This document shows, in pieces, positions 1-64,000 of a DNA stretch of 64,000 nt. The notes beneath the pieces are model-generated. The model made no database searches. It had not been told where the DNA came from and saw nothing but the letters and a program-made list of their open reading frames with translations. Each line of letters begins with the position of its first letter. The first letter of the stretch is position 1. A program made the position numbers and the translations under genes. The stretch is from Gautieria morchelliformis (Eukaryota > Basidiomycota > Agaricomycetes > Gomphales > Gomphaceae): assembly GCA_015179125.1 (NCBI GenBank), contig WHVA01000537.1:1-64000 (forward strand). Reading direction: 5' to 3'.

Positions 1-700
1 GCCATGAGCCCAAGCCCGACCAGGGCTCGGCCAGGCTCGGGCTAAAGCCCAGGCCTGCGGGTGTGGGATCCGGGAAGTCATTGAAGGAGGATAATCATAA
101 TGGTTATGTAATACAGCATATATGAGTATATAATATATACTATAAGAGTATTAATAACAACATATAGGAATATATAGTAGTATTTATAAGGAGAATAATA
201 GATGTTATTAGACGATTCTGTATATATTTAAACATCTCAAAGATATATATACATATGAGAGAGTATTAGACTACAAGATAGAGTAACAGATACTTGGAGA
301 GATACCTGTAACAGATATGAGTAGGAGTATTAGTATGACTAGTTATAATGAGAGAGTATTAGACTACCATATGGAGTAATAGTAGTTGTGTAGATATTTG
401 TAATATATATGAATAGTTATAATGATATAGTGTATATTAAAAGTGGGTAAAAAATAAGAAGAGACGTAAAAATTGGCAGAGGCGTTCTCGTCGGCGGAGC
501 AGCCGCTTGGGGAGGGACAAAATAAAAAATTATTTATAGCCCAGCAATAAGATTGGCATATACTTTCGTCCTCTTCTTTTCTATAATTTGAGAATAAAAT
601 GGGTGAAGCTACAGGTAATAAAAAGTTGTGAGCATCTGCCGAAGGGGATGCCGCACATGCATGTATTATTACTTGAGCTTAGTATCATATTAAATTCAAC
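1..700. other. Non-coding, AT-rich left edge
   Basis: No gene is supported here. The first 60 bases are G+C rich with repeated gctcgg-like words resembling the flank at about 8925-8990. From about 100 to 470 the sequence is strongly AT-rich. The open frame over 588-866 has no recognisable domain and runs through a palindrome, so I do not call it a gene. Confidence 0.5.
255..423. repeat. Imperfect AT-rich tandem duplication
   Basis: Two diverged units, about 255-347 and 348-423, both begin with a variant of gagagagtattagactac and both end near agttataat. This looks like local tandem duplication. Nothing suggests function. Confidence 0.4.
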
Positions 701-701
701 T

Positions 702-736
702 ACTAGACAACCTCCTCATCCAGGAGGTTGTCTAGT
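702..736. repeat. Perfect 15-bp hairpin
   Basis: The arms at 702-716 and 722-736 are exact reverse complements (left arm actagacaacctcct), separated by a 5-base loop, catcc. There is no T-run after it to suggest a terminator. It may be a fold-back remnant of a transposable element. Confidence 0.8.
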
Positions 737-923
737 TCTCTCACAGTCACTGTCGAAAATGCATAGTCAGTATGCTGTTCTGCGCAAGCTTGGTTGCTTA
801 ATCGCATTTGGCAGTTTGTATAGTAAACCCAGTCTTAGAACACCACTCCTCGTATTGTGTAGTTAAATATCTAATGAGAAGGTTTGATGGACTAAAAAAG
901 CACCTCATGCATTGACTGGAGGT

Positions 924-1037
924 TGTAAGGGCAACCCTGGCTAGTTGTGGAGATCACACTACCACACAACTGACAAGGGGAAATCCAAAGTATGTATAAA
1001 TGAACGGAGTATACAAGAGAGGGGATTCTCACTGAGT
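924..1037 (-). repeat. 3' LTR piece of element A
   Basis: The terminal part of the same LTR family: tgtaagggcaaccctgg on the plus strand and the following 100 bases match 4690 onward. It marks the downstream limit of element A. Confidence 0.75.
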
Positions 1038-1039
1038 CT

Positions 1040-3330
1040 CCACTTCCGCTTCCATGATCCGCGCGGCGGGATAGGGCATCGGGCTTGCCCATGGTGCGGC
1101 CGGGGCGGTGGTGGAGCATGAAGTCAAACCGGGACAGGTGTAGGGACCACCGTGCTTGTCGTCGGTTCAGCTTCTTAGACGTGCGGAAATACTCGAGGTT
1201 CTTGTGGTCTGTCCAGATCTCAAAAGGGCATAGAGCACCCTCGAGGAAGTGTCGCCACTCCTCCAGTGCTCGGATGATTGCCAGCATCTCCTTGTCATGG
1301 ATCTCATAGTTCCGCTCGACCGGACTAAGGCTCTTAGAGAAGAAGGCAATCGGATGCCACCCCCCACCATCTTCCGATGACTGCTGTGACAAGACCACTC
1401 CGGTAGCTGCGTCGGAAGAATCCGCCTCGACTCGATAAGGGCGAGAGTCGTCGGGAAAGATCAGGACCGGAGCGGAAGTGATCAGCTCCTTGAGTTTGTC
1501 AAAGGAAGTCTGTTCCGGCTCTCCCCACCGCCATCCAACCTCCTTCTTGGTGAGGTCGAAGAGGGCACGGGCGTGGCAGGAGAAGTCCTTGATGAACCGC
1601 CGGTAGAAATTGACAAACCCAATGAAGGACTGGACCTCCTTCTTGTTTCGCGGCACGGGCCAATCCGATACACCGGAAACTTTGACTGGGTCCATTTCCA
1701 CCTTCCCTTCCGACACAATCACCCCAAGATACTCTATCCGCGTCCGCTCAAATTCGCACTTTTCCGGCTTGAGACACAGGTTGTACTCCCGGAGCCGTTC
1801 CAGCACTCTCCGCACGACTTCCCGATGTTCGGACATTGTTTTCGTGAAAATGAGGATGTCATCGAGGTAGACGCAGACAACCCCTTCTGCTATCATGTCA
1901 CGGGAAAATGTCATTCATCATCGTCTGGAATGTGGCGGGACTGTTGGTGAGGCCAAAGAACATGACCTGTGGCTCAAAGAGTCCTCGATTGGTGCGGAAT
2001 GCGGCCTTCCACTCGTCTCCCTCTCGGATCCGGACATTGTTGAAGCCCCAGCGGACATCCAGCTTAGTGAAGTACCTCGCCCCGCGGAGTTGTGTGATCA
2101 GTTCGGAAATGAGTGGAATGGGGTACCGGTTCTTGATCGTGATCGCATTCAAGGCCCGGTAGTCCTGCACAAGTCTGAGCGAGCCATCCTTCTTCTTGAT
2201 GAAGAACACCGGAGATGCCATGGGTGACTTGGAGGGGCGGATCCTCCCTGTACGGAGGTTTTCCGCAAGGAATGCATCGAGCTCTACCTGCTCCTTGGGT
2301 GACAGCGGGTAGACCTTGCAGTTGGTGGGCTTTGACCCAGGCTCCAACTCGATGGCGTGGTCCCACAGCTTCCGTGGAGGCAGGGTATCAAACGACTCCT
2401 TGGAAAAGACGTCCTCAAACTCCCGCAGGTACTCCGGAATTTCCGCCTCCACTCTATCATACCTCTTAGAGGCTTCCGCAAGGCGTTGCGAGATATTTCC
2501 GGTGGCGCGGATGTGTTCCGCCTCCGGCGGAAGGTTTACGTACAGCAAGCGCTCCCCTTCCGTCAGAGTGTCTTCCAGGCCGAGTCGGATGGCGTCGGAA
2601 TCGGAATTGGAAGGGGGATCCGGGTCAAATTCCGCTTCCGAGTCTTCTTCTGCAAGCAGTGGATGGGGCCGGAACGACATGTCTGTATGAGCCGTTCGGT
2701 CTTCCGCTGCTCCTGGCGCTCCTTCCGCACTTCCGACCGGCACATGTGACACTTGGCTGGACACCGACTCATCAGTACCTTCCGAGTCTGCCAATTGATC
2801 TCCGGGTTGTGCTCTTGAAGCCAGGTAAACCCGAGGATGATGTCTTGCTTCCCCAGGCTGGTGACAGCGAAGGAAGTGCGTTCCGAGTGTCCATCGTAGC
2901 GGAGAATTGTGTCCACTATCTCCGTGATGGACCCTGCCTCATTGGGGCTTCCATCCACATTGAACACCGGGATTGCACGTTGCAACTTCCGCATGGTCAG
3001 TCGGTTCCGTTCCACATAGTCCCGGTCCATAAACTGACCAGTGGCCCCGCAATCGACAAGGGCGGGTCCGGATTTGACTTCCGCCGTATCGGTCGTCTGG
3101 ATCTCTACCTTAATGACTAGTGACTTGGGGCCAGGGGTGGCAGCAACAACATAGCGCTTCGGAAGGCGTCTCTCCCAAGGGCGGATGCGGGATGGACGGG
3201 GTGTCAGATTTGGTTTTTGTGTGACTTTATCCGGTGGGTCTGTACGAAGTGAGGGGAGTGGGGGCTTTTCATTCTCTACTTCAAGACAGGCAAACCGGTT
3301 ATGTACAGGCAGCAGGGGCACACATCTCAC
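1040..3330 (-). pseudogene. pol remnant of element A (PR-RT-RNase H)
   Basis: Overlaps the end of gag by a few bases in another frame, as is usual in this family. Protease similarity is seen in ALVDCGATGQFMDRDYV. The reverse transcriptase core contains FTKLDVRWGFNNVRI, MFFGLTNSPATFQTMMNDIF and the catalytic box [11 protein letters not shown]. RNase H similarity contains YRVEADSSDAATG and FEIWTDHKNLEYF. The region is broken in a few places, and no integrase is seen before the LTR piece. Confidence 0.85.
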
Positions 3331-4502
3331 CCGCTGCGTGTCACAAAATCCGACGCATCTTCCGCTTCCGGTAGACCATGTTCCGCATTTTCGGAAAGTT
3401 CTTCCACAGTGGGCACTCCGTTTATGTCTGCAAGTGCGAGGAACTCTGGAAGGATCTCGAGTTTCTCCTCTGTGGTCATAAGCCGGATATCAAAGGCTTG
3501 GGGGCACTCGCGAGCATAGTGGCCTGGTTGTCGGCAGCGGAAGCAGGTGATAGTTCCGTGGCCTTTTCCGCGCATGCGGTCAACATCCATCGGGGCAGGG
3601 CCACTCTTCGAGGGAGGAGGGCTATGGTTCCTAATAGGAGCAGGCGGAGCAAGTATCGGAAATAATTTCCGTGTGGGAATGAATGCGCTTCCGGGTTTTG
3701 GCACAGGTGGAGTAGGGCGAGCGGAACTGCGTGTCATGTTCCGACTCGTCTCCACGAAGGCCTCATTTGCGTCCCTGTTCCGAGAAACCTTCTGCGCGGC
3801 TTGGTACCACCCTTCCGGGTCATCAAAATCCGGAGCTCCATCCCCAAGCAGCGCAACTTGGTTCTGGAGCGTCGGATCAAGTCCTCGTCGGAATTTGATG
3901 ACGATCGTCTTGTCGTCGTCATATTCCGCAAGGTCGATGAGCTCCTGGAAGCGATCGATGTAGTCATCGACCGGATCTTTGGCCTGGTACCAGCTCGTCC
4001 CCTCGAGCTTTGTAAGGGCTGTGAGCTGCTCGTTTTTCGGGCAGAACTGGTCGGAAAATGTTTTCTCGAACGCGTCCCAGTCCCGGAAGTAGTTCCCCTT
4101 GCCCTTTGCTTCATGTCGGATCACCTTGTTTGCAAAACGGGCTGCGCGGTCCGATTTGAAAAAGGACAATGTCCAGTGAATCCGAGCCTGGTCGTTCGGA
4201 AAGAGGTCTCCGACAATTGCGAAGTAGATGCTGCATGTGTTGAAGAATGCGCATCCCTTCTCCCGATCTCCCTCAAAGTCCGCCCGAGTTGCGGGTTTGA
4301 CCTTTGCTAACTTCGCGGACATCCTCTTTTCCGCTAGTTCCGCTTTTCCGAAATCCGGATCATCCGGCATTTCATTTCCACCACCTTGTGGAATATCTAA
4401 CTTAGCCAAAATCGCTTGTAAGGCTGTTTCAATCGCGTCGGTCTTCATCCGGTTCCGCGTCAATTCCTCCTCCATATTCCGAAGACGATCGTCCGGATCC
4501 AT
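3327..4502 (-). CDS. gag of element A
   Basis: Retrotransposon capsid-type gag. The likely start is the ATG of MDPDDRLRNMEEE. An open reading frame extends further upstream, but only from a TTG inside the LTR end. The central part is a typical fungal gypsy gag, with WALSFFKSDRAARFANK-like and DDYIDRFQELIDLAEYDD segments. A single CCHC knuckle, CFRCRQPGHYARECP, lies near the C-terminus. It is close to identical in layout to the gags of elements B (36413-37589) and C (40063-41238). Fossil; no host role is implied. Confidence 0.85.
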   Translation of the reverse strand: MDPDDRLRNMEEELTRNRMKTDAIETALQAILAKLDIPQGGGNEMPDDPDFGKAELAEKRMSAKLAKVKPATRADFEGDREKGCAFFNTCSIYFAIVGDLFPNDQARIHWTLSFFKSDRAARFANKVIRHEAKGKGNYFRDWDAFEKTFSDQFCPKNEQLTALTKLEGTSWYQAKDPVDDYIDRFQELIDLAEYDDDKTIVIKFRRGLDPTLQNQVALLGDGAPDFDDPEGWYQAAQKVSRNRDANEAFVETSRNMTRSSARPTPPVPKPGSAFIPTRKLFPILAPPAPIRNHSPPPSKSGPAPMDVDRMRGKGHGTITCFRCRQPGHYARECPQAFDIRLMTTEEKLEILPEFLALADINGVPTVEELSENAEHGLPEAEDASDFVTRSG

Positions 4503-4689
4503 GTTGGAAGGAGAAATATGGGACGGGATTTCCGGGGTTGGGAGCTCGGCGTAAGAAGAGGGGCTGTCGTACACTGTATGTGCGGAAGAGGTTGCGATCT
4601 CCGAGTCGCTGTCTCCGATTCCGAACGCACCTATGGCGAATGCAACGTGCAGTACGACCGCCGGTCCTCTAGGGGAGAGACTTTTCTGC

Positions 4690-5180
4690 TGTAAGGGCAA
4701 CCCTGGCTAGTCGTGGAGATCACACTACCACACAACTGACAAGGGGAAATCCAAAGTATGTATAAATGAACAGAGCATACAAGAGAAGGGGTTCTCACCT
4801 GACAAGGGGAAATCCAAAGAGAAAAGTCTAAGGACCCCCAATGTCAGCGAGCCCGTATTATACTACGCTGCGCAGCCAGGGACAACACTTGGCACCCGCC
4901 ATCAACCCTGCATCCCCCTGACCCTTGATCGACCCTTGATCGACCCTTGATGCTACCTATTATGCGAGTCGCTTGATTTCCGACACTGTTCCGGGGCGGA
5001 AGTCGGAAATTGGAGTGGAACTGGCAAGGCGAACGGAACTGGTGGAAGTTCTCCCAGAAGCGGAATCGTTCCCGAAAGCGGATGCGGAGATGGAATCGGA
5101 ACCGGAAGCGGAGTCGGAAATGGAGTCGGAACTGGGTGTGGTGTCGGAACTGGAAATGGAAAACAGGGTGTCCCCTGACA
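4690..5180 (-). repeat. 5' LTR of element A (long class)
   Basis: Read on the minus strand it starts TGTCAGGGG and ends CCCTTACA, with TG..CA termini. It is 491 bp. It matches the solo LTR at 18418-18907 and the shorter LTRs at 35812-36226 and 39449-39875. The long class carries an extra stretch of about 60 bp containing a TATA-like tataaatg, bracketed by a repeated gacaaggggaaatcc word. Confidence 0.85.
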
Positions 5181-5450
5181 CACGTCCCGTTTCCGCTGTT
5201 CTTCGCGGACACGCGACTCCTCCTCGCGACATTTACGGTCACGCTCCTCCTTCTCCTTCCGCTCCTGTTCCCGATGCTCCAGTTCCTTGCGCTCTTTCTC
5301 CTTGCGCTCCTCCTCCAGTCGCTCCTTCTCTTTCCGCGCAGCTTCCTCGGCCGCCTGTTTTTCAGCCTGCTTCTTCTGCGCGAGAAGGTCATCGAAATAC
5401 TTCTCCATTTCAGCACTGGACATTTTACTGAGGTCGGGTTGGGAGCTCAT
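5181..5450 (-). CDS. Charged coiled-coil ORF of family Z
   Basis: Starts at the ATG of MSSQPDLSKMSSAEMEKYF, about 120 bp inside the LTR. It continues as a long Glu/Lys/Arg-rich heptad region (KEKERLEEERKEKERKEL), a predicted coiled coil. The ORF at 58240-58617 begins MSSLPDFSKMTSAQMKEHF and has the same run, so this is a conserved element-borne protein. The ORF at 44832-45338 is a looser relative. Function is unknown. A capsid-assembly or nucleic-acid-packaging role is possible because of its position directly after the LTR. Confidence 0.6.
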
Positions 5451-5570
5451 AATGGATAAGGATGAAGACGCGTTTGTTTCCCGCCTATCTTTCGAACTCC
5501 GACGCGTTTGTTCACAGGTCACGTGATCCGACTTGTGGTCTCGCGGGGCTCGACCTTAGAAGGGAGATAC

Positions 5571-6262
5571 TGTTACGACCGTTCATTTCCGACTTCCGAC
5601 CCTCAGTTCCGCAATACCTTCCGCCCCTACGATATTTCTGCAACACATTCCGCCCCTCCGATATTTCCGACATTCCGCCCCTTGTACATTTCCCTTGTTC
5701 TTTCGACTCTATTACTCGGACCCACCGGACCCACCTTACCGTTCATCAAGACCATATGTCCGACCCTCCTTGTGTTTCATTGTCAGATATGTTTTCCCGA
5801 CCCCTTGTTCTTTGCCATTGTTCTACCTTACCCTGAACCCCCCTTGTAGTCCCATTGTTCCCAATAGTTAGTTCCCACGCATTGTCTACTCGACTTCCGC
5901 TTCCCCAGGAATTTTGCTTAGTACCATATCATTACCTGTTGCCCCAGCTCTTTGTATAAAAGCCTGTCATGTATGTCTCTTATTCTGCAATCAGATAATC
6001 ACCTTCGATACTTGATTTCCTTCGCTCCATCTCCTGTTCTTAGTACAGCGAGTCTAGCAAGATCTCAGTTTCTCTCCGCCTTCCGTCTTCCGCCTTCCAC
6101 CTCCGTTCCGACTCAAGTTCCGACCAACCTTTGGTTCAGTACTTTCCGACTTCCGACTCAGTTCCGAAATACTTAGGACGATAGTTCATTGGGGGCGCAA
6201 CCTACAAGTTGAAGCCGCTGTCCTTTCCAGTTCCGACTTAGCGGAAATCTCGATACATAACA
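5571..6262 (-). repeat. LTR of family Z
   Basis: 692 bp. The plus strand starts tgttacgacc and ends cgatacataaca, so termini are TG..CA with an imperfect inverted TGTTA/TAACA. A TATA-like tgtataaaag lies near 5955. It aligns along its length with the 696-bp solo LTR at 59834-60529, in opposite orientation. Confidence 0.8.
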
Positions 6263-6327
6263 CCATACCTGAACCGACAGCCCACCTCGCCTCACCGTCT
6301 GACCAGTGGTATCAAACACACTCTCAC

Positions 6328-7363
6328 ATGTCAAGACTCGCAGCGTTCTGGCTATGGCATGGGCTGGCTTCCAGCACTCGCACCTCATACACGACCGGCC
6401 AGCGATCTTTCTTCGACTTCATCCTTGCCAACCCTCACCTGCGGAACCCCACCGGCACCGTCCTGCCCGCAACCACCACAGCCGTCCTCGAATGGGTCGC
6501 ATTCCTGGGTTCCCACACCCTGCAGCCTAAAACAATCAAATCATATATCACCCACCTCCGCTCCGCTCACATTGACAATGACCTTCCCTTCGACACCTGT
6601 CAATCACCGTTGCTCCAGAGGATGGTGCAAGGCATCAAATGGTACATGGGCGAAAAGGATCGGAAACCCAAGCTGCCCATTACATTCAATGTCCTTCGGC
6701 AGATCATCTCACTTCACCCAGGACCACCCGGCATTGGTGAAATCAATTACATCGCGGCCATCTGCCTCCCAGTCCCCGCGTTCTTGCGCTGTGGGGAATT
6801 CACTGTTCACCATACCAGATCCTTCGACCCTGCCGCACACCTCACCTGGAGCTGCGTGCGCTTCGAGCCTTCCTTCGCCTCACCCCACTACGTCATCATC
6901 TCTATCCCCTCCTCAAAGACTGACCCCTTCTGATGGGGCATCTCTCTCTATGTCTCTGCAGCCCCAGGTGCCCCCACATGCCCTGTCACCAGCCTCCAGA
7001 GGCTCTACCACGAGGATCCATGCTCTCCCGAATCAGCACTATCCGTTGGGCATGATGGCTCACCCCTCCTTCGCGCCGACCTCCTCCGGCGGCTGCACGA
7101 AGACCTCACTAGACTAGGCTTCAACGCCAATCAGTTCACAGGGCACAGTTTCCGAAGGGGGGGCGCGTCGTCCGCAGCTGCCGCGGGTTTCAATGAGTTT
7201 GAGTTGCAACAGCTAGGCCATTGGAGCAGCGATTCTTATAAGCTTTATATCGAGCCAAACAAGTATCGCCTACTATCCCTCTCAGCACGCCTCCATTGGG
7301 CCGTTCCCAATGCTCAGCCTCCCAAGCCTCCGTCTCTCCGCCTTGCTTCAACTTTGGCTTGAG
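6328..7363 (+). pseudogene. Tyrosine recombinase remnant
   Basis: The N-terminal half is an SAM-like core-binding region (STRTSYTTGQRSFFDF ... KTIKSYITHLRSAHI). The catalytic half shows LRCGEFTV, with the first Arg of the RxxE box, then SKTDPF, HSFRRGGASSAAAAGF (the HxxR box), and GHWSSDSYKLYIEP (the His/Trp and the Tyr nucleophile). This order is that of phage-integrase-type tyrosine recombinases, which in basidiomycetes occur in Ngaro/DIRS retroelements and Cryptons. Fossil. Confidence 0.75.
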
Positions 7364-7443
7364 CACGGCCTACACCCTGGTCGCGCAAAAGAGCGCTGGC
7401 ATCACTATAGAACTCTTGCTCACCCAATTGTCACTATCGAGTA
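7356..7443 (+). repeat. Split direct repeat, copy 1
   Basis: 88 bp beginning ggcttgagcacggcc and ending atcgagta. It matches 7767-7854 with only two differences that I can see. It overlaps the end of the recombinase region. Confidence 0.85.
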
Positions 7444-7766
7444 AGCATAGATGGAGCGGACAAAGCTAGCATTGTCCAAGGTCTATGGCACGAGGCACGT
7501 GACTATGTCCACCCTGCACCTTCGGTCCACAATTCTCTCTATTGTCCACCCCCTTTTTACCTATTGTCCCATTTTCCCTATTGTTCCATTCTCCCCATTG
7601 TTTCCCATTAGTATATAAGACCATGTTCTCCCACAGGGCTTTCCTCGCATCCTTCTCACATATCTCGCGCTCGATAGCCATAAAGGCTTCGAGCTCCATC
7701 TTTTTCACACCCGCCCTGACCCACTCCCACTTTGTTGTCTTGTTTGTTTGTACTTATGCTTGTGCC

Positions 7767-7854
7767 GGCTTAAGCACGGCCTACACCCTGGTCGCGCAAA
7801 AGAGCGCTGGCATCGCTATAGAACTCTTGCTCACCCAATTGTCACTATCGAGTA
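7767..7854 (+). repeat. Split direct repeat, copy 2
   Basis: Second copy of the 88-bp repeat, 411 bp downstream of the first. The spacer holds a TATA-like tatataag and a CACGTG at 7496-7501, so it could be a terminal-repeat promoter region. Confidence 0.85.
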
Positions 7855-7888
7855 TAATCTTTACTGGCTTTACATTATTTGCCAAACT

Positions 7889-7972
7889 ACATATTTTGTT
7901 GCACAAACCGTTCAGGCATTCACTGTGTTCATTAATATGTGACATTAACGCCCAAATCCAATCTTGACAAGA
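7889..7972 (-). repeat. Dispersed LTR-like fragment
   Basis: The reverse complement of this stretch matches 33519-33605. The shared text on the minus strand begins tgtcaagattgg, which would suit an LTR start. It is too short to classify. Confidence 0.5.
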
Positions 7973-8030
7973 GGGCAAACATGTAGAGGACAGGAATTAT
8001 GGGCAGTAGGACTGGACTTGGTGCTCAAAA

Positions 8031-8455
8031 GAAGACTAGAAATTAATTCACTACAGGATTTCTAGGTCAACAAATCGAAGAGAAATAAGACTAATTTACT
8101 TGCCTCTCTCAGTGAATTTAGTTGTCACTGAGAGAGGGGGGAAATGTGTCTCATGCGCATGTACTACTAGCCGGCGCTTTAGCGCCCATGAGGCCACGGT
8201 GTGCCATGATAAGCGCCCATAGAACGTAGCGCGTTAGTGAACAGCCGCAGCTCAAAAAGGAAACTTGTCCACAACCACCCACAAAGGGTCGGTTGGACAG
8301 AACATGAAAATACAGCTTCGAAAAATCAAAGAAAAATTTGACAAATCATAGAATGAATGTCAGCATGGTTTCAAGTCAAAATCAAAAGAAATCCGAATGG
8401 TGGAATCTATTTGGCTTGATTTTGGTGCAGGAGTATAAATGCACCCAACAAAACA
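8031..8455 (+). repeat. Hairpin-bearing dispersed repeat, copy 1
   Basis: Contains two stem-loops: a first with arms around ctagaaat/atttctag at about 8037-8069, and a second with exact 13-bp arms at 8103-8115 and 8125-8137. The following 300 bases, including accacccacaaagggtcggt and a TATA-like gtataaatgcaccc, match copy 2 (13616-13925) and in part copy 3 (63585-63985, minus). No coding potential. Confidence 0.7.
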
Positions 8456-8539
8456 CCTCACAGGTGATTACCTATGCTGCATCAGCGAAGCAGAGTGCTT
8501 ATGGTGTTTTTGGTAATCCCTCTACTGGTCTCTGTCAGT

Positions 8540-8890
8540 TGTAGAAACTCACTGGCTTTCCAGGTTCACCATAGAGGAACTGCAGCACCTCAGTTTGCTC
8601 TTGGAGCTCCCAGACCCATTGATTACCAGTGGTGGCTACCGATCCCTGACTCAAGTCATTCACCCTGCTTTTTGTGCATCTCTGCAGCCCTGAAGATCAA
8701 TGGTCTCTTGCCACGAAGTATGTGTGCAAACTCCACAACTTTGGGGTTCCAATGCAGTTGGTCTTTGGTTTCATTGACTGCATGATATGCCAGACATGCA
8801 GAAGAACACAATCCAGTCAGTGTTGAATGAAGGAGACCACCCTCTCATTGTTTTTATCAGCTATACAGTGATGCAAGTTATGGTGTAAGT
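8540..8890 (+). pseudogene. Harbinger-like (DDE) transposase relic
   Basis: One frame reads RFTIEELQHLSLLLELPDP, then ITSGGYRSLTQV, like the N-terminal part of basidiomycete PIF/Harbinger-type transposases. Further on, DQWSLATKYVCKLHNFGVPM and FGFIDCMICQTCRR recall their WxLAxxYAxxxxxxGxP..GFIDGTxRxxCRP motif. Stop codons and frame shifts lie in between (for example a TGA just before the second block), and the expected Gly/Thr of the FIDGT box are replaced by Cys/Met. An inactive DNA-transposon remnant is the best call. Confidence 0.45.
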
Positions 8891-9006
8891 GTCAGGGGAA
8901 CCCCCTTCTGAAGCCATTTCCAAGCTTGGCCCGAGCTGAGCCCCAGACCCAGGCCGAGCATGTTCCGAGCCTAGGTTCCTGAGCCTTTGGCTTTGGTGGC
9001 AATTCC

Positions 9007-9173
9007 TGTTGCTCGTGCGAGGTCACGTGACGCAGTCGACCAATATAGTAGTGTGAGTTCGAAGGGAAACCCTATCACTTTTCCCTTCGAACTCAGGTAC
9101 GTACTGTTAGATACTCACTGAGCAGATAGTAATCCTATCACTTTTCCCTTCGAACTCAGTCCTACGCGCAACA
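9007..9173 (+). repeat. copia 5' LTR
   Basis: Begins TGTTGCTCGTGCGAGG and ends CTACGCGCAACA, so the tips TGTTGC/GCAACA are inverted. It contains TCACGTGA at 9023-9030 and a short internal duplication of a cctatcacttttcccttcg word. It is short for a copia LTR but complete. Confidence 0.92.
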
Positions 9174-9187
9174 GGTTATGGGCCCTG
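9174..9187 (+). other. copia primer-binding site
   Basis: ggttatgggccctg directly follows the LTR. It is complementary to the anticodon-stem region of initiator methionine tRNA, the half-tRNA primer site known for Drosophila copia, rather than to a tRNA 3' end. This is judged from the motif. Confidence 0.75.
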
Positions 9188-9191
9188 TGCT

Positions 9192-9700
9192 ATGATCGAA
9201 GAAAAAAATCTCAGTATGCCCAAATCAGAAACTAAAGGTCGCGCGAAAAGCATCAAAATTACGGGCACGAATTACGATACCTGGGCAACTGAAATGCAGG
9301 AGAAACTCGTGACAGTAGACGCATGGCAAATAGTCACCGAAGACCTCGAAAGGCCGATGGATGCAAGAGAAGCCGAGAAATGGCTCCTGAAGAGGGAGGA
9401 GGCCGCTGGCATCATACTCGAATCCCTCGCTCCGACACAATACGCCCACGTAGAGAACATCATGGAAAATCCCATTGAAATGTGGAAAAAGCTAAAGAGT
9501 AGCAACCTCAATTGAAACACTGTCGCCACAGGAAACGAAAACCTGAAGCGACAAGCATCCCTCACGTCACCAGCAGCAGCACCACCCACGTCCAGAGAAA
9601 AATGGAATACTACAGCATGCACAGTATGCAGAAGACAAGGCCACTCGGCGGAAAAATGCCGGCTCGCTCACCTGTGCCTCAAACCAACATGAAGAAATGA
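9192..9700 (+). pseudogene. copia gag region
   Basis: The first frame opens MIEEKNLSMPKSETKGRAK and has the usual copia gag start TGTNYDTWATEMQEKLV, then LESLAPTQYAHVENIM. A zinc-knuckle-like CTVCRRQGHSAEKC lies near 9640-9680. This part is short compared with typical copia gags and carries a couple of breaks. Fossil. Confidence 0.7.
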
Positions 9701-9710
9701 GGAAACACGA

Positions 9711-12700
9711 TTGCCGAGGAGGCAGAATGTGAAGCGAGTGAAAGAGAGCATGTCAGGTGGTACCACAGAGGAGCTCGCCAGAAATGCGAATCTACGACCC
9801 TTGCGCTCATCACCAACCAGCGGAGATGCCGACCTGTGTTGGAACATGGACACAGGGGCCACTAGCCACATGACCCCTCACCGTCATTGGCTACGTAATT
9901 ATGAGCACTACAGAGTACCCATCCGGCTGGCAACGAATGAAATAGTGTACTCAGCCAGGCGAGGACAGGTACTATTTTCTCCCATCATTGATGGGAAAGT
10001 GGCGCAAAGTATCTTGTTCTCGCAAGTTCTACACGTACCTGTGCTACAGAACAACCTACTCGCGGTCCTCCACCTTACCACACACCATAACTTCACCGTC
10101 TGCATTGTGAACAGCCGCATATCATTCATCCAGGATAACAAACTGCGCTTCTGTGCCACAGTACGGAACGGGACGGGCTTCTTAACTGGGAACACAATCC
10201 CAAATCAAGAACTGGCTCTTACCACCTCTTCACCCATTGTAGATCGACCATTACTGCACAAGCGACTAGCACACACTGGACAGACGTGGCTGGAGAAGCT
10301 TTTAGAGAGTGGCATGGTCGACGGAATACACTTAAATTCAGATGCGACCATTCCCCATATCTGCGAACCATGTATTGCTGCGAAGCAACACCGCAACCCA
10401 TTTCCAAAGAGGAGTGATAGCCGAGCATCCAACCCGCTCGATCTCGTTGTCTCAGATGTACACGGGCCTCTCCCAGTCTGCATACCATCAGGATACCGAT
10501 ACTGGATCACTTTCACGGATGATTGCACAAGGTACAGGACTGTTTATCTCCTGAAGACAAAGGATGAGGCATTCGATGCCTACCGAGCCTTCGAAGCACT
10601 AGCGGAAAACCAGTTAAACTTGAGAGTGAAGCGTTTCAGAGACGACAAAGGTGGGGAATATATAGGTCATAAGTGGGACCAGCATTTCCAGCACCGAGGT
10701 ATACTTCACGAATATACTATGAAGGGCACACCACAGCAGAACGGGATCTCAGAACGGACGAATCAAACCCTCATTGAAGGGACGGTCACACTACTACAGC
10801 AAGCCCATCTACCAGCGTCGATGTGGGGAGAAGCCCTGAAAATATTGGTTTGGATCGTCAATGCCACTCCAACCTCCGCACTTGTAGACAAAACCCCATA
10901 TGAGGCCTGGTTTGGCTGCAAACCAAACCTCGGGATGCTACGTACTTTTGGATGCACTGCCTATGTCCACGTGCAAAAGGATGAGAGAACAGGACTGCAA
11001 CCCAGATCTCACAAATGCATTTACCTTGGTTTTGAGGATGGTTATAAGGGTTGGTGCTGCTTGGACCCTATCACAAAATGTATCCTCATATCTCGAGACA
11101 TCATCTTTGATGAATCCGAATTCCCAGGCCTCACCACGACTAGAAATGCCATTGAATCATCTCTACCACCCACTTTACTTCCCGACCAGATTGCAGCTCC
11201 ACCAGAAAGACAGCCAGACCAAGATGCTGAACTCCCTGTGAATCCCAGCCCACAGGCTGAACCCAACCCGCCAGCCGCTCCAAATCCTCCTCCAGCCATC
11301 CCTGACCCACCAGCTGACCCTGACCCTCCAGCTGACCCTGACCCTCCAGCTGACCCTGACCCTCCAGCTGACCCTGTCCCACCAGCCGACCCTGTCCCAC
11401 CACCCCACCGCTCCAGTAGGACAACCGCCCGCATCGATTACCATCACCTCCATGACCCCTTCCTCCGACCTCAACCCCCTCCCGATCATGACGAGCCAAG
11501 CCCTGAGAGGGGTGCAGCAGCCAATGCTTCAGTCATTCAGGCCCTAGAATTCATCTATGATGGATCAGACACCACTGATACAAACATGATTTCACCATGC
11601 GTTATCAGAGCGGCACTGAATGCGACAATAAAAGATGACCGCGTACCTAAAACATTCACCGAAGCAATGCGACGCTCCGATGCGCCAATGTGGAAGAACT
11701 CAACAGATGCAGAAATCCAAGCCCTCCTGGACAATGGGACGTGGGAACTGGTAAAACTACTGCCTGGAGAGAAAGCCATTGGCTCTCGATGGGTCTTCCG
11801 AATCAAGCTCCATTCAGATGGCTCTCTAGATAAATACAAGAGCCGTCTGGTAGCGAAGGGACATACTCAACGACCAGGGATTGACTACGACGAAGTCTTT
11901 GCCCTACCAGCCCTGCGCACAATATTAGCTCAGGGAGCACTTCAGGGAGCACACATCGAATCAGTAGACATATTGAATGCTTACCTGAATGGAGTACTTG
12001 ACGATGATGCAAAAATATATATGCAGCAACCAGAGGGCTATCATCAAGGGGGATCAGACTGGGTATGCAGACTGAAGAGAGGACTGTACAGACTAAAGCA
12101 GAGTGGAAGATTGTGGTATGAACGACTTGGGACTGCATTGGAGAGCATGGGATTCAAGCGGCTCCAATCTGCGCCAAGCGTCTATATCTGGATGAGCGAT
12201 ATCACCAAGGTCATCATACCTGTTTTCGTCGATGATTTAACCCTAGTATCGGACTCGAAGCCGGAACTGGATCAGGTCAAAAGCAAACTAAGCAAAATCT
12301 TCAAATTGAAGGATCTGGGCCCGACAACATCGCTACTAGGCATAGAAGTGGAGTATGATCGTGCACAGAAAACACTAAGGCTCTCACAAAAGCAGTATAT
12401 TCAAGAACTCCTTGATCGGTTCCAGATGTCGGATTGCCGACCCGTATTCACGCCTATGGCCCCAGGTCCGAATTTGAGCTCTGCCATGGGACCATCAACA
12501 CCGGAAGAGATGAAGGAAATGAAGCATGTGCCCTACCTAAACGTGGTTGGAGCGCTGAATTACTTAGCTATCGCAACCCGTCCGGATATTGCTTACGCTG
12601 TCGGACGCCTCGCACGATTTAACTCAAACCCAGGTCCGACGCACTGGACAGCAGTAAAACATCTCTTGCGCTACCTACAAGGGACAATCGACCTAGCACT

Positions 12701-13193
12701 CATGTACGCGCCCGATCTATCAGCCAGGTCATTCCAAACATGGACTGACGCTGACCATGGAGGAAACCCGGACAACGGTTGGTCAACCTCTGGATTCCTC
12801 ACGAAGATCAGAACCGGAGCCGTTAGCTGGGCCAGCAAATTGCAGAATATCGTTACCTTGTCCACAACCGAGGCTGAATTCATTGCATCGGTCCTAGCAG
12901 GAACCGAGATCGTCTGGTTACAGAGCCTATTAGATGAGCTTAACGCAAAAGTCGAAGGACCATCTCACCTATTCATTGACAACCAGTCTGCTCTCTCTGT
13001 TTCCAAAAATCCCAAACATCATGGACACATGAGACACATGGATATCTGGTACTTCTGGCTGCGAGAGAAAGTCGCTCATAAAGTCATTCAGATCAGCTAC
13101 ATACCCATGAATAATATGCCAGCGGATCTGCTGACCAAAGCACTGCCTCGCGAGTCAGTAGAATGGCATAGACGAGCCATGGGACTCTTCTGA
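9711..13193 (+). CDS. copia pol polyprotein
   Basis: 1160 codons in one open frame. Domains in order: aspartic protease with DTGATSHM (about residues 46-53); integrase zinc domain (HKRLAHTGQTWLEKLL then CEPCIAAKQ); integrase core with DLVVSDVHGPL, FRDDKGGEY and the Glu of NGISERTNQTLIEG; a proline-rich linker; reverse transcriptase with SRWVFRIKLHSDGSLDKYK and the FVDDLTLVS catalytic box; and RNase H with WTDADHGGNPDNGWSTSGF and STTEAEFIA. The C-terminal NNMPADLLTKALP is the standard copia ending. The integrase-before-RT order fixes it as Ty1/copia. Confidence 0.92.
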   Translation: MPRRQNVKRVKESMSGGTTEELARNANLRPLRSSPTSGDADLCWNMDTGATSHMTPHRHWLRNYEHYRVPIRLATNEIVYSARRGQVLFSPIIDGKVAQSILFSQVLHVPVLQNNLLAVLHLTTHHNFTVCIVNSRISFIQDNKLRFCATVRNGTGFLTGNTIPNQELALTTSSPIVDRPLLHKRLAHTGQTWLEKLLESGMVDGIHLNSDATIPHICEPCIAAKQHRNPFPKRSDSRASNPLDLVVSDVHGPLPVCIPSGYRYWITFTDDCTRYRTVYLLKTKDEAFDAYRAFEALAENQLNLRVKRFRDDKGGEYIGHKWDQHFQHRGILHEYTMKGTPQQNGISERTNQTLIEGTVTLLQQAHLPASMWGEALKILVWIVNATPTSALVDKTPYEAWFGCKPNLGMLRTFGCTAYVHVQKDERTGLQPRSHKCIYLGFEDGYKGWCCLDPITKCILISRDIIFDESEFPGLTTTRNAIESSLPPTLLPDQIAAPPERQPDQDAELPVNPSPQAEPNPPAAPNPPPAIPDPPADPDPPADPDPPADPDPPADPVPPADPVPPPHRSSRTTARIDYHHLHDPFLRPQPPPDHDEPSPERGAAANASVIQALEFIYDGSDTTDTNMISPCVIRAALNATIKDDRVPKTFTEAMRRSDAPMWKNSTDAEIQALLDNGTWELVKLLPGEKAIGSRWVFRIKLHSDGSLDKYKSRLVAKGHTQRPGIDYDEVFALPALRTILAQGALQGAHIESVDILNAYLNGVLDDDAKIYMQQPEGYHQGGSDWVCRLKRGLYRLKQSGRLWYERLGTALESMGFKRLQSAPSVYIWMSDITKVIIPVFVDDLTLVSDSKPELDQVKSKLSKIFKLKDLGPTTSLLGIEVEYDRAQKTLRLSQKQYIQELLDRFQMSDCRPVFTPMAPGPNLSSAMGPSTPEEMKEMKHVPYLNVVGALNYLAIATRPDIAYAVGRLARFNSNPGPTHWTAVKHLLRYLQGTIDLALMYAPDLSARSFQTWTDADHGGNPDNGWSTSGFLTKIRTGAVSWASKLQNIVTLSTTEAEFIASVLAGTEIVWLQSLLDELNAKVEGPSHLFIDNQSALSVSKNPKHHGHMRHMDIWYFWLREKVAHKVIQISYIPMNNMPADLLTKALPRESVEWHRRAMGLF
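11308..11402 (+). repeat. 18-bp tandem repeat coding a Pro/Asp linker
   Basis: About five copies of an 18-bp unit (ccagctgaccctgaccct and variants) encode repeated PADPDP. It sits between integrase and reverse transcriptase in the copia pol. Confidence 0.85.
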
Positions 13194-13215
13194 GGTTGAC
13201 CGCATCAGAGGGGTG

Positions 13216-13382
13216 TGTTGCTCATGTGAGGTCACGTGACGCAGTCGACCAATATAGTAGTCTGAGTTCGAAGGGAAACCCTATCACTTTTCCCTTCGAA
13301 CTCAGGTACGTACTGTTAGATACTCACTGAGCAGATAGTAATCCTATCACTTTTCTCTTCGAACCCAGTCCTGCGCGCAACA
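13216..13382 (+). repeat. copia 3' LTR
   Basis: Same length as the 5' LTR. It is preceded by a purine-rich cagaggggtg that could be the polypurine tract, and followed by the attcc target duplication. Confidence 0.92.
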
Positions 13383-13615
13383 ATTCCGGGGTGGTGTCAG
13401 GGGTGTATGCATGGTCATGCATGTTAGGCGGTTGCCATGAAGCTTCAGACTTACATCAGGAGTGGAGCAGGCATCCCTGACTTTGATAAGGGGCGTGAGT
13501 GTAGTAACTCGGTTTGGGCAAGTAGGAAGTTATAGGCCAGTTATATGAATGATGGGACTTGCAAGAGATTAATGAACTATTTAGTGTTCTACATGTTTTT
13601 CCAGTTAAATACTAC

Positions 13616-13925
13616 AAAGATACACTATTAAACTCACCTCCTCAGTGATAGTCAACACTGAGGAGGGAAGGCTATGCATATATGAAGTTCAGGCATTTAA
13701 GCACATCAGGCAATGGTGTGGCCTAGGAACATAACACATTAGTGAACTGCCACAGCCCAAAAAGGAAATTCATCCATAACCACCCACAAAGGGTTGGTTG
13801 GACAGAACATGAAAACAGCCTCGAAAAAATCATAGAATGAATGTCAGGATAATTTCAGGTCAAAACCAAAGAATAAACAAAAATATATGAAGGAAATATT
13901 GGGTTTGAAGTCTGGTGCATGTATG
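13616..13925 (+). repeat. Hairpin-bearing dispersed repeat, copy 2
   Basis: Homologous to 8031-8455 over the region containing accacccacaaagggttggt and tgcacccaaca. Its stem-loop has exact 11-bp arms at 13637-13647 and 13656-13666. The stem sequence differs from that of copy 1 on both arms in a matching way. Confidence 0.65.
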
Positions 13926-14009
13926 CACCCAACAGTGAGGTATATAGGTAGCATGCTGGCAGCAGGGATCCACAGCTTTTCCTCTTTGTATCCTCCTCTG
14001 CCAGACTGC

Positions 14010-14640
14010 ATGATTCCCACTGTCTTGGCAGAGTTTTCCTTACAGCAGGAAATGCAGGGGTTCAAGGATGTCTTTGCCAAGGAGTCCTTCAACACACCCT
14101 GCCAGCTTGGAAAACCTGGGACCACATGATTGAGCTTGAACCCGGGTCCAAGCCAATGAATTGCAAGGCATAGCCACTGTCTCCCTCGGAACAGATCAAG
14201 CTCGACAAATTAATGCAGGAGAACCTCTGCACCAGGAGGATCACCCAGTCTAAGTCACCGATGGCCTCCCTGGTTTTCTTCATCAAGAAGAAGGTTACCA
14301 AACCTTGAACGGGATCATGATCAAGAACTGGTATCCGATCCCACTCATCTTTAAGCTCATCAACCAACTCTGAGGCACAAGGTACTTCACAAAGCTGGAT
14401 GTCTGATGGGGCTTCAATAACATCTGGATTCAGGAAGGAGATGAGTGGAAGGCCACCTTCCTCATGAACTGAGGCCTGTTCAAGCCTCAGGTGATGTGCT
14501 TGAGAGACTTCAGGAGTACAAGCTATGTCTCAAGCCAGAGAAGTGTGAGTTCAAGAGAACCTGAATCAAGTTTCTCAGACTTATCATCTCAGAACGAGCA
14601 GTGGATATGGACCCGTAAAGGTGAAGGGTGTCTCAGAGTG
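14010..14640 (+). mobile_element. Ty3/gypsy RT relic (broken)
   Basis: Strongly decayed piece of gypsy pol, related to elements A-C. Recognisable bits are FKDVFAKESFNTP, then text matching WDHAIELEPGSKPTNCK, then KSPMAS, FFIKKK, and LDVxWGFNN-like coding. Old and broken in many places. Confidence 0.65.
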
Positions 14641-14642
14641 GC

Positions 14643-14876
14643 TGTGTAAATACGCATATTTACCTGTATTGCCGCAAGGTAATACATAATACTCGGTAGC
14701 TTATATAGCACCAGTGGGTCCTCGCAGACCCACTGTATAGTTCTTGTGTGAGAACCCTCCAGGATTACCCAGCTTAACCTTACTTGTAACTGTCACTACG
14801 TTGTATTAGAATCACCACATATTGGTCAAGTTCTACTGCCTTGTGATAACACAAGTACTAAGCCACACCTCTTACA
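14643..14876 (+). repeat. Candidate LTR of element D
   Basis: 234 bp with TGTGTAAATACG at the start and CACCTCTTACA at the end. It lies just upstream of the gag-like frames of element D and has a TATA-like tatatagc near 14702. No second copy is seen, so the boundary is tentative. Confidence 0.35.
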
Positions 14877-15042
14877 CTTTTTTGAACTTCCAGCAACTGT
14901 TTGCCCAGCAAACAGTTGAAGAGTGGTTCCTGCAGCACCTTAGACAAGACCGCTGTGCTGAGTAGAAAATCGTCAGAAAATGAATGCAGTACAGCATACT
15001 ACATTCAACTGTGTGCCTGCAATGTACCCACTCAGTTGAACG

Positions 15043-17494
15043 ATGCGATCAAGTAGTTCACGCAACAAAACCCCAGAGCAGCCTAGTGACACCACAGCTG
15101 ACACTACCTTAGGCTCAGAGCCCAAGGAAGTAGAAGACGGCGAAGTCATAGACCTCGCCGCACCTGTCCCAGCACCAGGGGACATAGACACCATCGACTA
15201 CATGTCACCGAGTGTGGACGAAGCAGACGAACAGGACGGGGAAAAGTCACGATCCCCATCCTGCTCACCCCCGCCTCTTGACAAGGGCAAAGGTCGAGCC
15301 AAATCGCCTTTAAGCAATGACGATGGCTTGGCATCTGACCGGAGATCGCAACAAGTAAAGAACCGCGATGCAGCCCCCTGGCCGAAAGATTGGATAACCG
15401 CTGTTCCTCCAAAGGAACAATGTCAAAAATGATGAGCACCTGACGACAGTCAGGACTCGGAATACTCGAGCTTGAGTCCAAAGAGCTCAAGGACAAACAC
15501 CGTTGATGAAACAACAGTAGCAGTGGGGCTGAATAACCAACTGCACGAAGCAACCCAACGAATTGGACACACCGATGCGAGGAATGAGCAGATAGGCCAC
15601 GAGCTGGAAAACATGGTAGATGGAATTGTTGGCATAGTCACAACGGCACATGGACTAGCAAAGTTGCTTGCAGGTCTATGGGCCTTACTGACTAAGTCCT
15701 GTGCGGATGTGCGCCAGAGCAATACAGAGATTGCCAGCATGAGAGCAACACTACAAGCTCTCAAAGACAAGAACGAACGCCGCTGCCATCGAGGCTCGCA
15801 CTGCGTGACAGATAGTGGGTGTGAAAACGCAGCTGAGGAGCGCACGACTGACGACAAATGCTGCCGCCAACCATCCTGTCCGTGCAGGAAGTATGGTTCA
15901 GAAGTGAACCAAGGAACTGAGGGGCCTACATGGCCCCACTGAAGGATGGCAAAACCATCCAACAGGTGATCTGTGAGCAGGTGGCCTTGGAGATTGACTC
16001 CAAAGACACGGCCATGAGCCTGGAGCTTGAGGTAGAACACTGGCAACAGAAAGAGGCGCAAGCTGCCTGCCGCTGTATGCCTGCCCTGGAGCTGTGCAAG
16101 CAGCATGCAAAGAGGCGGTGAATCGAGCGCAGACCACCCAGCCACTGAACGAACAGCAGGAACGTGTTGTTCAGGAAGCCAGACAGGCACACTCCACTCT
16201 CTCGAGCAGACTACAGGTCCAGAACGCAGGATTGACGGGGGATACCCGACATCAATCCCCGCGCAGCAGTGAGCAGATAGATACTGCCATGCCACGCGCA
16301 GCTCTGCAGCTGCGCTTCAGTCAAGGCATCCCGGAACAGATCGAAGGCCCACAGGAGAAATACTATGGCATCACACATGTGATCCGTGTAGCACTCGCAG
16401 ATGCTGCAGACATGGACCCAGAAAAGTCCATGCTCGTGAAGGCCAGCGTAAATCTGGCGCACCCCGAGCCGTACGCCGGAGGTTCAGACCTTGAAGAATT
16501 CGAGGGATTTGTAGCCAGCATCCTGAGATGGCTCAAGATGAACTGCCTATTAGGGCCAACCACCATGCAGATGCAGGTGGATTACCTGGGCACTCACCTA
16601 ACAGGTGAGGCCCAAGAATGGTTTTTCTGAGACATTGAGCATTTCGATCGTCAGGTCCAGGAATGGACACTGGAAATGGCAATGCAAGGGTTGCAGAAGA
16701 GATTCATGCACACCCTAACATACCACCATGCGTCGAATAAGTTCGACGTGGTTGTGCAAGGCATGAAAACCGTTTAGGAGATGCTGAATGAGCTCACAAA
16801 ATACTTGGCACGGATGATACAGCTGCCCGACAAATACACGCTCTGAAGACGGTTCGTGTCAGCATTGCGCCATACGTTGCACAATGAAGTCCTAAAAAAG
16901 GGCTACAACACTGAGTCCAGCTCGATCGAGCAGCTCTTTGAAGCTGCCCATATGATCGAAGAAGCATCCCAGTACAATCAAGGGATGCGCCAGGCAGAAA
17001 CTGTGGCCGCAACGGCCATCACATCATGGCTTGCGACAAGCAAGCCGACTACACAGTTGGGCTTTAACAAGCCCACTGCCTTCCAGGTGAACAACACCTT
17101 CAGATGGCCTATGGCAACAAGGTTGCCACAATCAGGTCGTCCGCCTGAGGCGAAGCCGAGCTACCCGCAAAAGCTGTCTGGCTGCCCCCCAGACTGGCCG
17201 CAGAACACACACAGCAGCACAAGCTGTTTTGAATGTCGCGAGACAGGTCACATCAAGGTGAACTGCCCATGCCTGAAGCCAAAAGTACGGACAGCAGCTG
17301 TATGGCAAGACGACGATGGGGATCCCAAGGATCCCATTGACACCTCTCTTCAAGAGATTGAAGAGGGGGAGGGTGATCCTCAAGAAGCTGAGGGTCAAGA
17401 CAGGAATGGCAAGCCAACAGAGGCTTGGGAGCCGGAACCATCCCAATACTACGATTGGGATGAGGACATGGAAGACAATCAAACTGCCTACTGA
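15043..17494 (+). pseudogene. gag region of element D
   Basis: The first frame begins MRSSSSRNKTPEQPSDTTAD and is acidic and Ser/Pro-rich. Later frames give a gypsy-type capsid segment (NLAHPEPYAGGSDLEEFEGF, then a DYLGTHLTGEAQEWF-type motif) and the zinc knuckle CFECRETGHIKVNC. The organisation matches long agaricomycete gypsy gags. Broken in several places. Confidence 0.65.
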
Positions 17495-17599
17495 TCCAGC
17501 ACAATTAGGATTGCGCCGGTAGACAAGACAGCCAAGGTCATGGCCACTCGAATGACGGCCCCAGACAAGGCAGCTGAGCCGATGTATCACCATCAGCGC

Positions 17600-18003
17600 A
17601 AACACCGCACACGGCCTGCATTGCCATGTAGCGAAAACCATGCCCTGTTGGGGTATTGGGAAATCAATGGCACAAAGGCCCACTGCCTACTAGACAGCAG
17701 GAGCGAAGGGGTATTGCTATCCCCCGAATTCATCCGGGCCACAGGCATCAGGACATTTGCCCTGGAATGGCCAATTGCACTGCAATTGGCGTGCATCGGT
17801 ATTCGATCAATGATCAACTATGGGACGAACACCCCATTAAATTTGGTTGTGAAACAATTGAAGAATACTTCAACATGGCGAATGTCAAATATTACGATGC
17901 TATCCTAGGAACCCCATTCCTAAGGAAACTAGGAGTAACTCTGGACTTTTTCAGTCCAGGGACGATCCATATGGGGAATGAAACCATCCCCATGGGAAAG
18001 TAA
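17600..18003 (+). pseudogene. Protease-like region of element D
   Basis: NGTKAHCLLDSRSEGVLLSP resembles a retropepsin active-site region followed by a beta strand. The tail DAILGTPFLRKLGVTLDF is the usual LGxPFLxxxxxxxDF end of gypsy proteases. Confidence 0.6.
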
Positions 18004-18417
18004 GCTTTGACAACGAAAATTCGTCAAAGGGAGACGTGGATCCAAAGGTGAGTGGAATCACCTTGGGGTCCATGCCCACCCTGGCCAATTGAAGCCAGGA
18101 GGATGAGTCTTGCGACTCGTCCCCAACCTCTCCCTACACATGCAGGGAGCTGTCATCTGATGATGAAAGCGCTAGAAAAAAGAAAAAAGCTTCTGAGCAC
18201 TGGGGGTCCTAACAGACGTACACGGTGCTTGATAAATGCCCAAGCTATGACCATCATCCTCATGGACGATGACATTCCTCGTGCAAGCGAGGAATGGATG
18301 GACAAGATTGCTGACCTTGTTGGCGGTATCCCGTTAGAAATCCCTCCCTTACGGGAGGTGAACCATGAGATCAATCTTATCAACCCCGACAAATGCATAA
18401 GGTATTGACTACCCAAG

Positions 18418-18907
18418 TGTAAGGGCAACCCTGGCTGGTTGTGGAGATCACACTACCACACAACTGACAAGGGGAAATCCAAAGTCTGTATAAATGAACA
18501 GAGTATACAAGAGAGGGGATTCTCACCTGACAAGGGGAAATCCAAAGAGAAAAGTCTAAGGACCCCCAATGTCAGCGAGCCCGTATTATACTACGCTGCG
18601 CAGCCAGGGACAACACTTGGCACCCGCCATCAACCCTGCATCCTCCTGACCTCCCTGACCCTTGATCGACCCTTGATGCCACCTATTACGCGAGTCGCTT
18701 GATTTCCGACACTGTTCCGAGAGTGGAAGTCGGAAATTGGAGTGGAACTGGCAAGGCGAACAGAACTGGTGGAAGTTCTCCCAGAAGTGGAATCATTTCC
18801 GAAAGCGGAGGCGGAGATGGAATCGGAACCGGAAGCGGAGTCGGAAATGGAGTCGGAACTGGGTGTGGTGTCGGAACTGGAAATGGAAAACAGGGTGTCC
18901 CCTGACA
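18418..18907 (-). repeat. Solo LTR of family A inside element D
   Basis: 490 bp, beginning tgtaagggc and ending cccctgaca on the plus strand. It is flanked by a perfect 5-bp duplication, ccaag, at 18413-18417 and 18908-18912. It matches the 491-bp LTR at 4690-5180. It shows family A was active after element D had arrived. Confidence 0.92.
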
Positions 18908-18939
18908 CCAAGTGTCCTGAACACTTCCATGAGGAATTG

Positions 18940-19440
18940 TCCGTAAAACTAAAATGGTACACCACTGTGAAGTGGTGGATACTGGACGTGGACCATCAAG
19001 CTGTGCCAATGCTGTGTGTGCCAAAGGAAAATGGTACTCTACGTACCATCTTCGATCTGTGGCAGCAGAACAAAAATACGGTGAAGGACGTGATGCCCTT
19101 CCCGGACCAAGATGTCATCAGGAGCAATGTCGCTCGCTGTAAATACAGGATGAAGCTCGATATGTCAGAGGCATACGAGCAGATCCGTATCCATCCTGAA
19201 GACATCCCAAAGACAGCCTTTGCAACGATCCTTGGCATGTTTAGGAGCCAAGTGATACAGATGGGGGATTGTAATGCCCCATCCACGTTTCAACATCTTA
19301 TGATGTCGATATTCCGTGACTGCATAGATCACTTTGTCCATGTATACATGGACAACATATTTATATTCTCGCACTCGATACAAGAGCACAAGGAGCATCT
19401 CTGCATAGTATTCGACAGACTACAGAGTGAAATAAGATGA
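18940..19440 (+). pseudogene. RT remnant of element D
   Basis: PMLCVPKENGTLRTIFDLW, YRMKLDMSEAYEQIRI, TAFATILGMFRSQVIQMGDC and NAPSTFQHLMMSIFRD are standard gypsy reverse-transcriptase segments, followed by the catalytic-strand region HVYMDNIFIFS. Old and incomplete. Confidence 0.75.
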
Positions 19441-19607
19441 ACCAATAAATGTTCAGAAGGTAAGAGGGCTGCCCAAACAGAGCTCGCCCTATCTACAGTC
19501 ATAGCGAAGTAGCCCATGGCACTTGACAATGTAATGTGCAAGGTGTCACAGAAAGATTGTTAAGCAGTAACAATCCTTTCGCCGACGAAGGTGCTCCTTC
19601 GGAGCCC
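19431..19607 (+). repeat. Dispersed repeat also found at 33603-33792
   Basis: Shares aataagatgaaccaat, gaaggtaagagggctgccca and the tail ggtgctccttcggagccc with 33603-33792. It adjoins the end of the element D reverse transcriptase and stops at the MITE target site. Probably an LTR piece. Confidence 0.6.
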
Positions 19608-19610
19608 TAA

Positions 19611-20274
19611 TCTGGCACATTCGGTAACCAGACCACGAAAATCTGATCTGGAGAAGTTACAAAATCTGCAACCCAGACATTACCTGATCTTTTTTTGTGT
19701 GAGATCAGTATCGAATCGAGCCAAATGCTCTGTGATTTTCTGCAATCTCAAAATCGTAACTTCAGCTATGACTAAGTGTGCCTGGTCTTGGCAAAAGGTG
19801 TCAATAACACTCACCCTAACCCTAGTCAGTCACACCTCAAGATAACTTGCCCAGTATCTCTGCTTGTTACCCCATTACTGCAGCCAGATTGATAGATAAA
19901 TATTACTTCTACATGTGTATAATTTAAATACATTGATCTACAAGAAATCTCAACCAGCTGTAATAGCTGGCTCCCAGAGTGACATGTTGTGTGCACGGGA
20001 CAGCGGTCGTGCGGTTGCCAAGACAGCAGCCAAGAGCACGGAAAGAAGACGGCAAGGCGTAGAGTCGAGAATATCATTTGAGATACAGCTCTGAGCTGTA
20101 TCTCAAAAGTATAGGGAGATCACGCGTGGTCAAAATCTTTTTAGATTGAGATTTCATGTGCCGAACGCCCCAAAATCGAAAAAGATTTCGCAAGATTGCG
20201 AAATCGTGGTTTCTTCACTTTTTGGTGAGAGATCACCAAAATCCATTTTCGTGGTCTGGTTACCGAACGCGCCC
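19611..20274. mobile_element. MITE with 23-bp exact inverted repeats, Harbinger-type
   Basis: 664 bp with no coding capacity. Exact 23-bp inverted repeats lie at 19620-19642 and 20245-20267, near both ends, and the tips are looser. TAA is duplicated at 19608-19610 and 20275-20277, the 3-bp target typical of PIF/Harbinger elements. Inside are two further perfect hairpins, at 20077-20107 (15-bp arms, 1-base loop) and about 20187-20208. A non-autonomous DNA transposon is the simplest reading. Confidence 0.75.
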
Positions 20275-20277
20275 TAA

Positions 20278-20635
20278 GCCTTTTCAAAAAAAAAAAAGAT
20301 ACTACGAGTAGAGTTCGAAACCCACGCGCCATAAGGGCACAAATCATGTAAAAATGGGGCCGGCCGCCACTCAATATTCCATACCTATCCAAACCTCCCC
20401 CGACGTTGCGATTACCTGCAGGCACATACAGTCGGTAGGGATTTGGGTCTGCCAACTTAACCACTCGTACATCCTGCCCCAGCTATTTGGACTGGTTACT
20501 TCCATCCATTGGAACGCCCGATCTGTGGTCCTGACATAATCCTAGCTACGTTTGAACCACATCTACAGCTTAATCCTCCTGTTTCTTCAAACCACTTAAT
20601 GACTTTATTGTTCTGAGAAAAGAAAATTAGATAGT
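20278..20635. other. Intergenic, no gene seen
   Basis: Starts with a poly-A run (20285-20298). A TTCGAAACCC word near 20312 recalls a tRNA T-arm, but no cloverleaf could be drawn. It contains the 3' flank of the thioredoxin-PITH gene. Confidence 0.5.
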
Positions 20636-21825
20636 TCAATCAGTATAGTCCACGACGTACTCAACAGGAACGCCAAACACATCTATCGCGTCAATACGGG
20701 TTTCCTCTTCTCCTTCTTGATTCGATGCAACGAAGATCTAAACCATCTCCATGAAAAAAAAAAGCTTAAGATGTCGGAAGCTACCGAACACGTACATGCA
20801 GACTGTTCACGGTTTGAAACCTCACAAAACGTAGCGGGATATGTTTTCCTTCTTGGATGACATCGCGCGGTATCTCCAGTACTTGCGCAACGGCGGGCTC
20901 CACTTGATCTTCGACATCTTCAAAGCCTAGTGAAGGTCTATTGATAAGTAATTTGATCTCTTTTGGACCTTGTGAGGAAGCCGAAGTCGATATGACAATG
21001 GATCGCACGCGGACCATTTGATTGAACTGATAACGTTAGAACCATATCACATGTCAGAGTTTCTGGCAACTGACAGTGATGTTGAGCAGCAGCTGCTCGT
21101 CGGCGTCGCTGAGCAGGAAAGATCCAGACTTGTTGCGTGACTTCGACCCTAATATTGACTTTATAGAATGCTGTGTGGATTCGTTTAAGCAGTTCAATTG
21201 AGAAACATCCAAGAATTCGAGCAAGGAGATCTACAGAAACATCGACTGATCAATGGGCTTCTTCAGACATAGAGGGAGACCCACGTCTCCGGAGGCAGGT
21301 TCTAACCCAGAACCTGAACCTGGACCGGCGGTACTGAGTTGAGGTGGTGCATGTTTCTTTACCGCAGCTTCAAGGACCGCCGGGTCTACACCTTTGACCT
21401 TAATATGGGATGTGTCAGCGGATGAAAGTAATAACTGGACAAGACAAGCTCACTTCCCCAACTACAACTTTGTTTTTTATAAAAAGGAAAGTCGGCATCC
21501 CAGTGACACGGTACTTCTGGGCGACGGACTGCACAGCATCAACGTCGACCTTGGTGAAAGTGACATGTCGGTACGTGTCCGAAAGCTTCGCGTATATGGG
21601 GGCAATAGCATGACAGGGTCCTAGGAAACATAGTGGTTTGTATAAGAATCGGCGACGAAGGTATACCACTAACCACACCAGGCTGCGTGAAAGTCTACCA
21701 CGACAAGGCCACTCTTTTTGTCCTCTAGAACTGTATCAAAATCTATTCGGGAGATTAGAAGGATAAGGTGACCGGGATTAATTCAACGAACTGCTCTGGG
21801 ACCCTATGTGCTTTATAAAGGCCAT
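20636..21825 (-). CDS. Thioredoxin-like protein with PITH domain
   Basis: Orthologue-type of TXNL1/Txl1, a cytosolic thioredoxin that associates with the 26S proteasome. Exons that fit GT-AG rules are 21742-21674, 21620-21454, 21398-21285, 21230-21075, 21026-20796 and 20737-20636. The first exon is uncertain; the ATG at 21823-21825 is the best start. The N-terminal thioredoxin fold shows VVVDFHAAWCGPCHAIAP, with the redox CGPC split by an intron, and KYRVTGMPTFLFIKN with the cis-Pro. After a Ser/Gly/Pro-rich linker comes PITH: LDVSQLNCLNES, FLLSDADEQLLLNIT, KLLINRPSLGFEDVED, PLRFVRFQTVNSLHIFVASNQ, TRIDAIDVFGVPV. Stop at 20636-20638. All key residues are present, so it is probably functional. 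Confidence 0.9.
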
Positions 21826-21889
21826 AGATGATTCAATGGAAGGTCTGAACCTTTAGTTTAGACTACTTAGTAACTTGTGGAAGACAGGG

Positions 21890-21897
21890 TCACGTGA
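21890..21897. promoter_or_regulatory. TCACGTGA palindrome upstream of thioredoxin-PITH gene
   Basis: A perfect E-box-type palindrome about 65 bp upstream of the proposed start. The same octamer occurs before NUF2 and RecQ. CACGTG is the classic bHLH (Cbf1/USF) site; which factor binds here is unknown. Confidence 0.5.
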
Positions 21898-22018
21898 TAG
21901 ACGGAACGCGCCACGCGCCTCTGGATCTCGGAGACGATACAACATTTGATGTCCATGTTATTCAAAACACGTACTAATGTAACACAGCGGGTAACAGCGG
22001 CAGAGATTAAAAAAAACT

Positions 22019-24359
22019 TTACAAGTTGTCAGAGTTGGATGCTGAATGTCTACTTCCTACTTGCTGTCCCAATTGTGCTAGTTCAACGGCAATGTCTGTC
22101 ATGAGTGGGCGGAGGGCAGGGTCATGATTCCAGCACCTCTGCAGGAGATCCCAGAGTTCTTCGGTAAACCATCTGTCCCATGATACTCCAACTGGTCGAT
22201 GAGGACGGTCTCCCTGCATGACACCTGGTTAGCAACAATACAGTGACATAAGTCCAACTCATCTTGAATAGCAACTTGAAGCAAAAAACATACGGATAAC
22301 AACGAGTGGGTCACGCCTGAGGTGTGCGAAGGGTCTCTCAGAGGTCAAGCATTCAAGCATGGCCATAGAAAACGAGTAGACGTCAGTTGCCAAAGTCGGC
22401 GAACTGATTTCATTCATGAGTTCCGGTGCACACCATCGGTTACTTCCACTGGAGGTTAGCGTAGTGTACGCTGCGGTTTCTGTGATGTCCTCTATGACAC
22501 GCGATAGGCCAAAGTCTGAGATTAAAGCTTCACCCTACAAAGGACATTTTAGTGACAAAAGGGAGCACCCGAAAAAACTTGCTAGCCTGGTCAGAGACTA
22601 AGATATTCGCCTGACAAGAAAGGTTCAGTGGAATTGATGACAGAAACTGCTGTCATTACCCACACACTTGACTGCGAATAAAATCGTGAACACCATGCAT
22701 TATGCTATTCACAGGTGAGTGCTCACGATTACCGTGTACTACCGGTCTATATCGACCATGCAGGTATTCAATGCCCCGTGCTGCCCCAGCCAACTAACCG
22801 TTTCCTATAAATAAGTGACCACTCGCTGATGGGCTGTTACAACTCTTACCAATCTCAAGCGATCAACCGCAGGGTTCTCTTTGGTATATCTGGTCCAGTC
22901 GACAAACTAAATGAGTCCTTAATTAAACCCCCCGCCTCCACAAACATACTGAAAAGCATTTCCGTTTGACTGCCACGGAGACACCTGGTTACACCCTCAT
23001 CTAAAGTTGATTTTGACAATTAGTCGGAACACAACTCACCACGCATATATGAGGACCCAGGTTATCGACGAGACCCAGTAACCGAAGGATGTTTGGATGC
23101 TCGAGGTTGTGCCAGATGGCAATCTCGTGTTCAAATTTCTATCCCGGATCATTTGAAATTCATAAAGACGAAGAGAGAGACGGTCAATCGAAAACTTACC
23201 TTCTGCGCTCGGGGTATTGAGATTGTTACTGCTCGGAGGTATTTGAGCGCGACGTCCACCTTGCCCAGCCATATACCCAAAGAAACTTCACTGTAGGGAC
23301 CTAACAAGCAGTTGGTCATAGAAACTCGCTCATGTTGCATACCTCTTACCTCCCGCAATTGGTCCATTCTTATTCTTCAGCACAACCTCGTGGCTCAGAT
23401 TAGGTACGGTTGGCATTATCCCGGTGGTTTTGTGAAGATTGAGAACATATCCTTCGTATTCCAAATATTTGGGAGAGTCTTTAGGATGTTCGTGTAACTC
23501 CTGCCGGAGATGTGAAGTAACATAAAAAATGCAATATAAGTGGTGCACAGACTGTCTGGGCGGCTCTCATAACCTCTTCAACAGCGGGCTCTCCAGCTAG
23601 GCGCATCTGGAGAAGGCTGTTGGTACTTTCCTGGCTCTTTAAAATCTTCCGCAGCACGGTGACCACCTCGTCATGGTCGCGTTGATTTCTTTCATGATTT
23701 TGATGCAGCTTCTCCAGGGTAGTAATTTGAGCCTGGATCTGATATAGGATGTGCAGCTCCCAATTCAAATATCAGGAATGGCACGACGCGTACATGGAAC
23801 CTCTCTTGGTAAAGGTGAAGATCATAAACGGCCCTTCTAACACCATTGAAAATCTCGTCGCGCTTCCCTAGGTTGCCGGTCAGTTGAATGTCACATCGTT
23901 GAGTAAGATTGGGAGCATACAGAACGACCGTAAGATATTCCAACGGGTCCACGGAAGCATCTTGTCTTTTATATCCGCCAATATCCTTACAACATGTCAA
24001 AATCTGGGTCATGGAGAAGCAACGAGAGAGATACATTGCCAAGGCATCAGCAGCTTCTTGGAGGCTCGTGCCTTCCAGCCCGGACGATCCATCACGCAGT
24101 GCAGTCAAGATTAGGTCTGCAGAGCGGAACAGATTGCTGCACTCTGCCTGGACAAAAGTGGTCAAGCGATTTAGTGGGCGTTGGCTGTGAAGCTTTGAGG
24201 GCGCACTTTGTATATCTGGACTTGGTCGCAGCACCGGGCAAGCTCACCGAGTAAGGCGACAACGGGACCCGCGAATGGGACGCCACCAAAAGTGCTTGCA
24301 ATTCCAAGAGCGGTCGAGCCTATTACAAGGGTATTATTTGCGGCGCGTTGGATATTCAT
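22019..24359 (-). CDS. MLKL-like N-terminal domain / tyrosine-kinase-like protein
   Basis: Multi-exon gene, start ATG 24357-24359, stop at 22019. The first exon (24359-24207) gives MNIQRAANNTLVIGSTALG then FGGVPFAGPVVALLGELA. With the second exon (from 24147) it forms a helical domain like the four-helix bundle of MLKL (HeLo-related). A helical brace with LEKLHQNHERNQRDHDE follows. The kinase part shows a degenerate glycine loop and VALK lysine (EVSLGIWLGKVDVALKYLRA), the alphaC glutamate (FEHEIAIWHNLEHPNILRLLG), VVHGN in place of HRD, ANILVSD, DFG in LISDFGLSRV, RWCAPELM, and a C-terminal DLLQRCWNHDPALRP. About ten introns. The exon joining HGN to ANILVS could not be resolved cleanly, so damage there is possible. 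MLKL-like proteins with kinase domains are known in basidiomycetes; a membrane-acting cell-death role is inference. Confidence 0.7.
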
Positions 24360-24613
24360 AATGACGTGGATTGCGTAGAGAGCGGCTGGATAAATGATAC
24401 AATGCAGGATCGCGTATATAGCACAGAGCGTATAGCAGCAAAGAGATGCTGTTAGTGTTCGACACGAGCTGTAAAGCTGTGGAGCGATCTATACCTATGT
24501 ATAGAGATCGCAATTATTGTAATTCGTGTGAGAGGCGGTCTCGGACCTAACTGCCGCCGGGACTACCGTCACTTGATCGAAGCTGCAAATACACCCAGCC
24601 TTCCTTCTGAATC
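24360..24613. promoter_or_regulatory. Shared divergent promoter region
   Basis: 254 bp separate the start codons of the kinase gene (-) and the ING gene (+). It contains a short palindrome-like agatcgctccac/gagcgatct region near 24482-24511 and a run cctatgtatagagatcg. No clear TATA box. Confidence 0.4.
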
Positions 24614-26236
24614 ATGGGTCGTAACAGGAAAACCCATCATTCAGCCATTTCCTCAGACTTTCAAGTTGCGTACGAGTCAGCGGATGGCCATACACTTACT
24701 GCTGAGGGTCAAGCGGCAGCAAAGATTGATACTGTAGACGAACCCTCTGAAATTGCACAAGAAATTTGGGAATCGTTGAGGGAAGAGTTCTACGAGCGTA
24801 AGTCTTCCATGCCGGCTTGTGTGGTAGGCAGATTATTTGAGATCATGCAGAAATCGAACAGTTACCACTGTCTTTGCATCGGTCGTTTGCTGTAATCGGA
24901 GAGCAAGACAAAGAGGTCCAAGGTGATTGCCCACGTCATGATCCTGGAGCTAGCTCATAAGCATGGATAGCATGCCAGGCTGAACTTTTGCCTGCTATTC
25001 GATCTTACGTTAAACTTCGACATCTTGTTCAAGCAAATGCTCAACTCGCTGGAACACAGGCTGCGCCTGATTCCCAGTCTCCTCACCGAGTAATATCACG
25101 GCCCAGTGCTCTTACCCCAGACCATGGCATTCAGTTTGCGAACCCAGACCTGTCTGAGCTCGCAGAGCAACGGTCCAATGAAAAGTCTCCAAGCATAGGA
25201 TTGCCAGTGATCGGCCAGACACCACATAAGGAGGAAGATATTGATGTTAACATGGGGATGGCTCCTTCACCTCTATCAATTTCGCCACGAAGTGGTACAG
25301 CCGAATTATGCCCCCCAGCAAAGTTGCAAGGCGCCTCGATGCAGAATTCCATTAATATGTCCTCTCAGTCTGCCACACGCACTCAGGGTCTTCGCGAGAC
25401 CGATGCCACTGTCCCAAAGTCTGTTCCGTTCCCTCCTCGCCAGAAACCCAAAACAAATCGAGAGCTTTTGACACGTATTTCCTCTCTGACCGGAGAGTTG
25501 CTGCGAGCCTCTGAAGAAAAGGTTGGATTGGCTACTGCGGCTTATGACTCGGTACGTCCATCATCGTGTAACGCCACTATGCTGATGCAAGACAATAGGT
25601 TGACCGACAAGTACGAGCATTGGACGCAGCAATCAGAGAGCACCGAGGTGTAGCCGCACCCGGACCCGATGAAGGTGTGCACCCCATGGGGAAGGTCACG
25701 CATGAAGGACATGGTGCGGCAGTCGATGAAGGAGAGGGTGAAGAGGACGAGGAACCACAGCTGGGCATGATTGGCCCCTTAGCTGAAACTGATGGAAGGG
25801 CCTCAAATCGTTCGAGGAGAAATAGGAAAGGAGATAGACGGGAGCAACAAAAACATGTCGTGAATACACAGCCCCCAACCCGTGTTCTTCCATCATCTAC
25901 GGCACCATATCGGGAATTGCCTTCTGACCCGCGCGAACCTCGATACTGCTATTGTAATCAAGTATCGTACGGCGAGGTGAGGCATAGAGCAAATTAAAGC
26001 GACAATGTGTTGACTGGCGGAAAGATGATTGCCTGTGACAATGCTGACTGTAGCCGCGAATGGGTGAGTTGTTCCGACGTTTACTCTTTGACTAGTTGGT
26101 CTCACATGGCTGCATTTCTTTCCAGTTTCACCTAGGCTGCGCGGGTCTTGCTGCCCCACCCAGAGGGAGAGTCAAATGGTATTGTAGAGACTGTGAAGAA
26201 ATGTTGGGTAATAATAGAAGACGAAGGATACGTTGA
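24614..26236 (+). CDS. ING-family PHD-finger protein
   Basis: Subunit-type protein of histone acetyltransferase or deacetylase complexes (Yng/ING family) whose PHD finger reads H3K4 methylation. Exon 1 is 24614-24797, starting MGRNRKTHHSAIS. The ING N-terminal helices read EIAQEIWESLREEFYE and EQLPLSLHRSFAVIGEQDKE, followed by ELLPAIRSYVKLRHLVQAN. A long Ser/Pro-rich middle and a second helical part (LLTRISSLTGELLRASEEK ... DRQVRALDAAIREH) follow. The PHD finger is spread over three exons: YCYCNQVSYGE, MIACDNADCSREW and FHLGCAGLAAPP ... WYCRDCEEML, giving the C4HC3 pattern. Stop TGA at 26234-26236. Five introns; the donor of the second is ambiguous (24916 or 24923). Confidence 0.88.
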
Positions 26237-26302
26237 TGAGATACGGATATGTACATAGTTGTGACTGTAGCAATATGCGCGAACAGCCATAAATAACGAA
26301 AC

Positions 26303-28074
26303 TCATCTTGTATTTACCGCTTCTAGATCGAGACCTAGCTTGTTGGCCAAGGTTTCCATGTATACCTCTTAAGATGATCGCAAATTAGCGATCGTCTTAC
26401 CTAGCCTGTCTAGCTTACCTGTTTGATGCCGTAGTCTCCAATACTCTTCCAGAAGTTTCGTCAATTCCTCCTCGTTTTGCCTCAAGTGTTCAGCCATCTG
26501 GACAGAGTTTTAAATATGAAAGCAATATGTAAGCCATTGACCTACTTTCTGCTCAATCTCAGCTGCTTCTCTCTTGGTTTCCTCCACAACGTGATCATTA
26601 TCGCGCCTTTCCAACGACATCTCCTCGAATTCTTTCTTCAATTTAGCGATAGTCCCCTGAGATTTTTCGCGCTGCTCGTCAGCATACTTCTGTTCACGTT
26701 CCACCTTCTGTTCTGCATTGGCTTTTCTTCGCTCTGCACGCTATGTTAAGATGATGCAAAATTGAACTATCACTCTTTGCGTCGGTAGAAAATGGTCACC
26801 TCTTGCTGTAACTCTAGCTCCTTGCGAACGACTATCTGCCTTTCCAAATCGGCTTTGGCCTTCGCGAGCTTTCCAAGCGACGCGTCTAACGACTCCTGCT
26901 CGGCAGTGAGAGCAGTGAGATGACTGACGGTGGTTTGAATATCCTGGAGCAATGTTACTTTGACGAGTGGCAGAAGGAAGAGCATAATCACCTGCTCGTA
27001 GGCAACTAGTGTATCCAATTTAAGTTTCAATGTTCTGGCCTTTGCTTCATTTGCCAGGACATTTCGGCGTTCTTCCACCGCGTTGTCGCCCATTGTGGTG
27101 ATAATGCGCTGGAGCCTTTCTGGTGATTGCACAATGCGTGCTTTCGTACGTGAATTTGTATCCAATGCAACATTGATCTCGTCTTGGATTCCCGCCTTTC
27201 CAAATGTCATCATTAACCATACATATGTCAACATGTAAACAAATGTCACCTTTCGCAAAACCAATTTATCGCGTTCAACTTTAAGTGCCTCCGCTTCTTG
27301 AAATCCCGCGTTCTGTTCCTCATAAAGGTCCCGAAGTTTGGCTGTCAATCCTTGATTTTCGGCCGCCAGTTGTACGCATATGGGTTCGTCTGTTTTCAAC
27401 TGAGATCTGTCACAGAATTCTAGTTGAGAACATGAAATGAGACCATAGAGAACGACCCACGCATGGTCAGTGAGTTTCTGGCGCAGATTCAGAATTTCTT
27501 GTTGCAATTCGTCTCTCTCTTCGCTAGCTCTCGTATATTCTTGCTGTAACCGTTCTACAAAGGGTAGGCGCTCTTCGCTGAATCTACCGAAGTTGACAAT
27601 TGCTGAGAGGATCTTGTGAGTTCGCCCAAAGTTTGGCGAGACTAGGTCCATCATGGAGAAATCGTCGATTCCTGCTCCATCTGCAACACGAGTCCTGCGC
27701 GAGTCAATACTATGAGTTCAAAATCTCGACCACAAATTGGCCCAGCCGTACGCGTGATATAGAAGTACATGCAATCTTGAACTTGGAGCGATGAGCTCCT
27801 ACGGCTATTGAGTGAATTTACCTTTACTGTCATTAGAAAGATTCACCTGCCATTCCTCGATAACTGCCAGAGACCTCTCCGCAGACTGCTCGAGTTCTGC
27901 AATGGTCAGGCCCGTGAGTTTTTGGATCGCACACGCATAAACCATCTGCACGATCTCAGGCTTCAGACCCTTGGGCGGACGTAGATCGTCCTCGACGATT
28001 GGATATCCCCAAGAATGGACGACTAACGCGATCTCCTGTAGCTCCACATTTGGGTATGAGAAGCTTGCAGCCAT
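26303..28074 (-). CDS. NUF2: Kinetochore protein Nuf2
   Basis: Subunit of the Ndc80 complex, which links kinetochores to microtubules. Start ATG 28072-28074; first exon to about 27822. The N-terminus MAASFSYPNVELQEIALVV and HSWGYPIVEDDLRPPK is the Nuf2 calponin-homology fold. DDFSMMDLVSPNFGRTHKIL then SAIVNFGRFSEER matches the conserved CH-domain end. The rest is a long coiled coil (LQQEYTRASEERDELQQEI, KADLERQIVVRKELELQQE, REKSQGTIAKLKKEFEEM). The C-terminus EEYWRLRHQTEVYMETLAN is the highly conserved Nuf2 ending that binds Spc24/Spc25. Stop 26303-26305. Several short introns, with two tiny exons near 27700-27790 not fully resolved. It converges on the ING gene with only 66 bp between stops. 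Confidence 0.9.
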
Positions 28075-28142
28075 GTAGGCGATTCAAGATTCAACTGGCG
28101 AACGCTGGTGACAACACGTGACGCCTCGCGCAGCGGCACAAG

Positions 28143-28150
28143 TCACGTGA
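28143..28150. promoter_or_regulatory. TCACGTGA palindrome upstream of NUF2
   Basis: 69-76 bp before the NUF2 start; a second CACGTG lies at 28115-28120. It is the same octamer as upstream of the thioredoxin-PITH and RecQ genes. Confidence 0.5.
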
Positions 28151-28582
28151 TAGTAACGGTTTGCATTTAGCTACCCGAACAGAGGCGGCTAACGGTGCTC
28201 ATCACCCGCTACTGTAGTACGAGTTGGTGGGTGCGTTAGTAGTTTCCGGTCCAGCGGCAGATCGATGCCTCGCGTCCATGCAGCAAGCGGATGCTGGACG
28301 ATCACTCCAATAGACAAGGGCATCTTATAATCTACATAAGTAAGCATAAGAATACAGAATAGAACATTCAGAGTGGCATAGCGCGGACACCACGATGGCC
28401 GGTCGACCCTTTAGAAGTGGAAAGGTCATTCTTGGATTTCGCTGCCGTCCGATGGCTAGTCGTGTTTGAAGTTGAGGAATGGAAGCCATACTGCGCGTGC
28501 AGTTCAATCGCATCAAACTTTGCCTTCGTTGGTCTACAACAATCTTATGCCTCAGTCCTGGATCGTTCTAACGGGACTAGGC

Positions 28583-31500
28583 CTACCTCCCTCCGGAAGT
28601 CGACATCTTGTGCCTAGCACACACATCAAGTATACGTGTACCACACGATTTCCAGACGGTGTCAGCCTTGATCTTCGAGAGGTTCTCACTTAACACTTCC
28701 TTGAAAGATGCACTATCTTGAGTAACGTGTAAGTCGTTTTAAGCGAGAACTCTAGAACATTACAATACCTGTCGGGAGAATAGCACTTATAATTTGCAAT
28801 AGGCTTTCTTCAACTAAGTCTTCGGAATTATCAACATTCATCTCTCGGGCTATCTGGCTCCTAATTAACTCAGCAAGCAGGTATGAAGCTATTCGCTGCT
28901 GACCTCTTCTCGAAGTCTAAGGAGTTCCTGGTAACATCGCTGCAATACGTCATCAGTGTCCTTGGAGCTATGCGCAGGTTTCTTCCGTTGGGATTTTAAA
29001 GATTCATCGGCCCGATTATTTGCGCATTGCACATGATGAGCAGCTGGGCGGGGTGGGCTGCTTCCGAAATCGTAGATATCGTCCATGTCTATGGTATCTC
29101 GGGTGAGTTCAGTGACAGTGTCATCTTGGGTATCATCGTCAACGAATATGTCGCCAGCCGCCGACCTGTTCACCGACACAACAGTGCCGGATGTGCGTCT
29201 AGTCGTCGTCTTAGTCGTCTTGGACTTTGAAGGCTGTACCGAATTTGACCCGCCCACTTTGATCATCATCTTCAGTTGTTTTTTCCCACTCAAAAAGGCT
29301 TCGGCATCCTTTCCGAGCTGTGAAAGTCGAATAAATTTTAAGGCTACCCGAAGAACTTACAAACATACCTGCATATAAAGCGTGTTCCACCCAGACCTAT
29401 TTGGGACAGGTACTTGACGAAATCCTTCCAAGCTGAGAAGGTGGTCGAAGAGACGTTCGCACTGTTCTCTAGTTAAAGTAGAACCTGCCCCAAAAAGCGG
29501 GACGCGGTCGTGGCCTTTGTCCCGAATGGCTTTGAGATTTGCGCCTCGGAAGACATCCAGGCAATGAAGTTTAGTGACATTCGTGTCTCGATTAAGAAGA
29601 TCTTTGACGAGGCGAATTGCTTGAGCTGCTATCTCGGACATGTCCGTCTCCATGGAGTCAGCGTTGTCCAAACAATTATTACATTGTTTGCGACAGTCTT
29701 TGCGATCAAAGACCTGCCCAAAGTAACCAAGGACTTGAACCCTTCGGCAGTCGATTTCGTTTTGACAATATTGAACGACGGCCCGTACCCCATCTTCTTG
29801 ACGCTTCTTTTCTTCCAGAGTCTTTTCTCCATCCTGGATAAGCTTAAACAGAATCTTCGTATCCCCATATGTGTAATCTGTAAGCGAGTCATCAGTTCAG
29901 ATCAGAGCGTGGTTTTGCAGACAACAGCTCACATAAAACGCAAGTTGCTGGTTTGCCGTCTCTCCCCGCTCTGCCAGTCTCTTGGTAGTAACTACGGAAA
30001 TCGTTTAATACACAGCTTGGCAAGTCACACATATCTTACCCGTCCAGAGACATAGGCAAAGAGTGGTGAATGACAAAACGGACTAGCCAATTGTTCACTG
30101 AGCACCAAAGGAGATGAGAAATAACGTTACACACCATCGGCCTCTAGATACAACCACACCGAGTGAGTTAACGTTGCAAAAAATCTCGAACACATACTGT
30201 CAATGCCCATTCCGAATGCAATCTTCACGTTGAATAAGTCAGTCAGGAACGGTACACGTATGAAATGACCAACTGTTGCCACGATGATCTCGCACTCGCC
30301 GCTCTGCCAAGCAGACTGTGCCCTTTGCTTATCTTCGACTGGCATCTGTGCGTGATAATGCCTCGCTTTCAAGCCATGCTTTTCCCTAAGTTCTTTTGCA
30401 ACTTCCTCGCACTTGTTTCTACTGAGGCAGTAGATGATACCCGTCTGGCCGCAATGATGGTTTTGAATGAAAGTATTGATATCTGCAACCACGTTCCGCT
30501 TCTTCGGGCGGACATCGTAGTGTAAGTTCGGGCGGTTGAATGACTGCGTCAACAATGTGCAATTCTTGATTCCAAGTCGATCGATGACGTCATTCATAAC
30601 CTGTTCATTGGCAGTTGCAGTTAATGCCATTATGGGCGTTTTGGGATACTCCTGGCGGAGGCGTTCAAGGTCCTGATACTGTGCATAATAATTTCAACAG
30701 ACTCATCCAGGCATATAAACTTATCTTACTTACTGCATCACGGAAATCTCGACCCCATGTAGAGACGCAATGCGCCTCGTCAATGACAAATCGAGCAAGC
30801 TCGCCGTCACGATACAATTTAGCCAAAATAGATCTCATATCATTACTCTTGTGAAGCTTCTCAGGCGTGACGTAGAGTAACTTGGGTTTATCGCCTCGGC
30901 CGACAAGTCTCCCTCGAGCATCCCTCGAGCTCTCATGACGCTGATCGCTGTTAAGGAGGATAACGTCAACGCCCCGTTGGTTGAGATGATGAACCTGGTC
31001 TATCATCAACGCGATGAGAGGCGATACCACTACAGTGACACCTTTGCTTGTGCCGCCTTCGCATACAGCAGGAACTTGGTAGCATAGGCTCTAGAAGTCA
31101 TATTAGCTTGTCTAAATCTGTAAGCCACAAGCAAGCTGAATTAACTTTTCCGCCACCTGTAGGCATCAGGACGAAAACGTCCTTGCCCGATAATGTAGCG
31201 TTTATTGCTTCGAGTTGATTTGGCCTAAAGGAGTCCAGACCAAAGACATCTCTTAGCACCTGCATGACTTCTGCGTAGTACGGTGTGTGAATATGGTTGA
31301 GGCGACTGGCATCCTTGGAAGATGACTGCGCTGTCTTGTAAGTCTGCCTCTTGGATGGGGATTGTCCTTGCACCAGCGTCTTCTCGACGGGCAGTAAGGG
31401 GTCGCCTAATGGCGATCCTACAAACTCCAAATCGTTTGCGGGTACGTCATCGAGTTGTGCCCACATCGCATCTTCGTCATCTTCGTTGGCCGATGTAAGT

Positions 31501-32904
31501 TTTGAGGTCTCGGTGGTACTAGTAGCAGAATAGGCGACGGTGATATCATTTGTTATCGCCCCCTTGGGCTTCATGGAAGCAGTGCACACATCACTATGGC
31601 CTTGCTGAGAATATGTCAAACTTGAGGATGCGCGAGGGAAGTGTTGTGTTGCTTGGGCGGTCCCACAAGTCATGCCTGGAAGGATTGTGTGTGTCCCGGA
31701 TGGTTTCCAGGTCGTACCTGTGCGTAGGGCAGCCGCAGACGATGAACCGGACTGTCGTTCCTGAATAACAGCTTTGATCGCTGCTATCCGTTTGACAAGA
31801 TTATTGCTATACGTGTCAACTTATTCAGATCAAATTCCTAATAAATTGTTAGACGAGCAATGACATACCTAGTTTCTTGAAGCATAGCACGATCTAATCC
31901 CACTTCCTGACTAAGGAGCTTATCAACAACATCCAATCGAGCACTCATGTTATTCGTTAACATCATATGCAAAAGTTCCAGTGAGTGCTAAAAAAAAGCA
32001 CAATGAGCGAAATAGAAAGGGTTGATAAAGAGTCGTCACGGTTTCGTAGTCCGCCAATAGTACGGGGGAAATGTCACTGTTCAAAGTGGTTGTGGGTGGA
32101 GTTGGACAGGAAGGCTGGAATGACTGGATGGCAATAGTAATTAATTGGGATAATAAAACTTCACTAGTGACGCTGGACAGAATTTGACTTCTACCTTTGT
32201 TACTTGGCATTTTGATGTTCCATGGGATGCATGCCGCTCAGTATCCATCGTGTTCTCATCTATATCTCCTGGACTTAGTCGTTGCGCTTAAGACTCAAAT
32301 ACACATACCGTTGACCGCCTTCGTTGAATGCAATGTCTTGGGACGCTTAGTTGACCCTCCGCTTGACATGACATCGTTGGTTGGTGTCGGGCGTTTTAAC
32401 GGAACATTTGATTGGGAAGAAGACCACGAAGCTGACGGGGAAACGCTGGTATTAGCAGGAATGTTGGTGATGGATTTGGTCAGTGGGGAGTTGTCGATTT
32501 TAGTTGGGGATTTGTGGTTGAGGTGGTCCGTCTGGGAACGAGATCGTTTCGCATGGTTATGTGGAGGCTTCGTCTGCTCTGCAAGAAGACTCTGTTCTTG
32601 AGGATTACCATTAGGCATTCGCGTAGGTTTACCAGAGGTGGCTACATTGAAATATTCAATAATATATTAATGTAGAAGCACGGGAAAACATACGGATGGT
32701 GGCAGGTGACCGCGTAAATCCTGCAGCCGATTTGAACTTGAAATTCTGGAGGGGAGAGTTCGTCCGCAAACTGAATGAATACCTACAAGAAAAAGGCACC
32801 TTTGGTTGGCCGCCTCCGTCTGGCAACTGCGCTACATGACCTGTTGAATGTCCCGCATGGGCTCGACGCTTGAGATCGTCAAGGTTGTTCTGCGGGACGG
32901 ACAT
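28583..32904 (-). CDS. RecQ-family DNA helicase (Sgs1/BLM-like)
   Basis: ATP-dependent 3'-5' DNA helicase acting in recombination and replication repair. The start is probably the ATG at 32902-32904 ([18 protein letters not shown]). A long low-complexity N-terminal part follows ([30 protein letters not shown]), as in Sgs1. The helicase core starts at [16 protein letters not shown] (motif 0), then Walker A MPTGGGKS, split by an intron before [34 protein letters not shown] in [40 protein letters not shown] and AFGMGID. The RecQ zinc region is [32 protein letters not shown]. The winged helix includes [15 protein letters not shown]. The tail [18 protein letters not shown] then [14 protein letters not shown] looks like HRDC. 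Stop 28583-28585. Twelve or so introns. No damage noticed. Confidence 0.9.
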
Positions 32905-33025
32905 AAGCAGGAGAAAGGCTAATAGCAATGTTGAAGTTTCGCGGAAGGTCACAAGATCGAAATATTGAAGGGTGTGCCCTGTAGTTATTGTCAAGCAACG
33001 ACTACGCGTCAACATGCTCCGGCAG

Positions 33026-33033
33026 TCACGTGA
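33026..33033. promoter_or_regulatory. TCACGTGA palindrome upstream of RecQ gene
   Basis: About 122 bp before the proposed RecQ start codon. It also lies 45 bp from the solo copia LTR at 33078-33233, so it could belong to either context. Confidence 0.45.
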
Positions 33034-33077
33034 CCCACAGCTATGAGTTTGTCACGGTGGACGGTTAGACTCGAACC

Positions 33078-33233
33078 TGTTACGCGCAGTAACTGAGTAA
33101 AGACAGATAAGATTAAGCTCGACTCGGTGCGTATCTAACTCTACATACCTGAGTTCAAAGGAAAGATAGATAAGGTTCCTTTAAACTCAGACTACTATGG
33201 GTGACTGTGTCACATGATGACATGCAAGCAACA
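33078..33233 (-). repeat. Solo LTR, copia family
   Basis: The reverse complement starts TGTTGCTTGCATGTCATC and ends ACTGCGCGTAACA. It aligns with the 167-bp copia LTR at 9007-9173, including the two diverged copies of the tttcctttgaactcag-type word. The flanks are gaacc and caacc, an imperfect 5-bp duplication, so the insertion is older than the copia at 9007. Confidence 0.75.
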
Positions 33234-33258
33234 CAACCACCTCTCTCTACTGCTTACC

Positions 33259-33518
33259 ATGGACTTGCCATCTGCTGCTGAAGTTTTGGACCGCTTGGCA
33301 GCAATAGAGCAAGAGCTGATGAGAGAGAGGCAGGAGAAATGAGATCTGGAGACGAGGTTGAACACCCTGCAGGCTATGACCACTGGGCTGATGGTTGGGC
33401 TCCCCAGTCACGTTCATACCCCTTCAAAGCGAACAGCTGAGCCAGAAAAATCCTCTGAGTATGATGGTGATTGTGTAAATGGTCAGAACTTCATCCAGTC
33501 ATGCAGCCTTTACCTGGG
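33259..33518 (+). pseudogene. Retroelement gag fragment
   Basis: Reads MDLPSAAEVLDRLAAIEQEL, then DLETRLNTLQAM and YDGDCVNGQNFIQSCSLYL, the start of a gypsy gag with a short coiled coil. A different repeat begins at about 33519. Broken. Confidence 0.55.
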
Positions 33519-35811
33519 CGTTGTCAAGATTGGATTTTAGGTGTTAATATCGTGTATTAGTGAACACAGCAAATGCCTGAATAGCTTGTGCAATGAAATA
33601 TGTAGTTCAGCGAATAAGATGAACCAATAATTGTTCAGAAGGTAAGAGGGCTGCCCAAATGGAGCTCGCCCTATCTACAGTTATAGTGAAATAGCCCGTG
33701 ATACTTGATGATGTAGCGTGCAAGGTCTCACAGAAAGGTTGTCTAGCAGTAACAATCCTTTCGCTGGCGAAGGTGCTCCTTTGGAGCCCTTCGCTGACAG
33801 CACCGATAATAGTACGAAGACTAAGGTAATGAAGGTGAAGTATGAAAACTCACCAGTGGTGCTTGAGTGGTCGAAGATAGAAATCTATAGGAGAGGGCTC
33901 AAGACGATGGTCACAGTGAGGTCAAGTTTTGCACAAGATAGACATATGATAATTGAACTGAGGAATGTACAGGTGAATGTAGACTACTTATACCGAATGC
34001 TCATATGTGCTAGCGAATAGGAGAGAGGCCGTCTTGAGCCAGGGTTGGATAGGGGTGCACAGCCAGGATACAAATAGGTGAAACACATATACAATAGAAA
34101 TAAGGAGGAGTGCAAATGTGAAACGACGGGGAGGAAAGAGGACGAAGGTACCCATGTATGAAAACATGCCTTGAGACCTGCATACACGTTACCCTGCACA
34201 GACTCTTCATCTGCTGGGCTGATCCCACACGATCTACAGGTGGGACATCCCGTGAATGTATTCCAACCATAGGAACACCCAAAGGGGTTGAGTCGAGAAG
34301 ATGATGGGACCAGTGATGAACCATCAGGCTGGGTAAAGGACATCGATCGTGTTTGATGGTGCGCCTGCTGGTGAATGATGCGAGTAGCGAATGGTCGTTC
34401 GGCAAATGGGGCGAACAGTGAATGGAGTGGACATAGAGGAGGAGTGGCTGAGAGGAAAGTGGGGATAGCTGGGTGAGGGAAGTAAATGAGTCACAACAGG
34501 TTGATCCTGTGAAAGATCAAGAGTTTGCTGATAGTAGATTCAGATTGGAATATAATTCAGACGTCAAGTAAAAGTCAAATCGAGTAGAGGATTGATAATA
34601 GAGAAGTCGAGTGCGCACTGTGTGTGTGTGTCTCAAGCAGTGATTGCGCAGTATATGCACAATGAAAATATTCAATAGCTTTCAAGACGAGTGAGTTCTA
34701 ATTGACTGGTGATCCACTACATACACGACAGCTATTTAACTGGTGTGTGGGACAAGCTATGACAAAAGAAACTGCTACCGGTGCGAAGGAGTATGTAAGT
34801 GAAACTTGGGGGTTATAGTGCTGGCTGCTGCGGTAGGGACTATCTATCGAATAGGGAATGATTCATATGTATCGAGTATCAGAAATAGAAAGTGATCATG
34901 GAAGGTGGATTTGTGGAAAGAGACAGGGGGAAAGAAAGTCCGTACCTGATGATTCGATCAGTGTGCCACTCCATGGATCAGATTACCTTGGGCTCGGGTT
35001 TCTGTCTTGGGTCAGGGGTGACTCCGCGGGTTCTGTGTGCGATGATCGGCATAGGGATGTGTGGGCTCATGTAGATGTGTGTAGGGATGAGTGTGGGTGT
35101 TGTAAAGGATCTGTGTGAGAACTGTTGCTAACAAAAAGCCTCATGAAAAAAGGATAAAAATCACTTTAAAACCTTGTTTTCCCAGCTGATAGTAGCTAAT
35201 ATACGTGGCTATTGTTGGGAGAACTCTATTCAAATATTCCTTGAATTTCCTCTTATTTTTCGCCATTTAACTTGGCTTCCCTGGCTCAAAAACTCCTTAC
35301 TCTGTCAGGCAGAGTTATGAACCCACGCACGTCCACAACCCTGCCACAGCTGCTCAGTTTCGAACTCCGACCAGAGCTTCCCACGAACCGTGAACTCGGA
35401 GTTGCAGGCACTCAAGCACCTACAACTCCGGTACCTTGGCTCACTCAAACTCAGCCACTGAGACTGAATGTGTCCTCTACCGCTTACACAAGCCTGTGCA
35501 ATTCAAACCCAGCTGGCACATGACTTGCATCATAGCAACCATGGTTGTGCAAGGCTGCGTACAAAGTCACACAAAGATGTACAAAGCCAAAACCAGGGTG
35601 CAGGTTTGACAAAGGCTATTGGAGGAATGAATCCTCCAAATGCAACGCTATGACACCAAATAGGTCCCTTGATGTCATAGCGGCTGTGTAGGGCTGTGCA
35701 GGGCAGTGCAAGGCTGTGTATGGCTGTGAAAGGCTGTGCAAACCAGGGAAGGTGATTGGCTATCTATTCGGTCGTAACACAGGCGCAGCCCAGCGACACG
35801 ACGGCTGACGC
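33519..35811. other. Repeat-rich stretch without a recognised gene
   Basis: 33519-33605 matches 7889-7972 in reverse, and 33603-33792 matches 19431-19607. These may be parts of one long LTR that starts at tgtcaagattgg (about 33519); its end could not be found. A short gtgtgtgtgt run lies near 34620. The small open frames here (for example 33984-34343 and 35272-35523) have no recognisable domains. Confidence 0.45.
35687..35746 (+). repeat. Short ggctgtg(c/t)a tandem array
   Basis: Five to six imperfect copies of a unit of about 10 bp, ggctgtgcaa/ggctgtgtat, just upstream of the element B LTR. Confidence 0.7.
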
Positions 35812-36226
35812 TGTCAGGGGACACCCTGTTTTCCATTTCCAGTTCCAACACCACACCCATTTCCGACTCTGCTTCCGGTTCCGATTCCATCTCTGCCTCC
35901 GCTTTCGGAAATGATTCCGCTTCTGGGAGAACTTCCACCAGTTCTGTTCGCTTTGCCAGTTCCACTCCAATTTCTGACTTCCACTCTCGGAACAGTGTCG
36001 GAAATCAAGCGACTCGCGTAATAGGTGGCATCAAGGGTTGATCAAGGGTCATGGAGGTCGGGAGGATGCAGGGTTGATGGCGGGTGCCAAGTATTGTCCC
36101 TGGCTGTGCAGCGTAGTATGATATGGGCTCACTGACATTGGGGGTCCTTAGACTTTTCTCTTTGGATTTCCCCTTGTCATTTGTGTGGTAGTGTGATCTC
36201 CACAACCAGCCAGGGTTGCCCTTACA
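35812..36226 (+). repeat. 5' LTR of element B (short class)
   Basis: 415 bp, TGTCAGGGGACACC to TTGCCCTTACA. It is of the same family as 4690-5180 but of the shorter length class, without the approximately 60-bp TATA-bearing stretch. Confidence 0.85.
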
Positions 36227-36412
36227 GCAGAAAAGTCTCTCCCCTAGAGGACCAGCGGTCGTACTGCGCATTGCATTCGCCATAGGTGCATTCGGAATCG
36301 GAGACAGCGACTCGGAGATTGCAACCTCTTCCGTGCACACGGTATACGACAGCCCCTCTTCTTACATCGAGCTCCCAACCCCGGAAATCCCGTCCCATAT
36401 TTCCCCTTCTGA

Positions 36413-37589
36413 CATGGATCCGGATGATCGTCTTCAGAATATGAAGGAGGAATTGACGCGGAACCGGATGAAGACCGACGCGATTGAAACAGCCTTACAA
36501 ACGATTTTGGCTAAGTTAGATATTCCACAAAGTGGTGGAAATGCAATGCTGGATGAGCCGGATTTCGGAAAAGCGGAACTGGCGGAAGAGAGGATGTCCG
36601 CGAAGTTGGCAAAGGTCAAACCTGCAACTCTGGCGGACTTTGACGGAGATTGGGAGAAGGGACGCGCATTTTTCAACACGTGCAGCATCTACTTCGCAAT
36701 TGTCGGAGACCTCTTTCCGAACGACCAGGCTCGGATTCACTGGGCATTGTCCTTTTTCAAGTCAGATCGCGCAGCCCGTTTTGCGAACAAGGTGATCCAA
36801 CATGAAGCAAAGGGCAAGGGGAACTACTTCCGGGACTGGGACGCCTTCGAGAAAACATTTTCCGACCAGTTCTGCCCGAAAAATGAGCAGCTCACAGCCC
36901 TTACGAAGCTCGAAGGGACCAGCTGGTACCAGGCCAAGGATCCAGTCGATGACTACATTGACCGCTTCCAGGAGCGCATCGACCTTGTGGAGTATGATGA
37001 CGACAAGACGATCGTCATCAAATTCCGACGAGGGCTTGATCCGACACTCCAGAACCAGGTTGCGCTGCTTGGGGATGGAGCTCCGGATTTCGATGACCCA
37101 GAAGGGTGGTATCAAGCTGCGTGGAGGGTGTCCCGAAACAGGGAAGCAAACGAGGCCTTTGTGGAGACAAACCGGAACATGACACGCAGCTCCGCTCATC
37201 CTACTCCACCTGTGCCAAAACCCGGAAGTGCATTCATTCCCACCCTGAAAATATTTCCGATGGTTGCTCCGCCTGCTCCTATTAGGAACCCTAGCCCCCC
37301 TCCCTCGAAGAGTGGCCCTGCCCCGATGGATGTTGACCGCATGTGCGGAAAAGGCCATGGAACCATCACCTGCTTCCGATGCCAACAACCAGGCCACTAT
37401 GCCCGCGAGTGCCCCCAAGCCTTTGACATCTGGCTTATGACCACAGAGGAGAAACTCGAGCTCCTTCCAGAGTTCCTCGCACTCGCAGACATAAGCGGAG
37501 TGCCCTCTGCGGAAGGAATTTCCGGAAATGCGAAACATGGTGCATCGGAAGTGGAAGATGCGTCGGATTTTGTGACGCGCAGCGGGTGA
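36413..37589 (+). CDS. gag of element B
   Basis: Begins MDPDDRLQNMKEELTRNRMK and ends with a CCHC knuckle, CFRCQQPGHYARECP. About 390 residues from this ATG, the same length as the gags of elements A and C. A slightly Ala/Pro-rich linker (PTPPVPKPGSAFIP) precedes the knuckle. Fossil. Confidence 0.85.
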
Positions 37590-39448
37590 GATGTGTGCCC
37601 CTGCTGCGTGTACATAACCGGTTTGCCTGTCTTGAAGTAGAGAATGAAAAGCCCCCACACCCCTCACCTCGTACAGACCCACCAGATAAAGTCACACAAA
37701 AACCAAATCCGACACCCCATCCATCCCGCATCCGCCCTTGGGAGAGATGCCTCACGAAGCGCTATGTTGTTGCTGCCACCCCTGGCCCCAAGTCACTAGT
37801 CATTAAGGTGGAGATCCAGACGACAGATACGGTGGAAGTCAAATCCGGACCTGCCCTTGTCGATTGCGGGGCCACTGGTCAGTTTATAGACCGGGATTAT
37901 GTGGAACGGAACCGACTGACCACGCGGAAGTTGCAACGTGCAATCCCGGTGTTCAATGTGGATGGAAGCCCCAATGAGGCAGGGTCCATCACGGAGATAG
38001 TAGACACAATTCTCCGCTACGATGGACACTCAGAACGCACTTGCTTTGCAGTCACCAGCCTGGGGAAGCAAGACGTCATCCTCGGATTTACCTGGCTTCA
38101 GGAGCACAACCCGGAGATAAATTGGCAGACTCGGAAGGTACTGATGAGTCGATGCCCAGCGAAGTGTCACATGTGCCGGTCGGAAGTGCGGAAGGAGTGC
38201 CAGGAGCAGCAGAAGACCAAACGGCTCATACAGACATGTCGTTCTGGCCCCCATCCACTGCTTGCAGAAGAAGACTCGGAAGCGGAATTTGAACCAGGTC
38301 CCACTTCTGATTCTGATTCTGATTCCGATTCCGACTCCGACGTCATCCGACTTGGCCCGGAACACACTCTGGCGGAAGGGGAGCGTAAACCTTCCACCAG
38401 AAGCAGAACACATCCACGCCACCAGAAATATTTCGCAACGCCTTGCTGAAGCCTCCAAGAAACATGATAGAGTGGAGGCGGAAATTCTGGAGTACCTGCG
38501 GGAGTTCAAGGACGTCTTTGCCAAGGAGTCGTTTGATGCTCTGCCTCCACGGAAGCTGTGGGACCATGCCATCGAGTTGGAGCCTGGGTCAAAGCCCACC
38601 AACTGCAAAGTCTACCCGCTGTCACCCAAGGAGCAGGTAGAGCTCGATGCATTCCTTGCGGAAAACCTCCGTACAGGGAGGATCCGCCCCTCCAAGTCAC
38701 CCATGGCATCTCCGGTGTTCTTCATCAAGAAGAAGGACGGCTCGCTCAGGCTTGTGCAGGATTACCGGGCCTTGAATGTGATCACGATCAAGAACCGGTA
38801 CCCCATTCCACTCATTTCCGAACTAATCACACAACTCTGCGGGGCAAGGTACTTCACTAAGCTGGATGTCCGCTGGGGCTTCAATAATGTTCGGATCCGG
38901 GAGGGAGACGAGTGGAAGGCCGCATTCCGCACCAACTGAGGACTCTTTGAGCCACAGGTCATGTTCTTTGGCCTCACCAACAGTCCCGCCACATTCCAGA
39001 CGATGATGAATGACATTTTCCGTGACATGATAGCAGAAGGAGTTGTCTGCGTCTACCTCGATGACATCCTCATCTTCACAAAAACAATGTCTGAACATCG
39101 GGAAGTCGTGCGGAGAGTGCTGGAACGGCTCCGGGAGTACGGCCTGTGTCTCAAGCCGGAAAAGTGCGAATTTGAGCGGACGCAGATAGAGTATCTCGGG
39201 GTGATTGTGTCGGAAGGAAAGGTGGAAATGGACCCAGTCAAAGTTTCCGGTGTATCGGATTGGCCTGTGCCGCGGAACAAGAAAGAGGTCCAGTCCTTCA
39301 TTGGGTTTGTCAATTTCTACCGACGGTTCATCAAGGACTTCTCCGGCCACACTCGTGCCCTCTTCGACCTCACCAAGAAGGAGGTTGGATGGCTGTGGGG
39401 AGAGCCGGAACAGGCCTCCTTTGACAAACTCAAGGAGCTGATCACTTC
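37586..39448 (+). pseudogene. pol remnant of element B (PR-RT)
   Basis: Overlaps the gag end by 4 bases. The protease region has ALVDCGATGQFIDRDYV and DVILGFTWLQEHNPEINW. A Ser/Asp repeat coded by gattctgattctgattc (about 38307-38340) lies before the reverse transcriptase. The RT shows FTKLDVRWGFNNVRI, MFFGLTNSPATFQTMM and [12 protein letters not shown]. Broken in a few places. Confidence 0.85.
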
Positions 39449-39875
39449 TGTCAGGGGACACCCTGTTTTCCATTTCCAGTTCCGACACCGCACCCAGTTC
39501 CGACTCCATTTCCGACTCCGCTTCGGGTTCCGATTCCATCTCCGCCTCCGCTTTCGGAAATGATTCCACTTCTGGGAGAACTTCCACCAGTTCTGTTCGC
39601 CTTGCCAGTTCCACTCCAATTTCCGACTTCCACTCTCAGAACAGTGTCGGAAATCAAGCGACTCGCGTAATAGGTGGCATCAAGGGTCGATCAAGGGTCA
39701 GGGTGGTCAAGGAGATGCAGGGTTGATGGCGGGTACCAAATGTTGTCCCTGGCTGTGCAGCGTAGTATAATACGGGCTCGCTGACATTGGGGGTCCTTAG
39801 ACTTTTCTCTTTGGATTTCCCCTTGTCAGTTGTGTGGTAGTGTGATCTCCACAACTAGCCAGGGTTGCCCTTACA
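39449..39875 (+). repeat. 5' LTR of element C (short class)
   Basis: 427 bp, starting TGTCAGGGGACACC directly at the end of element B pol and ending TTGCCCTTACA before the gag region. Same short class as 35812-36226. Confidence 0.85.
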
Positions 39876-40062
39876 GCAGAAAAGTCTCTTCCCTAGAGGA
39901 CCGGCGGTCGTACCGCGCGTTGCATTCGCCATCGGTGCGTTCGGAATCGGAGACAGTGGCTCAGAAATCGCAACCTCTTCCGCACACACGGCGTACAACA
40001 GCCCCTCTTCTTACGTCGAGCTCCCAACCTCGGAAATCCCGTCCCATATTTCTCCTTCCAAC

Positions 40063-41238
40063 ATGGATCCGGACGATCGTCTTCGGAATATGGAGGAGGA
40101 ATTGACGCGGAACCGGATGAAGACCGATGCGATTGAAACAGCCTTACAAGCGATTTTGGCTAAGTTAGATATTCCACAAAGTGGTGGAAATGAAATGCTG
40201 GATGATCCGGATTTCGGAAAAGCGGAACTAGTGGAAGAGAGAAAGTCCGCGAAGTTAGCAAAGGTCAAGCCCGCAACTCCGGCGGACTTTGACGGAGATC
40301 AGGAGAAGGGATGCGCATTCTTCAACACATGCAGCATCTACTTCGCAATTGTCAGAGACCTCTTTCCGAACGACCAGGCTCGGATTCACTGGGCATTGTC
40401 CTTTTTCAAATCGGACCGCGCAGCCCGTTTTGCAAACAAGGTGATCCGACATGAAGCAAAGGGCAAGGGGAACTACTTCCGGGACTGGGACACCTTTGAG
40501 AAAACATTTTCCGATCAGTTCTGCCCGAAAAACGAGCAGCTCACAGCCCTTACGAAGCTCGAGGGGACCAGCTGGTACCAGGCCAAGGATCCGGTCGATG
40601 ACTATATTGATCGCTTCCAGGAGCTCATCGACCTTGCAGAATATGACGACGACAAGACGATCGTCATCAAATTCCGACGAGGACTTGATCCGACACTCCA
40701 AAACCAGGTTGCGCTGCTTGGGGATGGAGCTCCAGATTTTGATGACCCGGAAGGATGGTACCAAGCTGCGCAGAAGGTGTCTCGGAACAGGGAGGCAAAT
40801 GAGGCCTTCGTGGAGACGAGCCGGAACATGACACGCAGTTCCACTCGTCCTACTCCACCTGTGCCAAAACCCGGAAGTGCATTCATTCCCACACGGAAAA
40901 TATTTCCGATGGTTGCTCCGCCTGCTCCTATCAGGAACCATAGCCCTCCTCCCTCGAAGAGTGGCCCTGCCCCGATGGATGTTGACCGCATGCGCGGAAA
41001 AGGCCACGGAACTATCACCTGCTTCCGATGTCGACAACCAGGCCACTATGCTCGCGAGTGCCCTCAAGCCTTTGATATCCGGCTTATGACCACAGAGGAG
41101 AAACTCGAGATCCTTCCAGAGTTCCTCGCACTTGCAGACATAAACGGAGTGCCCACTGTGGAAGAACTTTCCGAAAATGCGGAACATGGTCCACCGGAAG
41201 CGGAAGATGCGTCGGATTTTGTGACGCGCAGCGGGTGA
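40063..41238 (+). CDS. gag of element C
   Basis: Begins MDPDDRLRNMEEELTRNRMK and carries the capsid region (ALSFFKSDRAARFANKVI, DDYIDRFQELIDLAEYDD) and the CCHC knuckle CFRCRQPGHYARECP. It is nearer in sequence to the gag of element A than to that of B. Fossil. Confidence 0.85.
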   Translation: MDPDDRLRNMEEELTRNRMKTDAIETALQAILAKLDIPQSGGNEMLDDPDFGKAELVEERKSAKLAKVKPATPADFDGDQEKGCAFFNTCSIYFAIVRDLFPNDQARIHWALSFFKSDRAARFANKVIRHEAKGKGNYFRDWDTFEKTFSDQFCPKNEQLTALTKLEGTSWYQAKDPVDDYIDRFQELIDLAEYDDDKTIVIKFRRGLDPTLQNQVALLGDGAPDFDDPEGWYQAAQKVSRNREANEAFVETSRNMTRSSTRPTPPVPKPGSAFIPTRKIFPMVAPPAPIRNHSPPPSKSGPAPMDVDRMRGKGHGTITCFRCRQPGHYARECPQAFDIRLMTTEEKLEILPEFLALADINGVPTVEELSENAEHGPPEAEDASDFVTRSG

Positions 41239-43303
41239 GATGTGTGCCCCTGCTGCGTGTACATAACCGGTTTGCCTGTCTTGAAGTAGAGAATGAAAAG
41301 CCCCCACACCCCTCACCTCGTACAGACCCACCGGATAAAGTCACACAAAAACCAAATCCGACACCCCATCCATCCCGCATCCACCCTTGGGAGAGACGCC
41401 TTCCGAAGCGCTATGTTGTTGCTGCGACCCCTGGCCCCAAGTCACTAGTCATTAAGGTAGAGATCCAGACGACAGATACAGCGGAAGTCAAATCCGGACC
41501 CGCCCTTGTCGATTGCGGGGCCACTGGTCAGTTTATGGACCGGGACTATGTGGAACGGAACTGACTGACCATGCGGAAGTTGCAACGTGCAATCCCGGTG
41601 TTCAATGTGGATGGAAGCCCCAATGAGGCAGGGTCCATCACGGAGATAGTAGACGCAATTCTCTGCTACGACGGACACTCAGAACGCACTTCCTTTGCAG
41701 TCACCAGCCTGGGGAAGCAGGACATCATCCTCAGGTTTACCTGGCTTCAGGAGCACAACCCGGAGATCAATTGGCAGACTCGGAAGGTACTGATGAGTCG
41801 ATGTCCAGCCAAGTGTCACATGTGTAGGTCGGAAGTGCGGAAGGAGCGCCAGGAGCAGCGAAGGACCGAACAGCTCATACAGACATGTCGTTCTGGCCCC
41901 CATCCGCTGCTTGCAGAAGAAGACTCGGAAGCGGAATTTGAACCGGATCCCACTTCCAATTCCAATTCCAATTCCGACTCCGGCGTCATCCGACTCCACC
42001 CGGAAGACACTCTGGCGGAAGGGGAGCGCTTGCTGTACGTAAACCTTCTGCCGGGAGCGGAACACATCCGCGCCACCGGAAATATTTCGCAACGCCTTGC
42101 TGAAGCCTCCAAGAGGCATGATAGAGTAGAGGCGGAAATTCCGGAGTACCTGCGGGAGTTCGAGGACGTCTTTTCCAAGGAGTCGTTTGATGCCCTGCCT
42201 CCACGGAAGCTGTGGGACCATGCCATCGAGTTGGAGCCTGGGTCAAAGCCCACCAACTGCAAAGTCTACCCGCTGTCACCCAAGGAGCAGGTAGAGCTCG
42301 ATGCATTCCTTGCGGAAAACCTCCGTACAGGGAGGATCCGCCCCTCCAAGTCACCCATGGCATCTCCGGTGTTCTTCATCAAGAAGAAGGACGGCTCGCT
42401 CAGACCTGTGCAGGATTACCGGGCCTTGAATGCGATCACAATCAAGAACCGGTACCCCATTCCACTCATTTCCGAACTGATCACACAACTCCGCGGGGCG
42501 AGGTACTTCACTAAGCTGGATGTCCGCTGGGGCTTCAATAATGTTCGGATCCGGGAGGGAGACGAGTGGAAGGCCGCATTCCGCACCAACCGAGGACTCT
42601 TTGAGCCACAGGTCATGTTCTTTGGCCTCACCAACAGTCCTGCCACGTTCCAGACGATGATGAATGACATTTTCCGTGACATGATAGCAGAAGGGGTTGT
42701 CTGCGTCTACCTCGATGACATCCTCATCTTCACAAAAACAATGTCTGAACATCGGGAAGTCGTGCGGAGAGTGCTGGAACGGCTCCGGGAGTACGGCCTG
42801 TGTCTCAAGCCGGAAAAGTGCGAATTTGAGCGGACGCAGATAGAGTATCTCGGGGTGATTGTGTCGGAAGGAAAGGTGGAAATGGACCCAGTCAAAGTTT
42901 CCAGTGTGTCGGATTGGCCCGTGCCACGGAACAAGAAGGAGGTCCAGTCCTTCATTGGGGTTGTCAATTTCTACCGGTGGTTCATCAAGGACTTCTCCGG
43001 CCACGCCCGTGCCCTCTTCAACCTCACCAAGAAGGAGGTTGGATGGTGGTGGGGAGAGCCAGAACAGGCCTCCTTTGAGAAACTCAAGGAGCTGATCACT
43101 TCTGCCCCGGTCCTGATCTTTCCCGACGACTCTCGCCCTTATCGAGTCGAGGCGGATTCTTCCGACACAGCTACCGGGGCGGTCTTGTCACAACAGTCAT
43201 CGGAAGATGGTGGGGGGTGGCATCCGATTGCCTTCTTCTCTAAGAGCCTTAGTCCGGTCGAGTGGAACTATGAGATCCATGACAAGGAGATGCTGGCAAT
43301 CAT
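41235..43303 (+). CDS. pol remnant of element C (PR-RT-RNase H)
   Basis: Protease similarity with ALVDCGATGQFMDRDYV. A Ser/Asn repeat lies at about 41950-41985. RT motifs are KLDVRWGFNNVRI, MFFGLTNSPATFQTMMNDIF and [12 protein letters not shown]; then the thumb and connection IGVVNFYRWFIKDFSGHARA, and the start of RNase H YRVEADSSDTATGAVLSQ. No integrase is seen. Confidence 0.85.
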
Positions 43304-44831
43304 CTGTTTTGGAACCCTTCAAGACTTTGGTGTTATTGCTAACGCCTCTGTCTATCAGAACGTGTCGTTTACACGACTAGTAGAATACCAATTCAATGCA
43401 GCAGCACAACTCCGGAAATAATTTAATATTTGTACCTTGGTTGCAATCTGTGTAATAACTAGTCCAAGTTATTACAGGTAGAAGGCAATGCATTTCTTAG
43501 CTGCACTGAACAATAAACTAAAAGAGTGTGTAGGTTCAAGGACACTATCGGGGTCCAAGAGTATTCCTTTTAATAAAGAGGGAATAGGCTCCGCAGGAGA
43601 GTTTGTAAGTGGATTGGGTCGACCAACGTCAATGCACTGCAATAACGCGAGAGTAATGTGAAGTGGCTTTCGCGCACAACTTGACTTGACTTGTGAAAGT
43701 CACTGAACAGGAAAATCAACTGAACAGCTTGTCTCGGGTATTGGAGTGCTAATTGACAAGAAAATCGATTGCCAACCTCACTCTGTAGAGTTTCACCCAG
43801 CGTGTTAGGCTAAGTGGCTAAGCAGTAAAGCAACTACTTAACTAAGAATAGTTACTCTAAGCAAGAGTAGTATTCTAGTTCGGGTTAGGAACTTAGATAA
43901 GATGTGCAAGTCACACAAGCTGTGTAGGATAGAAGATGGGTAGATTGATTGCTCAAAGGGCAGGCAAAGGGCCTCCTTTTATATTGTAATGTACAGGAGC
44001 TTAGTAAGCAGGTAGAACCTTCTATCTATTAATGGAATGGGGGAAGAAGCTTGTGGAAGATGGAAGAAAGGGTTGGAAGAAACTGGCTGTTTCCAGGGGA
44101 CTCTACCATGCTTCCTACCAATCAGAGCTTGATTTGTCAGGAATGACTCACTGAAAAGGGTCATGTGCCATAGCACAGCTTGGCTGAGTCATGTACTCCT
44201 GACTCACCAAGTTGTGCCTGGATTGGTTGAGTCATTGAGGCTGTATCTCCAGATAACCATGTATTTGGCACTCAGAAGCTGAGTAAGCAGTTCTGAGCCA
44301 ATTAGGGCTCTGTAGCCATGATTACTAAGAGCACTGCTTAGCACAGCTGGGCATAGCCTGGTACAGCCCAGTTGTCATGACTGACCATGATCCCCATTGT
44401 TTGGTGAAGCCAAACAGGCTGCACAGTTGCTATGGCTGCATATAGCAACTGTTTGGGACTCAGCTGGAAATACTGAGTGAGCCATCCTGCCGGACTTGTG
44501 GGTGCTTGGGTGACCATAAGTCCGAAAATGCGGCCACCGCCGAGGTGCCCGGCGGAGTTTGAAATAGAGCGCCGAGAACAGAGTTGTGGGTGCTAGAGGA
44601 TCCACAACTCTGTAATGACAGAAAAATGGTAGTTTGAGCCATGGAGACTTTGGAAAAATAAGGAAAAATATGAGTTAACTAGAGGAATGTTTGAAAAGCC
44701 TTTCCCCAGTTATATTAACAGCATACAGATACTGTTAATTCCTCAAATGTGTTTTTACATGTTGTCAAGACAAAAAGAAAAGACTAGGGCTGGTTGAGCA
44801 GCCTTCCTTGGCTGGTTGAACAGCTGTTCCC
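43304..44831. other. Unclassified 1.5-kb sequence between elements C and F
   Basis: Begins tgttttggaacccttc, right where element C stops. It has a TATA-like ttttatattg near 43976 and many ctgagtcat/gactcac words between 44140 and 44260. No protein similarity is recognised on either strand. It may be a long LTR or a non-autonomous element; no terminal duplication was found. Confidence 0.4.
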
Positions 44832-45338
44832 CTACACTTGCATTGACATCAAGATGCATGCCTTCACGGTAGACAAATCCACCACCACTAACTCGGGCGA
44901 TGGTATCCGAATCTCTTGGCTGACCGAGGCTTGTCGCTCCCGAAACTCCTTAATCATATCGTCAAGACATTGTCTTAGATGAGCACGGGTAGCTACCTCG
45001 GCTTTCTTGGCCTCTTCCTCTCGGGCCTTCTTCTCGGCCTCCTGAGCCTCTTCTTGGGCTTCCTGGGTCCTCCTTGCTTCTTCCTCAGCTTCTCGCCTCT
45101 CACGCTCCTCCTCCTCGGCTTTTGCCTTGCATAGCTGCTCCCTTTCCTCCTCGGCTTCTTTCACTTTCCGGGCATCGTCCTCCCTCCTCTTTTGTTCCGC
45201 CGCGTCCTTGCACTCCTGGGCGAGGCGACGCTGCTCCTTCAACTCCTTCCTCTTCCTCTCTGCCTCTCGTTCCTCGCGCTCGAGTTCCGCATCGAGTTCC
45301 TTGACTGTGGGCTCTTGGGTGTCTTGGATGTCTGACAT
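44832..45338 (-). CDS. Charged coiled-coil ORF of element F
   Basis: Starts MSDIQDTQEPTVKELDAEL, about 130 bp inside the LTR, and is almost wholly a Glu/Lys/Arg/Ala-rich heptad region (EEERERREAEEEARRTQEA). It then has a short tail, RQCLDDMIKEFRERQASVS. Its position and composition parallel the ORFs at 5181-5450 and 58240-58617, but its start differs. Function is unknown. Confidence 0.6.
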   Translation of the reverse strand: MSDIQDTQEPTVKELDAELEREEREAERKRKELKEQRRLAQECKDAAEQKRREDDARKVKEAEEEREQLCKAKAEEEERERREAEEEARRTQEAQEEAQEAEKKAREEEAKKAEVATRAHLRQCLDDMIKEFRERQASVSQEIRIPSPELVVVDLSTVKACILMSMQV

Positions 45339-45429
45339 GAGGATTTTGATGATGATGGGAGGAAGCAGAAAAAGAGATGCGAAACAAAGCTTACATAATA
45401 CCCCCATCCCGGCAATCTCCAGGATCTCA

Positions 45430-45457
45430 CTTATGGCCTCATGGGTTCGGCCATAAG
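45430..45457. repeat. Hairpin in the leader next to LTR F
   Basis: Exact 9-bp arms cttatggcc/ggccataag with a 10-base loop, ending 10 bp from the LTR. This is where a primer-binding site would be expected. Confidence 0.7.
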
Positions 45458-45467
45458 GGGGAGGTAC

Positions 45468-45940
45468 TGTTAAGACCCATTCCCAAGTCCAGACCCGAGG
45501 CCTCGGCCTCGGTTCTCACTCAGGAACCTTCGGGCTTAACTCTGGTTCCCTATTGGTTCATCATTCACCCTGATCCCCTTTCCTAGATAGTCCTGCTCCA
45601 TTTCTGATGATCATCCATCAACCCTGCTTCCTGCTCGATATGGACATTGATGCCCTCTTTCCGTTCCTTGCAAATTAGTATATAAACCCCCCGTCATGTA
45701 CGCTAATTCCTCAGTTCTGATATCGATTAGATTCCTCATATCTTCCGCTCCTCTGTCTGATCCTCATTTCCGAACCTCAGCTTCCAGCCAAACCTGTCTC
45801 CAATCCCGTTTCCAAAATTAGGGCGGAACACTGTAGTTGGCACAACCTACGAAGTTGAAGCCAAGCCCTCTGTTCCGAACCTCGGTTATCCTCAGCTCGG
45901 CCCTTGGGTTGAGTCTTAAGTATGACTTAGGTTCTTAACA
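45468..45940 (-). repeat. LTR of element F
   Basis: 473 bp with inverted tips TGTTAAGA/TCTTAACA. A TATA-like gtatataaacc lies near 45679. No second copy is in the window. Confidence 0.75.
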
Positions 45941-46551
45941 CAACCACGAAGTCTCGAGCTCGTGCCGAGGCGAGGTCGCGTTCGGGGTGAACCATGAGGT
46001 TCGGGTGGTAACCCTTGTTAGCAAAGAACGGGGATATACCAGTGGTTGCGCTAGGCGCATTGTTGTAAGCGAACTCGGCTAGGGGAAGGAGCGAAGCCCA
46101 GTTGGACTGCTGATAGTTGCAGTAAATCCTGAGGTACTGTTCCAAGGTCTGGTTAGCACACTCGGTCTGACCATCACCCTTGGGATGATATCCCGAGGTG
46201 AAATGCAACCGCATGTCCAAGGCTTTCCCTAGAGAACACCAGAAGTGCGAGATGAACTCGGAACCCCTGTCCGAGGTGATGTGTGAGGGACTCCATGCTT
46301 GGAAAAGACATGGAGGAGGAAGAGGTGGCGAGCTCTTGCGATGTTATCTTGTCTGTGGTTGGAATGAAGATAGCCTGCTTAGTGAAGCGGTCAACAATCA
46401 CTAATATGGAGGTGAACTCGGATGAAGGTGGGAGCTGCTCAATGAAATCCATAGAGATTGAATTCCAAGGCTTCTCGGGAACGGGGAGTTGTTTCAGGAG
46501 ACCATAGGGCTTGTGACGTTGCGGCTTGCTTCGCATACAAGTGGTGCACAT
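45941..46551 (-). pseudogene. Integrase remnant of element E
   Basis: Reads MCTTCMRSKPQRHKPYGLL (end of the zinc domain), then NSISMDFIEQLPPSSEFTSI and ILVIVDRFTKQAIFIPT (first catalytic Asp region). Further on, FTSGYHPKGDGQTECANQTL carries the catalytic Glu region. Incomplete. Confidence 0.75.
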
Positions 46552-46680
46552 CTTGCAATACTCCTTGACAAAGGATCTAATCCCTGGCCAAGTGTAGTCT
46601 CGTCAGATCAGCTCCAAGGTCTTGTTGACCCCAAAGTGTCCCGAGAGAATATGATCGTGCTTGTATTGCAGGATGCGAAG

Positions 46681-48146
46681 TCAAAGGTCTTGGGCCGCTG
46701 GAACATAGGTTCGGTTGTCAAGCTTGAGAAAACCCTCGGGGTCTGTGGTCCACCTCGGGTCATTAACCAAGCCGAGGTGCGACTTGGCTATGGGGTCCGA
46801 GGGGAGGTTCGCTAGTATGTCAGCTCGGATCTGCTCGGTATCAAGCAGCGAAGCGGCTCGGAGTACGACGGGAGCGAGGTTAGTAGCTCTAAGGGACAAT
46901 GCCAGCTGGTGTTGAGTAAACACTGGCCGTAGGTTCTGTGGGTTTATGGTGGCATAGTCGCTATTCCCCTCTTTAAGGTAGACATCCCATCGTCTAGTGA
47001 GAGAGTCAGGCTTCGTTCCGAGGCAACCAGGTTGGAAATGAATGGCGAGGTTGAATTGGGAGAGGTATTCTGACCACTGAGCTTGTCGACGGGTTAAGAG
47101 CTTCGTTGTTGAAAAGTATTCGAGGTTCTTATGATCGGTGATAACGTTGACAGGGTCGCCAGAACCCTCGAGGTAGTGTCGCCAGCATTGAAAAGCTTCA
47201 AAGATCGCTAGGAGCTCCTTGTCGTGAACATCATAGTTGAGCTCGGTAGAGGTGAATGTGCGGGAGTGAAAAGCGACGGGATGAAGTTCGCCTTCCGAGG
47301 TTCGCAATGATAAGATTGCCGCTAAAGCGTAATCTGAAGCATCAGTCTCTACGATTAGTGGAAGATCAGGAATCCAGTGGGTAAGGATAGGAGCAGTAGT
47401 GAACGCCTTTTTCAACAGGTTGAAGGCTTGTCGACAATCCTCGGAAAATTTCCAAGGGGTACCCTTGCGGGTAAGTCGGGTGAGAGGAATGGTGATGTCG
47501 GAGTAGTTGTGAATGAAACGTCGGTAGAACTTGGCGAAACCGAGGAAAGATTGGATGTCACAACTTTGCGAGGTTCAGGCCAGTCTTGAATGACCTTTAC
47601 CTTGTCGTCCGCCATAGTGAGGCCCTCGGGAGAGAGTATGTAGCCGAGGAATTCAACCGAGTCGCGATGAAACTCGCATTTGTCTTCTTTGGCGAAGAGG
47701 TTGTTGAGTCGCAGTCGTCGCAAGACTTCCTTGACATGTTCAACATGTTTGGAGGGGTCACTGGAGTAGATTAGAATGTCATCCAAGTATACCACCACAC
47801 AAACGTCCAAAAGGTCGGCGAAAATCTCGTTCATGAATCTCTGGAAAGCAGCAGGGCCGTTAGTGAGACCAAATGGCATAACCAACCATTCGAACGACCA
47901 ATAGCGAGTCCTGAAGGCGGTTTTCCATTCGTCACCCTCGGCCACCCTTACGAGGTGGTAAGCGTGACGGGGGTCAATCTTCGTATAGATGCGAGCATTC
48001 TTTGGAGCATCAAGTAAGTCAGCAATCAATGGTAATGGGTACCGATCTTTTTTGAGATCTTGTTTAAACCTCGGAAGTCGACACACAACTGAAGTGAGCC
48101 ATCTTTTTTGTGGACAAACAATACCGGTGCACCATGAGGCAAGCAC
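46681..48146 (-). pseudogene. RT and RNase H remnant of element E
   Basis: The RT has [35 protein letters not shown] and [12 protein letters not shown]. The RNase H has LIVETDASDYALAAILS, VAFHSRTFTSTELNYDVHD and VITDHKNLEYFSTTK. The linker to integrase follows. Broken in a few places. Confidence 0.8.
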
Positions 48147-48493
48147 GAAGGTTGGATGAAACCGATGTTCAAGTGCTCGTCGATGAACTCACGAAGTGCT
48201 TTGAGTTGGAAGCTGAGAGAGAGTAGATGGGACGGATAGGCGGCGAGGTCCCTTCTTCAAGGTTGATCTTGATATCGTGTGGTCGGTGGGGGCTAGAGTG
48301 TCAGCGCGTGCTTTGCTGAACACATCTGCAAATTCGTGATATACTTCGGGAATATGTTTTTAACGTTCTCAGAAAGCTCAGAAGAGCTTTCTCCCGATGT
48401 TGCTCCTCGGCGAGGAGCTCAGGCGAGCCAGATTGAGCTGAAACACTTCAGATCCTTCCAATCTAGACGCGTGCATGAAAGCGGGTGCATTGA

Positions 48494-49003
48494 TTAGGGA
48501 AACGAGCGGTGCTTGCAACTTCGGAGGCGAGTTCTGAGGTGAGGTCGAAAGCGGGGCGAAGATGCCGTAGGCAAGGTCGAAGTCGTAGCCAAAGCTGAGC
48601 GGGCTGACATCGCCGTGGTCACTGGAGTCGTAGTTAGGTCGATGGTCTTGAAAGTAATACTGCCCAATACCCAGTCAATCGACGGATTGTAGCGGGTGAG
48701 CCAGTTGTGGCCAAGTACCACCGAGCAACTCGAGTCGAGCGAGGTTACGTAGAAGGTAACCCATTGTTGTTCGCCAGTCGGAAAGCAGATACAGAGGTCT
48801 AGAGCTTGGGTAATGGTAGTGTTAGTACTACCGTCAAATAGTTTCAAGGGTATAGGAGAGACAGGATAAGCAGGCATAGAGTACTTCTGGACAAATCTGG
48901 ATTCAATAAAACAGTCTGAGGACCTGCAGTCAACTAATGCAACAAAAGCGACATTGGGAAGCGAAGGCGAGGTTAGATCTACATTAAGGGAATCTTTGGA
49001 CAA
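48494..49003 (-). pseudogene. Protease-like region of element E
   Basis: VAFVALVDCRSSDCFIESRF corresponds to a retropepsin active-site segment. VVLGHNWLTRYNPSIDW is the conserved LGxxWLxxxNPxIDW closing motif of gypsy proteases. Confidence 0.7.
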
Positions 49004-49090
49004 TGAATAAGAACGGCACTGAGTCTGAGCACACGGGTGAGGTTACCGCAATCCTCGGATCGTGTGGTTCTGAGGTTGCTACCTATTTTT

Positions 49091-50074
49091 TCACCTCCAT
49101 GATGGAGGCCGAAGTCCCCTCGTTGGGGTCTTCGCTGCCCGACCTTTAGAACTGCTACCGCTGGTAGACTTGTTCTTCGGGCAGTCCTTGACGATGTGGC
49201 CTTTGGTGCCGCAAAGTAGACAAAGGCCTTGGTCGACCCGACGTTGGCGTTCCTCGGGAAGTAGTTTGCCATCCTTCCCGAGCTTGCTCGATATGTTGGG
49301 CTGACTCTTGTTGTTCGAAGAGTTGTTGTTGGAACCCTTGCCGTTGTTGTTAGTCTTGTTGCGGTTCTTATTGTTGTTGGAACCGCTGGAAGACTGATTG
49401 TTGTTAGTGGCATTGCTGCTGGACTGATTAGTGGCGCATGCAGGCTGGGAGCTACGACCATTGATCATGGCGTCATATTCCTTACGCTCCCAGTAACAGC
49501 TGTCGCATTCCAGCGCGAAGTTCCTAAGTTCAGCGAGGCTGCGGAATCGAGGGAAGTGAAGTAAGTCGTCCTTGATTCCTTTGGCCAAGCCCTTGTAGGC
49601 GAAGTGTCGGAGGGCCACGTCGTTCCACTGAGTCCGAGTCGAAGCTCGGGCGAAGTCGATAAAGAATCGCACGGCCTTGTGGTGCTCTTTCATAATGATC
49701 TTCTCGAGGTCAATCTCAGCTTGGGCAGCGTTGTCATATGGGCCGAAGTTGAGCTCGAGCTCGGCCTTGAAGCTGTCCCAGTCTTCGAGCCAATCTGGCT
49801 CGGGTTGGACTTCACTGAGGATCGCCGGCTCGAAATACTGTAGAGCTGAGCCGGACAGGTAAGAAATAGCATACTGCACCTTCGAGGCCCCAGTCTTGAA
49901 CGCTGTGGGGCGATCTCGGAAGTTGAGTACGCATTGAAGGAAGAAGGTGCGAAGCTTGGCCTGGTCAGTACCGTCATAACTATCCGGTTCCTTGACCTTG
50001 GCTCGTGCTTCGGACTGCGAGGTTTGCGAGTTTGATGAACACTCGACGCATAAGCTCGTTGTCCTCGAGGTCAC
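49091..50074 (-). CDS. gag of element E
   Basis: Capsid-type gag of about 327 residues: EPDSYDGTDQAKLRTFF, FRDRPTAFKTGASKVQYAIS, LEDWDSFKAELELNFGPYD. An Asn/Ser/Lys-rich low-complexity stretch (about residues 212-262) precedes the knuckle CLLCGTKGHIVKDCP. Typical of fungal chromovirus-group gypsy elements. Fossil. Confidence 0.8.
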   Translation of the reverse strand: MTSRTTSLCVECSSNSQTSQSEARAKVKEPDSYDGTDQAKLRTFFLQCVLNFRDRPTAFKTGASKVQYAISYLSGSALQYFEPAILSEVQPEPDWLEDWDSFKAELELNFGPYDNAAQAEIDLEKIIMKEHHKAVRFFIDFARASTRTQWNDVALRHFAYKGLAKGIKDDLLHFPRFRSLAELRNFALECDSCYWERKEYDAMINGRSSQPACATNQSSSNATNNNQSSSGSNNNKNRNKTNNNGKGSNNNSSNNKSQPNISSKLGKDGKLLPEERQRRVDQGLCLLCGTKGHIVKDCPKNKSTSGSSSKGRAAKTPTRGLRPPSWR

Positions 50075-50349
50075 CGAGGTCCTCGGGGGCAGGTTGGGGA
50101 GGTCCGATCGTTGTCAGAACCTCCAGAGCCATCACCTGGATCACCTGAAGGGTCACCGGGGTCAGCCCTACCTTTGCCTTTGTTACTAGGCTCGGCGGGT
50201 CTGCAAGGGGTATCCCCGGGGACGTGGTGAATCGTCGGGGGCTTCCGAGAAACGTTGTTGTTCTGATATACCCCGAAGGGTGCGAGAATGAGTTATCATG
50301 GACATAGTGAAGAAAAGGGATATGTAGGGTGTAAGCAGTCTGAAAATAC

Positions 50350-50897
50350 TGTTATGATACGATCCGTCGTAAGGTTGACCGAGGTCGGGAACGAAACCCG
50401 AGGTACGGTCCGAGGTTACGGGGCGAGGTTTGGATGGGGAAGTCGGAGAGGGACTAGGCTTCAGCTTATGTGCTGCGCGACCCTATGCACGAGTCCCAAC
50501 TTCAGAGGCAAACGAATAAGAGGCGAGGTTTGGCTTAAGAGGCGAGGCTTAGAAACTAGCTAGGGATCGAAGTTATACAATAGTTGATTTTCAGACTGAG
50601 GAGTAGGAATGCATACAGGGGGGTTTATATACGGGCGAGGGTACGAGTCAGGGGCGAACATATTAGTGGAGATCAGGGCGAGGTCAGGGCAAGGTAATAT
50701 GTGAATGATGCGTGATGGAGCGGAATCAGTAACTAAGGGGATACGGGCATGGGATCAGGGTCGGATATGAGCTCTAGCTCTAGCTCGGGCTTGGGCGCAG
50801 GATAAGAATCATATGTACTTGGGCACGAGTATCACAAGGCTCGGGCTCGGAAGAAAGTTATACCGGTAAGTAACCGGCCAAAGGCGGGGTTCTTACA
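50350..50897 (-). repeat. 5' LTR of element E
   Basis: 548 bp; plus-strand ends tgttatgatacg and ggttcttaca. A TATA-like tttatata lies near 50623. It forms the left arm of a large inverted repeat with 50898-51384. Confidence 0.75.
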
Positions 50898-51384
50898 CTT
50901 ACCGGTAGAACCTTTCTTCCAAGCCCGAGCCCGAGCCTGAGCTAGAGCTCATATCCGACCTTGATCCCATGCCCGTATCCCCTTAGTTACTGATTCCGCT
51001 CCATCACGCACCATTTGTATATTACCTCGCCCTGACCTCGCCCCCCTGACCTCGCCCTGACCTCCCCCTAATATGCTCGCCCCTGACTCATACCCTCGCT
51101 CGTATATAAACCTCCTTGTATGCATTCCTACTGCTCAGTCTGAAAATCAACTATCGTATACTTTGATCCCTAGTTAGTTTCTAAGCCTCGCCTCTTAAGC
51201 CAAACCTCGCCTCTTATTCGTTTGCCTCCGAAGTTGGGACTCGTGCGTAGGGTCGGCACAGCACATAAGCTGAAGCCTAGTCCCTCTCCGACTTCCCCAT
51301 CAGAACCTCACCCCGTAACCTCGGACCTTACCTCGGGTTTCACCCCCGAGCTCGGTCAACCTTACGAAGGATCGTATCGTAACA
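50898..51384 (+). repeat. LTR of family E, opposite orientation
   Basis: 487 bp, an inverted match to 50350-50897, from about cttaccggtagaacc to atcgtatcgtaaca. It has its own TATA-like gtatataaacc near 51103. The two LTRs are head to head with almost no spacer. Confidence 0.75.
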
Positions 51385-51409
51385 CCTACCCATTCGGGAT
51401 AGGCCATGG

Positions 51410-52135
51410 CAGTTGATTGGCATCGACTTCATGGGGCCCCTGCCCAAATCTAATGACTGTGACTACCTGATGGTAGTCATCAACCGACTAACGTCACACG
51501 TCCACCTCGTCCCAACCACGACGAGCGTGTCAGCCAAGGGAGTAGTAGCCTGGCTGTTTCTAACAGAAATTGTTCAGCTCCATGGAGTCCCAGACTCCAT
51601 CGTCTCAGATAGAGACTCAAAGTTCACGTCGATCTTCTGGCGTGAACTACAGCGACTCATGGGGACCAAGCTCCTCATGTCGACTGCCTTCCATCCCCAA
51701 ACGGATGGAATGACCGAGCACGCAAACCGCTTGATCGGACAGATATTGTGCGTGGTCGTCAGGGACGATCAGAAATGCACCCAACACATAGGACCATACC
51801 GTGTTGTCGAGGCGCATAATGACACCTCAACGGTGACCCTTGAGCTTCCCAACAAGCTGAAGAGCCGTCGTATATCACCGGTCTTCCATTCAAGCCTCGT
51901 ACGATGATACAAGGCTAACAACGACGAATTATTCCCTCGTCGTGAGGCCAAGTCATTTTATGACTTTGGAGCGAATGATGATGAGGAGTGGCTCATTGAT
52001 GAGATTATCGCACATCGATGGATAAACTCAATGGACCTGGAGTTCCAGGTCCACTGGACCCTAGGCGACGTGACATGGGAGCCCATGTCGTCGTGCAAGG
52101 ATCTTGAAGCCCTAGATAGCTACTTAGAGCTTTGA
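51410..52135 (+). pseudogene. Ty3/gypsy integrase with chromodomain (fragment)
   Basis: Integrase core with GIDFMGPLPKSNDCDYLMVV, IVSDRDSKFTSIFWREL and FHPQTDGMTEHANRL, then YRVVEAHNDTSTVTLELP and SPVFHSSLVR. It ends in a chromodomain-like EEWLIDEIIAHRWINS ... FQVHWTLGDVTWEP. That C-terminus defines chromoviruses. It lies 25 bp from the LTR at 50898-51384, but whether they belong together is unclear; element D lacks an integrase of this kind. Broken. Confidence 0.75.
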
Positions 52136-52139
52136 AAGT

Positions 52140-53000
52140 GAACTGGCTTACTTTACTTCGAAGATTGGAATGGGAATAACAGGTTATGCATTCCCAGGAG
52201 TGAGCAAGCAAGGCTTCTTAGTGAAATCCACGACGAAATCACTGAAGGAGCTCACGCCGGATATCACAGGACTTACAACAAATTATCCTCCACTTATTAC
52301 TGGCCCAGAATGAGTAGGGATGTCAAGAGATTTGTAGTAAGCTGTGACATTTGCCAAAAGGCCAAACTGTGAAGGCATGCACCAATTGGTCTGCTGCAGC
52401 CTCTCTACCTATTCCAGAAAAACCATTCGAAGTTGTCACTATGGATTTCATCACCGAACTTCCAGAAAGCAGTGGCTACGACTCCATCCTAGTCATTGTA
52501 GACAAACTCACGAAATATGCCACCTTCATCCCCACTCACAGCTCTGTGAATGAAGAAACTACTGCCAAGTTATTCTTTGAGCACATAGTGTCAAAATATG
52601 GAATACCTAGGCAGATAGTCTCTGACAGAGACTCCAGATGGACAGGGACGTTCTGGAAGGAAGTATGCAGATTAATGAACATGCGACGAGCACTACAACC
52701 GCATACCTCAAGCTGATGGCCAGACTGAGATTATGAATCAAGTACTGGAAACAGCCCTCCGTTCATATATTAATCCACTTCGGAATGACTGGTTTACTCT
52801 ACTACACCCTTTCAGTCTGTCATACAATACTACTCCCCACTCAGCTACCACATTCTCTCCCTCTTTCCTCCTCTTCGGATTTGCCCCTACTACCGTTGGT
52901 ACGCTCCTGCATCCAGAATCCGATCACGTGGCTAGGCCAATGGCTGCAGATCGTGCCTACCCTCGAAATCACATGCACTGGAGGCATAGTAAGGTTTTTT
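52140..53000 (+). pseudogene. Second Ty3/gypsy integrase fragment
   Basis: Zinc domain HAGYHRTYNKLSSTYYWP then CDICQKAK. Core MDFITELPESSGYDSILVIV, then YGIPRQIVSDRDSRWTG, and a QTEIMNQVLETALR/DWFTLLHPFSLSYN stretch. A separate, different integrase from the one just upstream. Broken. Confidence 0.75.
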
Positions 53001-53019
53001 GGTCCAAAAAACTGTGAAA

Positions 53020-53560
53020 AACTTTGAAGATTTTCCAAATTTTTTGAGTGGTTTTTATATAAAAAAAACTTTAAAAAAATCTTGAGTTGTTTTAAGAATT
53101 TCTCAATCCCAAAAAAGTGTGATAAAACTGTAAAAAAAAAGTTCAAAAAGCTTTAAAAAAACACAAAAAAATTCAAAGTTTCTTGAGACTTTTATGAATC
53201 AAGAAACTCTCTGAAAAATTTTGATTTTTTTCAAGATTTTTTGGGATAAAAAATCTTGAAAATATTGTAATAAAAATAGCCAAAAACTTTGGAAAAATTT
53301 AAAGTTTTTATTAGTTTTTTTTTTGGTATGAAAATCCTTGAGAAACTGAGGTTTTCCAAAGGTAAAATTTCTAATGAAATTGACGGTTTTGTTAGAATTT
53401 TTTGAGCAAGAAAATCGGGAAAATATTGTAAAAATAAATGTCAGAAAATTGTAAAGAAATTCAAAGTTTTTTTAAAGGTTTTTTAAGGGTTTTTTAAGGG
53501 TTTTTTAAGGGTTTCTTTGTGAAAAAGATCCTTGAAAAATATCAAGCTTTGGTTATTAGG
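53020..53560. repeat. AT-rich homopolymer-run block
   Basis: About 540 bp built mostly of runs of 4-9 A or T joined by short ctt/gaa pieces. It includes a triple repeat of agggtttttta (53478-53518). No gene. It separates retroelement remains from the repeat-rich right end. Confidence 0.7.
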
Positions 53561-53609
53561 GGGTTTCTTGGCTCAGCTAATTAGCACCTTGCAAGGCTAC
53601 CCAGACTCC

Positions 53610-54110
53610 CCCCAAGTGGCTGGGACCGCTATATCTGCCCTTTCGCTATGTGATGACTAAGCTCTACGAGGCGTGTCTGGCACTGATGGCACGTGACCGC
53701 GTTGATGGAGAAATGGTCTCGATCTAGAGGACAGCTGTCTCAAAACGCTTCGCTTTTTGAGATAGTTTAGAGTAGACAATAATAGTAGACTTCCAACGAA
53801 GAATTGGAGAAAACTATTGACATTTAAGTTCTGTAGCTATTAAACAAGACTACCAGTGTTCAGGATAATGGGTAAATGGGTCGAAAAACTATGTGTAACT
53901 AAAGGGGTGACTATTTCTAGGCATAAAGCCATGAAAAAGATGGGGGTAATGACAGGGGTGTTAGGCTTTGGAATAGAGTCTTGTACCTACTATACAAAGC
54001 TCCTGTCTACATGGTGTCAAGATAGTAATCAGCTGGTCGTGTCATGGAGCTCAATAGAAAATAGAAATTAAGTTTCTCTTGCGTAGCATATTTTGGATTA
54101 AGATGTTAAT
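53610..54110 (+). repeat. Non-coding direct repeat, copy 1
   Basis: Matches 54145-54720 in order: tgactaagctctacgaggcg, gagatagtttagagtagaca, aactattga, and ggtcgaaaaactatgtgtaac. CACGTG is present at 53690-53695. The distal half also matches 63350-63600 on the other strand. Confidence 0.7.
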
Positions 54111-54144
54111 TAGTGCCTTTCAATGAATAAAATCTATTGCTCAG

Positions 54145-54720
54145 TGACTGGAACCACTGTGTTCGCCCCTCTTCTGTGTGCTGACTAAGCTTTTCGAGGC
54201 GCGTCCAGCACTGATGAATGAGAGTCACGTGACCGTGTCGACAGAAGAACGGTGTCGATCCAAGGGATAACCAAGTCAAAGGCGTTCGCTTTTGAGATAG
54301 TATAGAGTAAACAGTGATAGTAGACCCTCGACGAAGATTTGGAATAAACTATCAAGATCTAAGCTCTGTAGCTATCAAACAAGACTACAGTAATTTCAGG
54401 AGGCAGAATAATCGATTCTGGATGATTTCGTTCATACATTTGTACTAGCTATTTATACTATGTTGATAGTAACTACTAGTGTTCAAGATATTAGACAGAT
54501 GGGTCGAAGAGCTGTTTGTAGCTAAGGGGTGACTATTTTATAGTCATAAAGTCATGGGGTGATGGGGATGGTGTCAGGATTGTCTGGGCATTGGAATAGA
54601 AATCTGTACCTAGTATACAAAGCCCCTGTCCATATGATGTTAAGATAGTAATCAGTCAGATGTGTCATGGGGTTCAAATAAAAAATGGAGCTGAGTTTAC
54701 CCTGCCCAGCATATATGCTG
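54145..54720 (+). repeat. Non-coding direct repeat, copy 2
   Basis: Second, slightly longer copy, with TCACGTGA at 54225-54232. Together with copy 1 it is a diverged tandem duplication of about 500 bp. Confidence 0.7.
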
Positions 54721-54724
54721 GGCT

Positions 54725-55010
54725 TGGAGATGGGGCTGCTGTCTCTGTGCCCTTTCTGTGGGGCAGCTAATTGAGTATGTGTACTGCGGATGACATTCTC
54801 AGGTCACTCCACAGCACCCTATATTCCTGCGCAGTCTATTGTCCTCTGCGGAGTTTGGTGCCCGCACCCCTCGGTGCCTATGGCCTGGCGCCTGTCGATG
54901 TCATGGCTGATGCCATCACTCGATAGGCATGCCATCCCTGATCGACCGCACGTGGTCGATGCCCGAACTCCTGTACATTACCCGATCTATGGGTAATATA
55001 TCATGTCGTA
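54725..55010 (+). repeat. Array-flanking repeat, left copy
   Basis: ggggcagctaattgagta, ttggtgcccgcacc and cacgtggtcgatgcccg match 63060-63330 in reverse complement. A partial further copy is at 55165-55330, where ggggcagctgattgaaca and ttggtgcctgcacctcctcgg recur. Confidence 0.75.
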
Positions 55011-55164
55011 AATTCATGTGATCGTTGTCTGCGCCGACGTCTATCATAAATGTCATTTCTGTTTCTTTTTGATATTTTTCTTTTTTTCTTTCTTTATTAG
55101 TTTCTTTTTATATGTAAATGATTTGAAATGGGATAGTTGCGTTTATCACAACAGCGTAAATGCT

Positions 55165-55330
55165 ACTCCTGGTGATTGGGCCACTGTCTCTGTATGGGGC
55201 AGCTGATTGAACATATGTGCTTGGAATGGTGTTCTCTCGTCATTCCGCAACGTCCAATGCTCCTGTGCAGTCTGTACTCCTCTGTGGCGTTTGGTGCCTG
55301 CACCTCCTCGGTGCTTTGCACCACCCAGTA
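55165..55330 (+). repeat. Array-flanking repeat, partial left copy
   Basis: Partial repeat of 54745-54890 directly adjoining the first minisatellite array. Confidence 0.65.
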
Positions 55331-57461
55331 CAATACCATGGATGCTACCCTGTATGTTAACCAGTACACTACCCTGTGCCCTACCCTGTATGCTATCCTG
55401 TAAGCAACCCTGTACGCAACTCTGTAAGTGACCCTGTGGGCTACCTGATATACACTACCATGCTACCCCATACGCTACCCTGTACGCTACCATGTGCGCT
55501 ACCCCATACACTACCCCATGAGCTACCCTGTACGCTACCCTATAATGTACCCTGTGGGCTACCTCATGCACTACCCTGTATGCCACCCTGTATGCTATCA
55601 TGTGTGCTACCAGACACTACCCTGTAGGTTACCAGGTACACTACCCTGTGGGCTACATTGTATGCTACCCCATACGCTACCCCATATGCTACCCTGTATA
55701 CTACCCAGGACACAACCCCATATGCTACCCCATACGCTACCCTGTATGCTACCCTGTATGCTACCCTATGCCCTACCCCATACACTACCCTGTGTGCCAC
55801 CCTGTGCACTACCCTTTACGCTACCCCCTATGCGGTACGCTATCCTGTGAGCTACCCAGTACACTACCCGGTACACTACCCCATATGCTACCCTGTACAC
55901 TACCCTTTACGCTACCCCCTATGTGGTACGCTATCCTGTGACCTACCCAGTACACTACCCTATATGCTACCCCGTACGCTACCCTGTACGCTACCCTCTA
56001 TGCTACCCTATGCACTGTGCTGTACACTACCATGTGCACTACCCCATACACCACCCTGTGTCCCACCCTGTGCACTACCCTTTATGCTACCCCCTATGCG
56101 GTACACTATCCTGTGAGCTACCCTGTACGCTACCCTATAATGTACCCTGTGGGCTACCCCATACACTACCATGCTACCCCATACGCTACCCTGTATGCTA
56201 CCATGTGCGCTACCCCATACACTACCCTGTCAGCTACACGGTACGCTACCCTATGAGCTACCCTGTATGCTACCCTATAATGTACCCTGTGGGCTACCTC
56301 ATGCACTACCCTGTATGCCACCCTGTATGCTATCATGTGTGCTACCAGACACTACCCTGTAGGTTACCAGGTACACTACCCTGTGGGCTACATTGTATGC
56401 TACCCCATACGCTACCCCATACGCTACCCTGTATACTACCCAGGACACGACCCCATATGCTACCCCATACGCTACCCTGTATGCTACCCTGTATGCTACC
56501 CTATGCCCTACCCTGTACACTACCATGTGCACTACCCTTTACGCGACCCCCTATGCGGTATACTATCCTGTGAGCTACCCAGTACAAGACCCTATATGCT
56601 ACCCCATACGCTACCCTGTATGCTACCCTGTACACTACCCTATGCACTACCCTGTACACTACCATGTGCACTACCCCATACACCACCCCGTGTGCCACCC
56701 TGTGCACTACCCTTTACGCTACCCCCTATGCGGTATGATATCCTGTGAGCTGCCCTGTATGCTAGCCCACAATGTACCCGGTGGGCTACCCCATACACTA
56801 CCATGCTGCCCCATACACTACCCTGTCGGCTATGTGGTACACTACCCTATAATGTACCCTGTGGGCTACCTCATGCACTACCCTGTATGCCACCCTGTAT
56901 GCTATCATGTGTGCTACCAGACACTACCGTGTAGGTTACCAGGTACACTACCCTGTGGGCTACCTTGTATGCTACCCCATACGCTACCCCAGATGCTACC
57001 CTGTACACTACCCAGGACACTACCCCATATGCTACCCTGTATGCTACCCTGTATGCTATCCTATGCCCTACCCTGTACACTACCATGTGCACTACCCCAT
57101 ACACTACCCTGTGTGGCACCCTGTGCACTACCCTTTACGCTACTCCCTATGCGGTACGCTATCCTGTGAGCTACCCAGTACACTACCCTATATGCTACCC
57201 CGTACGCTACCCTGTACACTACCCTCTATGCTACCCTATGCACTACGCTGTACACTACCATGTGCACTACCCCATACACCACCCTGTGTCCCACCCTGTG
57301 CACTACCCTTTATGCTACCCCCTATGCGGTACACTATCCTGTGAGCTACCCTGTACGCTACCCTATAATGTACCCTGTGGGCTACCCCATACCCTACCAT
57401 GCTACCCCATACGCTACCCTGTATGCTACCATGTGCACTACCCCATACACTACCCTGTCAG
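55325..57461 (+). repeat. 12-bp minisatellite array 1, with higher-order units
   Basis: More than 170 copies of a 12-bp unit with consensus near ctaccctgtacg and variants such as ctaccccatacg and ctaccatgtgca. Variant order is itself repeated: the marker accatgct(a/g)cc recurs at about 55457, 56168, 56800 and 57396, giving higher-order units of about 600-710 bp. Because 12 is a multiple of 3 and the unit has no stop, long Tyr-Pro-rich open frames appear in several frames; I do not call them genes. Confidence 0.92.
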
Positions 57462-58199
57462 GCCCTCCGCATTTTCGTTCCTTCCATGAACCTCCGCGAA
57501 CCTCACGACATCCTGGACTTCGCTCTCCGACACCTTCGCACCCACTTCCATGTCCGCCGTCTCTTGCATCCACCTCAACTCCATAACCACCTGGTCGAGG
57601 TGTTCATTGTATGCACAAAGCCTTTCCGAGACTGTGCTGTAAAATTGGTGCTGCATTCGCAGCCCTTGCTCCCCTTGTCGGAGCAATCCCCGGAGCGACC
57701 TTGCAATGTCCACGAGTGGATCCAATGTCGACCCCTCTCCAATCGTCCCACTTTTGCTCGCCTCCGGCCCCCCTTGGGCCCCTTTCGCCTTGGCAGCCCT
57801 ATACAAGGGCTTCCGCCCTCCTTGGGCAGGCATTTCCAAGTCCGCTTCCGATGTCCCGGTCTTCCGCCGCTTGCCCTTCACCCGAGCCTTGAGCCCATTG
57901 ACAATGCACGCACGTTTCCCGTCCTTGCACTGGTTGCAAGCCGTGGCCTTTCCGGCCAAGTCCCAGATGCAGGGCAGTTCCTTCTCCAAGCAGCCATCGC
58001 AGCCAAGCTGCGATGGGCCCTTGTCTTCTGCAACTCCCCTCTTGACTCCCGCACGGTGCGCCCCTTTCTGGCGTTGCTTCTCATCCTGTGCCACCCACCA
58101 TTCTGCCGTCGCTTTCCCCTTGCCTTTGTTCTTTGGCTTTGGGGTCTCCTTCGGCGTGCCCTCCGACGGAGACTCAATCCACATGCAAATTTCCTCCAC
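57462..58199 (-). CDS. ORF with Zn2Cys6-like cluster, element W
   Basis: Begins MEEICMWIESPSEGTPKETP, a Lys/Pro-rich segment. Next comes CDGCLEKELPC, ten residues, and CNQCKDGKRAC (Cys at residues 67, 70, 77, 88, 91, 98). That is the spacing of the fungal binuclear Zn2Cys6 cluster (C-x2-C-x6-C-x5-12-C-x2-C-x6-C). A basic stretch, KARVKGKRRKTG, follows, then a helical C-terminal part (LVDIARSLRGLLRQGEQGL, LDQVVMELRWMQETADMEV). The last few codons run into the array edge. Zn2Cys6 clusters normally bind DNA in transcription factors; in an LTR fragment it may serve as a nucleic-acid-binding gag part. The element context is inferred from the neighbouring LTR. Confidence 0.6.
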
Positions 58200-58239
58200 G
58201 TCAGCAAGTTTTTTCTGTTCTGTAGATCAGCCTACTCTG

Positions 58240-58617
58240 TCAAGATGCGGAAAGACTTACCTTTGACGTGGCGCGACTTTTCTCAGCCGCAGCTGCCTTT
58301 TCCGCAGCGGCTTGCTCTTCCGCATGTTTTTCCGCCGCTTCTTCGGCCTCCCGTTCTTCGCGCTTGCACTCGATACGCTCGAGTTCGCGCTTGTGGTCCT
58401 CGCGCTCACGTTCCAAATGCTCGCGCTCCTCCTGGTCCTTGTGCGCTTTGTCTTTGTGCTCCTGCTCCTTGCGCTCCTCCTCTAGCCGCTCCTTCTCCCT
58501 TTTTGTGGCCTCCTCGGCCTCGCACTTCTCCACCGATTTCTTCTCCACGAGAATGTTGGCAAAGTGCTCTTTCATTTGAGCGCTGGTCATTTTCGAGAAG
58601 TCGGGTAGGGAGCTCAT
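58240..58617 (-). CDS. Charged coiled-coil ORF of element W
   Basis: 125 codons: MSSLPDFSKMTSAQMKEHF then a heptad-rich KREKERLEEERKEQEHKDK, continuing to an Ala/Glu-rich end. It parallels 5181-5450 both in sequence and in distance from the LTR. A GT..AG intron-like interval (about 58209-58260) lies between this ORF and the next, so the two could be spliced in the family. Confidence 0.6.
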   Translation of the reverse strand: MSSLPDFSKMTSAQMKEHFANILVEKKSVEKCEAEEATKREKERLEEERKEQEHKDKAHKDQEEREHLEREREDHKRELERIECKREEREAEEAAEKHAEEQAAAEKAAAAEKSRATSKVSLSAS

Positions 58618-58737
58618 GATGGATCAGGATTAGACATGTTTGTTCTCCCGCCTTTCTTTTGAACTCCGACACGTTTGTTCACAGGTCACGTGATCCATCC
58701 TGTGGTCTCGCAGGGCTCGACCTTGAAAGGGAGATAC

Positions 58738-58963
58738 TGTTACAACTGTTCCGCTCAACCATCTCCGCCACCTCCACATATCTTCCACGTCACCTCCACG
58801 CTACCTCCGACTCTATTCCGCAACATCCGCACCATCCGCAACCCTCTACCTCGACCCCTTGTTCTTTCAGTACCCCTGGCCACCTCCAGATACCAGCCCC
58901 CGTACTCAACCCTGAACACAGTAAGATACTATTTCCATAATTCCATTTGTTCTGATGCCCATT
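58738..58963 (-). repeat. Partial LTR of element W
   Basis: tgttacaactgttccgctca and the following 220 bp match the corresponding end of the solo LTR at 59834-60529 and, less closely, 5571-6262. TCACGTGA lies at 58686-58693 in the adjoining leader, just as at 5519-5526 beside LTR Z. Confidence 0.7.
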
Positions 58964-59115
58964 CATGGATGTCTAGATGTGGCTGAAGGCCCTCGCGCCC
59001 TGAGTCAAAGGGATCATGTCACCCTTCAGGTAGAGACTCCTCAACCTATTTGGCTTGAGTGACCAGTGGTTGAGCTTCGTTGATGCTAGGGAGTGTCTGA
59101 CGCTGCAGACCCCAC
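58964..59115. other. Unique spacer before array 2
   Basis: About 150 bp without recognised similarity between the LTR fragment and the array. No gene seen. Confidence 0.4.
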
Positions 59116-59833
59116 GTGGTAGCATTCTGGCTAGCATACAGGGTAGTGCACAGGGTAGTGCACAGGGTAGTGCACAGGGTAGTGCACAGGGTAGTGTACG
59201 GGGTAGTGCACATGGTAGTGTACAGGGTAACATAGGGGTAGCATATGGGGTAGCATACAGGGTAGCCCACAGCGTAGTGTACCGGGTAGCTCACAGGGTA
59301 GCGTACCGTGTAGCACATAGGGTAGTATATGGGGTAATGCACATGGTAGTGTAGGGGGTAGTGCACAGGGTAGTGTGCAGGGTAGCACACAGGGTAACAC
59401 ACATGGTAGTATATGGGGTAGCATATAGGGTAGTGTACAGGGTAGCATAGCATAGGGGGTAGGGTACAGGGTAGGGCACAGGGTGGCACACAGGGTAGTG
59501 TATGGGGTAGTGCACAGGGTGGCACACAGGGTAGTGTATGGGGTAGTGCACATGGTAGTGTACAAGGTAGCATACAGGGTAATGCACAGGGTAGCAAACA
59601 TGGTAGCATATGGGGTAGTGTACAGGGTAGTGTACTTGGTAGTGTATGGGGTAGCCTATGGGGTAGTGCACAGGGTAGTGCACAGGGTAGTGTACAGGGT
59701 AGTGTATGGGGTAGTGCACATCGTAGTGTATGGGGGAGTGCACAGGATAGCATACAGGGTTGTGTATGAAGTAGCCCACAGGGTACATCATAGGGTAGCA
59801 TACAGGGTAGCTCACAGGGTAGCATACCACACA
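59116..59833 (-). repeat. 12-bp minisatellite array 2 (reverse orientation)
   Basis: Same 12-bp unit as array 1 but on the opposite strand (plus strand reads cagggtagtgta, catggtagtgta and variants). It ends in agcataccacaca, where a solo LTR is inserted. Confidence 0.9.
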
Positions 59834-60529
59834 TGTTACGTATCAGAAATCCCGGAGATTGGAACTAGAAAGGACAACAGCTTCAACCTATGTGTTGTGC
59901 CCATAATGAACTATCGTCCTAAGTATTTTGGATTTGACTTCCAGATGTCGGAGAAGGCGGAAGTTGGGAAAGGAGAGCTGAGGGTTGGAGGTCAGAGGAC
60001 AGAGGTAGGAAGAGGCAGAGGACAGAGGATTGAAGGCAGAGAGAGAGAGAGAGCTTGCAAGACTCGCTGTGCTAAGAGCAGGAGATAGTGCAGAGGGATT
60101 CACATATTGAAGTTGATTGTCTGATTGCAGAAATGGAGACATACATGTGGGGGTTTTATACAAAGAGCTGAAGGAACAAGTAATAGTATAGTACTAAGCA
60201 AATTCCTGAGGGAGCGGGAATCGGATAGACATACGGGGTAAGTAACTAATGCGGAACAAGGGGATGACAAGGGGGTGTAGGGTAGAGTAAGAACAATGGC
60301 AAAAGAACAAAGGTGCGTAAGTACAATGGGCATCGGAACAAACAGAAATACAGAAATGGTATCTTGCTGTGTTCAGGGTCGAGTACGGAGGCCAGTGGGT
60401 AGAGTCGACTAGGGGTACTGAAGAACAAGGGGTCGAGGTTGTGGGTTGCGGAGGTTGTGGAATAGAGTTGGAGGTACTGCGGAGGTGTTCCAGAGGTGGC
60501 GGAGATGGTTGAGTGGAATGATCATAACA
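59834..60529 (+). repeat. Solo LTR of family Z inside the minisatellite
   Basis: 696 bp from tgttacgtatc to atcataaca, flanked by a perfect 5-bp duplication acaca at 59829-59833 and 60530-60534, with minisatellite on both sides. A TATA-like tttataca lies near 60157 on the plus strand. Confidence 0.92.
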
Positions 60530-62167
60530 ACACAGGGTAGTGTACTTGGTAGCCTACCAGGTAGTGGGGTAGTGCACAGGGTAGTACACATGGTAGCATA
60601 TGGGGTAGGACACAGGGTAGTGTACAGGGTAGCATATGGGGTAGTGTACAGTGTGCAGGGTAGTGTATGGGGTAGCATACAAGGTAGCCCACAGGGTAGT
60701 GTACCGGGTAGTCTCTGGTAGCACACATGATAGCATATAAGGTGGTAGCATACAGGGTAGTGCATGAGGTAGCCCACAGGGTACATTATAGGGTAACATA
60801 TAGGGTAGCTCACAGGGTAGTGTACCGCGTAGGCCACAGGGTATATTATAGGGTAGTGTACAGGCTAGCTCACAGGGTAGCATACAGGGTAGTGCACAGG
60901 GTAGCACACATGGTAGTGTGTGGGATAGCATACAGGGTAGTGTATGGGGTAGGATATGGGGTAGTGTCCAGGGTAGTGCACATGGTAGTGTACAGGGTAG
61001 TGTACAGGGTAGTGTACAGGGTAGTGTACAGGGTAGTGTACAGGGTAGCATATGGGGTAGTATACTGGGTAGTGTACTGGGTAGTGTACAGGGTAGTGTA
61101 TGGGGTAGTGTATGGGGTAGTGTATGGGGTAGCCTACAAGGTAGCCCACAGGGTAATGTCTGGTAGCACACATGATAGCATACAGGGTGGCATACAGGGT
61201 AGTGCATGAGGTAGCCCACAGGGTACATTATAGGGTAGTGTACAGGGTAGCTCATGGGGTAGCGTACCATATAGCTGACAGGGTAGTGTATGGGGTAGCG
61301 CACATGGTAGCGTACAGGGTAGCGTATGGGGTAGCATGGTAGTGTATGGGGTAGCCCACAGGGTACATTATAGGGTAGCGTACAGGGCAGCTCACAGGAT
61401 AGCATACCACGTAGGGGGTAGCGTAAAGGGTAGTGCACAGGGTGGCACACAGGGTAGTGTATGGGGTAGTGCACATGGTAGTGTACAGGGTAGGGCATAG
61501 GGTAGCATACAGGGTAGCATACAGGGTAGCGTATGGGGTAGCATATGGGGTAGTGTACTGGGTAGTGTACAGGGTAGTGTATGGGGTAGTGTATGGGGTA
61601 GCATACAAGGCAGCCCACAGGGTAGGATACCTGGTAACCTACAGGGTAGTGTCTGGTAGCACACATGATAGCATACAGGGTGGCATACAGGGTAGTGCAT
61701 GAGGTAGCCCACAGAGTACATTATAGGGTAGCGTACAGGGTAGCTCACAGGGTAGCGTACCGCATAGGGGATAGCATAAAGGGTAGTGCACAGGGTGGCA
61801 CACAGGGTAGTGTATGGGGTAGTGCACATGGTAGTGTACAGGGTAGTGCATAGGGTAGAGTACAGAGTAGCATACAGGGTAGCATATGGGGTAGCATATG
61901 GGGTAGTGTACTGGGTAGTGTACAGGGTAGCATATGGGGTAGCATACAAGGTATCCCACAGGGTAGTGTCTGGTAGCACACATGATAGCATACAGGGTGG
62001 CATACAGGGTAGTGCATGAGGTAGCCCACAGGGTACATTATAGGGTAGCGTACAGGGTGGCTCACGGGGTAGTGTACCACGTAGCCGACAGGGTAGTGTA
62101 TGGGGTAGCGCACATGGTAGCGTACAGGGTAGCGTATGGGGTAGCATGGTAGTGTATGGGGTAGCCT
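60530..62167 (-). repeat. 12-bp minisatellite array 3 (reverse orientation)
   Basis: Continuation of array 2 after the solo LTR. The higher-order marker ggtagcatggtagtgta recurs at about 61328 and 62138, and tgtctggtagcacacatgatag at about 60710, 61157, 61650 and 61967. These are the reverse complements of the markers in array 1. Confidence 0.92.
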
Positions 62168-63059
62168 GTTCTGATAGACACAATTATTCTATTCCAAGTC
62201 ATCTATGCACAAAGAAGCTAATAACAGAAAAGAAAGAAAAACGACTAAAAAGGAATAGGAATGACACTTACGATGGACGTTGACACAGACGACAGATACA
62301 CGACATCACGAATAGCTATCTTATCTACAGATTAGACAAGATACAGGGATGTTATGATATTCAAATAACGACATTAATGACATCACCCAGATCTGAATCT
62401 AAAATATACTGACGTCACCGAACCACACGATCCCCAAAATCCATGCCCGCGTCCATACACAGATACACAGAAATATCCCCGAATCCCCTGACTCGCATAC
62501 ATGCGACGCCGGACCAATACATTTCCACGCACGTGCACAGGGCACGCCAAGCTGATGTCATCATATTACATATGCTGATCCCATCAATCTCAACCGAGGG
62601 ACCGACCCGAGACACAGATCCCCGCTTAGGCACCAACTCAGTCGCGATCAAGACACGATACACATTCGATCGTCCCTGAGCAGCCTCGACCGCAGCTCCA
62701 CAATTTCTCTTATATATCACACACATGTCCCTCCACACCACCGCCTTATGCACTACAAACTCTTAGTATCACCTTGTACTATTCACTTGAGAGCTCGTCC
62801 CAGACTCCACTCCACATCCCCCTATATCTTTGAGTTACGAATTGTACATATCGTATCGACGCCGAGTCTTTTCTAGTAGTCAAATAGTACCAACAAATGT
62901 AACTACCAGGTAAGAAGAATAACAGTAGTTTCACCTCCCCACCATCTCGAGATTCCCGACTGAAACCGTTCCCGTAGCATATGCAGCTCTCTCAACATTC
63001 AGACCTCTATTCGATTCAGTTTCTCCCGAAGCTTGAATCAAATCTCTATACGAAAATTA
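62168..63059. other. Sequence right of the arrays, no gene recognised
   Basis: About 890 bp. The small open frames (62415-62753 on minus, 62443-62679 on plus) have no recognisable domain and overlap each other. It contains gacgtcac-type words near 62411. Confidence 0.45.
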
Positions 63060-63330
63060 AACGCATTCAGAGAAACTCTTATCAAGGGATACGGGCATCG
63101 ACCACGTGTGGCCGATCAGAGACAGTGCGCCTATCGACTGATGGCATCGGCCATGACGTCGCCAGGCGCCAGGCCACAGGCACCGAGGAGGTGCGGGCAC
63201 CAAACGCCGCAGAGGAACGCAGACTGCTCAGGAGCACCGGATATTGTGGAGTGACTTCAGAATGTCATCCATAATACGTGTATTCAATTAGCTGCCCCAC
63301 AGAAGAGGCACAGAGACAGCGGCCCCATCA
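63060..63330 (-). repeat. Array-flanking repeat, right copy (inverted)
   Basis: The reverse complement matches 54745-54990, including ttggtgcccgcacctcctcgg and cacgtggtcgatgcccg. It continues on the minus strand into sequence shared with 53850-54110 and 54480-54720. Confidence 0.75.
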
Positions 63331-63584
63331 CCAAGCCTAGCATTTATGCTAGGCAGGACAGATTTAATTTCTATTCTCTATTGGACTCCATGACATGACC
63401 AGCTGATTATTATCTTGACACCATGTGGACAGGGGCTTTGTATACTAGGTACAAGACTCTATTCCAAAGTTTAAACAACCCTGACACTATCCCCATCACT
63501 CCCATGATTTTATGACTATAATTAGTCACCCTTCTAGTTACAAGTAGTTTTTCGACCCATCGACTCACTATCTCGAACACCAGT

Positions 63585-63985
63585 AGTTGTTGGGTGCATT
63601 TATGCTCCTGCACCAAAATCAAGCATAATATATCCAATTTGTTGTGTGGCCTTCCAATTTCTTCTCACATTGTTCTTGTATTATGCATCCATTTCTCTGG
63701 TTATTTTCGAAATTTTCCACTCATTCCTTATCTCTCTATTTCATCTTGTTATTCCTACTTTCACAAGCGGCTGCACCCAGCGGAGTCTGAAATGACTTCG
63801 ACGCGCGAGCTCTTGGGCGCTAAAGGGCCGGGTAGTAGTACATGCGCAGTGGAACACATTTCCCCCTCTCTCAGTGACCACTAAATTCACTGAGAGAGGC
63901 AAGTAAATTAGTCTAGTAGTCTTTGCATTTATTGACCTAGAAATCCTCTGTAGTGAATTGATTTCTAGGTAGTGTATAATATATT
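63585..63985 (-). repeat. Hairpin-bearing dispersed repeat, copy 3
   Basis: The reverse complement matches copy 1 over both stem-loops: one with exact 13-bp arms at 63865-63877 and 63887-63899, and an outer one with cctagaaatc/gatttctagg arms at about 63938-63971. It ends with the shared ggtgcaggagcataaatgcac. On this side it runs straight into the array-flanking repeat, suggesting one composite element of about 0.9 kb. Confidence 0.7.
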
Positions 63986-64000
63986 TACAGTGACCACTAA

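Follow-up and report, generated by a model that had tools for sequence, protein, structure and literature searches.

A probable degenerate fold-back DNA transposon carrying inverted 12-bp minisatellite arrays in Gautieria morchelliformis

A block of inverted 12-bp tandem arrays in Gautieria morchelliformis was very probably (about 85%) a non-autonomous DNA transposon copy of the fold-back type that has degenerated. It was analysed within a 64,000-nt stretch of contig WHVA01000537.1 (the window). A preliminary description of this DNA had named a fold-back element as one of several options, and that option was supported by a fixed shared end, inverted arms in two relatives (C173 and C378), target duplications and an empty site. 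The layout of the family begins with the fixed outer end CACTGGAGGCATAGTAAGG; A+T-rich and LTR-like sequence follows for about 1.3 kb, and then comes the 12-bp array. In C173 and C378 this layout was reversed on the other side, so that both arrays point to the centre. These two copies displayed the features of foldback elements, with long terminal inverted repeats forming most of the element and tandem repeats lying within the inverted arms, and target duplications were present at the ends of nine of ten two-ended copies of the family. Coordinates of the window copy were collected in Table 1.

Table 1. Features of the window copy and of the elements inserted in it
Feature	Position	Strand	Remark
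Outer terminal inverted repeat, A+T-rich	52976-53560	+	begins CACTGGAGGCATAGTAAGGTTTTTT; sharp homology start, genome-wide
LTR-like inner part of left arm, before nested LTR	53561-54088	+	89-97% to C173, C896, C378
Nested solo LTR, about 1.06 kb	54089-55146	+	many genomic copies about 95-97% alike; boundaries approximate
Remaining LTR-like inner part, up to array junction	55147-55322	+	junction TCGGTGCTTTGCACCACCCAGTACAATACC, at 27 genomic sites
Array 1, left arm	55323-57461	+	12-bp minisatellite, reads CTACCC
Part of inserted LTR-type element	57462-58737	-	57806-58748 is 91% to C226
LTR of this insertion, at the central reversal of array orientation	58738-59110		comparison with C226, C896, C378
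Array 2, inner part of right arm	59111-59833	-	reads GGGTAG on +
Solo LTR, 696 bp, within right-arm array	59834-60529	-	target duplication TGTGT (ACACA on +)
Array 3, outer part of right arm	60530-62167	-	reads GGGTAG on +
LTR adjoining array where outer right arm expected, itself interrupted	62168-63587	-	88-92% to C226
Solo LTR, 735 bp, within LTR 62168-63587	62350-63084		target duplication AGGGA
Start of Ty1/copia-like element, extends beyond window	63588-64000	+	RVT_2 match 3.9e-59 in L065

A single 12-bp minisatellite made up all three arrays. Tandem Repeats Finder placed them at 55323-57458 (+), 59137-59766 (-) and 60567-62145 (-), and self-BLAST together with reading of the sequence widened the second and third to 59118-59830 and 60531-62167. 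Three arrays in opposite orientations covering about 4.5 kb, as first described, were thus confirmed. The 12-mer core occurred at 40-55 per kb in each array, versus one occurrence in positions 1-50000 of the window. The higher-order repeats reported before were also recovered, since Tandem Repeats Finder located a 46-bp marker in array 1 at 55548, 56283 and 56855, with spacings of 735 and 572 bp. The 696-bp solo LTR, with its TGTGT target duplications, divides what is otherwise a single array into arrays 2 and 3, and the join of this LTR to the array was present at eight genomic sites, window included.

Much of the variation between units looks like decay of CG to TG or CA. The dinucleotide TA at unit positions 11-12 was observed 2 times against 13.1 expected in array 1 and 2 times against 12.7 expected in array 3, where the expected figures take the repeat units as independent, though units are copied from each other. 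This decay pattern suggests that the arrays were probably methylated and silenced.

The fixed end was located at window position 52976. Among 67 non-self rows of the homology search, 47 began within a few bases of this position and none more than 8 bases farther out, and beyond it the flanks of the window, C896 and C173 were unrelated. The terminal 25-mer was found at 74 genomic sites (at most two mismatches), versus none in the reversed control. Copies of the array start had the end on the same side in 21 of 27 cases, at a distance of about 1.3 kb in 19 and 2.3-2.7 kb in 2; the other six array junctions had no element end nearby. Arrays without an element end in the stretch compared were also seen in C226, C240 and C279 (112 kb). 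A genome-wide search of the assembly (1113 unplaced contigs) found the 12-bp array on many contigs, and since it recurs together with a fixed transposon end, it can be explained without invoking a subtelomeric or centromeric satellite. A self-palindrome was observed at window position 50350.

The best preserved relative, C173, was a complete palindrome of 8769 bp, with arms 98% alike, an inverted self-match over 8.5 kb, and different flanks sharing the 3-bp duplication AGA. C378 repeated the order of the window (array on plus, centre, array on minus, solo LTR, array on minus, right junction, end), with both arms present, one outer end missing, and outer arms 90% alike over 1388 bases. Besides AGA, the 3-bp target duplications of two-ended copies were GTT (C289), TAC (C922), TTA (C148 and C142), CCA (C290), TAT (C237), AAA (C546) and GGG (C559), while C574 had none; C173 alone among these ten copies bears the 12-bp array. 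For C289 an empty site was identified, in which the flanks, joined by a single GTT, matched at 40 of 40 scored places, with 98% identity across the full 161 bases. Short copies with the same ends and no array have transposed, as judged from their 3-bp duplications. Five of seven short copies were palindromes from end to end (84-93%), and the other two (C237, C142) were palindromic in part only.

These relatives also bear on whether the palindromic layout is an artefact of collapsed or chimeric repeats. Assembly was evidently difficult here, with contig C38 stopping inside an array, and in the assembly sequence the junction of array 1 with the insertion at 57461 was found nowhere else in the genome. 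However, the arms of C173 differ by 2% and lie between different flanks that share a target duplication, and the two-armed order was seen again on C378. In addition, parts of the window copy recur elsewhere, its centre and right side in C226, its left end as far as the array in C896, and its overall order in C378, which makes mis-assembly unlikely as a general explanation; an artefact is most improbable.

The preliminary description had also claimed that both arms carry the same markers in mirrored order and that one is probably an inverted duplicate of the other. The alignment of array 1 with reverse-complemented arrays 3+2 was compared with 100 block shuffles for each of the sizes 120, 240 and 480 bases. 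Its score stood above the shuffles (z 4.8, 2.4 and 2.1) and was reached by 0, 1 and 0 of 100 of them, so the mirrored order held modestly. Alignment of array 1 to an arm of a different copy, C896, gave z of 5.0, 2.7 and 1.7, while the C173 arm gave 3.7, 2.6 and 0.9 and the C208 arm 2.4, 0.5 and -0.4. Since the C896 arm matches about equally well, the order is not uniquely common to the two arms of the window, and a recent inverted duplication is therefore not proved. When arrays 1 and 3 were compared, their longest near-identical stretches fell on many diagonals. Inverted duplication of the arms was seen in the relatives (C173 and the outer arms of C378), but the arms of the window were about 67-79% alike. 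A purely local origin, in which the minisatellite was duplicated in inverted orientation on either side of an LTR without any transposition, perhaps as a recombination hotspot, would fit the mirroring, which was clearer between the window arms than against the C173 or C208 arm. It is nevertheless extremely improbable, given that C378 and C173 show this arrangement too, that the block is bounded on the left by a transposon end shared genome-wide, and that the C896 arm aligns about as well as the opposite arm.

The window copy was interrupted by at least four LTR insertions. LTR sequence does lie at its centre, as had been described, but what was taken for a single fragment is really several LTR-type insertions. 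The nested LTR of the left arm, 73-76% alike to the inner arm part at 53561-54088, has a possible target duplication TAGCG (TAGCA/CAGCG) read from the sequence, and the counterpart of its site in C173 was uninterrupted. A relative of the central LTR in C896, about 305 bp, has ACGTGG on both flanks. The start of a K/E-rich open reading frame was read by eye on the minus strand within 57462-58737. On the right side, the boundary between array and LTR at 62168 was identical in C226, and the Ty1/copia-like element at 63588 cuts the right flank. No right end could be recognised in the window copy, and with the left end alone seen no target duplication was visible.

The arrays might also belong to an LTR retrotransposon, in or beside its LTR, and be spread by reverse transcription. 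LTR-like sequence does lie directly outside the array in the arm, and in C896 and C279 half an arm joins gypsy-type sequence at a junction common to both, so segmental duplication or retrotransposon capture may have had a part in the spread. Yet the 29 loci surveyed from the related LTR family (L010-L038, 3.5 kb each, 101 kb) yielded no array unit, LTRs next to the array face either way (C240 versus C226), and what is dispersed is a unit that begins at CACTGG, 1.3 kb farther out than the array, and has 3-bp target duplications. This origin is highly unlikely.

A candidate source of transposase was identified in relatives with the same end. C546, with two ends, encodes DDE_Tnp_4 (PF13359; E 1.1e-11, 45.1 bits with one in-frame stop set to X, its two pieces each falling below the cut-off of 24.8 bits when scored separately), and C139, with one end seen, gave 3.6e-14 and 53.1 bits, or 82.8 bits reading through stops. 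The scan covered these two relatives. DDE_Tnp_4 is common in the genome, with 152 matches, and C546 was not among the matches listed. With two relatives encoding this domain, the evidence was pointing to PIF/Harbinger, and the fold-back family is probably moved by a Harbinger-type transposase. Targets of PIF/Harbinger elements are usually TWA, and those of this family were mostly different, with two of its nine target duplications TTA and none TAA. As to the Myb-like partner, Myb_DNA-bind_4 gave a weak match in C546, below the cut-off (E 0.026), and no match to a Myb-type second protein was found in C139 at E 0.01.

EnSpm elements have subterminal repeats of a 12-bp motif which bind their transposase, and the element could likewise be a CACTA (EnSpm/Plavaka) transposon with its 12-bp repeats in this role. 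It resembles that group in the CACTG end, the 3-bp duplications and the 12-bp repeats inside the ends, and Plavaka transposases are many in the genome (PF18759, 135 matches, from 123 of 277 candidates scored). In contrast to CACTA elements, its arrays are set 1.3 kb inward from the end and are missing in short copies that have moved. No Plavaka match was found within 50 kb of an element end among the matches and termini listed, compared by eye; the smallest distance between the two lists was about 51 kb (C322). Taken with the DDE_Tnp_4 in C546 and C139, this makes a CACTA identity very unlikely.

For the non-autonomous fold-back transposon, a transposase (DDE_Tnp_4, of PIF/Harbinger type) would be supplied by related full elements that share its ends, and would cut and paste copies in trans. 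The inverted arms may have arisen via palindrome formation, and the 12-bp array could be a passenger, enlarged by slippage or unequal exchange. Later LTR elements would then have split the left arm, centre and right array of the window copy, and its right end would have been replaced or masked. Alternatively, a Harbinger-type foldback could have arisen independently with functional arms of kilobase length, whose CG-containing 12-bp units bind the transposase or a Myb-like partner, or supply a methylated hairpin through which the family is singled out for silencing, a history that the CG decay would record; this is unlikely.

The fold-back transposon thus supplies a tangible carrier for an inverted minisatellite: its end is defined, target duplications and one empty site were seen in the family, and there is a candidate for the source of its transposase. 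The family shows a mobile element able to spread such minisatellites. Its related copies, with a shared solo LTR and CG decay, are material on how inverted minisatellites spread, break assemblies and get silenced. Among the titles listed from the open-licence literature none describes this fold-back family, which is not proof of novelty, and there was no match for foldback transposable elements in Agaricomycetes or for CpG methylation together with C-to-T change in basidiomycete transposable elements.

Internally repetitive terminal inverted repeats are described for the foldback-type transposons Tetris of Drosophila virilis (PMC4079207) and Galileo, of the P superfamily (PMC3688188). The family shares with both the long inverted arms containing tandem repeats, with Tetris the non-autonomous copies, and with Tetris and DAIBAM the ends common to short MITE-like relatives (PMC4079207). 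Tetris has units of about 220 bp and duplications of 8-10 bp and was suggested to be a Mutator element, for which its authors report having found no source of transposase (PMC4079207). The family differs from Tetris and Galileo in its 12-bp units, 3-bp duplications, fungal host and DDE_Tnp_4 partner transposase. It is like PIF/Harbinger elements and their MITEs in the DDE_Tnp_4 of same-end relatives, the 3-bp duplications and the small palindromic derivatives, but its inverted repeats are far longer than the 25-50 bp given in PMC9179366. The foldback form with repeat-bearing arms, which the Tetris and Galileo papers describe in insects, is thereby extended to a fungus and, probably, to a further superfamily of transposases.

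The outer end of the family under study, a fold-back DNA transposon with a fixed end (CACTGG...), an LTR-like arm and a 12-bp array, was located by searching the genome with window 52900-53560, in which 68 rows were listed, one being the window itself. Among the 67 non-self rows, 47 began at query base 69-79, none earlier and the others further in, query base 77 being window 52976. With up to 2 mismatches allowed, the 25-bp end CACTGGAGGCATAGTAAGGTTTTTT was matched at 74 sites, genome-search counts being lower bounds, and read backwards as a control it gave none. The 200 bases outside the end had nothing in common among the window and the copies in contigs C896 and C173 of the same assembly (local alignment scores 9-13). 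The boundary between LTR-like arm and array was present at 27 sites (at most 3 mismatches), and compared with 31 end positions taken from the end searches, 21 of them had an outer end on the same side. The end-to-boundary distance was 1277-1346 bp in 19 of the 21, 2671 bp in C1025 and 2332 bp in the window, the last being lengthened by a nested LTR roughly 1.06 kb long. No end was near the other six boundaries (C378 left, C224, C493, C604, C793 and C239), and the full 74-site list, checked by eye, added none.

Ten two-ended copies of 575 to 8769 bp, picked because both ends were listed and not as a random sample, were examined. Identical 3-bp flanks were observed in nine (AGA, GTT, TAC, TTA, CCA, TAT, TTA, AAA and GGG), and the copy in C574 had no such duplication. 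When the flanks of the C289 copy were joined with a single GTT, all 40 scored places (from 419 candidates) matched at 98% along all 161 bases, which gives a clear empty site, located in another repeat family. The duplications and the empty site show insertion of the cut-and-paste type for the family. Five of the seven short copies (575-1036 bp) were end-to-end palindromes, 84-93% alike, and those in C237 and C142 were palindromic only in parts. The array was present in only one of the ten (C173), and array units numbered zero in all 11 array-free relatives counted (L057-L064, L066, L067 and L070, loci fetched from the contigs), so movement does not require the array. The repeat holding the short C289 copy (L057) has at least 40 near-identical copies (98%), and Helitron-like coding sequence was read in it by eye.

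The 12-bp minisatellite in two opposite orientations, proposed in the preliminary description, was recovered by Tandem Repeats Finder, self-BLAST and direct reading. With matches on either strand included, the unit core numbered 85, 40 and 80 in the three arrays in turn, a density of 40-55 per kb, and appeared once in window 1-50000. Array 1 also contained longer-period repeats, a 46-bp marker recurring at spacings of 735 and 572 bp.

Features of the window
Feature	Position	Repeat, bounds or duplication	Remarks
Copia-like ORF	9711-13190
Gypsy-like ORFs	895-1914, 36216-37586, 41571-43418, 46684-47415, 49094-50074
Left arm	52976-55322		contains 1.06-kb LTR; array 1 next
Array 1	55323-57458 (to 57461 by eye)	CTACCC on +	Tandem Repeats Finder, self-BLAST, sequence
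Centre	57462-59110		LTR-type insertion
Array 2	59118-59830	GGGTAG on +	Tandem Repeats Finder, self-BLAST, sequence
LTR, 696 bp	59834-60529	TG ... CA	between arrays 2 and 3
Array 3	60531-62167	GGGTAG on +	Tandem Repeats Finder, self-BLAST, sequence
Solo LTR, 735 bp	62350-63084	AGGGA	splits LTR adjoining right array
Copia-like element	from 63588 on		interrupts LTR adjoining right array; RVT_2 3.9e-59 in L065

In the right arm the order was array 2, solo LTR, array 3. In both the window and C896 this 696-bp LTR was flanked on either side by a 5-bp duplication, TGTGT, and its join with the array was shared by eight places with at most 3 mismatches (C38, C279, C378, C383, C851, C896, C226 and the window's own contig, C601); in L050 and L052 the script used for this did not recover both motifs in exact form. 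Arrays 2 and 3 form a single array split by this LTR, and the bounds, the duplication and the shared joins indicate that the LTR inserted into an ancestral array, after which the two were copied together. In C38 (L002, L003) the contig end lies within a 12-bp array, so such arrays may disrupt assembly and their number may be underestimated.

The boundary at 57461 had no other genomic occurrence within 3 mismatches. The right array adjoined an LTR at 62167-62168, a boundary also present in C226. Genome searches did not find the reversed junction and reversed end expected for the right arm on the window's contig; with the LTR interruptions, this indicates that the window holds a ruined element. 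A short K/E-rich ORF followed the LTR in array-bearing copies (L049 2590-2838; window 57462-58619, minus strand, by eye), possibly a gag-like gene of a non-autonomous LTR family.

Two-armed relatives were present elsewhere. C173:87373-96141 was a palindrome with inner arrays head to head at the centre, and when 87500-96000 was aligned with the reverse complement of the same stretch, identity was 98.1% across 8534 columns. Its flanks differed from each other with AGA common to both, which makes an assembly echo unlikely; the nearly identical arms would imply recent formation or ongoing arm-to-arm repair. C378, whose left outer end was not found, ran from the LTR-like arm through a plus-strand array, an unrelated-looking stretch of some 3.5 kb, another plus-strand array and part of the central LTR to a minus-strand array, a solo LTR, another minus-strand array, the reversed LTR-like arm and the reversed end. 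This order is that of the window plus an extra inner stretch. In C896 the array strand switched across a roughly 305-bp LTR-type insertion with ACGTGG on both its sides, so the flip lies at the small palindrome CTACCACGTGGTAG.

The mirrored order previously proposed for the two arms was assessed against block-shuffled controls, with three z values per comparison. Array 1 gave 4.8, 2.4 and 2.1 with the reverse complement of arrays 3+2, 5.0, 2.7 and 1.7 with the C896 arm, 3.7, 2.6 and 0.9 with C173, and 2.4, 0.5 and -0.4 with C208 (L053); array 3 gave 7.7, 3.7 and 1.6 with the matching C226 arm. Arrays 1 and 3 shared a longest near-identical stretch of 269 bases; the corresponding lengths were 256, 229 and 226 for array 1 with C208, C896 and C173, and 350 for array 3 with C226. 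The mirrored order was thus modestly above the controls, and the two window arms resemble each other about as much as arms from separate copies do, in the upper part of that range.

Many units were described by CTACC[AC]YRT[AG]YR, with 113, 94 and 45 counted in arrays 1, 3 and 2; those retaining YR at positions 7-8/11-12 were kept (90/91, 84/69 and 41/38) and the others dropped, expected TA being the value if the two bases varied independently. At positions 11-12, CG, TG, CA and TA numbered 24, 31, 34 and 2 in array 1 (13.1 TA expected), 10, 21, 36 and 2 in array 3 (12.7), and 0, 13, 23 and 2 in array 2 (9.9). At positions 7-8 CG was nearly lost (2, 1 and 2), TG and CA prevailed, and TA was 13, 9 and 3 against 26.6, 23.5 and 8.8 expected; CG was kept there in inner arrays of C173 (8/13) and C378 (14/22). 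TA was below expectation at both steps in all nine sets examined. CpG observed/expected was 0.17-0.37 in the arrays versus 0.79 in window 1-50000, but the A+T-rich end, too, had a low value (0.26). The numbers are descriptive, the units being non-independent, and the pattern is what decay of methylated CG to TG or CA would leave.

Retrotransposons were densely nested in window 1-50000, where 36160-39450 and 39809-43141 formed a similar pair, both matching one part of C240 at about 93%. The ORF at 26773-27654 matched the Nuf2 family over a short stretch of 40 residues at 38.2 bits and is likely an exon of a host kinetochore gene in TE-dense surroundings. A 1.03-kb self-palindrome (50350-51384, halves 84% alike, first bases TGTTATGATACG, last bases CGTATCGTAACA) looks like head-to-head LTR-type halves or another small fold-back element. 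In L054 (6651-7728) and L052 (822-1832) a half-arm of 12-bp array passed directly into sequence of gypsy type. Its likeness to window 45948-47023, a segment lying partly in an RT_RNaseH ORF, was 69% and 67%, respectively; the two loci have an identical junction, so a composite may have been duplicated as one piece.

A DDE_Tnp_4 protein was encoded in two copies with the family's end. The C546 copy (two ends, AAA duplication), with one in-frame stop replaced by X, scored 45.1 bits, and as two separate pieces 20.1 and 13.5 bits, both below the cut-off of 24.8; its first 132 bases were 82% to the window's end and 92-94% to that of C290. The C139 copy, with one end seen, gave 53.1 bits in a single open stretch and 82.8 bits in the genome search, read through six stops. 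DDE_Tnp_4 was common in the genome (at least 152 matches, C546 not being among the matches listed) and matched in one of 14 control genomes; a chance match within a given 6-kb element would be rare. DDE_Tnp_4 and the 3-bp duplications fit PIF/Harbinger, whose general features are described in PMC9179366. A Myb-like partner in C546 and C139 is a weak lead. CACTA/Plavaka was considered for the CACTG end, and no listed Plavaka match lay within 50 kb of a listed end. The many Plavaka matches, of a group linked to fungi, and the overall TE content point to a probably fungal host. The target of PIF/Harbinger is usually TWA, and target choice here was unlike this, with TTA in only two of nine duplications.

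Foldback elements whose arms contain tandem repeats are already known. PMC4079207 describes Tetris with units of about 220 bp and 8-10-bp duplications, Mutator being suggested and the transposase source not found, and PMC3688188 describes several sites bound by the transposase's THAP domain within the long arms of Galileo. The parts of the present family are analogous to those of these elements, but its short mobile copies lack the array.
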